Positions 1 through 64,000 of a stretch of DNA of 64,000 nt are shown piece after piece. The stretch is from Couchioplanes caeruleus (GTDB lineage: Bacteria > Actinomycetota > Actinomycetes > Mycobacteriales > Micromonosporaceae): NCBI RefSeq assembly GCF_003751945.1, contig NZ_RJKL01000001.1, forward strand, positions 3,410,001-3,474,000, in the 5' to 3' direction. A model generated the notes under the pieces. The model made no database searches, was not told the origin of the DNA, and worked only from the letters and a program-made list of their open reading frames with translations. The translations under genes were made by a program, and so were the position numbers. Within the stretch, counting starts at the first letter, position 1, and each line of letters begins with the position of its first letter.

Positions 1-165
1 GGCGATACGAGCCGACTCGATCTGACGGTTGGTCACGTACGCCGGCTCCAGGGCCTGGATACCGAACTCGCCGAAGACCACCCGGTTGCCGCCCTTGGAC
101 GCGCCGTGGCGGTCCGGGTGGTGCGGCTTGCGGAAGCCCTTCGGGGGCTTACGCGGCATCAGCAT
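1..165 (-). CDS. rplP: 50S ribosomal protein L16, N-terminal part (cut by window edge)
   Basis: The first 55 codons of L16 are read from an ATG at 165 down to the window edge. The peptide begins [19 protein letters not shown] and carries the basic N-terminus typical of L16, which binds 23S rRNA near the A site. The start lies three bases after the rpsC stop, so it is the next gene of the S10 operon. A second in-frame ATG two codons later would give MPRKPP and is a possible alternative start. The remainder of the gene is outside the window. Confidence 0.9.
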
Positions 166-168
166 GTG

Positions 169-1008
169 TCAGCCCTCCTGCTGCGTTTCGGCCGCAGCCG
201 GAGCAGCGGCGGTGTCGGTCGACTCGGCGGGCGCGGCGGCCTGCGCCTGCGCGGCGCGCCCCGCCTCGGTGCCACCCGCGGTCGTGCCGGACGAGCCGGA
301 GCGGCCGCGGCGCGGACGCTCGGGCCGGTCGCCACGGTCGCGGCGCGGACGCGCGGGCGCCTCGGGGGCGACCTCGCGACCCGGAACGGCGTCGCCCTTG
401 TAGATCCAGACCTTCACACCGATGCGGCCGAACGTCGTGCGGGCCTCGAAGAAGCCGTACTCGATGTTGGCGCGCAGCGTGTGCAGCGGGACGCGACCCT
501 CACGGTAGAACTCCGTGCGGCTCATCTCCGCGCCGCCGAGGCGGCCGGAGACCTGCACCCGGATGCCCTTGCAGACCGGGTTCTTCATCGCGGACTGCAT
601 GGCCTTGCGCATCGCCCGGCGGAAGCTGACCCGGCTGGAGAGCTGCTCGGCGACGCCCTGCGCCACGAGCTGCGCGTCCGACTCCGGGCTCTTCACCTCG
701 AGGATGTTGAGCTGGACCTGCTTGCCGGTGAGCTTCTCGAGCTCGCCGCGGATGCGGTCGGCCTCCGCGCCCTTGCGGCCGATGACGATGCCCGGCCGGG
801 CGGTGTGGATGTCGACGCGGACCCGGTCACGGGTGCGCTCGATGTCCACCTTGGAGATGCCGGCACGCTCGAGGCCCTTGGACATCATCCGGCGGATCTT
901 GACGTCCTCGCCGATGTAGTCCTTGTAGAGCTTGTCTGCGAACCAGCGGCTCTTCCAGTCGGTGGAGATGCCGAGCCGGAATCCGGTGGGGTGAACCTTC
1001 TGACCCAT
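169..1008 (-). CDS. rpsC: 30S ribosomal protein S3
   Basis: The 279-residue protein starts [20 protein letters not shown], the standard S3 N-terminus, and contains the KH-type RNA-binding region ([19 protein letters not shown], around residues 75-95). S3 lines the mRNA entry channel of the 30S subunit. After about residue 215 there is an Arg/Pro/Ala-rich tail, a common actinobacterial extension that is probably disordered. Its ATG overlaps the rplV stop by one base (TAATG), indicating translational coupling inside the S10 operon. Confidence 0.97.
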
Positions 1009-1484
1009 TACTCGGCACCTTCCGTGCTCTGGGACTCGGCCGGCTTGGCCTCGGCGGCCGGAGTGGCCGACTTGGCCGCAGTGGCCTTCTTCGCGGCGGG
1101 CTTGCGGCCCGGCGTGGTGGCCTGGACGGCCTCCACCGCGACGGTGATGTGACAGGTGCGCTTGCGGATCCGGTACGCCCGGCCCTGCGCCCGCGGCCGG
1201 AACCGCTTCAGCGTCGGGCCCTCGTCGACGAACGCCTCGCTGACCAGGAGCGCGTCCGGGTCGAGCCGTTCGTTGTTCTCGGCGTTCGCGATCGCGCTGG
1301 CGAGCACCTTGTAGACCTGCTCACTCGCAGCCTGCGGCGCGAACTGCAGGACCGTGAGAGCCTCCTTCGCGGGCAGACCGCGGACGAGGTTGATCACACG
1401 GCGCGCCTTGTTCGGCGAGATGCGCACGTGGCGCGCAACCGCCCGCGCGCCCGGAAGCGCCGGAGCGTCGCCCTTGACTGGCAT
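1008..1484 (-). CDS. rplV: 50S ribosomal protein L22
   Basis: The 158-residue product contains the L22 core ([20 protein letters not shown] near residues 17-36, and [20 protein letters not shown] further on). L22 reaches into the peptide exit tunnel. The last 35-40 residues are an Ala/Lys/Pro-rich extension beyond the usual length of about 110-120 residues, as in other actinobacteria. It lies between rpsS and rpsC, and its stop codon overlaps the rpsC start by one base. Confidence 0.96.
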
Positions 1485-1517
1485 CGCTGTAACCCCTTGT
1501 TCTTATCCGTGGACTGC

Positions 1518-1799
1518 TTAGCGACGACGGCTCTTGCGGTCGTCCTTCTCGTGACCCTTGAACGTGCGGGTCAGAGCGAACTCGCCGAGCTTGTGCCCGA
1601 CCATGGCCTCGGTGATGAACACCGGGACGTGCTTGCGCCCGTCGTGCACGGCGATCGTGTGCCCGAGCATGTCGGGGATGATCGTCGAGCGCCGAGACCA
1701 GGTCTTGATGACGTTCTTCGAGTTCTTCTCGTTCTGGACTTCCACCTTCTTGAGCAGGTGGTCGTCGATGAACGGGCCCTTCTTGAGGCTGCGAGGCAT
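1518..1799 (-). CDS. rpsS: 30S ribosomal protein S19
   Basis: A 93-residue protein of normal length beginning [20 protein letters not shown], the invariant S19 N-terminus. S19 forms a complex with S13 and binds 16S rRNA in the head of the 30S subunit. It follows rplB after a 13-base gap and precedes rplV by about 33 bases, keeping the usual S10-operon order. Confidence 0.97.
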
Positions 1800-1812
1800 C
1801 TCTTAACTCCCG

Positions 1813-2652
1813 TTACCCGCGCTTGCGGGTGGCGTAGCGGCGGCGAACGATCATGCGGTCGCTCTCCTGGCCCTTGCGGCGGGTACGGCCCTCCGGCTTA
1901 CCAGCCGGGTTCACCGGGTGGCGACCACCGGAGGTCTTGCCCTCACCACCACCGTGCGGGTGGTCGATCGGGTTCATGGCGACACCACGGACGGTCGGGC
2001 GCTTGCCCTTCCACCGCATGCGGCCGGCCTTGCCCCAGTTGATGTTCGACTGGTCGGCGTTGCCGATCTCGCCGACGGTGGCGCGGCAGCGCACGTCGAC
2101 GCGACGGATCTCGCCCGAGGGCATACGCAGCGTGGCGTACGCGCCCTCACGGCCGAGCAGCTGGATGCCGACGCCGGCCGAACGGGCCAGCTTGGCGCCA
2201 CCGCCGGGACGAAGCTCCACGTTGTGGACCGTCGTACCGACCGGGATGTTGCGCAGGGGCAGGTTGTTGCCGGGCTTGATGTCCGAGCCCGGACCCGACT
2301 CCACCCGGTCGCCCTGCTTGAGGTCCTTCGGCGCGACGATGTAGCGCTTCTCGCCGTCCGCGTAGTGCAGCAGCGCGATGCGGGCGGTGCGGTTGGGGTC
2401 GTACTCGATGTGAGCGACCTTGGCCGGCACGCCGTCCTTGTCGTTGCGCTTGAAGTCGATCAGCCGGTACTGCCGCTTGTGGCCGCCGCCCTGGTGCCGC
2501 GTGGTGATGCGGCCGTGGACGTTGCGACCACCCTTCTTGGGCAGCGGGGCGAGCAGAGACTTCTCCGGCGTCGACCGGGTGATCTCGGCGAAGTCCGCCA
2601 CGCTGGAGCCGCGACGGCCCGGCGTGGTCGGCTTGTACTTACGGATACCCAT
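1813..2652 (-). CDS. rplB: 50S ribosomal protein L2
   Basis: The 279-residue protein starts [20 protein letters not shown] and contains the conserved C-terminal loop around [20 protein letters not shown], including the His that is important near the peptidyl-transferase centre. Length and order are normal. It lies 14 bases downstream of rplW in the S10 operon. Confidence 0.98.
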
Positions 2653-2666
2653 GATTCACAAACCCC

Positions 2667-2969
2667 TTAGCTGACCGGGCCGCCGAAGGCCTCGATACGG
2701 TCACCGTCAGCCAGCTTCACCATGGCGCGCTTGGTCGCCTTGCGCTGACCGAAGCCGGTGCGGGTGCGCTTGCGCTTGCCCTCGCGGTTCGCGGTGTTCA
2801 CCGTCAGCACGCGGACGTCGAAGATCTGCTGGATCGCGATCTTGATCTGGGTCTTGTTCGCGTCCGGGTGGACGAGGAACGTGTACCAGTTCTGGTCGAG
2901 AACGCTGTAGCTCTTCTCGGAGACCACGGGCGCGATGATGACGTCGCGCGGGTCGGCGATCGTGCTCAC
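2667..2969 (-). CDS. rplW: 50S ribosomal protein L23
   Basis: A 100-residue protein with the L23 pattern ([14 protein letters not shown] at the N-terminus, and a basic loop [18 protein letters not shown]). L23 sits at the tunnel exit and docks trigger factor and SRP. Its start overlaps the rplD stop by four bases (ATGA), consistent with coupled translation. Confidence 0.96.
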
Positions 2970-3616
2970 TTGTTCCCCTCCTCGGAGGCCTCTGCCGGAA
3001 CGCCGAGGAACTCCTCGAGCGCGTCCTTGGTGAAGACGACCTCGTCGGCGACCAGCACGTCGTACGTGTTGAGCTGGCCGGCCTCGATGAGGTGCACCGT
3101 CGGCTCGTTGCGCAGCGACATCCAGTTCAGTTCGTCCTGGCTGCTCAACACGACCAGGACCTTGACGGACTGGGTCGCCTTGCGCAGCGTCGCCACCGCG
3201 GCCTTCGTCGACGGCGTGGTGCCGGCGACGAACGCCTCGACCACGTGGACGCGGCCGTCGCGGGCCCGGTCGGAGAGGGCGCCCCGCAGAGCGGCGGCCT
3301 TCATCTTCTTCGGGGTCCGCTGGCTGTAGTCACGCGGCACGGGACCGTGCACGACGCCACCACCGGTGAACTGCGGGGCGCGGATCGAGCCCTGGCGGGC
3401 GCGACCGGTTCCCTTCTGCTTGTACGGCTTCTTGCCGCCACCGGCGACCTCGCCGCGGGTCTTCGCCTTGTGCGTACCCTGGCGGGCCGCCGCGAGCTGG
3501 GCGACGACGACCTGGTGCATCAGCGGGATGTTCGCCTGCACGTCGAAGATGTCGTCGGGCAGCTCGACCGAGCCGGCCTTAGTGCCCTCAGCGTTGATCA
3601 CGTCAACCGAGCTCAC
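2966..3616 (-). CDS. rplD: 50S ribosomal protein L4
   Basis: The 216-residue protein contains the L4 extended loop [20 protein letters not shown] (about residues 61-80), which reaches into the exit tunnel. In other bacteria L4 is also the autoregulator of the S10 operon. Its start overlaps the rplC stop by four bases, and its stop overlaps the rplW start. Confidence 0.97.
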
Positions 3617-4266
3617 TTGGCACCACCCTTCTTCTTCGCCGCCGTACGGACCAGGATCAGCGCACCCTTGGGGCCGGGAACGGCGCCCTTGACGAGCAGC
3701 AGGTTGTTCTCGGTGTCGACCGCCTGCACCGTGAGGTTCTGCACGGTGAAGCGCTTGCTGCCCATCCGGCCCGCCATCCGGGTGCCCTTGAAGACACGGC
3801 CGGGGGTGGCGCAGGCGCCGATCGAACCGGGCGAGCGGTGCTTGCGCTCGACACCGTGGCTGCCCTTGAGGCCGTGGAAGCCGTGCCGCTTCATGACACC
3901 GGCGTAGCCCTTGCCCTTGGTCTTACCGGTGACGTCGATCGGCGCACCGACCGTGAACGCCTCGACGGTGACCTCCTGGCCGAGCTCGTACTCACCCGCG
4001 TCGGTGGTGCGCAGCTCCACGATGTGGCGGCGCGGCGACACGTTCGCCTTGGCGAAGTGGCCACTCTCCGGCTTGTTCGCCTTGCGCGGGTCGATCTGGC
4101 CGTAGGCCAGCTGCACCGCGGAGTAGCCGTCAGTCTCGGGGGTGCGGACCTGGGTCACGACGCACGGGCCGGCCTGCACCACGGTTACCGGGACGACCTT
4201 GTTGTTGTCCCAGACCTGGGTCATGCCGAGCTTGGCGCCCAGGATGCCCTTCACTTGCCTGTCCAT
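3613..4266 (-). CDS. rplC: 50S ribosomal protein L3
   Basis: The 217-residue protein begins [20 protein letters not shown] and carries the central L3 extension ([20 protein letters not shown]), which approaches the peptidyl-transferase centre. It is the second gene of the S10 operon, 11 bases after rpsJ, and overlaps rplD by four bases. Confidence 0.97.
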
Positions 4267-4277
4267 TGTCCGGATCC

Positions 4278-4586
4278 CTACAGCTTGATCTCGATGTCGA
4301 CGCCAGCCGGCAGGTCGAGGCGCATGAGCGAGTCGACCGTCTTCGGAGTCGGGTCGATGATGTCGATCAGACGCTTGTGCGTGCGCATCTCGAAGTGCTC
4401 GCGCGAGTCCTTGTACTTGTGCGGCGAACGGATCACGCAGAAACGGTTGATCTCCGTGGGCAGCGGCACCGGGCCCGCGACCTGCGCCCCGGTCCGCGTC
4501 ACCGTCTCGACGATCTTCCGTGCCGAGGAGTCGACGACCTCGTGGTCATAGGCCTTGAGCCGGATGCGGATCTTCTGTCCCGCCAT
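4278..4586 (-). CDS. rpsJ: 30S ribosomal protein S10
   Basis: A 102-residue protein of standard length starting [20 protein letters not shown], with the conserved loop [17 protein letters not shown]10 acts in the ribosome and, as NusE, in transcription antitermination with NusB and NusG. It is the first gene of the S10 operon and is preceded by a leader of roughly 290 bases. Confidence 0.98.
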
Positions 4587-4677
4587 GGTGGCTTCTGTTT
4601 CCTTCTCTCGATGCCGCTACGTGCGAAAGCGGTGGCCCTCGCATGCCCGCAGGACCGTTGATCCTGCGTTGTCCGAC

Positions 4678-4697
4678 CCCCGCGGTCGGGCGTGTCG
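4678..4697 (-). promoter_or_regulatory. 20-base leader motif shared with the str operon
   Basis: The 20 bases CCCGCGGTCGGGCGTGTCGC (plus-strand reading) occur identically at 9459-9478. The copies end 92 and 94 bases upstream of rpsJ and rpsL respectively. On the transcribed strand the motif here can form a short hairpin (CCGACC pairing with GGTCGG just downstream). Identical position in two ribosomal-protein leaders suggests a shared regulatory RNA or DNA element; the mechanism is unknown to me. Confidence 0.6.
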
Positions 4698-4825
4698 CGC
4701 TGTGGAACCAGGCTCCGCCCCAAAGATCTGGAGCGATCATGCCCGCGGAGCGGCTCCGTGGGGAGCAACCCCATCCGTCGGGATCGGGGCGACCGGCGGC
4801 GCTGACACACACCGGACACCGGGCG

Positions 4826-4867
4826 AGGGTGGTTGGCTGCCAAACTGCAAAGGCCGCCAACCACCCT
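4826..4867 (-). promoter_or_regulatory. Strong hairpin in the S10 operon leader
   Basis: Positions 4826-4837 and 4856-4867 are perfect 12-base inverted repeats (AGGGTGGTTGGC), extendable by three pairs after one mismatch, with an A-rich loop. There is no U-run behind it in the direction of rpsJ, so it does not look like a simple terminator. It lies between the candidate promoter and rpsJ, where L4-type leader regulation occurs in other bacteria. Confidence 0.5.
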
Positions 4868-4886
4868 GCGCGGACGCAACCTGACT

Positions 4887-4916
4887 AGTATGCCGTATCG
4901 ATCGCGGCAAAGCTAA
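4887..4916 (-). promoter_or_regulatory. Candidate S10 operon promoter
   Basis: On the minus strand a TTAGCT box (4911-4916) and a CATACT box (4887-4892) are 18 bases apart. The -10 matches TATAAT at four of six positions; the -35 is weak. It would give a leader of roughly 290 bases before rpsJ, containing the hairpin and the shared 20-base motif. Confidence 0.4.
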
Positions 4917-4999
4917 TCGGGGTCACCGTTGGGGGTCGCCCACGGCCCGCTCCGAGTCGCACGTCACAGCGCGCGGGAGCCGGCGTGGGCAATCCTCAA

Positions 5000-6193
<1,194 letters not shown>

Positions 6194-6312
6194 TGGTGTC
6201 CTCCTGTGGACTGGGGTTTCTTCTCTCGCCCGGCACGCCGATAAGGCGATTGGGACTCTGTCGACTGCTCGTGCACGTGCGTTCCTCGACGGACCGCACG
6301 CGCCTCAACGCG

Positions 6313-8409
6313 TCAGGCGCCGGTGGCCTTAGCGATGATCTCCTTCGCCACGCCTTGCGGGACCTCGGCGTAGGAGTCGAACTGCATGCTGTAGCTAGCC
6401 CGGCCGGCAGTCTTCGACCGCAGGTCGCCGACGTAGCCGAACATCTCGGAGAGCGGCACGAGGGCCTTGACGACGCGGGCGCCGTGACGCTCCTCCATCG
6501 ACTGGATCATGCCACGGCGGGAGTTGAGGTCGCCGATAACGTCGCCCATGTTGTCCTCGGGCGTGGTGACCTCGACGGACATCATCGGCTCCAGCAGCGC
6601 GGGATCGGCCTTGCGGGCCGCTTCCTTCATCGCCATGGAGCCGGCGATCTTGAACGCCATCTCGGACGAGTCGACCTCGTGGTACTGACCGTCGACCAGC
6701 GTGAACTTGACGCCGACCAGCGGGTAGCCGGCAAGGACGCCGTACTGCAGGGAGTCCTGCGCGCCCGCGTCCACCGAGGGGATGAACTCCTTGGGGACAC
6801 GACCGCCGGTCACCGCGTTCACGAACTCGTACGTGGGACCGTCCGCGCCGAGCGACAGCGGCTCGACGGTGACGACGACCTTCGCGTACTGGCCCGAACC
6901 ACCGGTCTGCTTCTTGTGCACGTACGAGAGCTTCTCCACGGTGCCGCGGATGGTCTCACGGTACGCCACCTGCGGCTTGCCGATGTTGGCCTCGACGTTG
7001 AACTCGCGGCGCATGCGGTCCACCAGGATGTCCAGGTGAAGCTCGCCCATGCCGGCGATGATCGTCTGGCCGGTCTCCTCGTCGTTGAAGACGCGGAAGG
7101 TCGGGTCCTCCTCGGCCAGACGCTGGATCGCGGTGCCCAGCTTCTCCTGGTCCGACTTGGTCTTCGGCTCGATGGCGACCTGGATGACCGGCTCCGGGAA
7201 GGTCATCGACTCGAGGATGACCGCGTTGGCCGGGTCGCTCAGCGTGTCACCGGTGGTGGTCTGCTTCAGACCCTGGACGGCGATGATGTCGCCGGCCTGC
7301 GCGGTGGCGCGCTCCTCACGCTTGTTCGCGTGCATCTGGTAGATCTTGCCGATCCGCTCCTTGCGGTCCTTGGTGGAGTTGACCACCTGAGAACCGGACT
7401 CGAGCGTGCCGGAGTAGACCCGGACGTACGTGAGCTTGCCGAGGTGCTTGTCGGTCTGGATCTTGAACGCCAGGGCCGAGAAGGGCTCGTCGTTGGAGGG
7501 CTTGCGCAGCATCGGGGTCTCACCGTCGGTCGCGGTGCCCTCGATGGCCGGGATGTCGAGCGGCGACGGCAGGAACTCCACCACGGCGTCCAGCATGGGC
7601 TGCACGCCCTTGTTCTTGAACGCCGAGCCGCACAGCACCGGGTTGGCCTTGCTGGCGATCGTGGCGCGCCGGATGGCGGCCTTGATCTCGTCCTCGGACA
7701 GCTCCTCGCCCTCGAGGTACTTCTCCATGACCGCGTCGTCGACGTCGGCCAGGGTCTCGATGAGCTTGTCGCGCCACTCGCTGGCGGAGTCGGCGAGGTC
7801 GGCCGGGATCTCCTCGACCGCGTAGTCCTCACCCTTCTGGGTCTCGCCACGCCAGGTGAGGGCCCGCATGCCGATCAGGTCGACGACACCGATGTGGTCG
7901 CCCTCGAGCCCGATCGGGATCTGGAGGACCAGCGGGGTGGCGTTGAGCCGGTCGATCATCATCTGAACGCAGCGGAAGAAGTCCGCGCCGGTCCGGTCGA
8001 GCTTGTTGACGAAGCACATACGGGGCACGTTGTACTTGTCCGCCTGCCGCCAGACGTTCTCCGTCTGCGGCTCCACGCCGGCGACACCGTCGTAGACCGC
8101 GACCGCACCGTCGAGCACACGCAGCGACCGCTCGACCTCGACCGTGAAGTCCACGTGGCCGGGAGTGTCGATGATCTGGATCGTGTGGCCCTTCCACTCG
8201 CACTTGGTGGCGGCGGAAGTGATGGTGATACCGCGTTCCTGTTCCTGCTCCATCCAGTCCATGACGGCCGCGCCCTCGTGGACTTCACCGATCTTGTACG
8301 TGATGCCGGTGTAGAACAGGATGCGCTCGGTCGTCGTGGTCTTACCAGCGTCGATGTGCGCCATGATGCCGATGTTGCGTACCTTGGCGAGCGCGTCTGC
8401 GGCAGCCAC
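6313..8409 (-). CDS. fusA: Elongation factor G
   Basis: The 698-residue translocation GTPase begins [20 protein letters not shown] and has G1 [16 protein letters not shown]3 DTPGHVDF and G4 NKLDRTG. I chose the GTG at 8409 because it gives the family length and has an AGGGAT ribosome-binding site; the open frame continues upstream but lacks EF-G similarity. It lies between rpsG and tuf in the normal str order. Confidence 0.97.
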
Positions 8410-8484
8410 TGCAATCCCTACTCTTCGTCGTCGTGTCGACCGTGTTCCGCGGGATGTCGCGGAGGGCCGGTGGGACCGGCGTCC

Positions 8485-8506
8485 CGGCCCGGCACATGCC
8501 GGGCCG
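8485..8506. other. Hairpin between rpsG and fusA
   Basis: CGGCCCGGCA and TGCCGGGCCG form a perfect 10-base stem with a two-base gap in the 109-base rpsG-fusA spacer. No U-run follows on either strand. It may mark an mRNA processing or stability site inside the str transcript. Confidence 0.5.
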
Positions 8507-8518
8507 GCAACGGGGGTC

Positions 8519-8989
8519 TTACCAGCGGTAGTGCGCGAAGGCCTTGTTGGACTCCGCCATCTTGTGGGTGTCCTCGCGCCGCTTGACGGCGGCACCGAGG
8601 CCATTGCTGGCGTCGAGCAGCTCGTTCTGCAGCCGCTCGATCATGGTCTTCTCGCGGCGGGCCTTGGAGTACTGGACCAGCCAGCGCAGACCGAGGGTGG
8701 TCTGCCGCGGGGTACGGACCTCGACCGGCACCTGGTAGGTCGCGCCACCGACGCGGCGGCTGCGGACCTCGAGGGTCGGCTTGACGTTGTCCATGGCGCG
8801 CTTGAGCGTGACCACGGGGTCGGTGCCGTTCTTCTCGCGGCAGCCCTCGAGGGCGCCGTACACGATCCGCTCGGCGAGCTGACGCTTGCCGCCGACCAGG
8901 ATCTTGTTCACCAACTGGGTGACCAGCGGCGAGTTGTAAACCGGGTCCGGAACCACCGGGTGACGCGGAGCGGGGCCCTTACGCGGCAT
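8519..8989 (-). CDS. rpsG: 30S ribosomal protein S7
   Basis: The 156-residue protein starts [20 protein letters not shown], with the S7 core ([20 protein letters not shown] near residues 77-96). S7 nucleates the 30S head and binds 16S rRNA. The ATG at 8989 is one base after the rpsL stop. An upstream in-frame start would only add residues that overlap rpsL. Confidence 0.97.
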
Positions 8990-8990
8990 G

Positions 8991-9365
8991 TCAGCTCTTC
9001 TCCTTCTTCGCGCCGTAACGGCTGCGGGCCTGCTTGCGGTTGCGGACACCCTGGGTGTCCAGCGAACCACGGACGATCTTGTAGCGGACGCCCGGGAGGT
9101 CCTTCACACGACCGCCACGCACGAGCACGATCGAGTGCTCCTGCAGGTTGTGGCCGACGCCCGGGATGTACGCCGTCACCTCGATCTGGCTGCTGAGCTT
9201 CACACGAGCGACCTTGCGCAGCGCAGAGTTCGGCTTCTTGGGGGTGGTGGTGTACACGCGCGTGCACACGCCGCGCCGCTGAGGACTTCCCTTCAGCGCC
9301 GGCGTCTTGGTCTTGCTCGTCTTCGCCTGGCGGCCCTTACGGACCAGCTGCTGGATCGTGGGCAC
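8991..9365 (-). CDS. rpsL: 30S ribosomal protein S12
   Basis: The 124-residue decoding-centre protein begins (GTG) [20 protein letters not shown], preceded by GGAG at a seven-base spacing. The streptomycin-relevant segments are wild type: [11 protein letters not shown] has Lys in the position of E. coli Lys42, and the [12 protein letters not shown] region is intact. First gene of the str operon, with a leader of about 270 bases. Confidence 0.97.
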
Positions 9366-9458
9366 CGGGTTTCTCCGCTCCCTTCGGCCGCCGTTCTCTA
9401 GCGGCCGCACCGTCTCGTTATGCCTTGTGTGCAGGCCGCCCCAGTCGGGACTCCCACA

Positions 9459-9478
9459 CCCGCGGTCGGGCGTGTCGC
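9459..9478 (-). promoter_or_regulatory. 20-base leader motif, rpsL copy
   Basis: Identical to the element at 4678-4697 and at almost the same distance from the start codon (94 bases). Outside the 20 bases the two leaders differ, which makes a conserved functional element more likely than a recent duplication. Confidence 0.6.
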
Positions 9479-9641
9479 CCAGCTCACGGTTTCCCGGCGC
9501 GTCCGTTCGAACACGCGGCGGGTTGTCTGAGTCGGGCCCGTCAAGCCCGGCTTTGCTGCTGCCCTGATCTTGTTGTTACGTCTTGCCTACGACTAAGGGC
9601 GCACGCACGACTTGCCCGGGCGAGCCCAGGCACGAGGAAGA

Positions 9642-9670
9642 AGATTACCCACCACAACCCCACGGGTCAA
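9642..9670 (-). promoter_or_regulatory. str operon promoter (candidate) with overlapping inverted repeat
   Basis: On the minus strand TTGACC (9665-9670) and TAATCT (9642-9647) are 17 bases apart, a good fit to the main vegetative sigma factor. A perfect inverted repeat GGGTCA-AAA-TGACCC (9664-9678) overlaps the -35 box. The predicted transcript would start near 9635 and carry a leader of about 270 bases before rpsL. Confidence 0.6.
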
Positions 9671-9770
9671 AATGACCCCCGCGGGACACGGTGGGATACC
9701 TCCGCACGTTCAACTGTACCGGGCGGCTCCGCCGTCCTGCCGAGCGATCCGCCGAACGCCTGCGACCAGC

Positions 9771-10235
9771 TCACGACGTGCTCCCGATCACGATGCTGAC
9801 GGCCAGCGACAGCAGGGCGATTCCCGCGCCGACGGCGCCGCACGAGCACCCCGCCACGGCCACGCCGCGGCCGGTGAAACGCAGCCGCCCCTCCCGGCCC
9901 GAGCCCCGGATCTGCCGCAGGGCGCTCATTCCGGCAGCCACCGCTCCGCCACCGAGGAGCACGGCGAGCAGCGCGAACGCGCCCGCCACCAGCGCTCCCC
10001 AGCTCTCGGTGGCGCCGACCAGGCCGAAGCAGAGCACCAGCATCGACACCAGGATCGACGCGATGCCCGCGATCAGCGACCCGGTGGCCTGCCCGGACAT
10101 GGCCGGGACGACCCGGAGGTGGACCAGGCCGTACTCGGTGCCGGCCACCGGATCGACCCGGGCCGGCGACCACGCGCCGTCGTGCGGTGGCGGCGGCACG
10201 GCCGGGGGCGGTCCACCGGACGGGTAATGCATCAT
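9771..10235 (-). CDS. DUF4190-like small membrane protein
   Basis: The 154-residue protein has a Pro/Gly-rich N-terminus, then, from about residue 45, two hydrophobic helices with small residues (TGSLIAGIASILVSMLVLCF and the following segment), a short basic link (ALRQIRGSGREGR), and a further hydrophobic C-terminal segment. This resembles the DUF4190 family of actinobacterial membrane proteins of unknown function. It is followed by another small membrane protein on the same strand, and may be read towards rpsL. Confidence 0.65.
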   Translation of the reverse strand: MMHYPSGGPPPAVPPPPHDGAWSPARVDPVAGTEYGLVHLRVVPAMSGQATGSLIAGIASILVSMLVLCFGLVGATESWGALVAGAFALLAVLLGGGAVAAGMSALRQIRGSGREGRLRFTGRGVAVAGCSCGAVGAGIALLSLAVSIVIGSTS

Positions 10236-10283
10236 GACCCCAGCTTGTCACCCGCACGAGCGAGGCGCACCCGCGTACGCGCC

Positions 10284-10628
10284 TCAGTCGGTGCCGGGGT
10301 CGAAGTCCTGGCCCGCGGTGCCGGCGAGGTGCAGCAACGCGGCGATGACCGCGATCACCAGGGTGGTGATCGCCAGCACTATCCCCGCCCAGGCCAGGCG
10401 ACGGCCCCGCCGCACCCATCCACCACCGGTGAGATAGCCGCCGGCCTCCCACTGCTGGCGGTGGACCTGACGGCTCAGCAGCAGGGCGAGCGTGGCGGGA
10501 ATCACGCCGCCGACCAGCGGCCCGGTCAGCAGGCCGGCCAGCCCGAGGGCGAAGACGGCACGGGCCTTGGTCGAGCGCACCGGGTCCGGGTCCAGCGGAT
10601 GACGCGGCGGTGCGGCTGAAGTGGTCAC
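10284..10628 (-). CDS. Small membrane protein, DUF4190-like
   Basis: A 114-residue protein with two hydrophobic stretches (about residues 24-48 and 78-102) separated by a basic segment. The short N-terminus is Pro-rich and acidic. It lies 48 bases upstream of the preceding DUF4190-like gene on the same strand and probably forms a unit with it. No function can be read from the sequence. Confidence 0.6.
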   Translation of the reverse strand: MTTSAAPPRHPLDPDPVRSTKARAVFALGLAGLLTGPLVGGVIPATLALLLSRQVHRQQWEAGGYLTGGGWVRRGRRLAWAGIVLAITTLVIAVIAALLHLAGTAGQDFDPGTD

Positions 10629-10667
10629 GCCTCCATCCTTACCGGCACCGCCCGGCGGGGCACCGGG

Positions 10668-11336
10668 TCAGCCCGGCTTTTCCGCCTCGAGCACGAGCAG
10701 GACGGGCTTTCCGACGAGCCACACCGCCCACGGCACCTCGGCCGCCATCTCGGCGTCGCCGCTGATCTCGTGCCGGCGGAGGCCGCCGAGGCCGGCTTGT
10801 GTGATCCAGCCCTCATAGTCGGCCACCGCGTGCGGATGAGCCACGAGCCGGTAGGCCGCGCCATCCCTTTCGAACTGCGCGGACATCCCCGTCGCGGCGA
10901 GCACGGGATGGAACACGGAAAGGACCAGCCGGCCACCGGGCCGGAGCACCCGGGCGAACTCCGCCACCGCGCGGCCCGGCTCCGCGAGGTGCTCGGCGAG
11001 CAGCGCGCAGTACACCGCGTCGAACTCGCCGTCGCCGAACGGCAGCCGGTCCTCGAGATCCGCCTCGATCAGCGGCACGCCGGGATGGCGGCGCCGCGCC
11101 ACCGCCAGCATGCCCGGCGAGAAGTCGACCCCGCTCGGACGCGCCCCCGCGTCGAGCATCGCCGCGAGGTTGCGACCGGTGCCGCACCCGGCGTCGAGCA
11201 CGCGCTCGCCCGGGGCCGGCGACAACACCGCCATGCTATGACGCGCGTCGATCGCGACGACGGGATTGGGCGTCTGTTCATAAGACTCCGCCCACAGGTC
11301 GTATCCCGCTTTGGTGCCGATATCTTGAAGCTGCAT
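10668..11336 (-). CDS. Class I SAM-dependent methyltransferase
   Basis: The 222-residue protein has the class I motif I VLDAGCGTGRNLAAML (about residues 45-60), an acidic end of strand 2 (SGVDFSPGML), motif DAVYCALLAEHL and the post-motif LRPGGRLVLSVFHPV, all typical of methyltransferase type 11 enzymes. The substrate is unknown. It is divergent from the FAD monooxygenase gene across a 94-base gap, so it could be a tailoring enzyme at the left edge of the thiopeptide cluster or an unrelated flanking gene. Confidence 0.75.
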   Translation of the reverse strand: MQLQDIGTKAGYDLWAESYEQTPNPVVAIDARHSMAVLSPAPGERVLDAGCGTGRNLAAMLDAGARPSGVDFSPGMLAVARRRHPGVPLIEADLEDRLPFGDGEFDAVYCALLAEHLAEPGRAVAEFARVLRPGGRLVLSVFHPVLAATGMSAQFERDGAAYRLVAHPHAVADYEGWITQAGLGGLRRHEISGDAEMAAEVPWAVWLVGKPVLLVLEAEKPG

Positions 11337-11430
11337 CCTGGACCATCCTGCCGGTAGTGTGAAACAGTCTGAGCCGGACGCAGCCTATCGTTTATCCCGA
11401 TCGCCCGGCAATGCAGAAAGCGGGGAGACA

Positions 11431-12672
11431 ATGTCTAGTCCATCAATGCGGGTCCTCGTCATCGGAGGCGGCATAGCAGGCCTGGCTCTCGCCCACGGCC
11501 TCCGGCGCGCCGGCCTGGACGTGGCGGTGTACGAACGCGACCGCTCACGCGACGACCGCCTCGAGGGATACCGCATCCACATCGATCCCGACGGGGCCCG
11601 GGCGCTGCACTCGTGCCTACCCTCGGACGTCTGGGAGTCCTTCGTGGAGAGCACCGTCGACCTGGGAGAATTCAGGTTCGTGACCGAGCGTCTCCAGACG
11701 CTGATGGTCATGGAGTCCCACGTGCCGGAGCGCACCGACCCGACCGCGCGCGCCCACGCCATCGACCGGGTCACGCTCCGCTCGCTGCTGCTGACCGGGC
11801 TCGACGAGGTGCTCCACTTCGACAGGAGATTCGAGCGCTACGAGCGTAATCCCGACGGCACGGTGACGGCGTTCTTCGCCGACGGAAGCACCGCGACCGG
11901 CGATGTTCTGATCGGTGCCGACGGCGTCAATTCCCCGGTGCGGAAACAATTTCTCCCGCACGCCGAAAGGGTCGACACCGATGCCTATGGTGTCGGCCTG
12001 AAACTGCCGTTGACGGATGCCGTACGCGCCTGGCTCGAACCCCCTTTGTCAACCGGCCGGAACATGGTCATGACGCCGGACCCGTTCTTCCTGTCCGTCT
12101 CGGTGTTCGACCGGACGAGGAACACCGGCGGCGACGACTCCTACGTCGGTTCGGCGTTCGTCATCCGGCGCGGCTCGTGCCCGGCCGGGATCGAGGACTT
12201 CGACGGCGCCCGGATCAAGGACTTCGTCGCCCGGTCGATCAGCGGCTGGCATCCACAGCTGCGCCGGCTGATCGCCGAGTCCGACCCGGAGAGCGCGCTG
12301 CTGGTGCCCTACCGCACTTCGGTGCCGGTGGAGGCCTGGGAGAGCACCACTGTCACCGTCATGGGCGACGCGGTGCACAGCATGTCCCCCGTCGGCGGGC
12401 TGGGCGGCAACACAGCCCTGCGCGACGCCGAGCTGCTCTGCCGCCAGCTCGTGCAGGTCCGCGACGGCCGCCTCGGGCTGGTCGAGGCGATCCGGGCGTA
12501 CGAGGAGGGCATGCGCGGCTACGGGTTCGCCGCCGTCCAGAAGGCGCTGCGCTATCAGAAGCAGGGTCTGCAGAGCGGGAAGCTGTCCGCGTCGATGTCG
12601 CGCGTCGTCTTCCGCATGATGAACGGCATGATGCAACGGCGGAACCGGCAGAGCGCCCGGACCGCCGCGTAG
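11431..12672 (+). CDS. FAD-dependent monooxygenase (PHBH/UbiH-like)
   Basis: The 413-residue protein has the N-terminal dinucleotide-binding motif VIGGGIAGLALAHGLRRAG, a DVLIGADGVNSPVR segment in the middle and the second FAD motif TVMGDAVHSMSPVGGLGGN near residue 320. These define group A flavin hydroxylases. I chose the ATG at 11431, preceded by GGGGAG; an upstream ATG at 11359 adds a non-homologous extension. It converges on the thiopeptide operon and is separated from it by a strong hairpin. A role in hydroxylating the thiopeptide, perhaps making the acceptor for the glycosyltransferase, is inference from position only. Confidence 0.8.
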   Translation: MSSPSMRVLVIGGGIAGLALAHGLRRAGLDVAVYERDRSRDDRLEGYRIHIDPDGARALHSCLPSDVWESFVESTVDLGEFRFVTERLQTLMVMESHVPERTDPTARAHAIDRVTLRSLLLTGLDEVLHFDRRFERYERNPDGTVTAFFADGSTATGDVLIGADGVNSPVRKQFLPHAERVDTDAYGVGLKLPLTDAVRAWLEPPLSTGRNMVMTPDPFFLSVSVFDRTRNTGGDDSYVGSAFVIRRGSCPAGIEDFDGARIKDFVARSISGWHPQLRRLIAESDPESALLVPYRTSVPVEAWESTTVTVMGDAVHSMSPVGGLGGNTALRDAELLCRQLVQVRDGRLGLVEAIRAYEEGMRGYGFAAVQKALRYQKQGLQSGKLSASMSRVVFRMMNGMMQRRNRQSARTAA

Positions 12673-12684
12673 CGACCGGCAGGT

Positions 12685-12721
12685 GGCGGCCGGTCCGGAA
12701 CGCGCGTCCGGGCCGGCCGCC
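12685..12721. terminator. Bidirectional terminator-like hairpin
   Basis: Positions 12685-12699 and 12707-12721 pair as a 15-base GC-rich stem with one G-T wobble and a seven-base loop. It lies in the 68-base gap between two convergent stop codons, the expected place for a shared terminator. Confidence 0.7.
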
Positions 12722-12740
12722 GGGCCGGTGAGCGAGGCGG

Positions 12741-14243
12741 TCAATGCCAGGCGGCTTCGTAGAAGTCGCCCGGGGGCCGGCCCGAGCCGATCATCACCTG
12801 GATCAGGCTGGTCGCGCTGGTTCCGTCCAGGCCGAGCAGCCGATCCGTCCGCCGTACGTCGTAGCCGAGGCTCGCGTGGCACCGCAGCCCCAGCGCCGCG
12901 CAGGCCAGGTAGAGCCGCTGGGTGACGATGCCCGCCTCGATGTTCTGCATCCGGTACCAGCGGTCGCCGTGCACGCCGAAGCCGGCCTCGTAGTCGCCGA
13001 CCGGATACACGCAGAGGTTGGTGTGCGCGAGGTTGAAGAGCTTGATCAGCAGGCTTTCCTGAAGCTCGCCGGCGAGGTCGCCGAGGCGTACGGGCTCCAG
13101 CAGCACCTCGCCGTGCCGGAGCCGGTAGACACCCGGAGCGAGGCCGTCCACCCGGTTGACGACGCAGTACAGCATCGTGTGCCGCACGGTTCGCGTGTCC
13201 GCCAGATCGCTTCGGTAGCCGTCGAGGGCCGGAGCGAGCAGCGCGGAGAGCGTGTCCAGGCTCATGCCGGCGGGCGTGAAGTAGCCCATGGAGGAGCGCC
13301 GGCCGGGCAGGCCGTCGAGGAGGTCGACCCGATGGCCGGACAGGCGCGACCCCGGACCGCCCGCGGACCCGGTCGCCGTGATCGCGGGCGTCGCCGGGAC
13401 CGCGGCCACCGCGGACAGCCGTGACCCGCGATGCACCCGGGCCTGCAAGGGCCGCGAGTCGAGGGACCACTCCCCCTCGGTCCCCGAGAAGGTATTGGTC
13501 CGCGAGGGCAGAGCCGCATCGGCCAACCGCCGCCGCGAAGGCCGCGAGCCACCGCTCGCGCCGAACGAGACGGCCGCGTACACGCTTTCCTGCATGGGGT
13601 CGAGACGCAGCAGCCGGTCGACGTCGTCGTCCGCGAAGCGGTACCTGACCTCGCCCGCCGCCACGGCGAGCACCTGGCCCAGCAGGACGCCGACGTCCAG
13701 GGCGCAGAGCCGGTAGGTCAGATCGGCGTACTTGAAGCCGTTCTTCCAGAAGAACACACTGGCCAGCAGCGTCAGCGGAGGGGCGGCGCCGGGCAGGCCG
13801 AGCGCGGCGCCCAGCTCCGGCGTCCAGTCGCCCTCGCGCAGGGTCACCAGGCTGTGGTGAGCCTGGTCGTAGTGATGAACGCCCGGGGGCACCTCGGTGC
13901 CGTGGCCCGTGACGACGTACAGCTCGGCCGGGAAGCGGGAGCCTCCCGAGGGAACGGGGCGCAGCGAGTTGCGGGCGAGCTTCGCCCCCCCGGCGGGTTC
14001 GGCGCCCCGGGTGCCGATCAGCCGCCGGAGCGCGTCGGCGGCGGTCCAGCGGTAGCGGGTGACGCCGTAGCAGTCGCGCAGCAGCCGTCCGAGCTCGCCG
14101 GCGCCGGACTCGTCCAGCGGGATACGCGGACGGCCCCGGTACAGCTTGAACTGGCCCGGCGCATCCTCCCAGTCGATCTGTTCGGGGATCGGCAGGCTCC
14201 GGGTGAGCTCGACGTACTCCCGGGCCGCGGCGCCGGCATCCAT
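12741..14243 (-). CDS. SagB-type azoline dehydrogenase, copy 1
   Basis: The 500-residue protein has the two-lobed nitroreductase-like layout of thiopeptide dehydrogenases. Near residues 95-110 it has the FMN-binding region (PVPSGGSRFPAELYVV), and at 171-172 the Lys-Tyr pair (NGFKYADLTYR) that SagB-type enzymes use to oxidise azolines to azoles. A second lobe from about residue 325 ends with IEAGIVTQRLYLACAALGL. It should convert thiazolines of the precursor to thiazoles using FMN. Start at 14243 was chosen for its AAAGGA site. It follows the elimination-type gene by 16 bases and is the last gene of the precursor operon. A second paralogue lies at 17861-19399, which is unusual. Confidence 0.85.
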   Translation of the reverse strand: MDAGAAAREYVELTRSLPIPEQIDWEDAPGQFKLYRGRPRIPLDESGAGELGRLLRDCYGVTRYRWTAADALRRLIGTRGAEPAGGAKLARNSLRPVPSGGSRFPAELYVVTGHGTEVPPGVHHYDQAHHSLVTLREGDWTPELGAALGLPGAAPPLTLLASVFFWKNGFKYADLTYRLCALDVGVLLGQVLAVAAGEVRYRFADDDVDRLLRLDPMQESVYAAVSFGASGGSRPSRRRLADAALPSRTNTFSGTEGEWSLDSRPLQARVHRGSRLSAVAAVPATPAITATGSAGGPGSRLSGHRVDLLDGLPGRRSSMGYFTPAGMSLDTLSALLAPALDGYRSDLADTRTVRHTMLYCVVNRVDGLAPGVYRLRHGEVLLEPVRLGDLAGELQESLLIKLFNLAHTNLCVYPVGDYEAGFGVHGDRWYRMQNIEAGIVTQRLYLACAALGLRCHASLGYDVRRTDRLLGLDGTSATSLIQVMIGSGRPPGDFYEAAWH

Positions 14244-14259
14244 GATCGGTCCTTTCGCC

Positions 14260-15237
14260 TCACCGCGCACTCGCGGTCACCTCGGAGACCGCCCGCCAGA
14301 GCAGGTACATCAGGTACGCCTCCTCCGGCAGGGAGATTCCCAGCCGGTTGTTGTGCATGTGGGAGCAGAACAGCAGCACGCTGCGGAGATCGGCGTCGGC
14401 GGCACCGTCCGCGATCAGCACCTCCCGCGGCGCGAACAGGCCTCGGCGTCGCAGTGCCACGAGGTCGTCGCGAAGGCCGGTGACCGAGGCGGCCCAGCGC
14501 CCCACCGCGGCGCCGGCCCGGTCGACGGTGCCCGTCTCGACCAGGCGCATGACGCGCTCCACCGTGCCGATCAGGGTGGCGCGCTGACGCAGGTACTTCT
14601 GCTCGAACCGGTTCTGCCCGGCCTCCGGGTCGCCGAACAGCAACCGGCCGCCCCAGTCGCGACTGCCCGTGCCGAGGTGACCGGCCAGCCCGCCGGCGCC
14701 CGCCGGGACCATCGCGGCGATCAGCATCATCGCCAGCGCCTGCCCGGTACGCCGCCCGCTGCCCGCGTCCCCGGCCAGGAGCTCGGCCGCCACGTCGCTG
14801 GATGCCGTGAAGTGCCGCTCCACGGCCCGCATCGCCTCCGGCGTCCCGCCGTACCGGGCGAGCTCGGGCCGGTACGGCACGTGGTGCATCGTGTTGTCCG
14901 GTCGCAGCGGCTCCACCTCGTCCTGGCCCCGCTCGACGGCCACCAGCGACGCCGCGAGTTTCTGGTATTCCTCCGGGTCGATGACCTTGCGGGAGGGGTG
15001 CGTACGGAGGAACCCGCCGACGTGGCGCTCCAGCAACGCCGACACTTGCGGCACGTGAGCCGGCGGGGTGCACAGCCGCAGCCGCAGGTGCGGACCCGCC
15101 TGCCAGTGCCGTACGAAGAACCAGCTCTTCACAAGGCCACGAGCCTCGGCGAGCAGCGGCCGCACACCGCCGCGGATCAGCGCCTCGAGCGGCTCGTGGT
15201 AGTGAATGTGGACACTGGTCCAGCCCGGCTCAGTCAT
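14260..15237 (-). CDS. Thiopeptide-type (SpaB_C) protein 1: glutamate elimination or pyridine synthase
   Basis: The 325-residue protein matches the stand-alone thiopeptide-type bacteriocin biosynthesis domain. It has SVHIHYHEPLEALIRGGVRP at the start, RHWQAGPHLRLRL (about residues 43-55), and the C-terminal HMHNNRLGISLPEEAYLMYL. Members either remove glutamate from glutamylated Ser/Thr to give dehydroamino acids or catalyse the formal [4+2] cyclisation that forms the central pyridine. It overlaps the LanB gene by eight bases, and this coupling, plus the HMHNNRLG motif, favours the elimination role (TbtC/TclL-like). The assignment of the two paralogues remains provisional. Confidence 0.85.
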   Translation of the reverse strand: MTEPGWTSVHIHYHEPLEALIRGGVRPLLAEARGLVKSWFFVRHWQAGPHLRLRLCTPPAHVPQVSALLERHVGGFLRTHPSRKVIDPEEYQKLAASLVAVERGQDEVEPLRPDNTMHHVPYRPELARYGGTPEAMRAVERHFTASSDVAAELLAGDAGSGRRTGQALAMMLIAAMVPAGAGGLAGHLGTGSRDWGGRLLFGDPEAGQNRFEQKYLRQRATLIGTVERVMRLVETGTVDRAGAAVGRWAASVTGLRDDLVALRRRGLFAPREVLIADGAADADLRSVLLFCSHMHNNRLGISLPEEAYLMYLLWRAVSEVTASAR

Positions 15238-17845
15238 CCCGGCCGTCCCCCAGCTCGATGACGAACTCGCCGGCGTACCCGCCCTCGCCGTCGTGCAGGA
15301 CCAGCTCGTCCGGGCCGGGGAGCATCTCCTCGAAGACGAGCATCTGGTCGGTGTTCATCGTGGTCTCCTCGAACGCCCGCAGCAGGATCTCGCTGGAGAA
15401 GTCCAGGTACAGCGGCTTGCGGGTCTTGTCGAACAGGCCCTTCGTCCGGGACCGCTGCGCCGGGCCACCGTGCCGGGTCAGGACGCGGACGAAGCAGCGC
15501 TGCGGAATGCCGTGCCGCCGGCGCCACCGGTTGACGTCGATCAGGTAGTCGAGCATCGCCCCGTCCCGGGAGCGGCGGGGCACCTCGCGCGCCGCCACCG
15601 TCCAGGAGGCCCGGTTGACCGTCAGATCGCCGAGGACGAGCCGGGGATACCGGCGGACGCCGTCCGCCGCACCGCCGTCCGCGGCGAAGGCGAGCTGCTT
15701 GACGAACTCGAACCGGGGCACCGCCTGGCCGAACATCTGCAGGAGGAAGCGGTACGCGCCCGGCAGGAGGAACTCGACCATGACCCCGAGGTGCACCGGC
15801 AGGATCTCGATGCCGTGGCGCACGGAGAACAGCCGCAGCGTCCGCCGCTCGGCGTCGTGCACCACCCGCAGATCGGCCAGCGGGATCCGGCGGTCCTCCG
15901 GCCGTTCGGACGGCACCGACGGATAACTGATCTCGAAGGGGGTCACCGGAGGCCGCCGGTTGAGGTTCGACGCGAAGGTTCCGGTGATCTCGACCGCGTG
16001 CCGGCCGCCGACCCGCCAATCCCCCTCCCCGGGTGTGAACGTTCCGGCCGCCGTGGCGCCGAGCCGGAGCAACCGGGCCCGGCTGCGCCCGAAGCCGGTC
16101 ATCAGCTCGTTCAGCACCCCGCGCGGCGACCCACCGGGATTCGCGATCGGCTGGACATAGCAGGCGAGGGAAGCGATCGGCTCGACGAAGGCAGGCAGCT
16201 CGCCGAGGAAGGCCCGCAGCGCCGCCCGCGACGGCCCCCGGCATCCGTCGGCGTCCACCGGCTGCGCGGCGACAAGGGCGACCAGGCGCTCCTGCATCCG
16301 CGCCAGCTCGGCCAGCCGGTCGTCGCCCGGCTGCGGTACGGGCAACGCCTGCTCGTAACACCGCAACAGGTCCGCGCCACTGCTCCGCGCCGTCTCCTGA
16401 CAGAACGCACCGTAGAAGTCGAGGAAGCCGACGCTCGCGCCGGAGCCGTAGCGGCCGGCGAAGAACGCCTCGGCGGCCAGCTTGCCCGGAAGGAACCGGT
16501 CGTAGAGACCCGCCAGGCGGCGTACCACGTCCAACCCGTCCAGGACGTCGTGCCACCGCTGCGGGGACTGGACCTGCTCCGCGCCGGTGAGCAGGACGTC
16601 CTCGTAGAAGACGTTCTTGGGAAACTCCATGGCCGTGCCGGCCCAGCCGAGGTGCGCGTAGATCTTGCGTAGCTCCGCACCGATCGCGCGCGAGCACTCC
16701 AGGCGCTCATCGGGATCCTCCAGCGACCCGTACGCGTCCAGCTCGGCGCGCAGCGACCTGAGGCCCCCGCGTACGGTAGCGACGCGCTCGCCGTCGAAGC
16801 GCTCGAGTTCCCTGGCGAGCCGGCCGAGCGGATCCGGGTCGCTCTCCGAAACCCCGAATCCGATATGGACGGCGCCCAGGTCGATGAGCTTGTTCAGGAA
16901 CGTGGCGATCTCTGCGGTGCGGCCCCGTCCGTCCTGGGCGGCGAGCGCGTCCACCACACCCCGGAAGGTGCGGTCGTCGCCGTGGCGCACCTGGTCCAGG
17001 AAGCGCCGTACGGTCGCGGTGCGGGGCAGTTCCACGACGGCCTCACCGCCCGGCTGTCCGAGGAAGCGGAGCGCATCGCCGTCCTCGGTGAGGCTGCTGT
17101 TGACCTCGAGCGGCAGGTGCGCCCGGATCTCCGGCCAACCGGCCAGGGTGCGCTCGATCTGCCGCTGGGTGAAGGCGTTGAGCTCGGCGATCCCGATGCG
17201 CCCGGACTCGATCGGCGCGTCCGGATCCGGCGCCTCCGGATGCCAGCGTCCCGGGAACGATCCGGTGAACGTGCTGAACGGGCTGGTCTTCGCCGCCATC
17301 CGCGCGACGTACTTGGCCAGCTTTCGCTCCACGCGCGGATCCGGCTCGTCGGGTGACCACTTCGCCAGACCCAGGTAGAGGTCGCGGCTGGCCAGGACGA
17401 GCCCCTGCTGCAGGCGTACGTGCGAGGCGAGGTCCCGCAGCGCACGCCGCCCGCTCACGCTCTCCTCGCCGAGCGCCGCGCGCGCCTCGTTGAGAAGCTT
17501 GTCGCGCTCGCACATCCGGCGCTGCCAGGCGTCCACAGCGCCGGCGGTCTCCCGCGGCAGGCGGTCGATCAGATCGGCCCCGAGGACACCGGTCCGGGGC
17601 GGCTTGGCGTGGTAGACGGCGCGGCGCAGGACGATGAGTCGGCGTCGCATCGCCACGTCGCCGTTGCCTCCAATGGCGCCGTGCAGCATCTTCGAGAGGG
17701 ACTCCCGCTGGTCGTCCAGCCACCGCTCGGCGTCGAGGACCCGATCGACGAGCGCCGCCGTACGGCCGCAGCGCAGCCGCGCCAGCGCCGAGAGCGGCAT
17801 CCCCGCGACACGCACCACGAACGTCGGCTCGACTCGGTAACCCAT
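15230..17845 (-). CDS. LanB-type dehydratase, glutamylation domain protein
   Basis: The 871-residue protein corresponds to the N-terminal Lant_dehydr region only, as in thiopeptide split LanB enzymes (TbtB/TclK). It should use glutamyl-tRNA to glutamylate Ser and Thr of the core. The conserved motif AAKTSPFSTFTG lies at about residues 184-195, and C-terminal blocks such as RFEFVKQLAFAA and DYLIDVNRWRRRHGIP are recognisable. The elimination domain is absent from this protein and supplied by the overlapping downstream gene. The core contains only three hydroxy residues (two Ser, one Thr), so its substrate set is small. Confidence 0.9.
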   Translation of the reverse strand: MGYRVEPTFVVRVAGMPLSALARLRCGRTAALVDRVLDAERWLDDQRESLSKMLHGAIGGNGDVAMRRRLIVLRRAVYHAKPPRTGVLGADLIDRLPRETAGAVDAWQRRMCERDKLLNEARAALGEESVSGRRALRDLASHVRLQQGLVLASRDLYLGLAKWSPDEPDPRVERKLAKYVARMAAKTSPFSTFTGSFPGRWHPEAPDPDAPIESGRIGIAELNAFTQRQIERTLAGWPEIRAHLPLEVNSSLTEDGDALRFLGQPGGEAVVELPRTATVRRFLDQVRHGDDRTFRGVVDALAAQDGRGRTAEIATFLNKLIDLGAVHIGFGVSESDPDPLGRLARELERFDGERVATVRGGLRSLRAELDAYGSLEDPDERLECSRAIGAELRKIYAHLGWAGTAMEFPKNVFYEDVLLTGAEQVQSPQRWHDVLDGLDVVRRLAGLYDRFLPGKLAAEAFFAGRYGSGASVGFLDFYGAFCQETARSSGADLLRCYEQALPVPQPGDDRLAELARMQERLVALVAAQPVDADGCRGPSRAALRAFLGELPAFVEPIASLACYVQPIANPGGSPRGVLNELMTGFGRSRARLLRLGATAAGTFTPGEGDWRVGGRHAVEITGTFASNLNRRPPVTPFEISYPSVPSERPEDRRIPLADLRVVHDAERRTLRLFSVRHGIEILPVHLGVMVEFLLPGAYRFLLQMFGQAVPRFEFVKQLAFAADGGAADGVRRYPRLVLGDLTVNRASWTVAAREVPRRSRDGAMLDYLIDVNRWRRRHGIPQRCFVRVLTRHGGPAQRSRTKGLFDKTRKPLYLDFSSEILLRAFEETTMNTDQMLVFEEMLPGPDELVLHDGEGGYAGEFVIELGDGRDD

Positions 17846-17860
17846 CCGCGCAACGACTCC

Positions 17861-19399
17861 TCAGTACGTGATCGGCAGGCCGACCTGGACCCCCGGCCGG
17901 TTGTGGGCGACGGCGATCTGGAAGAACGGGGTGAGCCCGGCGTCCGCGAGCCCCAGGATCGAGGCCACGCCCTCCGCGTCGTAGCCGTTGTGCACGCGGG
18001 CCGAGAGCCCGCGCGCGGCACTGCGCACGCAGATGCGCTGCGCGACGATGCCCGCCTCGATGTTGACCATCCGGTAGGCGCGATTGCCGAAGGCCCGGCT
18101 GGCCGCGGGATAGTCCGCCGACAGATACAGCACGACGGCCGACGACAGCAGGTTGATGTTGGGCACCGGCAGGGCGCCCTGCAACTGCCGGGCGACGTTC
18201 CCCTCGCGCACCGGGTGCAGGCCGGCATGGTCGGGACAGAACCGGTAGATCCCGGCGGCCAGACCCTCGACGTCGAGGACCACCACGTCCAGGCTCACGC
18301 CCGGCACACCCGTCCCGGCCCTCAGGTCGCTGCGATACGGCACGGTCGCCGACCCCACGATCTCCCAGAAGACCGAGATCGGCAGCGTACGGGCGACAGG
18401 ATGGAACAACACGTTGCCGGAGTCGCGGGCTCGCAGGGCGGGACCCAGCTCGAAGGCGGGAAGCCGTTCCCGCGGCATCGCGAGCTCGGTGGCGCCTTCC
18501 GCGCAGGCGGGCGCGGCCGATGGCACCGCCCCGAACTGGTCCTCGTCGTCCAGCAGGCAGTTGTCCGCGATCGACCGGAACAGCGGGTCGTGCGCGTGGG
18601 ACGGTCCTTCCGGGCGTACGTATGGCAGCGCCAGGTCGGGTATGTCGTCCTCGGCGGGACCGGGCCGGGTGCGCTCGCTCGCCGGATCGGTGTCCGGGTA
18701 CAGCGCGAGCGCCGCGAAGAGTTGCTCCTCGGAGCATGGGAAACCGAGCAGACGCCCCGCCCGGCGGTCCAGGAACCGGTAGCTCGCCTCGCCCCGGAGT
18801 CCCAGCCGGTCCGCCACCAGCAGAGCGTTGCCCAGCACCATGCCGGCCTCCTGGGCGCAGAGCCGGTAGGCGTACCCGCGGTATTTGAAGGCGTTCTTCC
18901 AGAACAGCGACGACAGCAAGAGCACGCCGCGCGCGCCGTCGAGGCCCGCACCGAGGATCCGTGCCAACTCCGCCCGGAAGTCACCGGGCCGGATCAGCGC
19001 GAGGGCGTGGTGCAGGGCGTCGTAGTGGTAGATGCCCGCGGGCCCGTCCGACCCGGGAAGCCAGAGGTACAGCTCGGTCGGGAAGTAGCACCGCGCCGAC
19101 GGGACGGTCCGGTGGTAGGGCCACACCGCGCCGGGGCCGACGTCCCAACGGGAGAAGCCGTACGTGTAGTACAGCAACGTCGACAGCCGCCGGTCGGTCA
19201 GATCGCCCTGCGCATCGGTCCCGATCTCCTCGGGTATGGCCTCCGGCAGCTTCCGGCGCGGCACCTGCCGGTAGACCTTGAACGGCAACGGATCCGGGCC
19301 GGCCGGCTCCTGCCGCATCGCCTCCGCGAACAGGTCCGCGGCCTCGTACACGGTGCGGCGCAGATAACGCTCGCCGATCTGGAGATCCTGGTTACCCAT
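17861..19399 (-). CDS. SagB-type azoline dehydrogenase, copy 2
   Basis: The 512-residue protein has the same two-lobed layout as copy 1. The FMN region is RTVPSARCYFPTELYLWL (about residues 97-114), the catalytic Lys-Tyr pair is at 172-173 (NAFKYRGYAYR), and the second lobe ends with NIEAGIVAQRICVRSAARGL. It lies directly between the YcaO and LanB genes, the usual site of the thiopeptide dehydrogenase, so it is the more likely ancestral TbtE equivalent. I used the ATG at 19399 because the ribosome-binding site GAGGAAG is correctly spaced from it. The divergence of the two copies suggests division of labour on the ten Cys of the core. Confidence 0.87.
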   Translation of the reverse strand: MGNQDLQIGERYLRRTVYEAADLFAEAMRQEPAGPDPLPFKVYRQVPRRKLPEAIPEEIGTDAQGDLTDRRLSTLLYYTYGFSRWDVGPGAVWPYHRTVPSARCYFPTELYLWLPGSDGPAGIYHYDALHHALALIRPGDFRAELARILGAGLDGARGVLLLSSLFWKNAFKYRGYAYRLCAQEAGMVLGNALLVADRLGLRGEASYRFLDRRAGRLLGFPCSEEQLFAALALYPDTDPASERTRPGPAEDDIPDLALPYVRPEGPSHAHDPLFRSIADNCLLDDEDQFGAVPSAAPACAEGATELAMPRERLPAFELGPALRARDSGNVLFHPVARTLPISVFWEIVGSATVPYRSDLRAGTGVPGVSLDVVVLDVEGLAAGIYRFCPDHAGLHPVREGNVARQLQGALPVPNINLLSSAVVLYLSADYPAASRAFGNRAYRMVNIEAGIVAQRICVRSAARGLSARVHNGYDAEGVASILGLADAGLTPFFQIAVAHNRPGVQVGLPITY

Positions 19400-19409
19400 C
19401 ACATCTTCC

Positions 19410-21377
19410 TCAGGGGAACGGATGCGGATGCGGGTTGATGTCGGCGTCGGTCAGCGGCCGGTCGTAGTAGCCCAGCTCGTGCGGCACCCGGTACAGACGC
19501 GCGAAGCCCCGGTCCCGGCGCCGGGAGTGGCCGAAGGTCATCGGCAGACAGCCCGGGATGACGACCTTGACGCAGCGGAAGTCGCCGGCGCGGTGTTCGG
19601 GCGTGGTCTGGTCCACGGCGATCACGTCGAGGCCGCCGCGGCGGTACCGCTCGACCGTGTCGATCAGGTCGAGGGTCAGATCCGTGTGCCGCGGCCCCCG
19701 GTAGTAGTCCGCGAACGCCTCCTGGAAGGTCTGCCGCTGCGGGGAGCCGAGGAGGAAGTCGAAGCGGTCGAAGACCTCCGGCGCGCCGTTCAGCGCCGCA
19801 TGGTCCTCCATGGACACCACCTCGTACGGGTCCGCGAGCATCCGCTCCACCCGCGGACGCTGCTGCCGGTGGAACTCCGCGGGCCGGCTGACCAGCGGTC
19901 CGAGCTCCATGAGGGCATTGCGCAGCGCCTTGACGGGATCGAGGTGCGAGCCCGAGGCGCAGAGCACCTGCGGCATGTCCGGCATGCCCCGCCGGTTCAC
20001 GGCCATGACCCAGAAGGCCGGGATGCCCTGCTCGACCGTGATGTTGAAGACCTCGATCGAGTAGCCGGAGAAGCTCTCGATGCTCCCGACGATCAGCGGG
20101 ATGTCGGGATCCGGCGCCGAGCGCACGTCGATCCGTGGAACGGAGAGCCGGGCGTACCAGGTCATCAGGAACGCGTCCCGCTCGGCCACCTCGAGGATGC
20201 CGTACAGGATCGCCTCCTCGAGGCATCCGCCCAGCGCACAGCCGTTCGAGATCTCGTAGACGAACGGATGGTCCCGGGTGTTGCGGTAGACCGTGCCGTA
20301 GTACGCGTAGTTCTCCGGCACGAGAATCGGCCGCTCCTGGCCCAGCGACCAGCCCCACACCCAGTTGAAGACCAGGTCAGGAGAGAACCGCGGGTACGGG
20401 AAACCCGGCCGGTCGTAGAGCTCGTCGGCGTGCAGTCCCAGCACCCTCGGATCCAGCGCCTCGTCGCCCAGCTCGCGGTAACTGGATCGCACCACGGTCC
20501 GCTTGCCGCCCGGCTCGATGCCGCCGTACCGTTCCACACCCTCGGCGATCGCGGTGAGCTGGCTTGCGGCGAAGTTCGTCTGATGGCCGTAGCCGACCTC
20601 GGTGCGGGTCGTCGCCCGCAGCCCCATCGGTGAGCTGGCGCTGGGGAAGACGCTGCGGCCCTCCTTGTAGACCGCCCGCAGCAGGCCTGCCTCGCGGTCC
20701 ACGTAGACCCGGTGCAGCCGGTCCTGCTCCCCCGCCAGCGAGCGGACCCGGTAGGTGTCCGGAGCCACCTTCGGCCGGGGCGCGAGCTCGACGACGGCGG
20801 CCTCGCGGGAGTCCTCCGGAAGCCGGCCGCACCGCTCGCACAGAGGATCGGGCAGCCAGTGGTGGGTGCTCGTGCGCAGGCTGTCGAGCGCCACGCGGAT
20901 CATCGGCCCCGGCTCGCCACCCGCGACGAGCCGGTCGACCTCCCGCCCGATCAGGGTCGCGACCAGGTCGGCGGCGAGTGCGGTCAGCCAGTCCGCGCCC
21001 ATCGTCGCCATTCGCAACGGCTCGGCGTCGAGGGCCTTGCCGAAGTCGCCGACGTCGTTGCGGGCCCGCAGCCGCCGACCCTCGACGCAGATCAGGCAGC
21101 CCTCGTCCACAGCAGACAGCACCGGACCGACCAGGGCAGCGCCGGGCACCACGTACACCGGGAGCAGCGACACTTCGTTGTCCAGGCACCAGTCATTCCA
21201 GGTGCGGTGCTGCTCACGGTCCCACCCGTCGTGGATGAGGACCAGGACGTCGACGGACCGGTCGTCGCGGTTCTCCGGATCGACGCGTTCCACCCGGTGG
21301 CGCGGCGACAACAGGGACATGGCAGCGTCGTGCAGCATGCCGTTCCCGGCCACGCCGACCCGCGTTTCCCCGGCCAT
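19410..21377 (-). CDS. YcaO cyclodehydratase fused to an E1-like N-terminal region
   Basis: The 655-residue protein forms thiazolines from Cys by ATP-dependent cyclodehydration. Residues 1 to about 200 resemble the C-terminal part of E1-like partner proteins (DEGCLICVEGRRLRARND near 91-108, a CERC pair at 180-183). The YcaO domain follows, with the ATP-binding helix QLTAIAEGVERYGG (about 273-286), and the protein ends in PHPHPFP, the Pro-rich tail typical of azoline-forming YcaO enzymes. This is the TbtG-like arrangement. It is one base apart from the upstream partner gene, and the downstream dehydrogenase follows within ten bases. Confidence 0.92.
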   Translation of the reverse strand: MAGETRVGVAGNGMLHDAAMSLLSPRHRVERVDPENRDDRSVDVLVLIHDGWDREQHRTWNDWCLDNEVSLLPVYVVPGAALVGPVLSAVDEGCLICVEGRRLRARNDVGDFGKALDAEPLRMATMGADWLTALAADLVATLIGREVDRLVAGGEPGPMIRVALDSLRTSTHHWLPDPLCERCGRLPEDSREAAVVELAPRPKVAPDTYRVRSLAGEQDRLHRVYVDREAGLLRAVYKEGRSVFPSASSPMGLRATTRTEVGYGHQTNFAASQLTAIAEGVERYGGIEPGGKRTVVRSSYRELGDEALDPRVLGLHADELYDRPGFPYPRFSPDLVFNWVWGWSLGQERPILVPENYAYYGTVYRNTRDHPFVYEISNGCALGGCLEEAILYGILEVAERDAFLMTWYARLSVPRIDVRSAPDPDIPLIVGSIESFSGYSIEVFNITVEQGIPAFWVMAVNRRGMPDMPQVLCASGSHLDPVKALRNALMELGPLVSRPAEFHRQQRPRVERMLADPYEVVSMEDHAALNGAPEVFDRFDFLLGSPQRQTFQEAFADYYRGPRHTDLTLDLIDTVERYRRGGLDVIAVDQTTPEHRAGDFRCVKVVIPGCLPMTFGHSRRRDRGFARLYRVPHELGYYDRPLTDADINPHPHPFP

Positions 21378-21378
21378 G

Positions 21379-23433
21379 TCAGCGTCCCCCGGCCATGACG
21401 ACGTTCACGATGTACGGCAGCACCTCGTGCATGACGGGATCGTGGTCCAGCGGCACGACGACCGGCCGATGCCCGCCGTCGCGGAAGCGTGCGAGCAGCT
21501 CCCGGCGGATCTCCGGCCACTCTCGCACCGCGTCGTCGTCCCGGTCCGCCGGGGCGCCGCGCAGGTCGGCGGGCAGGCGGGGCAGGAGGCTGGGACCGTC
21601 TATCGCGTACGCGGGCCACTTGTCCGCCTCCGCCTGATGGTGGCGTAGCGCCTGCTCGAGGACGGCCTCCACCAGCGCGGCGCGGTCGTATCCCGACGCG
21701 GAGCCCACCGACGTGGTGCCGGCGCAGGCGATCAGCGTCGGGACGCCGAGGGAGCCGGTGATGTCGTACACGGTCGGATCGACGCCCAGGACGTCCAGCA
21801 TGTCGAGGAAGCGCGGGACCAGCTCGGTCCGGCCGGCCGCGGCGACGTCGACGCGCGGGAACGGGCGCGTGGCATCCCCGATCTCCGCCAGGGTGATCCG
21901 GGCGGCCCACCCCAGCAGGCCCCGGCTCACCGCCTCGTCCCAGGTGAACCCGGAGGCCAGGCCGGGCACGTCGTCCACGGTCGGCAGCGCGCCGCGCAAC
22001 ACCGGAAAGGCGTCGGTCGCCGGTACGCCGCGAACGTCGTCGCCGAACAGGTCCCACCCCTGAACGAGGGAGTCACCGCCGGTACCAGCGCGTACGGCGC
22101 TCGCCGCGTACAGCTCACAGGCGCGGCGGGTCGCTCGGGCCCGGGCCTCGGTGAAGTCGGTGGCGACCGCGACGGCGGCCAGGCGCTCGCGGTCGAGGCC
22201 GGGCCGCAGCAGGGCGTCGGCGTACTCGGCCCGTGACACCTTCAGCGGCAACTGACCCCAGTCGCCCTCGTCCAGGCTGCCGAGCAGGCCGGTCCGCTCG
22301 TCGAAGCAGGCGGCCGCCGCGGTCGAGAACGCGTCGGCGGAGATCTCGGCTCCCTCGGCGAGGCGCCGTACGGCGGCGAGGAAGTCGGCGTCGCTCCGCA
22401 CCGGCTCGGCACCGTGGACGGAGCACAGCGGGTGCGCGGTGACCGGATGGTTGGCGCTCTGCAAGGTCTCCAGGTCGATCCGGACCATGGCGGCGTCCGT
22501 CTCCAGGGGTCCGGCACCGGTGACGTGCTTGAAGATCTCGAACGCGGCCTGGTGCGCGACGATGGCGGCGGTCGGGCCGGCCAGGAATTCGCTGGTCACG
22601 GCCTCGGCTCGATCGAGGAAGCCGCAACCGTTCCCGCCGTCCTTCCCCTCGCCGCTTCCTTCGTCGCGGCCGAGCACGCGGAGCCAGGCGCATTCCCAGC
22701 AGGCTCCGGCGGTGCCGGTGACGAGCGGACCGATCCAGGCCTCGTCGCCCACCAGGACGGCCTGGATCAGGGCGATGCCGCGCTCCCGGCAGGCCCGGTT
22801 GATCGCGCGCGCCCGGTCGAGCATCGGCTTGTCGGATACGTGGATCACCACGTCGACGCCGTCGAGGTCGAGCGTGGGCTGTTCGGTCAGCGACTGGCGG
22901 GGGTCGCGCCGCCGGGCCCGCTCGGCGTGTTCGGCGATGCGCTGCCGGTCCGTCTCGGCTTCGCCGGTGACGGTCAACCGCACCTGCCGGGCACCGGTCT
23001 GCAGGCACGCCTGCACCAGGGCGACCAGCGAACGCCCGGCGCCGACGAGCAGGACCGTGCTTTCCCGGAATTGCTGGAACCGAAAGGCGGCGGAGTCCTG
23101 GTAATAGTCGATGAAAGCGATCTCGGACTCGAATGCCGCGAGCTCGCCGGCGTCCAAGTCATGGCCGCGGTCGGCGCCGACGTCCTTGACGAATCCCTTC
23201 TGGAGCAGGCCGGCAATCAGGTTCTCGACCATCCGGCGGCGCTGTTCGGAAAGGCCCGCGGTGATCTGTTCGAGCGTGTGTTCGCCGGTGAGGAACGGCG
23301 CCAGCTTGTCGACCCACTGGTAGACGTGCCTGCCCTCCAGCGTGAGGGTTCCATGATTGCTGACGAAATAGATTCCCTCCGCCGAGGGAAGGTACAGCGT
23401 GTCGTTCTTCAGCTTCGGCTTCACGCGCTCCAT
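21379..23433 (-). CDS. Ocin-ThiF-like cyclodehydratase partner with RiPP recognition element
   Basis: The 684-residue protein begins with a winged-helix-like region (YLPSAEGIYFVSNHGTLTLE, up to about residue 95), the likely RRE that binds the leader peptide. An E1-like fold follows (STVLLVGAGRSLVALVQACL around 125-145), with paired Cys (GACWECAW) and a later HPLCSVHG, which may bind zinc. It should deliver the precursor to the YcaO enzyme, as TbtF does in thiomuracin biosynthesis. It is the first enzyme gene after the precursor, 134 bases downstream of it. Confidence 0.88.
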   Translation of the reverse strand: MERVKPKLKNDTLYLPSAEGIYFVSNHGTLTLEGRHVYQWVDKLAPFLTGEHTLEQITAGLSEQRRRMVENLIAGLLQKGFVKDVGADRGHDLDAGELAAFESEIAFIDYYQDSAAFRFQQFRESTVLLVGAGRSLVALVQACLQTGARQVRLTVTGEAETDRQRIAEHAERARRRDPRQSLTEQPTLDLDGVDVVIHVSDKPMLDRARAINRACRERGIALIQAVLVGDEAWIGPLVTGTAGACWECAWLRVLGRDEGSGEGKDGGNGCGFLDRAEAVTSEFLAGPTAAIVAHQAAFEIFKHVTGAGPLETDAAMVRIDLETLQSANHPVTAHPLCSVHGAEPVRSDADFLAAVRRLAEGAEISADAFSTAAAACFDERTGLLGSLDEGDWGQLPLKVSRAEYADALLRPGLDRERLAAVAVATDFTEARARATRRACELYAASAVRAGTGGDSLVQGWDLFGDDVRGVPATDAFPVLRGALPTVDDVPGLASGFTWDEAVSRGLLGWAARITLAEIGDATRPFPRVDVAAAGRTELVPRFLDMLDVLGVDPTVYDITGSLGVPTLIACAGTTSVGSASGYDRAALVEAVLEQALRHHQAEADKWPAYAIDGPSLLPRLPADLRGAPADRDDDAVREWPEIRRELLARFRDGGHRPVVVPLDHDPVMHEVLPYIVNVVMAGGR

Positions 23434-23508
23434 CCAGGGACTTCGCTTCCGGTGCTGCTCATGGAGTTTCGTGCGGGTGCGGCGCCCGCGTCATGCGGAA
23501 CATGGCGA

Positions 23509-23524
23509 TCCGCGATGCCGCGGA
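23509..23524 (-). other. Short hairpin downstream of the precursor gene
   Basis: TCCGCG and CGCGGA form a perfect six-base stem in the 134-base spacer between the precursor stop and the next gene. Such hairpins after RiPP precursor genes often stabilise or attenuate the transcript so that the precursor is made in excess. Here that is inference. Confidence 0.4.
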
Positions 23525-23567
23525 CCCCGCACCCGTCCGTACGGTCAGCGAGTTTCCTCGCCCAGGG

Positions 23568-23741
23568 TCAGCCGCAGGGGCAGCAGCAGCAGCTACAGGT
23601 GCAGCAGCAGCAACCCGCGGAGGCGCCGACCTCGGTCATCCCGTGGCCCATGCCCAGGGACTGCAGGTCGGCGTCGGTCTCGCCCCCGAAGGCGAGGCTC
23701 TCGACCTCGAGATCCTCGAGGTCCAGCTTCAGATCTTCCAC
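23568..23741 (-). CDS. Thiopeptide precursor peptide
   Basis: A GTG at 23741, preceded by AGGAGA at five bases, opens a 57-residue peptide. Residues 1-40 form an acidic leader (VEDLKLDLEDLEVESL at its start, GHGMTEVGA at 32-40). The ending closely resembles, from memory, thiomuracin/GE2270 leaders. Residues 41-57 form the core SAGCCCCTCSCCCCPCG. Numbered from Ser41 as position 1, the only other Ser is position 10, the spacing that yields 26-membered pyridine rings, and positions 7-12 (CTCSCC) equal those of thiocillin. Ten Cys could become up to ten thiazoles. Position 2 is Ala, where most thiopeptides have Cys; lactazole, with Trp there, is a precedent. The core is encoded by TGC-rich trinucleotide repeats. 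Confidence 0.92.
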   Translation of the reverse strand: MEDLKLDLEDLEVESLAFGGETDADLQSLGMGHGMTEVGASAGCCCCTCSCCCCPCG

Positions 23742-23811
23742 GTCGTTCTCCTATCGCTGGAGGTGTTCGGAAGCCGCCGCGATCTGCCCGGGATGCCACG
23801 GCGACTTGTCA

Positions 23812-23841
23812 TTCCTAACACGACATTCGCGGCCATGTCAG
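23812..23841 (-). promoter_or_regulatory. Candidate promoter of the precursor operon
   Basis: On the minus strand CTGACA (23836-23841, five of six matches to TTGACA) and TAGGAA (23812-23817) are 18 bases apart. Transcription would begin near 23805, giving a leader of about 60 bases before the GTG. The region just upstream is the most AT-rich stretch of the cluster (around 23855-23890). Confidence 0.4.
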
Positions 23842-24237
23842 CCTTGCCGATCCACAAACTTAAATTTTGTATTTGCGCCCGGAAAAAGGCAGCACGGAAA
23901 GCGCGATCCGGCATTCACCGCTCGCGCTTTTCATTGCATGACGAAGCCGCACGGCACCGCACAAGGCCGATGTCGAAGCGTGATCTCATTCCGCAAGGGC
24001 GGAACGGGGCAGGTGGTTCGACAACTGTCGAGTTTCGCACCCACTTCGCGAATTATCGCGCAGAACCTCGGCTACACAGAGCAGCCGGCCGTGCCGATCG
24101 GAACCATATACTCCCCCGATGAGTGGCTCGATTCTTGTACAGCTTGTCAACGATGTTGGACACCGTCAAGACCGGTGACCCACTCCACAGCTTTCCCACA
24201 GCCGCGACCCTCCACACAGGCCGGTGTGGGCGTCTTG
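23842..24237. other. Non-coding gap between precursor promoter and hydrolase gene
   Basis: About 400 bases without a supportable gene. It contains an AT-rich tract near 23860-23885 upstream of the candidate precursor promoter, and two TTGAC-containing sites on the minus strand near 24145-24170. Open frames here on either strand lack start sites and similarity. It probably holds the regulatory region of the precursor operon; no cluster-specific regulator gene is present to suggest an operator. Confidence 0.4.
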
Positions 24238-25161
24238 TTAGGACAAGCTGCGCAGCAGGTCGAGCACACGGGGCCAGCACTCCCGGCTGGCTTGCTCGTC
24301 CGAGGCCACCGCGCCACCCATGAGCAGCCGGTCGAAGCCGGCCCGGCGAGGTCGTGAGGCGGTGCCGGGAACGCCGAGGAGATGACCCGCCTCGGGCATG
24401 AGCACATGCTCGTACGGATACCGGTGCCCGTGCCGCGAGAGCCGATCGACGATCAGCGAGCCGAAAAGCTCCGACGGCCAGAGCTGGTCCCGGCCCCCGC
24501 TGAGCACCAGCACCGGCCCGCCGATGCGCTCGACGGGAATCGCCGCCACCGCGACCGCGGCCTCCTGGCTCATCGCCCGCTCGAAGAGGGGCCGGAAGGC
24601 GGTCGGACGCCCACGGACGAAGGCGGTGAACATCTCCCCGTCCGCCGGGGTGGGCGGCGCCATCGGCACGAAGGGCACCGGGGTGCCGCCGTGGCTCCAC
24701 GACGAGCGCGGAGCGCCCATCGCCAGGCGCGGATCGGAGGGTGTGGCCTGCCATGCCACGCTGCTCGGCACATAGGCGACCACGCCGCGGACCCGGTCCG
24801 GCAGGGCGGCGGCGAGCAGCAGCGCGAGCTCGCCGCCCCGGGAACGACCGAGCACCGACAGCCGGCCCGGGTCGGCCTCGGGCCGCCGCGACAGCCAGTC
24901 CAGGGCCCCGGCGAAGTACTCCAGCGGAATCTCGATCAGGTCCGACGGCAGCGGCGCCGTCCCGAAGTAGGCGACGGCCAGCGCGGCGAACCCCGCCCGG
25001 GCCAGAAGCCCCGCGGCGAACGCGGGCACGGCACCCTCGGAGCCGCCCACCACGAGCACCGCGGGATGCGGCCCCGGCGTCGTCGGAGCGCAGAGCACGC
25101 CGACCAGGTCGGGCTGGGAGACCCGCACCGACACGATGTCCGTCACACCCGCGCCGCTCAT
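24238..25161 (-). CDS. Alpha/beta hydrolase, BAAT_C/dienelactone hydrolase-like
   Basis: The 307-residue enzyme has the family motif AVLVVGGSEGAVPAF near residues 35-47 and a nucleophile elbow VLGRSRGGELALLLAA with Ser107. It also has a candidate acid in LSGGRDQLWPSEL and His in MPEAGHLLG, a complete Ser-Asp-His triad. The related acyl-CoA thioesterase C-terminal domains use Cys or Ser here. It overlaps the second SpaB_C gene by four bases (ATGA), so the two are co-expressed. Alpha/beta hydrolases act in several thiopeptide pathways on ester bonds or on leader/macrocycle processing; the exact step here is unknown. Confidence 0.8.
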   Translation of the reverse strand: MSGAGVTDIVSVRVSQPDLVGVLCAPTTPGPHPAVLVVGGSEGAVPAFAAGLLARAGFAALAVAYFGTAPLPSDLIEIPLEYFAGALDWLSRRPEADPGRLSVLGRSRGGELALLLAAALPDRVRGVVAYVPSSVAWQATPSDPRLAMGAPRSSWSHGGTPVPFVPMAPPTPADGEMFTAFVRGRPTAFRPLFERAMSQEAAVAVAAIPVERIGGPVLVLSGGRDQLWPSELFGSLIVDRLSRHGHRYPYEHVLMPEAGHLLGVPGTASRPRRAGFDRLLMGGAVASDEQASRECWPRVLDLLRSLS

Positions 25162-26342
25162 GGACGCCGCGGGCCCGACGCGACGAAGTCCTCGGCCGAG
25201 ATGCCGTAGTGGTCCTCCACGGTGTTGGCGACGAGGTGACAGAGCAGGAACCGCTCCACCGGCCGTACGCCGATCCGGTTCAGATGCAGATAGAGGTAGT
25301 TGAGGGCGAACCGGAACGCCAGGAAGTCCGGATCGCGCTGCAGCGATTCCATCGCCCCGCCCGGGCCCTGCAGCCTGCGGTGAAAGTCACTGTGCCGCAG
25401 CATCTCCGGATCCCAGCCATCCCGTTCTTCGCCCGGCTCGGCGCCTCCCCCCGCCGCCGCTCCTGCCGCCGCTCCTGCCGCCCCGATCCTCTCCGCCGCC
25501 GCTCCTGCCGGCCCGGTCCTCTCCGCCGCCGCGAAGGAGAGTTCGCCGGAGGCGATGAGCCGCTCGGCGACCTCGCGATACCGGCGCAGCACGGCGAGCC
25601 AGTCGGCGACGAACGGCACCGGCTCACCGCGGCCGTCGAGACCGTCGAGGACCGTGACCAGGCGCTCTCTCAGCGCGGGCGCCTGGGCGCGATACCTGTC
25701 GTCGCACGACGCCCGGCGCGTGCCGGGATCCGGAGCGCGGACGATGAAACCCTCGGCGTGCGAACGGTACGAGATGAAACCGCGATCGATTCCCGGCCAC
25801 ATCGCGTGCGCCGTGGCCACCATGAAGTCGAAGGCGAGGGCCATCCGCCCGCCGCCACCGCGGACGTGCGCGAGGGCGCCGAACGCGAGGTCGTTGGTCT
25901 CGTGGTAGAAGTCCTCCAGCAGCTCCGCCGCCGCCTCGCTGCCGAGGACGGGTATGCGCCGGTCGTACGGGTCCCATCGCAGCGAGTTGTCCGGGTGGAA
26001 CGGCGACAGCGGCCCCCATTCCTGCTCCTGCGGCGCGAGCACCTTGTGCACCGCGAGCAGCTCGCGCTCGTCGATCCGGGCGGTCGACGGAAAGGCCGCG
26101 AGGTGCCGGGACACCGCCCGCTCCACTGCCGGACGGATCACCTCGCGGAAGACCCGGTCCGACGCGCGCACGCCCAGCCGCAGGTGCGGTCCCCGGAGCC
26201 AGTGCCGTGTGACGACTAGACGCTCCGCGTGCGGGGCAAGCTCGGCGAACAACGGGCGTACGCACTCGAGGAGCAAGTCGTCCTTGTTCTCCTCGTAGTA
26301 GTAGATCTGAACCCCTTGCCACCTCGGCGAATCTTCACTCAT
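25158..26342 (-). CDS. Thiopeptide-type (SpaB_C) protein 2: probable pyridine synthase
   Basis: The 394-residue protein begins MSEDSPRWQGVQIYYYEENK, has TRHWLRGPHLRLGV at about residues 45-58, and ends with a helix-rich block (FALNYLYLHLNRIGVRPVER, then LCHLVANTVEDHYG). It belongs to the same family as the gene at 14260-15237 but is diverged, and is the better candidate for the TbtD/TclM-type enzyme that joins two dehydroalanines and releases the leader. An Ala/Gly-rich tandem repeat (about residues 271-300, unit AAERxGxAG) is inserted before the C-terminal block. It is divergent from the glycosyltransferase gene and separate from the precursor operon. Confidence 0.82.
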   Translation of the reverse strand: MSEDSPRWQGVQIYYYEENKDDLLLECVRPLFAELAPHAERLVVTRHWLRGPHLRLGVRASDRVFREVIRPAVERAVSRHLAAFPSTARIDERELLAVHKVLAPQEQEWGPLSPFHPDNSLRWDPYDRRIPVLGSEAAAELLEDFYHETNDLAFGALAHVRGGGGRMALAFDFMVATAHAMWPGIDRGFISYRSHAEGFIVRAPDPGTRRASCDDRYRAQAPALRERLVTVLDGLDGRGEPVPFVADWLAVLRRYREVAERLIASGELSFAAAERTGPAGAAAERIGAAGAAAGAAAGGGAEPGEERDGWDPEMLRHSDFHRRLQGPGGAMESLQRDPDFLAFRFALNYLYLHLNRIGVRPVERFLLCHLVANTVEDHYGISAEDFVASGPRRP

Positions 26343-26511
26343 GACGCGGTCCCCCCGGCCGGACTCGGCTTCGACTCGCCCTGGAGTCAACCAAAGGAGA
26401 TCCGGGCTGTCCAAATGACACCGTCCACAAGCGGCGGCTCGCATGGTGGCGGCGAGCCATCGACAACCGTACGATGGCCCCGAACCGGACGCGTGCCTGA
26501 TCGGGGGAAGC
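26343..26511. promoter_or_regulatory. Divergent control region
   Basis: The 169-base gap separates the minus-strand SpaB_C-2/hydrolase pair from the plus-strand glycosyltransferase/methyltransferase pair and must contain promoters for both. A TACGAT box at 26470-26475 is a possible plus-strand -10, but its -35 is poor. No clear operator was found. Confidence 0.4.
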
Positions 26512-27807
26512 ATGGCACGACATTTCGCTTTTGTGCCCTTGGCGGCGCACGGTCATGTCAATCCGACGTTGGCCCTGGCCGGAGAGCTGGTCTCCCGGGG
26601 ACACCGGGTCACCTATGCCACCAGCGCCGACCATGCCCCGGCCGTCGCCCGCACCGGCGCCGCCGTGGTGGAGCTTCCGTGGAAGGCCGAGCTCAGCGCG
26701 ATGGCGGGCAGCGGGTACACCGCCGGCAACATGCTGGCGATGATGGCCGCGGGCGTGACGGAGCTGACGGAAACCTTCGACGCCCTGGTGGCGGCGTTCA
26801 GCGAGGACCGGCCCGACTGTGTGTGCTTCGACATCATGGGCCTGCCCGGCCGGGCGCTGGCCGATCGGCTCGGCGTGCCGGGTGTCGCGCTGGCCCCCAA
26901 CATGGTCGGCAACGCCCACTTCTCGCTGCAGTCCGTGATGTGGCCGGCGGATCTTTCCCCGTCCGATCCCCGGCTGGCGGCGATCGGGCGGGCGCTGGCC
27001 TCCTTCGCCGCCGAGCAGGGGATCAGCCCCGCCTCGGTGCAGCCGCTGTCCGCCCGGGTGCCGCTGCACCTCGTCTTCGTCCCCCGGGCGTTCCAGATCG
27101 CCGGAGACACGTTCGGCCCGGAGTTCCGGTTCCTCGGCCCGTCACTGCCCCCGCCGGTTCCGACGCCGCCCAGGGCACCGGCCTCGGCGGGACCGGCGGC
27201 ACCAGCGGCACCGGCGACACCGGCAGCACCAGCAGCACCAGCAGCAGCACCAGCGGCAGGCTGGCGTCCGCGGACCCACGACCGGATCGTGCTGATCTCG
27301 CTGGGAACCGTCTTCAACGACCGGCCGGACCTGCTCCGCATCTGCCTCGACGCCTTCGCGGACAGCCCGTGGCACGTGGTGCTGGCGACCGGCCGGTCCG
27401 CGGTCCCGGGTCCCTTCCCGGCCAACATCGAGGTGCATCGCCACGTCCCGCAGCTCGAGGTGCTGCGGCACGCCTCCGTGTTCGTCTCGCACACCGGCAT
27501 GGGCTCCACCATGGAGGCGCTGCTGCACGGGGTGCCGCTCGTCTCAGTACCCCAGACTCCGGAGCAGGCGCTCAACGGCCGGCGTGCGGCGGAGTTGGGG
27601 CTCGGCCTCGCGCTGGAGACCGAGAAGATGACCGCCGACATGTTGCGCGACGCGGTCGAGGACGTCGTCGCGGACGCCGGCATCGCGGCGAATCTGCGGC
27701 GCTGGCGCGACATGCTCGGGGCCGCCGGCGGGGCACAGGCCGGCGCGGTCGCCCTCGAGGAGTTCCTTGACCTGCGCACCACCGCCAACAGGAAAGTGAC
27801 GCGATGA
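26512..27807 (+). CDS. Glycosyltransferase, MGT/UGT (GT1) family
   Basis: The 431-residue protein starts MARHFAFVPLAAHGHVNPTL, the acceptor domain of macrolide-type GT1 enzymes, and has the donor-sugar motif VSHTGMGSTMEALLHGVPLV, followed by PQTPEQALNGRRAAELG, near residues 325-362. The ATG at 26512 has GGGGGAAG upstream. The interdomain linker (about residues 211-250) is expanded to a Pro/Ala-rich stretch encoded by repeated GCACCAGC-like units. It is translationally coupled to the FkbM gene. It could glycosylate the mature thiopeptide, as in nocathiacin-type compounds, or inactivate it for self-protection. The core offers few hydroxyls, so an oxygenase may have to act first. Confidence 0.87.
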   Translation: MARHFAFVPLAAHGHVNPTLALAGELVSRGHRVTYATSADHAPAVARTGAAVVELPWKAELSAMAGSGYTAGNMLAMMAAGVTELTETFDALVAAFSEDRPDCVCFDIMGLPGRALADRLGVPGVALAPNMVGNAHFSLQSVMWPADLSPSDPRLAAIGRALASFAAEQGISPASVQPLSARVPLHLVFVPRAFQIAGDTFGPEFRFLGPSLPPPVPTPPRAPASAGPAAPAAPATPAAPAAPAAAPAAGWRPRTHDRIVLISLGTVFNDRPDLLRICLDAFADSPWHVVLATGRSAVPGPFPANIEVHRHVPQLEVLRHASVFVSHTGMGSTMEALLHGVPLVSVPQTPEQALNGRRAAELGLGLALETEKMTADMLRDAVEDVVADAGIAANLRRWRDMLGAAGGAQAGAVALEEFLDLRTTANRKVTR

Positions 27808-28577
27808 CTGCTCTGCACCTCGTCGAGGTCGCCGGCGAACTCACCTGCTACACCCCTGCGGTCGAGAACCCGTTTCTCTCCGAAGCGGACCTCATCTACG
27901 AGGAGGTGTTCCGCCGCAACACCTACCTGCGCCGGCTGAAGCCGATCGGGCCGGATCCCTTCGTCGTCGACGCCGGCGCGAACATCGGGCTGTTCACCCT
28001 GTTCATCAAGCGCCACTATCCGGGAGCGTCCGTCGTCGCGGTGGAACCGATCCCCTGCAACGCCGAGGCGATCCGCGCCAACCTGCGGCTCTACGGGCTC
28101 TCCGGCGTCACGGTGCACGCCGAGGGGCTCTCCGACAAGGCCGACACCGTCGACTTCCACTTCTTCCCGTCGATGCCGGGCAACTCCACGGCGCATCTGG
28201 GCGGCAAGCTTGCCGACCGGGACACCATTGCCGCGTACGTCGACCGCGATCTGCTCGACCAGGTCTACCGGTACGACACGATCCGGGTCCCGGTACGGCC
28301 CCTCTCCGAGATCCTGCGCGAGTCGGCCTCCCCGGAGCTGCCGATCGACCTGGTCAAGATGGATATCGAGGGCGGCGAGGAAGCGGCGCTCGACGGCATC
28401 GACGAGCGAGACTGGTCACGGATCCGCCAGCTCGCGCTCGAGGTGCACAAGAGCCGCGAGACGCTGGACCGCCTCACGGAAAAGCTTCGCGCCAAGGGGT
28501 TCGCCGTGACGGTCCAGGACCCCGGGGGAACCCCGCAGGGCATCGACAACCGCCTGCTCTACGCCAGTCGGCCCTGA
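27804..28577 (+). CDS. FkbM-family methyltransferase
   Basis: The 257-residue protein has motif I FVVDAGANIGLFTLFIKRHY (about residues 53-72), VVAVEPIPCNAEAIRANL, and the FkbM signature IDLVKMDIEGGEEAALDGI. FkbM enzymes are SAM-dependent O-methyltransferases of sugars and natural products. Its ATG overlaps the glycosyltransferase stop by four bases, so methylation of the attached sugar is the simplest idea. It does not look like a 23S rRNA methyltransferase of the thiostrepton-resistance type, which belongs to the SpoU fold. Confidence 0.87.
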   Translation: MTALHLVEVAGELTCYTPAVENPFLSEADLIYEEVFRRNTYLRRLKPIGPDPFVVDAGANIGLFTLFIKRHYPGASVVAVEPIPCNAEAIRANLRLYGLSGVTVHAEGLSDKADTVDFHFFPSMPGNSTAHLGGKLADRDTIAAYVDRDLLDQVYRYDTIRVPVRPLSEILRESASPELPIDLVKMDIEGGEEAALDGIDERDWSRIRQLALEVHKSRETLDRLTEKLRAKGFAVTVQDPGGTPQGIDNRLLYASRP

Positions 28578-28581
28578 AACG

Positions 28582-28618
28582 CGAGTGGGGCGGTCGCATC
28601 ACGCGACCGCCCCACTCG
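28582..28618. terminator. Bidirectional terminator between the cluster and rpoC
   Basis: CGAGTGGGGCGGTCGC and GCGACCGCCCCACTCG form a perfect 16-base stem with a five-base loop. It sits four bases after the FkbM stop and 12 bases beyond the rpoC stop, so it can end both convergent transcripts and insulates the cluster from rpoBC. Confidence 0.85.
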
Positions 28619-28630
28619 GTGTTCACAGAC

Positions 28631-32521
<3,891 letters not shown>

Positions 32522-32570
32522 TTGGACTATCCCTCGTGTTTCGTTGCTCGGATAAATTCCAGGCGGCGGG

Positions 32571-32604
32571 GGTATCCCCGGGAGTTGTCACCCCCGGGGA
32601 TACC
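32571..32604. other. Hairpin between rpoB and rpoC
   Basis: GGTATCCCCGGG (32571-32582) and CCCGGGGATACC (32593-32604) are a perfect 12-base inverted repeat with a ten-base loop in the rpoB-rpoC spacer. There is no U-run. It may be an mRNA processing site. Confidence 0.5.
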
Positions 32605-32609
32605 GTCCG

Positions 32610-36050
<3,441 letters not shown>

Positions 36051-36205
36051 GATGCGTCCTTCCGAGGACCGGTGCTGCTGATGCGGCTGAGCTGCTGATG
36101 CAACTGTCTGCGCTGCTACCGCTCTGGGCACTCCAATGAACCCCCAGGAAGTCATCCGAATGGATGTCCCTGCAGGGCTCAAGGCAGAAGGCAGCGCAAA
36201 CTAGC

Positions 36206-36234
36206 AGTGTAGCCGCTCGGCTAACCGCTGTCCA
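36206..36234 (-). promoter_or_regulatory. rpoBC promoter
   Basis: On the minus strand TGGACA (36229-36234, five of six) and TACACT (36206-36211, four of six) are exactly 17 bases apart. Transcription would start near 36200, giving a leader of about 150 bases. This is the best vegetative promoter match I found in the window. Confidence 0.75.
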
Positions 36235-36563
36235 GCCCACACCGGAAGAAGCCTGCGGAACGTGCCCCCGCGGCTGCTGACCTGCGCCTCCACGGTCAGT
36301 GCCCGGTGCGGGGCCGCTCAGAACGCGGCTTTTCTCCATCGGTGCCGGTCTGCGGGACCCGAACAGATCCGGGCATACCCGCAGGGCGGCTGTCGCAAGC
36401 GCGGAAACTTGCTGATGTCAGCGTGCCTGTCGGCGGACACACAGTCAAGGGTTGTGCCGCGGGTCGGACCTGTGCCTTCCCCGGCCGCACGCGGCATAGC
36501 GGCGCTGGTGCTGCAATTGTTGCTGGTCACGCCTTTTGTCCGTCGGTGTTGAGACAGCAATGA
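36235..36563. other. Non-coding gap upstream of the rpoB promoter
   Basis: About 330 bases between the rpoB promoter and the rplJL terminator. No gene with a ribosome-binding site or recognisable product is visible on either strand, and no further clear promoter was found. Confidence 0.4.
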
Positions 36564-36600
36564 CAACAGGCGAGGACCCGTTGCGGGTCCTCGCCTGTTG
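36564..36600 (-). terminator. Terminator of the rplJ-rplL operon
   Basis: CAACAGGCGAGGACCCG and its exact complement form a 17-base perfect stem with a three-base TTG loop, 24 bases beyond the rplL stop. It is one of the strongest hairpins in the window, though a U-run is lacking, as is common in actinobacteria. Confidence 0.85.
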
Positions 36601-36624
36601 CGCGAAAAACGGTGAAGCCTCAGG

Positions 36625-37014
36625 TCACTTGAGGGTGACCTTGGCGCCCTCGCCCTCGAGCTTGGCCTTGGCCTCCTCGGCCTTCTCCTTGTTGACACCC
36701 TCGAGGATCGCCTTGGGGGCGGCCTCGACGGCGTCCTTGGCCTCCTTGAGGCCCAGGCCGGTCAGCTCGCGCACGACCTTGATGACCTGGATCTTCTTGC
36801 CACCGTCGGCCTCGAGGACGACGTCGAACGAGTCCTTCTCGGCCTCGGCCGGGGCAGCGTCACCGCCGCCGGCGGCGCCACCGGCCACCATCGCGACGGG
36901 CGCGGCGGCGGTGACCTCGAAGACCTCCTCGAACTGCTTCACGAACTCGGACAGCTCGATCAGCGTCATCTCCTTGAACGCGTCGAGCAGCTCGTCGGTG
37001 CTGAGCTTCGCCAT
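36625..37014 (-). CDS. rplL: 50S ribosomal protein L7/L12
   Basis: The 129-residue stalk protein starts [20 protein letters not shown], has an Ala/Gly-rich hinge and the C-terminal domain ([20 protein letters not shown]) that recruits translation GTPases. The ATG at 37014 gives the normal length. In thiostrepton-type inhibition the L7/L12 C-terminal domain interacts with the L11 region, so it is relevant to the cluster product. Follows rplJ by 54 bases. Confidence 0.97.
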
Positions 37015-37068
37015 ATCAGGCAACCTTTCGTTGTTTCTGTGGATGTAAGTCACTCCGCGCGGGCCCGA

Positions 37069-37614
37069 TCAGGCCTCGGCGGAACCGTCCTGCGCGCGCT
37101 TGTCCTGCAGTGCAGCCGCCAGGCGTGCGACCTGGGCCAGCGGGGCCTGGAAGGTGCCCGCAGCCTTGGTCAGGTTGCCCTTCATGGCGCCGGCCAGCTT
37201 GGCCAGCAGCACCTCGCGAGGCTCGAGGTCGGCGATCTTGCCAACCTCGGCGGCCGAGATGGCCTTGCCCTCGAAGACGCCGCCCTTGATGACCAGGACG
37301 GGGTGGGTCTTGGCGAAGGCCCGAAGACCCTTGGCCGCCTCGACCGGGTCGCCACTGACGAAGGCGAGCGCGGTAGGACCGGCGAAGAGCTCGTCGAGGC
37401 CCTCGATGCCCGCGTCGCTGGCCGCCCGCTTCGCGAGCGTGTTCTTCGACACGGAGTACTTGGTCTGGTTGCCCAGCGAGCGCCGCAGCTCAGTGATCTC
37501 GGAAACCGTGAGGCCGCGGTACTCGGTCAACACGGTGGCCGACGAGTTACGGAACTGCTCCGTGAGCTCGGCGACGGCAGTGGCCTTGTCGGCCCGGACC
37601 GGCTTGTCCGCCAT
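37069..37614 (-). CDS. rplJ: 50S ribosomal protein L10
   Basis: The 181-residue protein ([20 protein letters not shown] at its start) anchors L7/L12 dimers to 23S rRNA next to the L11-binding region. Conserved [20 protein letters not shown] is near residues 24-43. It has a GAGAGGAGGGAC ribosome-binding site and an autoregulatory leader upstream. Together with rplL it forms a two-gene operon. Confidence 0.97.
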
Positions 37615-37730
37615 GTCCCTCCTCTCTCAATGCTCAAGAGCCGCTGGAGGTAGTGCGCGGACCCTCAACATGAGAAACGCCCCGGCGCAGGGCGCACGGG
37701 GCGGGCATGGGCGCGGTGAAACGCCGGCAT

Positions 37731-37836
37731 GATCGCAAACCGTCCATCCTGCGCGGGTCGCCCGCCTGCTGCGGGACCTTCGGCCGCGACCCCCGTCCGG
37801 AGACGGCGACTGCGGCGACCAGCGGTCTATGGGTGG
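37731..37836 (-). ncRNA. L10 leader (autoregulatory mRNA element)
   Basis: The minus strand upstream of rplJ contains ATAGACCGCTGGT (37818-37830) and, about 80 bases later, GCGCAGGATGGACGG. These are the two conserved sides of the L10-leader fold to which L10(L12)4 binds to repress its own operon. The element lies between the promoter and rplJ, as expected. Limits are approximate. Confidence 0.7.
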
Positions 37837-37850
37837 AACTTCAACACCGA

Positions 37851-37879
37851 AGAGTACGCGGCCGCGCGCCCCAGACCAA
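37851..37879 (-). promoter_or_regulatory. rplJL promoter (candidate)
   Basis: TTGGTC (37874-37879) and TACTCT (37851-37856) on the minus strand are 17 bases apart and would start transcription just before the L10 leader. Confidence 0.55.
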
Positions 37880-37898
37880 ATCGGCCCCCGCCGCCGGA

Positions 37899-38597
37899 TC
37901 AGGCGCGACTCCGCCGGAGCCACAGGTATACCGCGAAGGCCAGCGTGCACCACGTCAATGCCCACCCGCCGAGCAGCAGGAAGGTCCCGGCCGACGGCAG
38001 CGGCACCCCGGCGAGCGCCCGCGCGAGCGCCATCACCGGCGGCACCAGCCACGGCGCGACCGAGCCCTGCAGGCCCAGCACCACGCCCAGCACCACCCCG
38101 ACGGCGAGCACCGTGACCCCGGCACGGATCGTGCGGGTGACCGCGCGGCTCGCCAGCGCCCCCAGACCCACGCCGGCCGCCAGGGACAGCAGGTGGGCGA
38201 CGATGCCCAGGCCCACCCCGACCGCGGTGGAGGGCTCGCCGGTGCCGGGATCGGGCCCTCGGAGGGCACCGAGCGCCGGCGGGACGACGAGGGCCGCCGC
38301 GCAGAACACCAGCCCGGCCAGGACGGCGGCCAGGGCACCGGCGAAGGCTTCCCGGACCGGGCCGACCGCGACCCGGGCGAGGCGGCGCTGGACGTCCGGC
38401 TCGGTGTCGAGGACCACCTTGGTGAGCCAGGCGAACACGGGGAACAGCACGGCGGCGGAATAGCCGTAAGCCGAGGCGGCCGACGACTGTCCCCCGCCGT
38501 GCAGGATGCCGAGCACGGCCAGGCCGGCCATCAGCGGGGCGAGGACGCGGCCGCCGCGGAGGAAGCCGGCGAGGCGCATCCGGGTCAGGGCGATCAT
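37899..38597 (-). CDS. ABC transporter permease (ABC-2-like)
   Basis: The 232-residue protein has about six hydrophobic helices, beginning after MIALTRMRLAGFLRGGRVLA. It overlaps the adjacent ATPase gene by four bases and ends in a basic YLWLRRSRA. The pair forms an exporter-like two-component ABC system of unknown substrate. It sits between rplA and rplJ, where related actinobacteria also often carry accessory genes. The thiopeptide cluster has no transporter of its own, so an export role cannot be excluded, but nothing in the sequence proves it. Confidence 0.75.
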   Translation of the reverse strand: MIALTRMRLAGFLRGGRVLAPLMAGLAVLGILHGGGQSSAASAYGYSAAVLFPVFAWLTKVVLDTEPDVQRRLARVAVGPVREAFAGALAAVLAGLVFCAAALVVPPALGALRGPDPGTGEPSTAVGVGLGIVAHLLSLAAGVGLGALASRAVTRTIRAGVTVLAVGVVLGVVLGLQGSVAPWLVPPVMALARALAGVPLPSAGTFLLLGGWALTWCTLAFAVYLWLRRSRA

Positions 38598-39334
38598 CGC
38601 GGCTGCTCCTCGCGTACGCCCAAGACGCGGTGACCGTCGGCACGCAGCCGGGCCACCGTCCGGTCGACGTCCGCGCGGCGGACCGCGACCTCGACCACCA
38701 CGTCCTCGGTGTCCTCGGACGTCCAGTCGGTGGCGAGAGTGCCCTCGGCGACCATCCAGCGGGTCGCGTCGCTCAGGCCGGCGATCTCGTCGCGGTGGTC
38801 ACTGACCAGCACCGCTCCCCCGGCGGCGGTCACCTCGGCGACGATCTCGGGGATCAGCGTGCGCGTCTGCGCGTCCAGGCCCTCCCACGGCTCGTCGAGC
38901 ACGAGGAGGCCCGGGGTGACGAGGAGCGCCTGGGCTAGGCCCACCTTCTGCGCGGTGCCCTTGGAGAGGGTGTGCAGCGGGGTGTGCCGGTGGTCGCCGA
39001 GACCCAGGCGCTCGATCCAGCGGTCGATCTCGCGATCGCGGGGGAGACCGCACAGACCGCGCAGCGCCGCCATGCCGGTGAGGTATTGGCGCGTCGTGAA
39101 GGGCTGGTCGGCCGGAAAGCGCTCCGGAACCCACCCGACCACGGCGGGGCGATCGTGGACGGCGCCCCGGACCGGGCGCAGCACACCCGCGGCGAGTTGC
39201 AGCAGGGTGGACTTGCCGGCGCCGTTGCGGCCGAGGACGACGACCGTGGCTCCCGGCGCGACGGTGGCGCCCACCTCGCGCAGCGTCCACTCCGCGCGGC
39301 GCGCATATCGGAACCAGAGCTGCTCGAATCGCAC
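38594..39334 (-). CDS. ABC transporter ATP-binding protein
   Basis: The 246-residue ATPase has Walker A LGRNGAGKSTLLQLA (about residues 34-48), a signature TLSKGTAQKVGLAQ, Walker B LLVLDEPWEGLD and the switch His in LVSDHRDE. It matches ABC-2/CcmA-type export ATPases. A C-terminal extension of about 40 residues (EVAVRRADVDRTVARLRADG) resembles the regulatory tail of such proteins. Translationally coupled to the permease. A terminator separates it from rplA. Confidence 0.88.
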   Translation of the reverse strand: MRFEQLWFRYARRAEWTLREVGATVAPGATVVVLGRNGAGKSTLLQLAAGVLRPVRGAVHDRPAVVGWVPERFPADQPFTTRQYLTGMAALRGLCGLPRDREIDRWIERLGLGDHRHTPLHTLSKGTAQKVGLAQALLVTPGLLVLDEPWEGLDAQTRTLIPEIVAEVTAAGGAVLVSDHRDEIAGLSDATRWMVAEGTLATDWTSEDTEDVVVEVAVRRADVDRTVARLRADGHRVLGVREEQPR

Positions 39335-39354
39335 CTCGGCAGCCTTGCACAGAA

Positions 39355-39383
39355 GAAGCCCCCGGGATCGTCCCGGGGGCTTC
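39355..39383 (-). terminator. Terminator downstream of rplA
   Basis: GAAGCCCCCGGGA and TCCCGGGGGCTTC form a perfect 13-base stem with a TCG loop, about 18 bases after the rplA stop. Confidence 0.85.
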
Positions 39384-39401
39384 CGCTGTGGATGACGACT
39401 G

Positions 39402-40115
39402 TCAGGCCTGAGCCTCGCCGCGCAGGTTCTTGACCACGTTGGGGTCGACCGGCACGCCGGGACCCATGGTGGTGCTGACGGTGACCTTCTTGAGGTACTT
39501 GCCCTTGGCCGCGGACGGCTTGGCCCGCAGGACCTCGTCGAGCACCGCGCCGTAGTTGTCGATGAGCTGCTCGGCCGAGAAGGAGGCCTTGCCGATGATC
39601 AGGTGCAGGTTCGAGTGCTTGTCCACCCGGAAGGTGATCTTGCCGCCCTTGATGTCCGAGACCGCCTTGGTCACGTCCATGGTGACCGTGCCGGTCTTCG
39701 GGTTCGGCATGAGGCCGCGGGGGCCGAGGATCCGGGCGATGCGGCCGATCTTGGCCATCTGGTCCGGGGTGGCGATGGCGGCGTCGAAGTCCAGCCAGCC
39801 GCCCTGGATCCGGGCCACGAGCTCGTCCGTGCCGACCTCGTCGGCGCCGGCCGCGACGGCCTCCTCGGCCTTCGCGCCCTGGGCGAAGACGATCACGCGG
39901 GCGGTCTTGCCGGTGCCGTGCGGCAGGTTGACCGTGCCGCGGACCATCTGGTCCGCCTTGCGCGGGTCGACGCCGAGGCGCATGGCGACCTCGACCGTGG
40001 CGTCGAACTTGGTGGGGCTGCTCTCCTTCGCCAGCTTCACGGCCTCGGCGGGCTCGTAGAGCTTGCCGGCGTCGATCTGCTCGGCGGCCTTGCGGTAAGC
40101 CTTGCTGCGCTGCAT
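39402..40115 (-). CDS. rplA: 50S ribosomal protein L1
   Basis: The 237-residue protein starts [20 protein letters not shown] and contains [20 protein letters not shown], the L1 signature. L1 forms the mobile stalk at the E site and in many bacteria represses its own rplK-rplA mRNA. Here the gene directly follows nusG; rplK, its usual upstream partner, is missing. The ATG at 40115 has GGAG about nine bases upstream and gives the standard length. Confidence 0.97.
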
Positions 40116-40128
40116 TTCTCTTACTCCA

Positions 40129-40168
40129 GTGGTAGATGGCGGGACGCGCACATGCGCGTCCCTCCCAC
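40129..40168 (-). promoter_or_regulatory. L1-binding-site-like hairpin upstream of rplA
   Basis: On the minus strand, GTGG (165-168 of this kilobase) pairs with CCAC (129-132) around an inner GGGACGCGCA/TGCGCGTCCC stem. The asymmetric internal loop (GCCATCTA on one side) resembles the H77-like site recognised by L1. It occupies most of the 77-base nusG-rplA spacer. In other bacteria this site lies in the rplK-rplA transcript, which suggests that regulation of rplA has been kept although rplK is gone. Confidence 0.5.
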
Positions 40169-40192
40169 GAATTCCTCGGGGTGTTGCCTCAA

Positions 40193-40930
40193 TCAGATCT
40201 TGGCGACCTGGTTGAAGTTCAGCTCGACCGGGGTCTCCCGGCCGAAGATCGACACCAGCACCTTGAGCTTCTGCTGGTCGGCGTTGATCTCGGAGATGGA
40301 GGCCGGCAGCGACGCGAACGCGCCGTCGGTGACGGTGACCGAGTCGCCGACCTCGAAGTCGAGGACCTTGACCTCGGGCTTGGCCTTCTTCTCCTCGGCC
40401 TCGACGGCCGGGGCGAGCCACTTGAGCACCTCGTCGAGCGACAGCGGCGCCGGGCGGTCGACCCGGTCGGTCGCGCCCACGAAGCCGGTCACGCCCGGGG
40501 TGTTGCGCACGCAGGAGTACGACTCCGGCGTCAGATCCATCCGGACCAGGATGTAGCCCGGGAAGACCTTGGCCTGGACCTGGTTGCGCTTGCCGTTCTT
40601 GACCTCGACCTCTTCGCGGGTCGGCACCTCGACCTGGAAGATGAAGTCCTCCATGTCGAGGCTCGTGATCCGGGTCTCGAGGTTGGTCTTGACCTTGTTC
40701 TCGTAACCGGCGTACGAGTGCACCACGTACCAGTCGCCGGGGGCGTAGCGCAGCTTCTGGCGCAGCTCGGCGACGGGGTCGTAGTCCTCGTCCGCCTCGG
40801 GCGCCTCCGCCTCGGGCGTGTCGCCCTCCGGGTCGACGGCTGCGGCCTCGACCGACTCGGCGTCGCCCGCGGTCGCCACCGAGGACTGCTCGTCGGCGGA
40901 ATGGGCGGTCTCGTCGTCGTACTCAGGCAC
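40193..40930 (-). CDS. nusG: Transcription termination/antitermination factor NusG
   Basis: The 245-residue protein has an acidic N-terminal extension of about 55 residues usual in actinobacteria. The NGN domain follows ([20 protein letters not shown], then [10 protein letters not shown]), and then the KOW domain ([20 protein letters not shown], ending in LNFNQVAKI). It couples RNA polymerase with Rho or ribosomes. The C-terminus is complete, so the absence of rplK behind it is not due to truncation of nusG. Confidence 0.97.
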
Positions 40931-40957
40931 GCTTGCTCACTTCCGTAACTGTCAGCT

Positions 40958-41335
40958 TCAGTTGCCGAACGACGCCAGAATGGCCTTGCTGAACCCCAGG
41001 TCCAGCAGGGCGACGATCGCGGTCACCACGGTGACGAAGACGATCACGACGCTGGTGTAGGTCAGCAGCTCCTTGCGGGTCGGCCAGATGACCTTACGCA
41101 GCTCACTGACGACCTCGCGGAAGAAACCGCCGATGCGGTTGCCGCCCCGGCCTTCCTTCTTCGCCTTCGGCTTGTCGTCGTTCTCCGTGCGCTCCCGGAC
41201 GGCGGTTCCGCCGCCGTGGGTCACCGGCTCGTCGACGTCGTCCTGGGCCTGGTCGTCGGCGACTGCGTCGTCGAACGCCTCGTCCTCGGGGCGGTCGCCT
41301 GCAGCGTCGTCACCGGGTCGCTTCCTCTCGGCCAC
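40958..41335 (-). CDS. secE: Preprotein translocase subunit SecE
   Basis: The 125-residue protein has an acidic, disordered N-terminal extension of about 75 residues, then FFREVVSELRKVIWPTRKEL and one transmembrane helix (TSVVIVFVTVVTAIVALLDL), the conserved SecE core. It stabilises SecY. It follows tRNA-Trp and precedes nusG, as in other actinobacteria. Confidence 0.95.
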   Translation of the reverse strand: MAERKRPGDDAAGDRPEDEAFDDAVADDQAQDDVDEPVTHGGGTAVRERTENDDKPKAKKEGRGGNRIGGFFREVVSELRKVIWPTRKELLTYTSVVIVFVTVVTAIVALLDLGFSKAILASFGN

Positions 41336-41453
41336 TTCGCCCTCTTCCGTCGTCGGTCGGTGGATGTCACATCAGTGCGCCCCTACGCGGCGCACGGTCG
41401 TACCGGCGGCCCGCGCCGGGCGGTCCGCCGCCGGGCCGTACGGGTTCGGTGCG

Positions 41454-41526
<73 letters not shown>

Positions 41527-41592
41527 ACGTGAGGGCGGCCATGCCCGCCGCACGCATGCGAAGGACAGGGTCGTTTTACCCCACGGCGGATT

Positions 41593-41622
41593 AGTGTACG
41601 GGTTCGCGTACGTGATTCCCAA
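41593..41622 (-). promoter_or_regulatory. Promoter of tRNA-Trp/secE/nusG
   Basis: TTGGGA (41617-41622) and TACACT (41593-41598) on the minus strand are 18 bases apart, putting a start about 60 bases upstream of the tRNA. Confidence 0.6.
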
Positions 41623-41650
41623 CCCGCCCCCTCCCTCGGAAGGGGGCGGG
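41623..41650 (-). terminator. Terminator downstream of hadB-like gene
   Basis: CCCGCCCCCT and AGGGGGCGGG form a perfect ten-base stem 14 bases after the hadB-like stop codon and immediately before the tRNA-Trp promoter. Confidence 0.7.
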
Positions 41651-41664
41651 GCCCTAGCCGGGTG

Positions 41665-42060
41665 TCACCTCTTGCGGACCGTGGCGCGCGCCATGGCGAG
41701 AACCTTCTCGCCGTTGCAGGTCGCGGTGATGTCGATCTTGGTGAGCCCGTCGTCGGTGACCTCCTTGACGACCCCGCTCACGACGACCTCCGTGCCCTCG
41801 TCTGTGTCCGGCACGGGGACCGGGCGGGTGAAGCGGACGCCGTACTCGACCACGGCGTCCGGGGCGCCGGCCCAGTCCGCGACGGCCCGGCCGGCGAGAG
41901 CCATCGTGTACATGCCGTGGGCGATGACGCCGGGCAGGCCCACGCTCTCGGCGATGCGGTCGCTCCAGTGGATCGTGTTGAAGTCACCGGACGCGCCGGC
42001 ATACCGGACCAGGTCGGCCCGGGTGACGCGGAAGGTGTGGGTGGGCAGTTCCTCAGCCAT
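41665..42060 (-). CDS. MaoC-like (R)-hydroxyacyl dehydratase, HadB-like
   Basis: The 131-residue hot-dog-fold protein has the hydratase 2 motif YAGASGDFNTIHWSDRIAES (about residues 20-39) with Asp and His as catalytic candidates, and GVIAHGMYTMALAGRAV. It corresponds to HadB of the FAS-II (3R)-hydroxyacyl-ACP dehydratase of mycobacteria, and the location next to secE/nusG is the same. Organisms without mycolic acids keep these genes with an uncertain fatty-acid role. It overlaps the hadA-like gene by eight bases. Confidence 0.85.
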   Translation of the reverse strand: MAEELPTHTFRVTRADLVRYAGASGDFNTIHWSDRIAESVGLPGVIAHGMYTMALAGRAVADWAGAPDAVVEYGVRFTRPVPVPDTDEGTEVVVSGVVKEVTDDGLTKIDITATCNGEKVLAMARATVRKR

Positions 42061-42511
42061 GGTCTTCCTCCCCGCGCTGGACGAGCTTGGACCACACCGT
42101 CACGACCGGCTCGCCGTCGACGGTGGAGACCTCGGTCCGGGTGGTCATGAAGTCGTGCCCGCCCCGGCTGGTGATCTCGTCGACGCTGTTGACGCAGACC
42201 AGCGCGTCGCCGGCGACGACCGGCCGGGTGTAGGCGAACTTCTGGTCGCCGTGCACGACGCGGCGGTAGTCGAGGCCGAGAGCGGGATCGGCGAGGATCT
42301 GGCGGCCGGAGGCGGTCATCGTGATCACGACCGGGAACGTGGGCGGCGCCACCACGTCGGGATAGCCGGCGGCGCGGGCGGCCTCCGGGTCGTGGTACAG
42401 GGAGTCGGTGGCGCCGATGGCGGTGGCGAACTCACGGATCTTCTCGCGGCCCACCAGGTAGGGCTCGGTGGCCGGCCAGCTACGGCCGACGAAAGACGGG
42501 TCGAGGGGCAT
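42053..42511 (-). CDS. HadA-like dehydratase partner subunit (UPF0336)
   Basis: The 152-residue protein starts MPLDPSFVGRSWPATEPYLV and has the FAS1/HadA-type N-terminal dehydratase fold (GREKIREFATAIGATDSLYH, then VVAPPTFPVVI). It pairs with the HadB-like product, and the gene order is the same as in mycobacteria. A third gene, hadC, is not present here. Confidence 0.85.
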   Translation of the reverse strand: MPLDPSFVGRSWPATEPYLVGREKIREFATAIGATDSLYHDPEAARAAGYPDVVAPPTFPVVITMTASGRQILADPALGLDYRRVVHGDQKFAYTRPVVAGDALVCVNSVDEITSRGGHDFMTTRTEVSTVDGEPVVTVWSKLVQRGEEDHG

Positions 42512-42589
42512 GAGGGGAAACTACCCTGTCGGACGCCGCCGCATAAGAACCTGCACAGACCGCGCAGATTTGGGGCCGCACCCGGGAAG

Positions 42590-42634
42590 CGCGAACGGCG
42601 GCCACCCTTGGTGCAGGGTGACCGCCGTTTCGCG
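42590..42634 (-). terminator. Terminator downstream of rpmG
   Basis: Long imperfect hairpin: AGGGTG/CACCCT and CCGCCG/CGGCGG separated by one mismatch, extended by a further TTCGCG/CGCGAA with one bulged T. It starts five bases after the rpmG stop and separates rpmG from hadA. Confidence 0.7.
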
Positions 42635-42639
42635 AAGGC

Positions 42640-42807
42640 TCAGCGGGTCTCGCGGTGCAAGGTGTGCTTGCCGTCCCGGGGGCAGAACTTCTTCAGCTCG
42701 ATGCGGTCCGGGTCGTTGCGCCGGTTCTTGCGCGTGATGTAGTTGCGGTCCTTGCACTCCGTACACGCCAAGGTGATCTTGGGACGGACGTCGGTCGCCT
42801 TGGCCAC
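42640..42807 (-). CDS. rpmG: 50S ribosomal protein L33
   Basis: A 55-residue protein starts at GTG (42807), [20 protein letters not shown], and ends [15 protein letters not shown]. It has a CTEC pair and a later single Cys, as in many L33 proteins. It has normal length and lies downstream of tRNA-Met, with an AGGAAGG site at a nine-base spacing. Confidence 0.93.
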
Positions 42808-42931
42808 GGCGGGGTGCCTTCCTGCTCACGGATTACATACGGCATACCAGCGTAGACGCTTGCCACGCAGACATGCAAAACGCCGGACGTCGCCCGGGGT
42901 CGCACGGCATCCGGGACAAGTCCCGGACCAG

Positions 42932-43004
42932 TAGCGGTGGCCGGACTTGAACCGGCGACACAGCGATTATGAGCCGCTTGCTCTGCCATCTGAGCTACAC
43001 CGCC
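42932..43004 (-). tRNA. tRNA-Met (anticodon CAT, elongator type)
   Basis: A 73-base minus-strand cloverleaf with acceptor GGCGGTG/CACCGCT, anticodon loop CTCATAA and T loop TTCAAGT. The first pair is a G-T wobble, and a regular acceptor and the lack of three G-C pairs at the anticodon stem base favour elongator rather than initiator tRNA. Confidence 0.93.
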
Positions 43005-43054
43005 GCGCCAGGCTGAAATCCCGCGCCTGAGGGGCGGATCACGAACCCGGGTGG

Positions 43055-43127
43055 AGCCCCCTTACGGAATCGAACCGTAGACCTTCTCCTTACCATGGAG
43101 ACGCTCTGCCGACTGAGCTAAGGGGGC
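43055..43127 (-). tRNA. tRNA-Thr (anticodon GGT)
   Basis: A 73-base minus-strand cloverleaf with acceptor GCCCCCT/AGGGGGC, anticodon stem TCTCC/GGAGA around ATGGTAA, T loop TTCGATT and discriminator T. It precedes tRNA-Met and rpmG and is probably cotranscribed with them. Confidence 0.95.
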
Positions 43128-43160
43128 ACGCGCGATCTCTCGCTTTGTTGCGCAGGGAGA

Positions 43161-43190
43161 AGCTTACACGGCCCCGCAGCCGAGGTGAAA
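43161..43190 (-). promoter_or_regulatory. Candidate promoter of tRNA-Thr/tRNA-Met/rpmG
   Basis: TTTCAC (43185-43190) and TAAGCT (43161-43166) on the minus strand are 18 bases apart; the -35 is weak. The position, about 35 bases upstream of tRNA-Thr, is suitable. Confidence 0.4.
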
Positions 43191-43227
43191 TCGGTACCCC
43201 GGCGCGGCGAAACCGCAGTTCAGGGGC

Positions 43228-45756
43228 TCAGCCCACGGCGCGCAGGCGCCGCACCTCGCCGGTCGGGGTCTCCTCGGGCTCGGTCTGCGCGCTCAGCCAC
43301 GTGTTGAGGCGCTCCACCGGCAGCGGACGGCTGAAGAAGTACCCCTGCCCGATCTCACAGCCCAGCTCCGCCAGCAGATCCAGGGTGAGCTCGCTCTCCA
43401 CCCCCTCGGCGACCACCGTGAGGCCGAACTCGCGGGAGAGCCCGATCACGGCCCGCACGATCGCCAGGTCGCCCGAGTCGGTCGCCATGCCCTGGACGAA
43501 GCTGTCGTCGATCTTCACCTCGTGCACCGGAAGCTGGCGGAGGTAGGACAGTGACGAGGCGCCCGTACCGAAGTCGTCGACCGAGAGCCGTACGCCCAGA
43601 TCCCGCAGCCGGCAGAGGGTCGGCAGGGCCCGCTCGATCTCACCCAGCATCCCCGGCTCCGAGATCTCGAAGGTGACCTGCGCGGCCGGGATCCGGTACT
43701 CCTTCAGCAGCTCGTGGACCTGGTCGGGAAAGCGGGGATCCAGCAGGGTGCGGGCCGACAGGTTGACCGCGATGGACAGGGGCCGTCCCGCGTCCGCCCA
43801 CTCCCGGCAGTGCCGCAGGCCGGCGGTGAGGACGACCTGGGTGAGCCGGTGGAGCTGTCCGGTGTGCTCGGCCACCGCCACGAAGTCGTCCGGGGACACC
43901 TCGCCGTGTGCGGGATGCTGCCAGCGGGCGAGGCACTCGACGCCGATGAGGTGGCGGTCCTTGATGGAGACCTTCGGCTGGAAGTGGACCTCGAGCTCCC
44001 CGGCGTCCAGCGCGCGCCGCAGGTCGGCGGCGAGGCCGAGGCGGCGGGCCGCCCGGGACTCCAGGGCGGGGTGGAACATCTGCACCCCGTACGGGAGGGC
44101 CTTCGCCGAGTTGGCGGCAAGCTCGGCGCGGCGCAGCAGGGCGTCGGGATCGTCGCCGTGGTCCGGGTGCAGGGACACCCCGGCGGCCGTGTCCACGTCG
44201 AGGGCGAGCGAGCCGACGATCATCGGGCCCCGGAGCTGCTCACGCATCTCGGTGGCCAGCCGTACGGTCTCCTCGGTGCTCTCGACCCGCAGCGTGACCA
44301 CGAACTCGTCGCCGCCGATCCGGCCGACCAGCGCGCCCGGCCCGGCGATGCTCCGCAGGCGCTCGGCGACCTCGGCCAGCAGCTTGTCGCCGGCGGCATG
44401 CCCCATGGACTCGTTGACGTCGCGCAGGCCGTCGACGTCGAAGAGGATGACCGCGACCACCTCACCCGGCGCCCGCACCTTGACGGACTCGGCGAGCGCG
44501 TCGGTCACCCTCCGCCGGTTGGGCAGCGAAGTGAGTCGGTCGTGATACGCGTCGAAGCGCAGCCGCTCGACCAGCCGCGAGTTCTCCACCGCGACGCCGG
44601 CGTGGGCCGCGATCGTCTCGAGCACCTGCACATCGGCGTCGCGGAAGGTCGTGGCGTCGCCGAGCAGGTTGGTGACCTCCAGGCTGCCCACGGTGGTCTG
44701 GCCCGAGCGCAATGGCACCGCGATGACGTCCTTGACCCCGCTGTCGCGCAGACAAGGGCGCAGGTGGGCAGTGTCGGCGAAGCGGGCGCCGACCGCGACG
44801 GTGGTTCCTCGCTTGAGCGCCTCCTCGCGCACTGCCGTGGGGGTGGGCGCGATGTCCAGCAGGCCCTTGCCGTCCACCCGGGCGGTCAGCAGCACCTCGG
44901 GATGGCGCCCCAGCGCGGGCAGCCAGAGGGTCGCGTACTCGGCGCGCATGAGGGCGCAGACCCGGCTGAGCAGGATGTCCGGAAGGCTGCCGTCGTTGCC
45001 CTGCTCGCGCATCGCCTGGGTCAGCTCGTACACCTCGGTGAGGGTGCGGTGCTGACGGAAGAACCGGGCGAAGGAGCGGAGCACGAACGCCAGGGCGAGC
45101 AGGAGCAGACCCAGCGGGATCGCGGCCCACCACGTCGCATCGAGGGCGACCAGGCAGACGAGGCCCATCACGATGTTGATGGCCGCGGTGACGAGCGTCT
45201 GGGATCCGGCCCGGAGGGCGTCCTGCCCGGCTCGGCGGTCCTGGACGGCGGTGATCACTCCGGCGTAGGACAACCAGCTCACCAGCGTGGCGGTGACCAC
45301 GCCGGCGGACAGGATGCCCCAGGTGCCCGGCCCGGCGCCGTCGATCTTCGGCAGGGCGGACACGACCACGAGGGCGGCGGCCGTGCGGGCCGCGGACTTG
45401 GCGACGTTGTAGGCCTGTTTGGTCACGTCCATCCGTGACCAGAGCTGGGTCGCGAGGCTCGCGACGGTCTGGGCCAGGATGACGGCCGGAGGAGACAGGA
45501 AGTAGATCGCGAGGATGAGCGGGATCTCGTTCAGGACGACGAGAAAGGCCTGCCGGCGAACGACGACGCTCAGCACGCTGACGTGCGCGGCGACAAAGGC
45601 CGCGAGCACCAGCAGCGCGCCGGGCCACTCATGCCACCAGGCAGGGGTCTGATACCAGTAGACGGCCAGGCAGATGACCGCGAAGATCGCTAGCGGCGAG
45701 GTGACGAGCCACGCGTACTGCGGAGAACGTCGACGCGACTGCGACCGCCCCGCCAT
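43228..45756 (-). CDS. Membrane GAF-GGDEF-EAL cyclic-di-GMP protein
   Basis: The 842-residue protein has about six to eight membrane helices (residues 15-230), a GAF-like domain (about 255-395), a GGDEF domain with intact GGDEF at 481-485, and an EAL domain from about 570. The EAL signature itself is ECL (607-609), but other catalytic positions are present (NLSART, EISEP, VDDFGTG, VKIDDSFV, VAEGVES). It may therefore both make and break cyclic di-GMP. No RxxD inhibitory site precedes GGDEF. It stands alone on the minus strand, downstream of a small secreted peptide gene. Confidence 0.93.
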   Translation of the reverse strand: MAGRSQSRRRSPQYAWLVTSPLAIFAVICLAVYWYQTPAWWHEWPGALLVLAAFVAAHVSVLSVVVRRQAFLVVLNEIPLILAIYFLSPPAVILAQTVASLATQLWSRMDVTKQAYNVAKSAARTAAALVVVSALPKIDGAGPGTWGILSAGVVTATLVSWLSYAGVITAVQDRRAGQDALRAGSQTLVTAAINIVMGLVCLVALDATWWAAIPLGLLLLALAFVLRSFARFFRQHRTLTEVYELTQAMREQGNDGSLPDILLSRVCALMRAEYATLWLPALGRHPEVLLTARVDGKGLLDIAPTPTAVREEALKRGTTVAVGARFADTAHLRPCLRDSGVKDVIAVPLRSGQTTVGSLEVTNLLGDATTFRDADVQVLETIAAHAGVAVENSRLVERLRFDAYHDRLTSLPNRRRVTDALAESVKVRAPGEVVAVILFDVDGLRDVNESMGHAAGDKLLAEVAERLRSIAGPGALVGRIGGDEFVVTLRVESTEETVRLATEMREQLRGPMIVGSLALDVDTAAGVSLHPDHGDDPDALLRRAELAANSAKALPYGVQMFHPALESRAARRLGLAADLRRALDAGELEVHFQPKVSIKDRHLIGVECLARWQHPAHGEVSPDDFVAVAEHTGQLHRLTQVVLTAGLRHCREWADAGRPLSIAVNLSARTLLDPRFPDQVHELLKEYRIPAAQVTFEISEPGMLGEIERALPTLCRLRDLGVRLSVDDFGTGASSLSYLRQLPVHEVKIDDSFVQGMATDSGDLAIVRAVIGLSREFGLTVVAEGVESELTLDLLAELGCEIGQGYFFSRPLPVERLNTWLSAQTEPEETPTGEVRRLRAVG

Positions 45757-45813
45757 TGCGCGCTCCTCGTCGTCGAACCGTCAGGCGGTACCGTCCGCAA
45801 GAACGGCTCGGGC

Positions 45814-45969
45814 CTACTGCCAGTCGATGTCACCCAAGAAGGGCTGGAAAGCAGCAATCGCCGATCCCCCGGTCGCGTGCTCGCTCGACGCGGTCGCGGC
45901 GACGCCGCCGGCCAAGGCCACGAGCACGAAAACCAAGCCGGCGAGGCGGCCCAGCTTCCTTGCAGACAT
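45814..45969 (-). CDS. Small secreted or membrane-anchored peptide, unknown
   Basis: A 51-residue peptide opens at ATG 45969 behind a strong GAGGAGAAAAC site. Residues 1-30 form a classic signal segment (basic MSARKLGR, then LAGLVFVLVALAGG, then AATASS), and the rest is short and ends FQPFLGDIDWQ. Without a Cys it is unlikely to be a lipoprotein. No family is recognised. It lies 57 bases upstream of the GGDEF/EAL gene and could be cotranscribed with it. Confidence 0.6.
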   Translation of the reverse strand: MSARKLGRLAGLVFVLVALAGGVAATASSEHATGGSAIAAFQPFLGDIDWQ

Positions 45970-46178
45970 GTTTTCTCCTCGTACGAAAAGGTCGCTCGGG
46001 TGGGGGGTTCCATGATGGTGCCACACGCTGAGTACGTCAGACAGCGTCCACCGGCGGGTCGAAGCCGCACATGCCGAAATCTTGGCTAAACGGCTGAGGC
46101 GGGCACGTAACTCCAACCCGCAATATTGATAGCTTTGCGCCCGAAATAGCGGCAGATGCGAGGTGGATTCGCGTGCCA

Positions 46179-46220
46179 ACGTCAAGCTCCCTTGACGTCA
46201 GGCTGACTTGACGTGACACT
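46179..46220 (+). promoter_or_regulatory. Promoter with triple ACGTCAAG operator, leaderless transcript
   Basis: The site contains ACGTCAAG (46179-46186), then its complement CTTGACGT twice (46191-46198 and 46207-46214). The first pair is a perfect palindrome with a four-base spacer. TTGACG (46192-46197) and GACACT (46215-46220) fit a promoter with a 17-base spacer, and the start would fall on the ATG at 46227. The operator overlaps the promoter, suggesting autoregulation. Confidence 0.6.
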
Positions 46221-46226
46221 ACACAA

Positions 46227-46628
46227 ATGACCACTCCTGATGAACTGGAACAACTGCACACACTGTCCACCGCCACAACGCGCTACGACGAGCTGAGGAT
46301 GCGGGAAGCGCTCGCCGCGATGAGCGGCGACGGCTTCGACGATGCACCGCCGCTGAGTCAGCAGGAGAGCCTTGAGCTGCTCGCTCTCAGCGAGGTGGTC
46401 AGCCGCAAGGCCGGATACGGCCGTCAGGCGATGGTCCGCTCCGCCCGCGCCGCCGGGGCCTCGTGGACCCAGATCGGCGCGGCCCTCGGCACCAGCAAGC
46501 AGGCGGCCTGGGAGGCCCACAACCGGTGGATCGAGGAGCAGACGCGCCAGCACGAGCGGACGGGCTACGAGGGTCTGGACCCCGGCGAAGCCGACGCGGC
46601 CCGCGGGCTCGCCGGCAGCCCGGACTGA
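46227..46628 (+). CDS. Helix-turn-helix protein of unknown function
   Basis: The 133-residue protein is acidic at its N-terminus and has a likely helix-turn-helix in SWTQIGAALGTSKQAAWEAH (about residues 75-94), followed by NRWIEEQTRQ. No ribosome-binding site is seen before the ATG, consistent with a leaderless mRNA. The repeats upstream may be its own binding sites. The protein is not close to a named regulator family that I recognise. Confidence 0.7.
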   Translation: MTTPDELEQLHTLSTATTRYDELRMREALAAMSGDGFDDAPPLSQQESLELLALSEVVSRKAGYGRQAMVRSARAAGASWTQIGAALGTSKQAAWEAHNRWIEEQTRQHERTGYEGLDPGEADAARGLAGSPD

Positions 46629-46652
46629 CCCACGACAATTCCCGAAGCCGAG

Positions 46653-47462
46653 TTAATCGCCCGTCGCGGCGGGACGATCGGTCGCGCTGTATTGCGACCA
46701 GGAACCCGGATAGAGGCGGCCGATGCCGAGACCCGCATGTTCCATCGCCAACAAGTTATGACATGCGGTGACACCGGAACCGCAATAGGACACGACGTCA
46801 CTGCCGTCGCGCAGACCCACCGCCGCGAACCGTTCGCGCAACTCGGGAACCGAAAGAAAGCGGCCCCGCTCGTCGACATTCTCGCGACAGGGCAGGTTGC
46901 GGGCCCCAGGAATGTGCCCCGCCCGCGGATCGACCGGCTCCGCGTCGCCCCGGAACCGCTCCCGATCCCGCGCGTCCAGCACCACGGCATCCCCGCCGGC
47001 GGTGGCCTCGAGATCGGCCAGCCGGTCACCCGGCCACGGCCGAGGCGTGAAGACCGCGGGGGTCCGGCCGGCCGGGCCGCTCACCAGTGGCCCTTCGTAC
47101 GCCGTAAGCCCGCCGTCGAGCAGCGCGGCATCATGACCGGTGGCGCGCAGCATCCAGACCAGTCGCGCCGCGACGACACCGCCCGCGTCGTCGTACGCGA
47201 CGACGGTGTCCCCGTCGCCGATGCCCGCCGCGGCCATACCCTCGGCGAAGACCTCGGGATCCGGCAGCGGATGCCGGCCGTCGGCGGGCGAGGCCGGCCG
47301 GGCCAGCCACCGGTCCAGATCGACGAAGACCGCCCCGGGCAGATGACCGTTCTCGTAGGCCTGGCGCCCCGACCGCCCGTCGAGATACCAACGGACATCG
47401 GCCAGCACCACCCCGTCCCCGCGCTCGGCCACCCACGGAAAGTCGACGACCGGATCGATCAC
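46653..47462 (-). CDS. Sulfurtransferase, two rhodanese domains (thiosulfate/3-mercaptopyruvate type)
   Basis: The 269-residue protein has two rhodanese domains. The first is catalytically inactive (about residues 5-125, with GHLPGAVFVDLDRW). The second has the active Cys in VVSYCGSGVTACHNLL (about residues 225-240). The CGSGVT loop favours 3-mercaptopyruvate or thiosulfate as donor. It converges on the HTH gene. A connection to sulfur supply for the thiopeptide would be speculation. Confidence 0.9.
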   Translation of the reverse strand: MIDPVVDFPWVAERGDGVVLADVRWYLDGRSGRQAYENGHLPGAVFVDLDRWLARPASPADGRHPLPDPEVFAEGMAAAGIGDGDTVVAYDDAGGVVAARLVWMLRATGHDAALLDGGLTAYEGPLVSGPAGRTPAVFTPRPWPGDRLADLEATAGGDAVVLDARDRERFRGDAEPVDPRAGHIPGARNLPCRENVDERGRFLSVPELRERFAAVGLRDGSDVVSYCGSGVTACHNLLAMEHAGLGIGRLYPGSWSQYSATDRPAATGD

Positions 47463-47480
47463 GCTGGCTCCTCGGCTGTG

Positions 47481-47783
47481 CTAGCTGTCCTCCGTCGGCC
47501 TGCCCCGGCGCGGCCGATACTTCACCAGGGCGACCCCGACGAGCACGATGGCGAAACCGCTCACGGCGGCCCCGGCAGGCCCATTCGGAATCCTCTGCCC
47601 CACAACCATCAAAAGCAACGCCGCCCCGAACAACAGGTGATACAGGGCGGCGTCGCGTACGCGGAGGAAGTTCCGCAGGGTGCTCGCCGGAGCTCGGCCG
47701 GTCACCAGCATCTTCACTCCGAAGAGGGCCAGAAACAGCCCGATGACGCCGCCGACGAGGAGCGTCGCCGTACCAAGGTCCAT
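47481..47783 (-). CDS. Small membrane protein, unknown
   Basis: The 100-residue protein has three predicted helices: ATLLVGGVIGLFLALFGVKM, AALYHLLFGAALLLMVVG and AAVSGFAIVLVGVALV. The C-terminus is basic. It lies 18 bases upstream of the sulfurtransferase gene on the same strand and may be in the same transcript. No function recognised. Confidence 0.65.
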   Translation of the reverse strand: MDLGTATLLVGGVIGLFLALFGVKMLVTGRAPASTLRNFLRVRDAALYHLLFGAALLLMVVGQRIPNGPAGAAVSGFAIVLVGVALVKYRPRRGRPTEDS

Positions 47784-47813
47784 GGACCTCAGTCTGCGCC
47801 GCGGGACGGTGCT

Positions 47814-47835
47814 TTACCGGTAGTTGGTGAACTGC
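47814..47835. repeat. Copy of the yajQ 3' end (possible att site)
   Basis: Twenty-one of 22 bases match the 3' end of yajQ at 53749-53770, in the same orientation, including the stop codon and the last six codons (QFTNYR), with one synonymous change (CGG for CGC). The identical core is CGGTAGTTGGTGAACTGC. The rest of the 47784-48154 gap holds no convincing gene. Confidence 0.5.
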
Positions 47836-48154
47836 CCGGATCATGGCCTCAAGCTGCGGCTCCGGCCGCTTCCGCGCCTTCTGGGCCGTCGTCGGGCCGG
47901 GACGGGTTCACGAAGCGGAAGGCTCGATCGACGGCGTTGCGCGTACGCGCCTCACTGCTGGCCATGAGGTGGGTGTGGCAGCAGCGGATGCGGAACTCAC
48001 CGGCGGTGTCGTCCAGGGCAGGTCCGGGGACGGGTTGTCGGCGCTTCCACGCCCGCGTGCATGCCGGCGACCCGTCGGGATGGGGGCTGTCCCCCAGTCC
48101 GTGGTGGTGGCAGCTTGGTTCTGCGATCAGTCGGCCGACCATAGTTTTCTGTGC

Positions 48155-49048
48155 ATGTCGATCAAACAGTTTGCTGTCGATGCCGAGCGCCGCCCTCGGA
48201 CCGGCTGGCGCATCCTCGGTTACTTCGTCTGCTGGTTCGCGCTGTACGGGGGCGTGCTGTACCTGGTCGCCGGGCCGGAGCCCACCGTCGTCCGCAACGT
48301 GATCGCCCACCTCGTCGTGGTGGGTGCGGGGGTCGGCGTCACCGCGATGTTCCGGTGCTTCGTCGACCGGCGGCGCTGGCGCGACATCGGCCTGGTCGCG
48401 CCGGATCGCCGGCAGCTCGCCTTCATCGCCGCTGGTTTCGCGGCCGGTGTGACGGTGGTCGGCCTCTGGTTCGCGGTGCAGCTCGCGCTCGGCTCCGCGA
48501 AGGTCACCGGCTTCGAGCTGACCGAACGAGGCGTGGTGGGAACGACCGGGGTGTTGGCCGTTGGTTTCTTGTATTACGCGACGAGCGCGACGACCGAGGA
48601 GATGGCCTTTCGCGGGTACATCTTCCAGAACCTCCGCGAGCGACTGCCGATGACCTGGGCCGTCGGCCTCACCGGCCTGCTCTTCGCGTCCGGGCATTTC
48701 ATCGGCGGCTCGGCGGGGCCGCTGCACTTCGCGATCGGCTTGCTCGACTTCGTACTCTTCTCGTCGTTGATGATCCTCACCCGGCTCAGGACCGGCGCTC
48801 TCTGGATGGCGATCAGCTTCCACGCCGCCTGGAACTGGGCGCAGGACTACCTGTTCGGGGTGGGGGTCGCCGGCGAGGACGACTACCACAACGCCCTGGT
48901 GCACGTCCGGCTCGACGGCCCGTCGCTGCTGGTCGGTGGTCCCCACAACGCGGACACCGATCTGCTCACGATCCTGCTGGAGGTTATGTTGATCATCGGG
49001 TACTGCTGGTACACCCGTGCTCGGAGGCCCGCCGAGGCCCGCTCGTGA
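48155..49048 (+). CDS. CPBP-family membrane protease homologue (Rce1-like)
   Basis: The 297-residue protein has about eight membrane helices and the CPBP motifs TTEEMAFRGYIFQNL (Glu-Glu and Arg, about residues 148-162), FASGHF and ISFHAAWNW. These family members may cleave peptides or modify prenylated proteins; bacterial members include bacteriocin self-immunity proteins. The ATG at 48155 was chosen because it begins the first conserved block; a CATAGT -10-like box lies just upstream. It is coupled to the kinase gene by a four-base overlap. Confidence 0.85.
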   Translation: MSIKQFAVDAERRPRTGWRILGYFVCWFALYGGVLYLVAGPEPTVVRNVIAHLVVVGAGVGVTAMFRCFVDRRRWRDIGLVAPDRRQLAFIAAGFAAGVTVVGLWFAVQLALGSAKVTGFELTERGVVGTTGVLAVGFLYYATSATTEEMAFRGYIFQNLRERLPMTWAVGLTGLLFASGHFIGGSAGPLHFAIGLLDFVLFSSLMILTRLRTGALWMAISFHAAWNWAQDYLFGVGVAGEDDYHNALVHVRLDGPSLLVGGPHNADTDLLTILLEVMLIIGYCWYTRARRPAEARS

Positions 49049-50304
49049 GGCGGATCCGCGGCGAGCTGCTGTACGCGTTGACCGGCTTCCCGTGGGCCGC
49101 GGCGAGCCTTGTGGCGGTGGCGGCGATGGTGTTCGTCGGTACCGCCCTGTCGGTCACGCTCGTCGGGTTGCCGGTGCTGGCCCTTGCACTGGTTGCCGCA
49201 CGGTCCGCGGCGAGGGTGGACCGCGCGGCGGCCCGGAGACTGCTCGGGGTCACCGTGGAACCGCCCGGGCCGGGCAGGCCGGGGCGGGGCCCGGTCGGAT
49301 GGACCTGGGAACGGCTGCGCGACGCGGCCGGGTGGCGCGCTCTGCTGTACCGCGTGGTGAAGGCGCCGCTGGCGCTCCTGGCAGTCGTGGTCAGCCTGAT
49401 CTTCTGGGGGTACGGCCTTGCGGCGCTCACCTATCCGGTGTGGTGGTCGTACGTGCCGGCGCAGACCGACAGTCACGGTCGCGGCCGGCAGGGTCTCGGC
49501 CTGGTGGGAGACGTCTACCTGGACACGTGGCCGGCGGCCCTGGCCACGGCGGGCGTCGGGCTCCTCCTGCTCGGCGTAGCGCCCTGGGCGGTCCGCGCCG
49601 CGGTCGCACCGGACACCTGGCTCATCCGTGGCCTCCTCGGCGGCGGGGGGCAACCAGCCGACCGGATCCGGATCCTCGAGCAGACCCGCGCGCACGCCGT
49701 CGAGGACGCGGCGATCCGGCTCCGGGAAATCGAACGCAACCTGCACGACGGCGCCCAGCCCCAGCTCGTCGCGCTGGCGATGCGGTTGGACATGGCCCGC
49801 ACCATGCTCTCCGGCGACACCTCGCCGCCGGATCTGGACCGGATCCTCACCTTGATCGACGCGGCCCACCGCGGTGCCACCGACGCGATCGGCGAACTGC
49901 GCGACCTCGCGCAGGGCATCCATCCGCCGATCCTCGACAGCGGTCTGGAGGCCGCCCTGCACACCGTCGCGGCCCGCAGCGCCCTGCCCGTCGACCTTTC
50001 CGTCACGCTGGCGGCCCGGCCGTCCGCGGCGGTCGAGACCTGCCTGTACTTCTGCGCCACCGAACTGGTCAACAACGCCGCCAAGCACAGCGGTGCCCGC
50101 CGCGTCGCCGTCGACGTGACCGATCGGTACGGTGTGATCCGCCTGGTCGTACGCGACGACGGGAACGGCGGCGTCCGCCTCGGCGGCGGAACCGGCCTGG
50201 ACGGGCTGATCGAGCGCCTCGGCGCGTTCGACGGCCGACTGCACATCGACAGCCGACCGGGCGGGCCGAGCACCGTCACCGTGGAGGTACCCGACCATGC
50301 CTGA
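49045..50304 (+). CDS. Two-component sensor histidine kinase (NarL-partner type)
   Basis: The 419-residue protein starts at GTG, overlapping the CPBP stop (GTGA). It has four or so membrane helices in the first 200 residues, the HisKA_3 motif IERNLHDGAQPQLVALAMRL with the phosphate-accepting His, and the ATPase motifs ELVNNAAKHSGA, DDGNGG and GTGLDGLIERL. It should phosphorylate the response regulator encoded downstream, with which it overlaps by eight bases. The signal may concern the membrane or cell envelope, given the membrane-protein partner. Confidence 0.9.
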   Translation: MRRIRGELLYALTGFPWAAASLVAVAAMVFVGTALSVTLVGLPVLALALVAARSAARVDRAAARRLLGVTVEPPGPGRPGRGPVGWTWERLRDAAGWRALLYRVVKAPLALLAVVVSLIFWGYGLAALTYPVWWSYVPAQTDSHGRGRQGLGLVGDVYLDTWPAALATAGVGLLLLGVAPWAVRAAVAPDTWLIRGLLGGGGQPADRIRILEQTRAHAVEDAAIRLREIERNLHDGAQPQLVALAMRLDMARTMLSGDTSPPDLDRILTLIDAAHRGATDAIGELRDLAQGIHPPILDSGLEAALHTVAARSALPVDLSVTLAARPSAAVETCLYFCATELVNNAAKHSGARRVAVDVTDRYGVIRLVVRDDGNGGVRLGGGTGLDGLIERLGAFDGRLHIDSRPGGPSTVTVEVPDHA

Positions 50305-50989
50305 GCCACAACAACACAGCCGCCCCTCGTCCGGCGGGCCTCGCCTGCGCGTCGTGCTCGCCGAGGACGCCGCGGTGCTCCGCGACGGGCTGACCGAGCT
50401 GCTCGACACGTACGGACACCAGGTCGTCGCCGCGGTGGCCGACGCCGACGCGCTGCTCGCCGTGGCCGCCGACCACCGCCCGGACGTCGCAGTGGTCGAC
50501 ATCCGCATGCCGCCCACCCACACCGACGAGGGCCTGCGCGCCGCCATCGAACTGCGCCGCACGTACCCCCGGCTCGGCGTGCTGGTCTTTTCCCAGTACA
50601 TCGAGGCGCGGTACGCCACCGACCTGCTCGCCATCCGCGCGGGTGGGGTCGGGTACCTGGTCAAGGAGCGGGTCACCAACGTCAGGTCATTCATGTCGGC
50701 GCTGACCCGGGTCGCCGCCGGCGAGACCGTGCTGGACCCCGACGTCGTCGTGCAACTGGTCGGCGCCAACCGGCATCGGGACACCCTCGACCGGCTCACC
50801 GCACGCGAACAGGAGGTGCTCGACCTGATGGCCCAGGGCCGCTCGAACACCGCGATCGCCCAACTGCTCCACATCAGCATCGGAACGGTCGAGAAGCACG
50901 TCAGCGCGATCTTCGGCAAGTTCGACCTGGCAGCAGCGGACACCGATCACCGGCGGGTGCTCGCGGTACTGCGGTACCTCAAGGAATGA
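50297..50989 (+). CDS. LuxR/NarL-family response regulator
   Basis: The 230-residue protein has a receiver domain with Asp68 as the phosphorylation site (VAVVDIRMPPT), Lys in YLVKERV, and a C-terminal HTH (LTAREQEVLDLMAQGRSNTA, about residues 170-189, then IGTVEKHVSAIF). It is the third gene of the CPBP-kinase-regulator operon. Confidence 0.93.
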   Translation: MPEPQQHSRPSSGGPRLRVVLAEDAAVLRDGLTELLDTYGHQVVAAVADADALLAVAADHRPDVAVVDIRMPPTHTDEGLRAAIELRRTYPRLGVLVFSQYIEARYATDLLAIRAGGVGYLVKERVTNVRSFMSALTRVAAGETVLDPDVVVQLVGANRHRDTLDRLTAREQEVLDLMAQGRSNTAIAQLLHISIGTVEKHVSAIFGKFDLAAADTDHRRVLAVLRYLKE

Positions 50990-51210
50990 GATTCAAGGCG
51001 TAGTCACGAACCCATGGCACACTAGTGCGCCAGCCTGCGCCACAGTTACCCAGCAACTATTCGGGCTGTCGATCATCGTTCTAACGATCACGATTTCGGT
51101 GTCCGCTCATCCCGCCGTGTGAGCACGTGGCTGCTGACGAGCCAGGCACAGACCGTGGCTGAGCCGGCGCCGCTGAGGGTGTCCGGAAGTAGCCGATGAG
51201 CGGATGTTGC

Positions 51211-52227
51211 CTACCGGATCCATGGCCGTTTTTCCCGTTTCCAGCGGTCGATTTCTCGGAGGGCCGCCGGGTTGGGTGCCGCGTCACGAGCCAGACTGAG
51301 CAGCGCCCGAGTCATCCGAGCGCGGCGCGCGTCGTCCGGCGCGATGTCACGCCAGCTCTCCGGCATGGACCGGGCTTCGTCGAGCGTCATGGGGAGGGCG
51401 GCCATGCAGGCACGAGACACGTCAGCAGGTGACGGTGAGCCGTAGAGCGCCCACTGGTAGGTCCATTCCTCCCGGCGGAAGACGTTCGTTTCGCGCGCCT
51501 GCTCCAAGAACCAGGTGAGCAGGGCGGTCCACTCGTCGGTGCGGGTCGGCTGGTCGCTATTGAGCCGGGTGAGCGCGATCAGCACCGCCACGTAGTCGTC
51601 CGCGGTGAACTCGCGCTGCGCCAGCCAGTCGGGCCAAGCCCCGGCGCCTGCCTTGCCGAGGGCGCGCATGGCGTTTCGGATGTGTCCCCGCCGGTCCGGG
51701 GACGGTAGCGGCACGACGTTCCGGTTGATGGTGACGCCGATCAGCTTGCCGGGCGGCGCTGCGTCATAACCATCGCCGGTCGCCACCTTCGCCGACACTG
51801 CGGACCCTCTGACGGTGTACTCGTCCGGATGGGAGAGAGCCTCTGGCGTGGGTACAAGCTCGAACCCGCACCGCCGCAGCTCCGCCGCGACGGTTGACCA
51901 CTCGGGCGGCTCGTCCATCAAGTAAGCACGGAGAGTGATCCCGTTGGACTCCCACGGCGCGTGCGGGTGGTCACGGACGTAGAAGGCCGTGACATAGCCC
52001 CAGTCGCGCGTCATGTGCAGACCCCGGGCGAAGTACCGCTGCTCGAAGGCACGGCCGTAGGGGTCGCCTCCATCCGCCTGGCCGGGAAGCAGTCGATTCG
52101 GATAGCTGAGTTGCGAAGCCAGATCCTCCGGGTCCGCCTCCAACGGCACGCCTTCTATGCAGCCAGTGGCGAGCGCCTCCAGACACGCCTCAGTCAACTC
52201 ATCGACGGTCCAGCACACGAACTCCAC
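51211..52227 (-). CDS. Hypothetical protein
   Basis: A 338-residue, acidic, soluble protein without signal peptide or membrane helix (MEFVCWTVDELTEACLEALA at its start, CMAALPMTLDEARSMPESWR later). No known motif is recognised. It stands alone in the gene-poor segment between the response regulator and yajQ. Confidence 0.6.
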   Translation of the reverse strand: MEFVCWTVDELTEACLEALATGCIEGVPLEADPEDLASQLSYPNRLLPGQADGGDPYGRAFEQRYFARGLHMTRDWGYVTAFYVRDHPHAPWESNGITLRAYLMDEPPEWSTVAAELRRCGFELVPTPEALSHPDEYTVRGSAVSAKVATGDGYDAAPPGKLIGVTINRNVVPLPSPDRRGHIRNAMRALGKAGAGAWPDWLAQREFTADDYVAVLIALTRLNSDQPTRTDEWTALLTWFLEQARETNVFRREEWTYQWALYGSPSPADVSRACMAALPMTLDEARSMPESWRDIAPDDARRARMTRALLSLARDAAPNPAALREIDRWKREKRPWIR

Positions 52228-52718
52228 GCTCGCGGAGACTAGTGGCCACAGAGCCAGGCGGCATCCTATTTATGGCGTAATGCTGGAACCTTCTTCGGTA
52301 CCCCATGGCCACCAGCTATTCCAGCATGAATGCACGCTCATGGCGCCGTCCGTGCGCGCCGGCCGACGGAGTGAAGTCACGCGGTGTGATCGTCGGCCTG
52401 GCTCGCTCTCCGTGTACCTGTTCCGTCCGGCTTGGCCTAGCATGGCCAGTCACTCGTGAGCCGCGACGGTGCCAGGTAGGAAGCCGCGTGATTGCGCAGG
52501 CCTACCAGCCAATGGCGCCGTAGGGCGCGTTGAGGTGTCGCCGATCAGTTGGCGGAACGCTGTTGACGGGTGTGACGGATTTGTCTCGGACGTAGGTGAC
52601 ACATCCGGCTAGGCGATCTTGTCGTCATATTGCTGCGCGGCTCAGCTTGGCGTGTCCAGGCCCGGCAGGGACGGGCGACCCGACAGTCTCCTCCTTAGTT
52701 GATAATCGCGGAACGGCC
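52228..52718. other. Gene-poor gap
   Basis: About 490 bases without a supportable gene. Short open frames on both strands have no ribosome-binding site or similarity. Base composition is slightly less GC-rich than the neighbours, and the stretch around 52560-52620 has a TGTTGACGGGTGTGACGG-like sequence that could be the end of a decayed insertion element; this is uncertain. Confidence 0.3.
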
Positions 52719-53129
52719 TTAGATGACCCAGGTGGAGTATGCCCATGGCGCGGCCACCAATAGCGACCCCGCAACCATCAACGAGGGGAGAAAGTGCCTC
52801 CCAGGGACTGAAGTCGCTGCCAGCGCCAGTGGTACGGCCGCGGGCCAGTAGGCGAACATGCCGCCGATCGCCAGGACCAGGCCGAATGGCAGAAGGAACG
52901 TAGCCACGGTAAGACACGCAATGCGGAAGCCGCGAACGCCCCGGAATGCGAGCGGTAGGGCGATGACGCTCAGCACGAGCACAATGAAGAAGAAAAGGTC
53001 CAAACCTAAGTCGCGGTAGGGGCGAGTCAGCCAGGCTGATATGACCACGGCGTAGAGGACCGCCAGCCCGGCCATCGTCCGCGCCTCATGACCCACCCGA
53101 CGCCGCCCTACTTGAACATGTTCAACCAT
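52719..53129 (-). CDS. Hypothetical membrane protein
   Basis: The 136-residue protein has four hydrophobic segments: LAVLYAVVISAWL, LFFFIVLVLSVIALPLAF, TVATFLLPFGLVLAIGG, and SLMVAGSLLVAAPWA. Start is uncertain; an internal ATG (MAGLAVLYAV, residue 19) is equally possible. No function recognised. Confidence 0.5.
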   Translation of the reverse strand: MVEHVQVGRRRVGHEARTMAGLAVLYAVVISAWLTRPYRDLGLDLFFFIVLVLSVIALPLAFRGVRGFRIACLTVATFLLPFGLVLAIGGMFAYWPAAVPLALAATSVPGRHFLPSLMVAGSLLVAAPWAYSTWVI

Positions 53130-53508
53130 AGCGTGAGACTAGTTCGGGCGAGCGGCCCGTGCCGCCCCGTCCTACTGTCACCGCTGTCACAACTTGGCAG
53201 ACGGGGGACGGCCGCCCGGGGTGCTGACACGGAACTGTCACGCAGGTCTTGAGCCCAGACATCTGCCGCTCACGGGCGGCTGCGCAGCTTCCCCATGTCA
53301 CGCCTCCCCTGATGCATGACGAATCCGTCCCAGGTGATGCCTGTCTTCCGGCCTACAAACGGGCGACGACCCTCCGGCCGCCGGGCTAGTCCCCGATGAA
53401 CATGAGCCGGCCAGGCAGGCTCCCAGGATGACGCGGTAGCGGACCTGACCGGTCGGTGGGTGGTCGCGCGGTGAGGCGTCATCCCGGCCGCCTGCCCAAG
53501 GGATGCCA

Positions 53509-53561
53509 GGCCGCCGTCAGGGTGTCAGACGATGGGGCTATTCGACACCCTGACGGCGGCC
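53509..53561. repeat. 18-base perfect inverted repeat
   Basis: GGCCGCCGTCAGGGTGTC (53509-53526) and its exact complement (53544-53561) flank 17 bases, in a 620-base stretch (53130-53748) with no supported gene. It may be a terminator, or the end of a small mobile element. The remaining sequence of the stretch shows nothing I can name. Confidence 0.6.
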
Positions 53562-53748
53562 CAGCATGGCGAAGCCCAGGCGACCGGGATGACATTGGGT
53601 GAGCTGAGCTTTGAGGCTCTGCGGGCCTCTCAGGCCGTCTCCAGGCCGTCAGCGTTCACCAACACTGACCAACGACAACCAAGGTCAACCACGTTTGCCC
53701 AACTCAGGGACATGATCCGCAGTTGTGACCGGGGCATCGTTTCACCCG

Positions 53749-54243
53749 TTAGCGGTAGTTGGTGAACTGCAGAGCGACCCCGAAGTCCTCCTGCTTGAGT
53801 AGGGCGATGACGGCCTGGAGGTCGTCGCGCTTCTTGCCGGTGACCCGAAGCTGGTCGCCCTGGATCTGCGCCTGGACGCCCTTGGGACCCTCGTCACGGA
53901 TCTTCTTGCTGATCGCCTTGGCCCTGTCGGCCTCGATCCCCTCGACCACCTTGCAGTCGATCTTGTAGGTCTTCCCGGACTGGCGAGGCTCCCCAGCGTC
54001 GAGAGACTTCAGGGAGATGTTCCGCTTGACCAGCTTCTCCTTGTACACCTCGAGGGCCGCGGAGGCACGCTCCTCGGTCTCCGAGGTGATGGTGACCCCG
54101 TTCTCCCCCGACTTGACGATGGTGGTCCCGGTCCCCCGGAAGTCAAACCGGGTGCCGAGCTCCTTCTCCGCCTGGTGGAAGGCGTTGTCCACCTCCTGGC
54201 CGTCGACCTTGCTGACGATGTCGAACGACGGGCTGGCTGCCAT
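53749..54243 (-). CDS. yajQ: YajQ-family cyclic-di-GMP/nucleotide-binding protein
   Basis: The 164-residue protein starts [20 protein letters not shown], the conserved YajQ N-terminus, and ends [14 protein letters not shown]. It has the two-lobed small ferredoxin-like fold. In Pseudomonas and Xanthomonas YajQ proteins bind cyclic di-GMP; in other bacteria the role is unknown. The ATG at 54243 was chosen by similarity, with AGGAG upstream; the open frame begins 42 codons earlier. The last codons are duplicated at 47814-47835. Confidence 0.93.
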
Positions 54244-54323
54244 GATCAGACTCCTGCTGCTGGGCCACGTATCGATGTCCACGAAGGCCCGGTGGGGGCC
54301 CTCGACATGCCGACCGTACCCGG

Positions 54324-54354
54324 TTGCGAAACCGGCCGCCGGTACGGCTATCCT
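54324..54354 (+). promoter_or_regulatory. Possible tRNA-Tyr promoter
   Basis: TTGCGA (54324-54329) and TATCCT (54349-54354) are 19 bases apart, the latter a good actinobacterial -10. A start near 54361 would lie about 33 bases before the tRNA. Confidence 0.4.
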
Positions 54355-54393
54355 GTTCTCCGCTGCCAAGAAACACCGAGGCGGCGATGCCCA

Positions 54394-54474
54394 GGCGGGT
54401 TGCCCGAGCGGCCAATGGGAGCGGACTGTAAATCCGTCGCGAAAGCTACAGAGGTTCGAATCCTCTACCCGCCA
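54394..54474 (+). tRNA. tRNA-Tyr (anticodon GTA)
   Basis: An 81-base type II tRNA with acceptor GGCGGGT/ACCCGCC, D arm TGCCCGAGCGGCCAATGGGA, anticodon stem-loop GGACTGTAAATCC and a long variable arm (GTCGCGAAAGCTAC). The T loop is TTCGAAT and the discriminator A is followed by a genome-encoded CCA. Confidence 0.95.
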
Positions 54475-54488
54475 CCAGAAGGCACGAA

Positions 54489-54524
54489 AGGCCCCTCACC
54501 AGCCAGAACGGCCGGGAGGGGCCT
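54489..54524 (+). terminator. Terminator of tRNA-Tyr
   Basis: AGGCCCCTC and GAGGGGCCT form a nine-base stem, extendable to CACGAA/TTCGTG with a two-base bulge, ending 50 bases after the tRNA, and followed by the sequence CATTCGTGGG. Confidence 0.7.
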
Positions 54525-54797
54525 CATTCGTGGGTGCCAGCCGCTGACGGGCATCCACGGAGAATTTCCGCGGCCTGGCAGACTGCCGCTCCCCCGTCCG
54601 CCTGCTCGTCCATCGCCCGTTCGATGCGGCGCCTGGCGGCGTCCTCCTGGCCCAGGATGCGTGTGGCAACCGTCGATCAGCACCGCGAGGCGCTCCAGGG
54701 CGCAACGGGTCAACCCCGATCCCTCCGGTGCGGTTCTTCGAGATCGGTCAGAGAATGGTGTCGCGCTCCAGCCATCGCACCGACGTGGCGCCGTAGC
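54525..54797 (-). other. No supported gene; possible coding remnant
   Basis: About 270 bases between the tRNA-Tyr terminator and the next gene. On the minus strand a short frame ends at 54524 (reading ILGQEDAARRRIERAMDEQA, then AAEILRGCPS). It looks protein-like but has an upstream in-frame stop and no start, as if a small gene were frameshifted. I cannot name it. Confidence 0.3.
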
Positions 54798-55280
54798 TCA
54801 GCGGGCGGAGGAGGCGCTGCCGGTGTGCCGGTTGCCGACGCACAGTTTGTAGGTGCCGATGAGGCCCGCGATCAGTAGCGCCATGGTCCAGGGCATGAAC
54901 AGCACCGGGAAAATTCCCTCGTTGACGTGCCCGATCTGCACGCTGGACGCCGGTTCGCGGGCGGCCTTCAGCCCGAAGACGGCGGCGAACAGGCCCAGGA
55001 CGAGCGCGAGTGCCGCGGCGGTCCGCGCGGCGGGGTGGCGTGGTCCGCGGAAGCCGCGGATCCCGGTGACGGCGGTGAGCAGGACGAGCGCTGCGGTGCC
55101 GTATCCGCCGGCAGACAACGAATAGTCGCCGCGGTCGTAGGCGGCTCCCATGGATAGCCACATCGGGAAGTAGCCGACGACCAGGCCGTTGAGCGCGGTG
55201 GTGGGGATCAGCACCCACCACCACACCGATAGCCGGGAGCGGCCGGGCCTTTCGGGCGGGCTGTCAGGTGGGACCATCAC
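54798..55280 (-). CDS. Hypothetical membrane protein
   Basis: The 160-residue protein has a short Pro-rich N-terminus and four hydrophobic helices (WWWVLIPTTALNGLVVGYFP, TAALVLLTAVTGIRG, TAAALALVLGLFAAVFGL, and MPWTMALLIAGLIGTYKLCV). The first residue may be the second Met. No function recognised. Confidence 0.55.
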   Translation of the reverse strand: MMVPPDSPPERPGRSRLSVWWWVLIPTTALNGLVVGYFPMWLSMGAAYDRGDYSLSAGGYGTAALVLLTAVTGIRGFRGPRHPAARTAAALALVLGLFAAVFGLKAAREPASSVQIGHVNEGIFPVLFMPWTMALLIAGLIGTYKLCVGNRHTGSASSAR

Positions 55281-55550
55281 TCACCCATATCGTTCGGGCG
55301 GCTAGCGACCTATGGGTTCTGGGGGAGGAGATTGCGGTGCCGCCCGGGTTTGTCAGGCGCGGACGACACGTCGTCGTGCTCTCACTGAAAGAACCAGCCC
55401 TGTTCCTCGTCGGGGTCGTCGTCAGTGAGCGGCCCAGCCGCCGAGCCCGCTGTGGGCAGCCTCGGCTTTCAGTCGGCGACTGTCTCGCTGGCCGGGCGTC
55501 GGGGACAGCCGAGAATGCTGTGGTCGCCGCGGAGAGCAGAAGCAGGGCGA

Positions 55551-55861
55551 TCACCGTCCGCCGAACGCCGGATTCAGCAACATCGCCGCGGGGTCCGGCC
55601 GGACCTTCTCGAAATTCGCATCGGTGTTGAGCTTGCGAACCGCCTCCGGCAGCAACGCCGCCACGCCGACACCGACCAGGGCCGCGCCGGCGGCCACAGC
55701 ATCGTCAGCAGCTCCCGCGAGACGACCGCCAGCCGCATCCACCGCCCCGCGAACAGCGAGGTGTCCGAGGTCAGCGCCGCGATGCCGGCCACCAGCTCCA
55801 GCAGACCGACACCGAGGGCCGCGGAGCGGCGTAGCTCGAGGTGCAGGATCCGCCCCATCAT
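55551..55861 (-). pseudogene. Frameshifted ABC-transporter permease fragment
   Basis: The N-terminal part (MMGRILHLELRRSAALGVGL, then RWMRLAVVSRELLTMLWP) is typical of actinobacterial ABC-2 permeases, but the frame shifts. The following segment continues in another frame (ALLPEAVRKLNTDANFEKVR and AAMLLNPAFGGR) before stopping. Sequence between 55281 and 55550 contains only further scattered remnants. The gene appears decayed. Confidence 0.45.
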
Positions 55862-55879
55862 GCGATCTAGGCCACGGTG

Positions 55880-56500
55880 TCAGTTCCTGAGATGGGACGA
55901 GTGCGCGGGGCGGGCCAGGGTCAGGGCTTGGAAGCGGAAGCCGTGGTCGATCGTGTGGAAGTCGACGATCTCGAAGTGCTGCGCGGCCGCCGTGAGGATC
56001 TGCTCGTCAGTGCGGAAGGAGAAGAAGCGGCCGTCGTTCTCCATGATCCCCTCGGAGTCGACGCCTCCCCACATTCCCAGAAAGGCGAGGCCGCCCGGGG
56101 TGAGGGTCTCGCGGGTCGCTCTGAGCGCCTCGGCCAGGTTGGCGTCGGGTACGTGGAGCAGGCAGTTCATCGACCACACCGCGTCGAAGGACGCCGGGGT
56201 GAATCCGAGGTGCAGGACGTCACGTACCTCCGCGATCAGGCCTTTGCGGCGGCAGATGGCCACCTGTTCCGGGGAGATGTCGACCGCGGTCACCGTCAGG
56301 CCCGCCCGCGCGAAGTACAGGCTGTCCTGGCCGGTTCCCGCGCCTATCTCCAGCAGAGTCCTCGCCTGGATGGCGCGGAGGCGGTCCAGGAACGCGGCGC
56401 GTTCCGAGATCTTCCAGGGTTGCTTCACCGTCGCGTCGCGTTGCGGTGCCCGGGTGTCGTAGATCGCGCGCAGGCTTTCGACCACTTCGTCGTAGCTCAT
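55880..56500 (-). CDS. Class I SAM-dependent methyltransferase
   Basis: The 206-residue protein has motif I TLLEIGAGTGQDSLYFARAG (about residues 48-67), an acidic VTAVDISPEQVAICRRKGLI, and the post-motif LTPGGLAFLGMWGGVDSEGI. It resembles type 11/25 methyltransferases; the substrate is unknown. It is divergent from the DUF1707 gene. Confidence 0.8.
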   Translation of the reverse strand: MSYDEVVESLRAIYDTRAPQRDATVKQPWKISERAAFLDRLRAIQARTLLEIGAGTGQDSLYFARAGLTVTAVDISPEQVAICRRKGLIAEVRDVLHLGFTPASFDAVWSMNCLLHVPDANLAEALRATRETLTPGGLAFLGMWGGVDSEGIMENDGRFFSFRTDEQILTAAAQHFEIVDFHTIDHGFRFQALTLARPAHSSHLRN

Positions 56501-56529
56501 CGATGCCTCCCTCCTCTAGCCTGGCCTAC

Positions 56530-56994
56530 ATGGCGAAGGAAGTCGCGCGGCGGCCCGAGGTCGAGTCTCTGCGGGCGGCCGACGCCGACCGGCACGACAT
56601 CGCGGAGCGGTTGAAGGCGGCGCTCGACGAGGGGCGGCTATCGCTCGGTGAGTATGACGAGCGGGTGCGTGATGCCTACGCCGCGCGGACGTACGCCGAA
56701 CTCCTCGTGCTCGTCGCCGACCTGCCGAGACCGGGGCTCAGTGCCGCCGAGGTGAACGCCCGGCGGGCCGCCGAGGCGCGCCGGGCGGCGCGGCGGCTCC
56801 CGATGGCGCTGATGGTGCTGTGGACGATCTGGGGTGCGCTCGGTGCCGTCAATCTCGTCGTCTGGGCTTTGGTGACCGCCACAGTCGAGACCGCCATCCA
56901 TCCATGGCCGGTCTGGCTGCTCGTTCCCGGCGCCGCCCTCGCCGTCACGACCGTCGGGGTGCAGACGATCCGGAATCAGCGGCGCCGGCGTTAG
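56530..56994 (+). CDS. DUF1707 membrane protein
   Basis: The 154-residue protein has an N-terminal DUF1707 domain (about residues 14-68: SLRAADADRHDIAERLKAAL, then GRLSLGEYDERVRDAYAART, then ELLVLVADLP), common in actinobacterial regulatory membrane proteins. Two transmembrane helices follow (LMVLWTIWGALGAVNLVVWA and PVWLLVPGAALAVTTVGV). The ATG is preceded within about ten bases by TAGCCT, so the transcript may be leaderless. The stop codon is almost adjacent to a transposase remnant. Confidence 0.8.
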   Translation: MAKEVARRPEVESLRAADADRHDIAERLKAALDEGRLSLGEYDERVRDAYAARTYAELLVLVADLPRPGLSAAEVNARRAAEARRAARRLPMALMVLWTIWGALGAVNLVVWALVTATVETAIHPWPVWLLVPGAALAVTTVGVQTIRNQRRRR

Positions 56995-57008
56995 GGCGTG
57001 TATCGAAG

Positions 57009-57113
57009 TCATAGCCACTCGTTGATCGCGGCGATGGTCACGGTTGCTGCGTAGCGCACGGCGAGTTTCTCGAAGCGGGTGGCCACGGCCCGGTGACGTT
57101 TGAGCCGGTTCTC
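57009..57113 (-). pseudogene. IS5-family transposase C-terminal remnant
   Basis: The minus strand encodes NRLKRHRAVATRFEKLAVRY and ATVTIAAINEWL followed by a stop, the usual end of IS5-type (DDE) transposases. No further transposase sequence is found upstream, so this is a truncated end. It starts 14 bases after the DUF1707 stop, so the insertion point may be that gene's 3' edge. Confidence 0.7.
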
Positions 57114-57228
57114 TCGACCTCGAGCGCGCCACGATCGACGAGGAGCCGGACGACGTCGAGGTGACCATCGCTCACCGCCGACCGCAGCGGCGACTGGTAC
57201 TGCGGCCTCCTCGCCCGCAGCGACGCCG

Positions 57229-57406
57229 GATCCAGAGACGGCGTCCCAGGTGCGGTGGATCTTCACGCAGCGGCTGGCCGGCTACAGCGTTGCCGGGATC
57301 GCCCGTACCCTCAACGCCCTGGGCGTCGCGCCGCCTTCGGCGCACGACCGGGCTCGTAACCCGCACCCCTGCAGCACGGCGTGGACGTTGTGGACGGTGG
57401 CGAGTT
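57229..57406 (+). pseudogene. Serine recombinase remnant
   Basis: The plus strand encodes PETASQVRWIFTQRLAGYSV, then AGIARTLNALGVAPPS, and after a short gap TAWTLWTVAS, a pattern typical of the central recombinase-domain region of large serine recombinases. The frame has neither a proper N-terminus nor the C-terminal zinc region, so only a fragment remains. The region 57407-57765 holds no supported gene. Confidence 0.6.
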
Positions 57407-57765
57407 CCCGGCCGCATCCTCGACGTCATCGCCACCTCCACAGGCCCGCTCGGCAGCCACCGAGCTCGCCGCCACGGGGGAGTCGGGAGGACCAAAGACG
57501 GCCGAGTTCCTTCACCGACAACTTGACGTCTCAGCGGCTCGCCTCGACCAACTCCTCCGAGCGATCAGGTTCATGGAAGCCGGTCTCCTCAAGTCTTGAC
57601 GTCCCGTGCTGACAGGGCGACATTGAAGATGAGCGGACGAGCCTGCTTTCGCTGGGTCCGCTGATGCGCCTCACCTCGCGGTGATCGAACCGCAAGGCGG
57701 CTACCTGCGCGCACGGCGATCCGGTCGCCGCCGACGTCACCGTTCGCTGGCAGGGAGCAAACGAG

Positions 57766-59182
57766 ATGACTCAACTGACAACGTCCATGTCCGCCACGAT
57801 GGAGATTCGCAACCCCGCCACCGGCGAGCCGATCGGCGAGGTGCCGGTCGCTGATCCGGCGCGGGTAGCAGAGGTGATCGCCGCTGCGCAGCAAGGCCGC
57901 CGGGAGATGGCTGCGCTACCAGCCCACCAGCGCGCAGCATTGTTGGCCCGGATCGCGGACGGTGTTGCTGCCCGGTTTCGATGCGTTGGCGCGGCTGCTG
58001 GCATCGGAGAACGGAAAACCGATCACACAAACCCGGGGCGAGCTCGATGCCGCTATCCGGATCTTCCGCGGCTACGGTGAGGAGGCCAAGCGTCTCTTCG
58101 GACGGCAGATTCCACTTGACGCCGTGCCTGGCCTGGAGCGCCATTTCGCCGTCACGGTGCGGGAGCCGCTCGGTGTGGTGGCGGCGATCGTGCCGTTCAA
58201 TTACCCGATCGAGCTGTACGCGCACAAAGCCGCCGCTGCGCTGGCCGCCGGCAACGCGGTAATCGTCAAGCCGCCCGAGAAGTGCCCACTCACCCTGCTG
58301 GAGGTGGCCGGGATCGTTGCAGCGGCCGGCGCCCCGCCGGCCGCACACCAGGTCCTGATCGGCGGGCCCGAGGTCGCCAAGGCGCTGGCAAGCTCCGAGG
58401 ACGTGCAACTGATCAGCCTGACCGGCAGCACGACCGCTGGCCGGGACATAGCCATGCTCGCGGCCCGGACCCTGAAGAAGGTCCACTTAGAACTCGGCGG
58501 GAACGACGCGATGATCGTCTGCGCGGACGCCGACATAGCCATGGCCGTCGACGCGGTGGTGCTCGGGCGGCTCGCCCGCGGCAATGGCCAAATCTGCTGC
58601 GCGGTCAAGCGGATCTTCATCGTCGACGAGGTGTACGACGCGTTCGCCGCCAGTCTCGTCGAGCGGGCCGACCGGCTGGTGGTGGGCGATCCGCTCGACG
58701 AGCGCACCGAGGTCGGACCGCTGATCACCGAGTCCGCCGCTCGGGCCGTGGAGGCGGCCATCACCAGGGCCGTCGACGACGGTGCCATCCTGGCCGCAGG
58801 CGGGCAGCGGGACGGCGCGTTCCTCTACCCCACCGTGCTCACCGACGTCCGCCCGGACGAACCGGCGATCGCCCAGGAGATCTTCGGACCGGTGGCGCCG
58901 CTGGTCAGGGTGGCCGACCACGAGGAGGCGATGCGACACGCCAACACATCGGACTTCGGCCTGCAAGCGGCCGTCTTCACCCGTGACATCGGTCGGGCGT
59001 TCTCGCTCGCCAGACGGCTCGAGGCCGGCGGCGTGATCGTGAACGGCTCCACCGCGCTGCGCTCGGAGAACCTGCCGTTCGGCGGGGTCAAGCAGACCGG
59101 CGGAACCCGGGAGGGCCTGCACGACACGCTGCTCGACCTGACCCGGCAGAAGACGATCATCGTGATGGAGGCTCTGGCCTGA
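57766..59182 (+). pseudogene. Aldehyde dehydrogenase with a frameshift near residue 70
   Basis: The N-terminal 70 residues (MEIRNPATGEPIGEVPVADP, then ALLARIADGVAARF) are read in one frame. From FDALARLLASENGKPITQTR the protein continues in the next frame to ELGGNDAMIVCADADIAMAV, then NGQICCAVKR with the catalytic Cys, and to the end. One extra base near 57976-57979 (within a TTT run) explains the break, so it is either a recent mutation or a sequencing error. The full product would be an NAD-dependent aldehyde dehydrogenase of about 470 residues. It overlaps the ABC ATPase gene by one base, so it belongs to the sugar-uptake operon. Confidence 0.75.
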
Positions 59183-60663
59183 TGCTGTCACTCACGGGGA
59201 TCCGCAAGTCCTACGCCGGAGTCGAGGTGCTGCATGACATCGGCCTCGACGCCATCGGCGGAGAAGTAGTGGGGATTGTGGGCGCGAACGGCGCCGGCAA
59301 GTCCACGCTGATCAAAGTCCTCGCCGGAGCGACGAAGCGGGACGCCGGCGAGATCCGACTGGCCGGCGAGACCGTTGCGCTGGACAGCCCGGTCGAGGCG
59401 CGAGCCCTCGGCATCCGCACCGTCCACCAGGAACTCAGCCTGGTACCGGAGCTCAGCGTGACTGAGAACGTGCTTCTCGGCGATCTGCCGAAGAGCTACG
59501 GTCTCGTCAACTGGTCGGCAGCACACGCCAGGGCGACCACGCTGCTGTCCCGCACCGGCTTCACCGGCATCGCTACCCGCACCGCCGTGCGCCGGCTCTC
59601 GGTCCCCCGCCAGCAGATGGTGGAGATCGCCAAGGCGATGGCGAGCGAACCCCGCATTCTCGTCCTCGACGAGCCGTCCGCGGTGCTCGCCGGCGACGAC
59701 CTTGACCAGTTGTTCGCGCTCGTCCGTTCGCTGCGCGCCGACGGCGTACTGGTGCTCTACGTATCCCACCGCCTCGATGAGGTGATGGGGATCGCGGACC
59801 GCATCACGGTCATGAAGGATGGCCGGATCGCCGCCACCACGACACCGGCGGCGACCACCGAGGCGCAGATCGTGCGGCACATGGTGGGCCGCCGTCTCGA
59901 CCAGATCTACCCCGCCCGCCGCCCGACGCCCGGCCCCGAGTTGCTCAGCACCGAGCGGCTCAGCCGAGATGGCGCCTTCACCGATGTCTCGCTGCGGATC
60001 CGGGCCGGCGAGGTGGTGGGCATGTTCGGGCTGGTCGGCAGCGGTCGCAGCGAACTCGCCGAGTGTCTGTTCGGGGCGGTGTCGGTGAGCAGCGGCGAAG
60101 TGCGGTTGGCCGGGCGGCCGGCGCGGCTGCGTTCGCCGAAGGAGGCGATCGCCGCCGGCATCGCGCTGGTCACCGAGGACCGGCTGCGCACTGGACTCGT
60201 GCTCGGCCTCCCCGTCCGTGACAACGCCTCGCTGGCCATCATGACAGCCTTGTGCCGCAGAGGCCTGCTCGACCGACGTCGCCAGGCCGCGGCGGTGCAG
60301 AGCATGGTCGAGCGGCTGGACGTGCGGCCACGTGGCATCGGCCGCCTCGTGCGCCACCTCAGCGGCGGCAACCAGCAGAAGGTGGTGCTGGCGAAGTGGT
60401 TGCTGGCCAAGCCGAAGGTGCTCATCCTCGACGAGCCGACTCGTGGCGTGGACATCGCAACCCGCGTCGACCTCTACCGGATGATCGACGAGCTCACCCG
60501 AGCCGGTCTCGGCGTGCTGCTGATCTCGTCCGACCTGACCGAGATGCTGGGCATGGCGGACCGCGTGCTGGTCATGCGGGCCGGGCGGATCGCCGCTGAC
60601 CTGCCCAGCGCGGAGACCGACGAGGAAGAGCTGCTGGCGTACTCGATCGGGGTGGCGGCATGA
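59182..60663 (+). CDS. Sugar ABC transporter ATP-binding protein (RbsA-like, two ATPase domains)
   Basis: The 493-residue protein has two ABC domains. The first has Walker A VGANGAGKSTLIKVLAG, a degenerate signature (RRLSVPRQQMVEIAKAM) and Walker B RILVLDEPSAVLAG. The second has a degenerate Walker A (GLVGSGRSELAECLFG), the strong signature LSGGNQQKVVLAKWL, and VLILDEPTRGVD. This asymmetric pair is typical of ribose-type importers. It is coupled to the permease by a four-base overlap. Confidence 0.93.
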   Translation: MLSLTGIRKSYAGVEVLHDIGLDAIGGEVVGIVGANGAGKSTLIKVLAGATKRDAGEIRLAGETVALDSPVEARALGIRTVHQELSLVPELSVTENVLLGDLPKSYGLVNWSAAHARATTLLSRTGFTGIATRTAVRRLSVPRQQMVEIAKAMASEPRILVLDEPSAVLAGDDLDQLFALVRSLRADGVLVLYVSHRLDEVMGIADRITVMKDGRIAATTTPAATTEAQIVRHMVGRRLDQIYPARRPTPGPELLSTERLSRDGAFTDVSLRIRAGEVVGMFGLVGSGRSELAECLFGAVSVSSGEVRLAGRPARLRSPKEAIAAGIALVTEDRLRTGLVLGLPVRDNASLAIMTALCRRGLLDRRRQAAAVQSMVERLDVRPRGIGRLVRHLSGGNQQKVVLAKWLLAKPKVLILDEPTRGVDIATRVDLYRMIDELTRAGLGVLLISSDLTEMLGMADRVLVMRAGRIAADLPSAETDEEELLAYSIGVAA

Positions 60664-61646
60664 TCGGGCCGGTCATGCGCGCTCAGCCGGTAGTGTGCAC
60701 CGGTGGTGACGTCTCGCCGCGGTCGCGGTTCGACCGCAGCCAGCTGATCAACGGTAGCTTCGCGATCGTCTTCCTGGTGTTGTCGGTGGTCGCCGTGACG
60801 ACCACCGACTCATTTCTCACCGACGACAACCTGACCAATCTGCTGCGCCAGTCGGTCCCGACCGCCTTGCTCTCGCTCGGCATGCTGATGGTGATCCTCA
60901 CCGGTGGCATCGACCTGTCCGTCGGCTCGATCGTGGCCCTCACCGGCGTCATGGCGGCGGGGCTGACGGCCGATCTACCGGTGTCGGTCGCGATGGCGCT
61001 CGCTGTCGCGGTCGGGATCGCCTGCGGCGCGGTCAACGGTCTGCTGGTCGCCTGGTTCCGGTTGGCGCCGTTCGTGGTGACACTGGCGGCGCTCACCACG
61101 ATTCGTGGGCTGGCCTACGTCTACTCGGAGACTCCGATCACGCCGGCCAGCGCCGGCTTCCTGACGCTCGGCACCGGGTCGATCGGGCCGATCCCGTTCG
61201 CGACCGTCATCGTGGTCGCGCTGTTCGCGGCGGCCTGGGTCTTCCTCACCCGGACCACGGTGGGCCGCGCGATCGTGGCGATCGGCGGCAACCGTGAGGC
61301 GGTCCGGCTGGCCGGCGTCCACGTGCCGCGCCATGTGCTGTTGGCGTACCTGATCAGCGGGTTCTGCGCCGGCGTGGCCGGCGTGATCCTCGCCTCGCGG
61401 GTCGGTATCGCGCAGCCGAGCGTGGGCATCGCCTTCGAACTCAACGCCATTGCCGCCTGCGTGATCGGCGGCGCCAGCCTCGCGGGCGGCCGCGGCGGCG
61501 TCGTCGGCACGCTCGGCGGCGTCGTGTTGCTGGGCTTGATCGACAACCTGCTCACGCTCCACGACGTCCAGAGCTATTGGCAGCAGGTCCTCAAGGGCCT
61601 AATCATCGCTGTCGTCGTACTCGCACGGCGACGCGAGGACCTGTGA
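60660..61646 (+). CDS. Sugar ABC transporter permease (RbsC-like)
   Basis: The 328-residue membrane protein has about eight to ten helices and the BPD_transp_2 features DLSVGSIVALTGVMAAGL and GRAIVAIGGNREAVRLAGV, then AIAACVIGGASLAGGRGGVV. It forms the channel of the importer and probably works as a homodimer with the RbsA-like ATPase. Confidence 0.93.
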   Translation: MIGPVMRAQPVVCTGGDVSPRSRFDRSQLINGSFAIVFLVLSVVAVTTTDSFLTDDNLTNLLRQSVPTALLSLGMLMVILTGGIDLSVGSIVALTGVMAAGLTADLPVSVAMALAVAVGIACGAVNGLLVAWFRLAPFVVTLAALTTIRGLAYVYSETPITPASAGFLTLGTGSIGPIPFATVIVVALFAAAWVFLTRTTVGRAIVAIGGNREAVRLAGVHVPRHVLLAYLISGFCAGVAGVILASRVGIAQPSVGIAFELNAIAACVIGGASLAGGRGGVVGTLGGVVLLGLIDNLLTLHDVQSYWQQVLKGLIIAVVVLARRREDL

Positions 61647-61717
61647 TGTCCGGGATGGTCGTCAGTGTGCCGGCAGACGGACCACCCTTCGTCCCAACAA
61701 CGGAAGGGAAGCGGAAA

Positions 61718-62677
61718 ATGAGACGGCTGATCGCATTGGCGGCGGTCGGGGCATGTCTCTTCGGGACCGTGGCGTGCGGATCCGACGAGGGTGACGGCCC
61801 CGGATCCGATAGCCGCACGATCGGCATGGCGAACTTCACCCTGGGAGCGCCGTACTTCATCGGGATCTCCAAGACTGTCGAACGGGAGGGCGTCAAAGGC
61901 GGCGTAGAGGTGCCCGTCACCGACGCCAAGGGTGACGCCGCGGCATTGACTGCAAACGTCTCCGACCTGTTGGCCAGGGACGTCGACGGCATCATCATCT
62001 CCGGCGGTCCGCTGGAGGCCGCCCCGGCGGCCCTGGCCGCCATCAAACAGAAAGGCATCCCGGTCGTACTCGTCGACCGCAAGCTCAAATCCGGCGACTA
62101 CACCAGCTGGGTCGGGCCGGACAACGCCGCGATCGGCCAGCAGGACGGCACGTACATCAACAACAGGCTGAAGGGCCAGGGCAAGGTCGCGATCATCCGT
62201 GGCGGCCCGGCGGACAACTCCATCGGGCTGGCCCGGACCGGCGGCGTGACATCGGTGCTGCACCAGCAGCCAGGCATCGAACTGGTGGTGGCTCCGGAGT
62301 TCGGCGAGTGGAGCAGCGACGGGGGGCTCAAGGTGATGGAGAACCTACTTGCCCGGCACCGCGACATCACGGCCGTCTTCTGCGAGAACGACTCGATGTG
62401 TCTCGGCGCGCAGAAGGCCATCAGCGACGCGGGCCGTAGCAAGGACATCTTCCTGGCCGGTGTCGACGGTCAGAAGGAAGCGCTCGCCGCGATCAACGCC
62501 GGCACCAACTATGAGGTGACCGGTCTGAACAATGCGGTCGAGATGGGCAAGGCCGCCTATCAACGCCTCATCACACTGCTTGACGGTGGCAGCGTGGACA
62601 GGGACACGGTCGTGCCCTCGCCGATGATCACCAGGGAGAACGTCGGCCAGTACTACGATCCCAAGAGCGAGTTCTAG
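61718..62677 (+). CDS. Sugar-binding lipoprotein (RbsB-like)
   Basis: The 319-residue protein begins with a signal peptide and lipobox (LFGTVAC with Cys20), then a periplasmic-binding-protein type 1 fold. Conserved blocks are ISKTVEREGVKGGVEVPVTD, DVDGIIISGGPLEAAPAA, and IFLAGVDGQKEALAAINAGT. The ATG at 61718 has GGAAGGGAAG upstream. It binds a monosaccharide or polyol; the aldehyde dehydrogenase in the operon suggests that its catabolism includes an aldehyde step, but the sugar cannot be identified. Ends by overlapping a convergent gene by four bases. Confidence 0.93.
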   Translation: MRRLIALAAVGACLFGTVACGSDEGDGPGSDSRTIGMANFTLGAPYFIGISKTVEREGVKGGVEVPVTDAKGDAAALTANVSDLLARDVDGIIISGGPLEAAPAALAAIKQKGIPVVLVDRKLKSGDYTSWVGPDNAAIGQQDGTYINNRLKGQGKVAIIRGGPADNSIGLARTGGVTSVLHQQPGIELVVAPEFGEWSSDGGLKVMENLLARHRDITAVFCENDSMCLGAQKAISDAGRSKDIFLAGVDGQKEALAAINAGTNYEVTGLNNAVEMGKAAYQRLITLLDGGSVDRDTVVPSPMITRENVGQYYDPKSEF

Positions 62678-63882
62678 TCCCGCTGGTCCATCAGACGCTT
62701 CAGTTGGTCGGTGGCGATCCAGCTCAGCGTCGGGTCCGGGTCGTCCAGGTAGCGGCGCAGGACCGGCACGGCCGCTTCGGGGTCGAGGTGACGCAGGACG
62801 ACGGCGACCCGCTGGCGAACCACCGGGTCCGGGTCATCGGCGCGTGCGAGCACGAGCGGCGACCAGCGGGCCCGGTCGGTGACGCAGGCGAGCGCGCTGA
62901 CGCTGGCCGCCCGTACGGCCGGGTCCTCGTCGGCGGCGAGCGCGATGATCCGCTGCGCCGCTCGGGGGTCCGACTCGACGGCGCCGCCGAGGGCCTTGGC
63001 CGCCTCGACGCGCCGCTTGGGCGCCGGGTCGTCGGCGAGGGCCAGGAGCGGGTCGAGTGCGCTCGCTCCACCCGTGGCACCGAGGGACGCCTGGGCGCGT
63101 TCGCGGACGCCGCGATCGGGGTCTTCGACGAGGCGGTGCAGCAGCGTGATCGCCTCCGTCCCGCCGAGGCGCCCCAGCGCGTACGCGACCGCCGACCTGA
63201 TGCGTGGCGCCGGGTCGTCGGCAAGAGGGGTGAGCGCACCGACCGCGTCGTCCTTGCCCCGGTCCGCCAGGTAGCCGACGGCCGCCGCGCGGACGTCCTC
63301 GAACGGGGTCTGCAGTGCCTGCACCAGCGCCGCGTACGCCTCGGCGTGCCCGGGCTCCGCGACGGGGCGGGCCGGGATCGCCCGGCTCTTTGTCACCGTG
63401 TCGTCGAGCTTGGTGATGGCGCGGGACCGGACCTCCGGGTCGGGGTCCGACAGGGCCGCGGTCAGCAGGGGTACGGCCGGCGCGCCGGGCAGATAGGCCA
63501 ACGCCCGCAGTCCCGTCCGCCGCTCCTCGACGGTCTCGCCGGTGGCGAACGCGGTCGCCGTACACCGGCCGGCTTCGGGATCCGCGCGGAGCAACCCGGC
63601 GATCTCGCCGTACAAATTGTCCTGGTTGTCGCAAAGATCGCGGGTTGCGGCGCGCAGCAGGGCCGGCAGCGCCGACGGGCCGGCGATGGTGGCCAGGACG
63701 ACCGCGATCACGTCCCGGCCGAAGTCGTTCTCCTCGTCGAGGAACCGGTCCAGATGCTTGTGCAGCTCGGGCACCAGCGTGGTGTCGCCGGAGGCTCTGA
63801 GCGCGTCCATGGCCGTCTCCAGGACGTTGTGACTCTCCGCGGCGCGGACCACGTTCGCCAGGACGGCACGGGTGTCGATCAT
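62674..63882 (-). CDS. HEAT/PBS lyase-like repeat protein
   Basis: The 402-residue protein consists of about ten helical repeats of roughly 31 residues with the pattern of DPDPEVRSRAITKL, DPAPRIRSAVAYALGRLGG, DPDRGVRERAQASLGATGG, DPAPKRRVEAAKALGG and DPDPVVRQRVAVVLRHLD. Such repeats form protein-protein interaction scaffolds. No catalytic motif is present. It overlaps the sugar-binding protein gene tail to tail. Confidence 0.85.
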   Translation of the reverse strand: MIDTRAVLANVVRAAESHNVLETAMDALRASGDTTLVPELHKHLDRFLDEENDFGRDVIAVVLATIAGPSALPALLRAATRDLCDNQDNLYGEIAGLLRADPEAGRCTATAFATGETVEERRTGLRALAYLPGAPAVPLLTAALSDPDPEVRSRAITKLDDTVTKSRAIPARPVAEPGHAEAYAALVQALQTPFEDVRAAAVGYLADRGKDDAVGALTPLADDPAPRIRSAVAYALGRLGGTEAITLLHRLVEDPDRGVRERAQASLGATGGASALDPLLALADDPAPKRRVEAAKALGGAVESDPRAAQRIIALAADEDPAVRAASVSALACVTDRARWSPLVLARADDPDPVVRQRVAVVLRHLDPEAAVPVLRRYLDDPDPTLSWIATDQLKRLMDQRD

Positions 63883-63935
63883 CGCGCAACCTTGTCACAG
63901 CGAGTCAAGATTTCCGCGGCCTATCCTGGTACAAC

Positions 63936-64000
63936 ATGAGCCGCGTACCGTTGTCCGTCCTTGATCTCGCCACCGTGCGCGAGGGTCACGACAGCACCGA
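63936..64000 (+). CDS. LLM-class flavin-dependent oxidoreductase, N-terminus (cut by window edge)
   Basis: An ATG at 63936 begins MSRVPLSVLDLATVREGHDS, the common start of luciferase-like monooxygenases. TATCCT at about 63922-63927 may be its -10, giving a nearly leaderless transcript. Only 21 codons are inside the window. Confidence 0.6.
   Translation, partial: MSRVPLSVLDLATVREGHDST

Follow-up and report, generated by a model that had tools for sequence, protein, structure and literature searches.

A 13-gene cluster in Couchioplanes caeruleus, probably acquired by horizontal transfer, directs in all likelihood the biosynthesis of a decorated 26-membered thiopeptide along the pathway proposed below. 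The cluster is inserted precisely at the junction of rpoC and the str operon in the window, the whole stretch of 64,000 nucleotides of DNA analysed here. Judging from its genes, the product is very probably a sugar-decorated thiopeptide antibiotic made from a core peptide with ten cysteines. Both this core, SAGCCCCTCSCCCCPCG, and the accompanying set of tailoring genes are apparently undescribed, within a class of compounds that is already known.

The precursor is encoded on the minus strand, where positions 23741 to 23568 translate as VEDLKLDLEDLEVESLAFGGETDADLQSLGMGHGMTEVGA-SAGCCCCTCSCCCCPCG followed by a stop codon, with a leader of 40 residues; the plus-strand reading of 23568..23741 does not give this peptide. 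An AGGAGA motif ends five bases before the GTG start. The original prediction had thus read the peptide correctly, both in its 57-codon GTG gene with a ribosome-binding site and in its core of 17 residues with ten Cys and two Ser (positions 1 and 10), which the translation bears out; the strand, the 13-gene cluster, the relatives and the insertion site had escaped it. It had also likened the leader end, GHGMTEVGA, to that of the thiomuracin type, and this ending indeed recurs in three further precursors (L103, L106, L111), whose cores (SCNCFCYICCSCS...) we take to be those of thiomuracin.

The peptide scores 32.9 bits against the NCBIfam model NF033399 (thiazolyl_GetA, thiomuracin/GE37468; cut-off 29; 29.8 bits in the genome search) and 21.5 bits against Pfam Thiopep_pre, under the cut-off of 23.5. 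It therefore belongs to the family of thiomuracin/GE37468-type precursors, and at this level the label “unrecognised” given to it earlier does not stand, since NCBI already names its Microbispora relative P0007 a “thiomuracin/GE37468 family thiazolyl RiPP peptide.” Cysteine-richness alone is no proof of a gene, because a stretch of 17 codons antisense to the glycosyltransferase gene near 27249 also holds ten Cys. What shows the precursor gene to be real is that it has protein relatives, an invariant core with synonymous changes, and a complete thiopeptide cluster around it. Its assignment as a thiopeptide precursor, as originally claimed, is supported by the precursor model above its cut-off, the pyridine synthase, and the full enzyme set nearby (Table 1).

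Table 1. Features of the thiopeptide cassette in the window, with the evidence for each assignment.
Feature	Coordinates	Strand	Evidence
Cassette, 18.0 kb, 13 genes	10629..28630		Between rpoC (28631-32521) and gene 10284-10628
SAM methyltransferase, outer cassette end	10668..11336	-	PF08241 93.1 bits
FAD-dependent monooxygenase, candidate scaffold hydroxylase	11359..12672	+	PF01494 74.4 bits; 4hb9 E=3.5e-68; other monooxygenases
SagB-type dehydrogenase 2	12741..14270	-	TIGR03605 136.1 bits; overlaps elimination gene
Glutamate-elimination half, split dehydratase (TbtC type)	14260..15237	-	TIGR03891 92.6 bits; PF14028 156.7 bits
Ser glutamyltransferase half, split dehydratase (TbtB type)	15230..17845	-	PF04738 130.8 bits; 6ec7 E=2.1e-69
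SagB-type azoline dehydrogenase 1	17861..19402	-	TIGR03605 138.7 bits
YcaO cyclodehydratase	19410..21377	-	TIGR03604 362.1 bits; PF02624 277.8 bits; C-terminus PHPHPFP
ThiF-like leader-binding cyclodehydratase partner	21379..23433	-	TIGR03882 57.1 bits (above 36.9); TIGR03693 188.5 bits (below 561.9)
Precursor peptide gene, 57 codons	23568..23741	-	GTG start at 23741; stop 23570..23568
Core SAGCCCCTCSCCCCPCG, residues 41-57	23571..23621	-	Boundary from comparison with other precursors
Alpha/beta-hydrolase, BAAT/acyl-CoA-thioesterase kind	24238..25161	-	PF08840 84.5 bits; 3k2i, 3hlk; GRSRG motif
Pyridine synthase, TbtD/PbtD type	25158..26513	-	NF045556 467.1 bits (cut-off 325); TbtD 5wa3 E=5.8e-57
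Glycosyltransferase, macrolide (OleD/OleI) type	26443..27807	+	TIGR01426 330 bits (cut-off 260); YjiC and OleI/OleD structures
FkbM-family methyltransferase	27804..28577	+	TIGR01444 90.2 bits (cut-off 37.7)

The enzymes expected of a thiopeptide producer are present in full. At gene level the pyridine synthase exceeds the cut-off of its model, and its best solved structures are TbtD and PbtD; the true start is probably inside the open reading frame, an inner start being likely because homology begins near residue 64. By homology, this enzyme would perform the [4+2] ring closure and leader removal. The YcaO protein, its partner (below the TIGR03693 cut-off) and azoline dehydrogenases are all encoded, as are both halves of the split tRNA-dependent Ser dehydratase; the elimination half reaches 155.9 bits against NF045556, below the cut-off of 325. 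A methyltransferase and the monooxygenase stand at one end of the cluster, and the glycosyltransferase and the FkbM methyltransferase at the other. Neither an exporter nor an obvious resistance gene was found among the 13 cassette genes.

The cassette can be defined as the 13 named genes because the uninterrupted rpoC interval of congeners sets its limits. In all 29 congeners drawn, rpoC directly precedes the counterparts of two window genes, 10284-10628 and 9771-10235, with no cassette between; rpsL comes next in 26 and does not appear in the stretch read in three. In the window this junction holds an insert of 18,002 bases with a G+C content of 70.8%, against 68.5% for the rest of the window, and Couchioplanes G030, from outside the 29-genome draw, carries the cassette at the same site. 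All 13 genes are present in the same arrangement in the window and in G030, G101, G102, G103 and G495, at 54.7-98.2% identity, with one additional glycosyltransferase within the cluster of G103 and transposase genes on both flanks of that of G495. This patchy spread, together with the clean insertion, indicates that the cluster was probably transferred horizontally. This is a testable thiopeptide family, and the clean insertion also gives exact gene limits.

Seven relatives of the precursor, matching over 70-100% of the peptide, were retrieved from 5.8 billion proteins and aligned with the window peptide (n = 8). Ser1 and Ser10 are kept in all eight, with the spacing of 26-membered thiopeptides of the ribosomal GTPase centre, and ten Cys in seven of the eight cores. 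The claim that these serines are the only two holds for the window and for seven of the eight aligned precursors; the exception is P0008, whose core SEGCPCTTSSCCCCPCAG has seven Cys, an additional Ser9, and lacks three ring Cys, so that the family can do without some of the thiazoles. Residue 2 is Ala or Glu among the eight, and the ten-Cys cores have Thr, Leu or Ala at position 8.

The core appears to be under selection. Across five loci, its codons show no amino-acid change and up to five synonymous ones, whereas the leader codons of the same loci show up to nine amino-acid changes besides a GTG/ATG start; the sixth locus (G495, L091) has an identical core and Ser instead of Ala as its last leader residue. 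The core is thus identical in six loci while the leaders diverge. The two four-Cys runs are encoded largely by (TGC)n, a repeat liable to slippage, and their lengths are nonetheless equal in the six loci, which we take as selection on the product.

Scanning 84,980 species genomes gave 268 stretches with the pattern and four confirmed loci, in Couchioplanes caeruleus subsp. azureus, Saccharopolyspora elongata, S. shandongensis and Amycolatopsis suaedae. Within the family of S. elongata (G101; 390 genomes), ten genomes matched the precursor alignment and four carry the core SAGCCCCTCSCCCCPCG: G101, G102, G103 and, newly, G495. In the window's own family (354 genomes), ten matched and two carry this core, the window and Couchioplanes G030; loci were obtained for 12 of the 16 matches listed there and all 12 were read, L129 giving no precursor. 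In the family of G428 (341 genomes), 34 matched, with a best E of 2e-11, and the core was absent from the 20 loci read. Since Saccharopolyspora and Amycolatopsis belong to one family, the identical core occurs in three genera and two bacterial families, and a close variant is found as a peptide in a third, the Microbispora relative P0007 being known as a protein only.

The core is among the most cysteine-dense read in this analysis. Further very Cys-rich GetA-like cores were seen in L126, L127, L132 and L133 (G1466, G1456), L100 and L118, for example SILPVGCCSCCLPCCCCC and SCSVCSCCVVCCCCCCS, several of them close together; Cys runs were therefore rejected as a unique mark of the present family. 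Separately, a precursor family with the core start SLPFCSCSATCSCC (L124, L125, L102, L107, L108, L113) spans three genera and two families.

The pathway that we propose is modelled on homology with the tbt, pbt and laz systems (for lactazole, passages of PMC7210931), and each of its enzymatic steps is inferred. The precursor leader would recruit the ThiF-like/YcaO cyclodehydratase, which would convert core Cys to thiazolines, and the SagB-type dehydrogenases would oxidise these to thiazoles. The split dehydratase would turn Ser1 and Ser10 into dehydroalanine and probably Thr8 into dehydrobutyrine. The TbtD-type enzyme would then form a pyridine from Dha1 and Dha10 and so close the macrocycle, with loss of the leader amide and water. 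An atom count of two for residue 1 and three for each of residues 2-9 gives the 26-membered ring that the original prediction had derived from the Ser1-Ser10 spacing, in agreement with review passages in which this spacing is typical of ribosome-binding thiopeptides (PMC7136475, PMC3917276). The monooxygenase, glycosyltransferase and methyltransferases would finally decorate the scaffold to a methylated glycoside.

Up to ten thiazoles could form, half of them in the ring and the other half in a Thz4-Pro-Thz-Gly tail. Reaction of all ten Cys and of Thr8 would give an aglycone with the computed formula C52H36N16O7S10 and [M+H]+ at 1317.02. Applied to micrococcin P1, the mass formula falls one water short of that compound's formula when three Thr are counted as dehydrated, and fits it with two. 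The degree of azole formation and the sugar site are guesses.

One rival to this scheme is a linear azol(in)e peptide, in which the core is azolated and never closed to a pyridine; we give it very little credence, for while the density of Cys in the core and the presence of two dehydrogenases would be in keeping with a linear polyazole, the pyridine synthase lies above an equivalog cut-off and has homologues in all five other loci, and Ser1 and Ser10 are conserved throughout the aligned precursors. A second rival concerns the cysteines. The cores SEGCCCCLCSCCCCPCG and SEGCCCCACSCCCCPCG, of the Leu8/Ala8 type, have no side-chain hydroxyl left once both Ser are consumed, and the glycosyltransferase is present in all six clusters read, as would suit a thiopeptide with some Cys free or S-glycosylated in a glycocin-like manner instead of ten thiazoles. 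Against this, the Leu8/Ala8 cores are known as peptides only and all six clusters read have a Thr8 core, and the monooxygenase, likewise found in six of six, could supply a hydroxyl; we consider S-glycosylation unlikely. For the ring-closed glycoside that we prefer, our guess is that the monooxygenase probably installs the hydroxyl used by the glycosyltransferase, because the Leu8/Ala8 cores, read as peptides and not as clusters, offer no other. We also guess that one methyltransferase may cap the sugar and that the C-terminus may be where the hydrolase acts.

The cluster was compared with 24 further loci of GetA-like precursors (19 together with G1010, G992, G592, G571 and G037), in stretches mostly of about 20 kb, not all of which showed every thiopeptide gene. 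Enzyme identities between the window and the loci G1010, G992 and G592, which are of thiomuracin, GE2270 and thiocillin type, respectively, are 26-47%. At E<=1e-8, the monooxygenase, glycosyltransferase, FkbM methyltransferase and hydrolase had no match in any of these 24 stretches, whose limited length keeps this from being proof of absence, and the methyltransferase matched in one (G592). At E<=1e-4, G592 gains a second methyltransferase match, and in L224 weak methyltransferase and monooxygenase matches appear at distances of roughly 5 and 12 kb from YcaO. Possession of two SagB genes was rejected as a unique mark, as G571 also has two. Two arrangements among the comparators were observed in passing: a distant cluster (G571:C1:6057000-6068300, L122) combines the core SCCCSTSACSCST with a P450, a gene in which elimination and dehydrogenase parts are fused, and another SagB-like stretch, and a contig with a GE2270-type precursor (G992:C177; L166, L167) bears two sets of YcaO and dehydratase matches side by side.

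The thiomuracin (tbt) type shares with the window the leader end, the kinds of enzymes and the NF033399 precursor family, as well as the site, G1010 and L215 lying between rpoC and rpsL and L219 adjoining rpoC. It differs in its core (SCNCFCYICCSCS..), in the modest identity of the proteins (29-43% between the window and G1010), in the altered EF-Tu of G1010, and in showing no flavin monooxygenase, glycosyltransferase, FkbM or hydrolase matches in the stretches read. Thiocillin and micrococcin share the S1-S10 spacing and the CTCSCC of positions 7-12, and a related core, SCTTCVCVCSCCTS, was read in L097; the window differs in residues 2-4, with Ala-Gly at 2-3, and in its two four-Cys runs, PCG tail and glycosyltransferase. 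Cyclothiazomycin also has a Cys-rich stretch after the pyridine Ser, with a different core and ring. The GE2270 (pbt) type has another core, SCNCVCGFCCSCSPSA, read in L109, L110 and L112, which we take to be that of GE2270; its cluster occupies the same rpoC-rpsL interval as ours.

Passages on the GE2270 cluster of Planobispora rosea place it between rpoC and rpsL-rpsG-fusA-tuf and call the tuf gene beside it the GE2270 resistance gene (PMC3943966). Persiathiacin and philipimycin, of series e, are glycosylated thiopeptides as our product would be. Persiathiacin, as described in passages of PMC11406533, carries sugars on hydroxypyridine and hydroxythiazole and has a core SCTTCECSCSCSS, P450 hydroxylases, and genes for indolic acid and deoxysugars. 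In contrast, the window has a flavin monooxygenase and one glycosyltransferase, and among its 13 cassette genes there are no deoxysugar genes and none of the P450 hydroxylases and indolic acid genes of series e. Philipimycin was rejected as the product since it belongs to series e.

The original claim that the core matches no thiopeptide agrees with our search of the open literature, in which the strings CCCCPCG, SEGCCCC, SAGCCCC and CSCCCCPC led to no relevant paper and occurred only in papers with unrelated titles; figures, supplementary tables and most subscription papers lay outside this search. A known compound whose cluster or structure was published beyond the literature covered is an improbable explanation.

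As for the target, our guess is that the product inhibits translation, with the ribosomal GTPase centre more likely than EF-Tu. An EF-Tu inhibitor like GE2270 or thiomuracin would fit the chromosomal interval shared with the GE2270 cluster (passages of PMC3943966) and the thiomuracin-type leader end. It would also fit the comparators, where rpoC adjoins the cluster in four of 24 (G1010, L215, L218 and L219, of which G1010 and L215 also show the rpsL side), all four being among the eight with SCNC cores and none among the other 16. Nevertheless, passages of PMC7136475 describe EF-Tu binders as having Asn in the core and a 29-membered ring, whereas the present core lacks Asn and its only Ser pair, 1/10, gives a 26-membered one. 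Moreover, the stretches read in four of the six loci (2-14 kb either side) contain neither rpoC nor rpsL, a point tempered by the fact that four of the eight SCNC loci also lack rpoC in the stretch read.

A further point against this target comes from the EF-Tu next to the cluster. The protein encoded beside the cluster reads TGIEMF...ENVGLLLRG, whereas that of G1010, the only comparator whose EF-Tu was read and hence a control of one genome, reads TSIEMF...DNAALLLRG. Placed by their surrounding residues, the positions changed from Gly to Ser and Ala in G1010 are G257 and G275, which are included in the list of GE2270A contacts in passages of PMC8183687; the EF-Tu beside the window cluster keeps both Gly. 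Its 257-275 segment is identical in all 30 loci of the genus read, and the whole protein differs at residues 76 and 397 only from that of G058, a congener with no precursor match. The idea that the cluster-adjacent EF-Tu is an altered target was rejected, given that this segment is genus-wide and unlike that of G1010.

A second EF-Tu, at G000:C1:7561085-7562266, is 67% identical to the first and reads DNAAVLLRG in place of ENVGLLLRG and thus has Ala at one of the two sites where G1010 departs from Gly, a point in favour of EF-Tu. However, 53 of 59 genomes of the genus give two or more EF-Tu matches. The second copy therefore has no particular link to the cluster and was rejected as cluster-linked resistance; the second EF-Tu of Couchioplanes G030 gave a C-terminal match only. 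As both the 257-275 segment and the possession of a second copy are widespread in the genus, no cluster-linked trait points to EF-Tu as the target, and we regard this reading as unlikely, although the EF-Tu-type insertion site and the Ala in the second EF-Tu mildly weaken our guess of the GTPase centre. The rpoC-rpsL interval, known from GE2270, thus holds a different thiopeptide beside an unchanged EF-Tu, which implies that the insertion site is separable from EF-Tu resistance. A more specific picture, a ten-thiazole glycoside with its sugar on a heteroaromatic hydroxyl made by a flavin monooxygenase rather than a P450, and with a target that is neither EF-Tu nor the GTPase centre, seems very unlikely to be right in full.

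On the ribosomal side, no match to a TsnR-type methylase (PF04705) was found in five of the six producers, G495 lying outside this search. The usual place of rplK (L11) is between nusG and rplA, and the gene is missing there (window 40112-40196); the same gap in all five congeners checked led us to reject a cluster-linked loss of L11.

In two Saccharopolyspora species, a second gene for ATP-synthase subunit a directly adjoins the cluster (L021:11330-12109 in G101; G102:C46:31365-32105). These are two of 22 genomes searched; each of the other 20 Saccharopolyspora genomes gave a single subunit a match, including G495, itself a carrier of this cluster, and in the remaining three producers the sole copy is located elsewhere than the cluster. 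As a long shot, the additional protein could be a spare, insensitive target of the product; with G495 carrying the cluster and no such gene, self-resistance was otherwise rejected. At 19 positions the orphan protein has a residue that 22 housekeeping copies lack. None of these residues is shared by G495; five (39, 88, 140, 234, 266) recur in the window and Couchioplanes, and three (49, 88, 140) in G103, which may be family differences. A second copy is no hallmark of producers, because a 99% identical one occurs in Saccharopolyspora sp. 5N102, and two subunit a proteins are listed under the name of S. erythraea and likewise under that of Umezawaea sp. Da 62-37.
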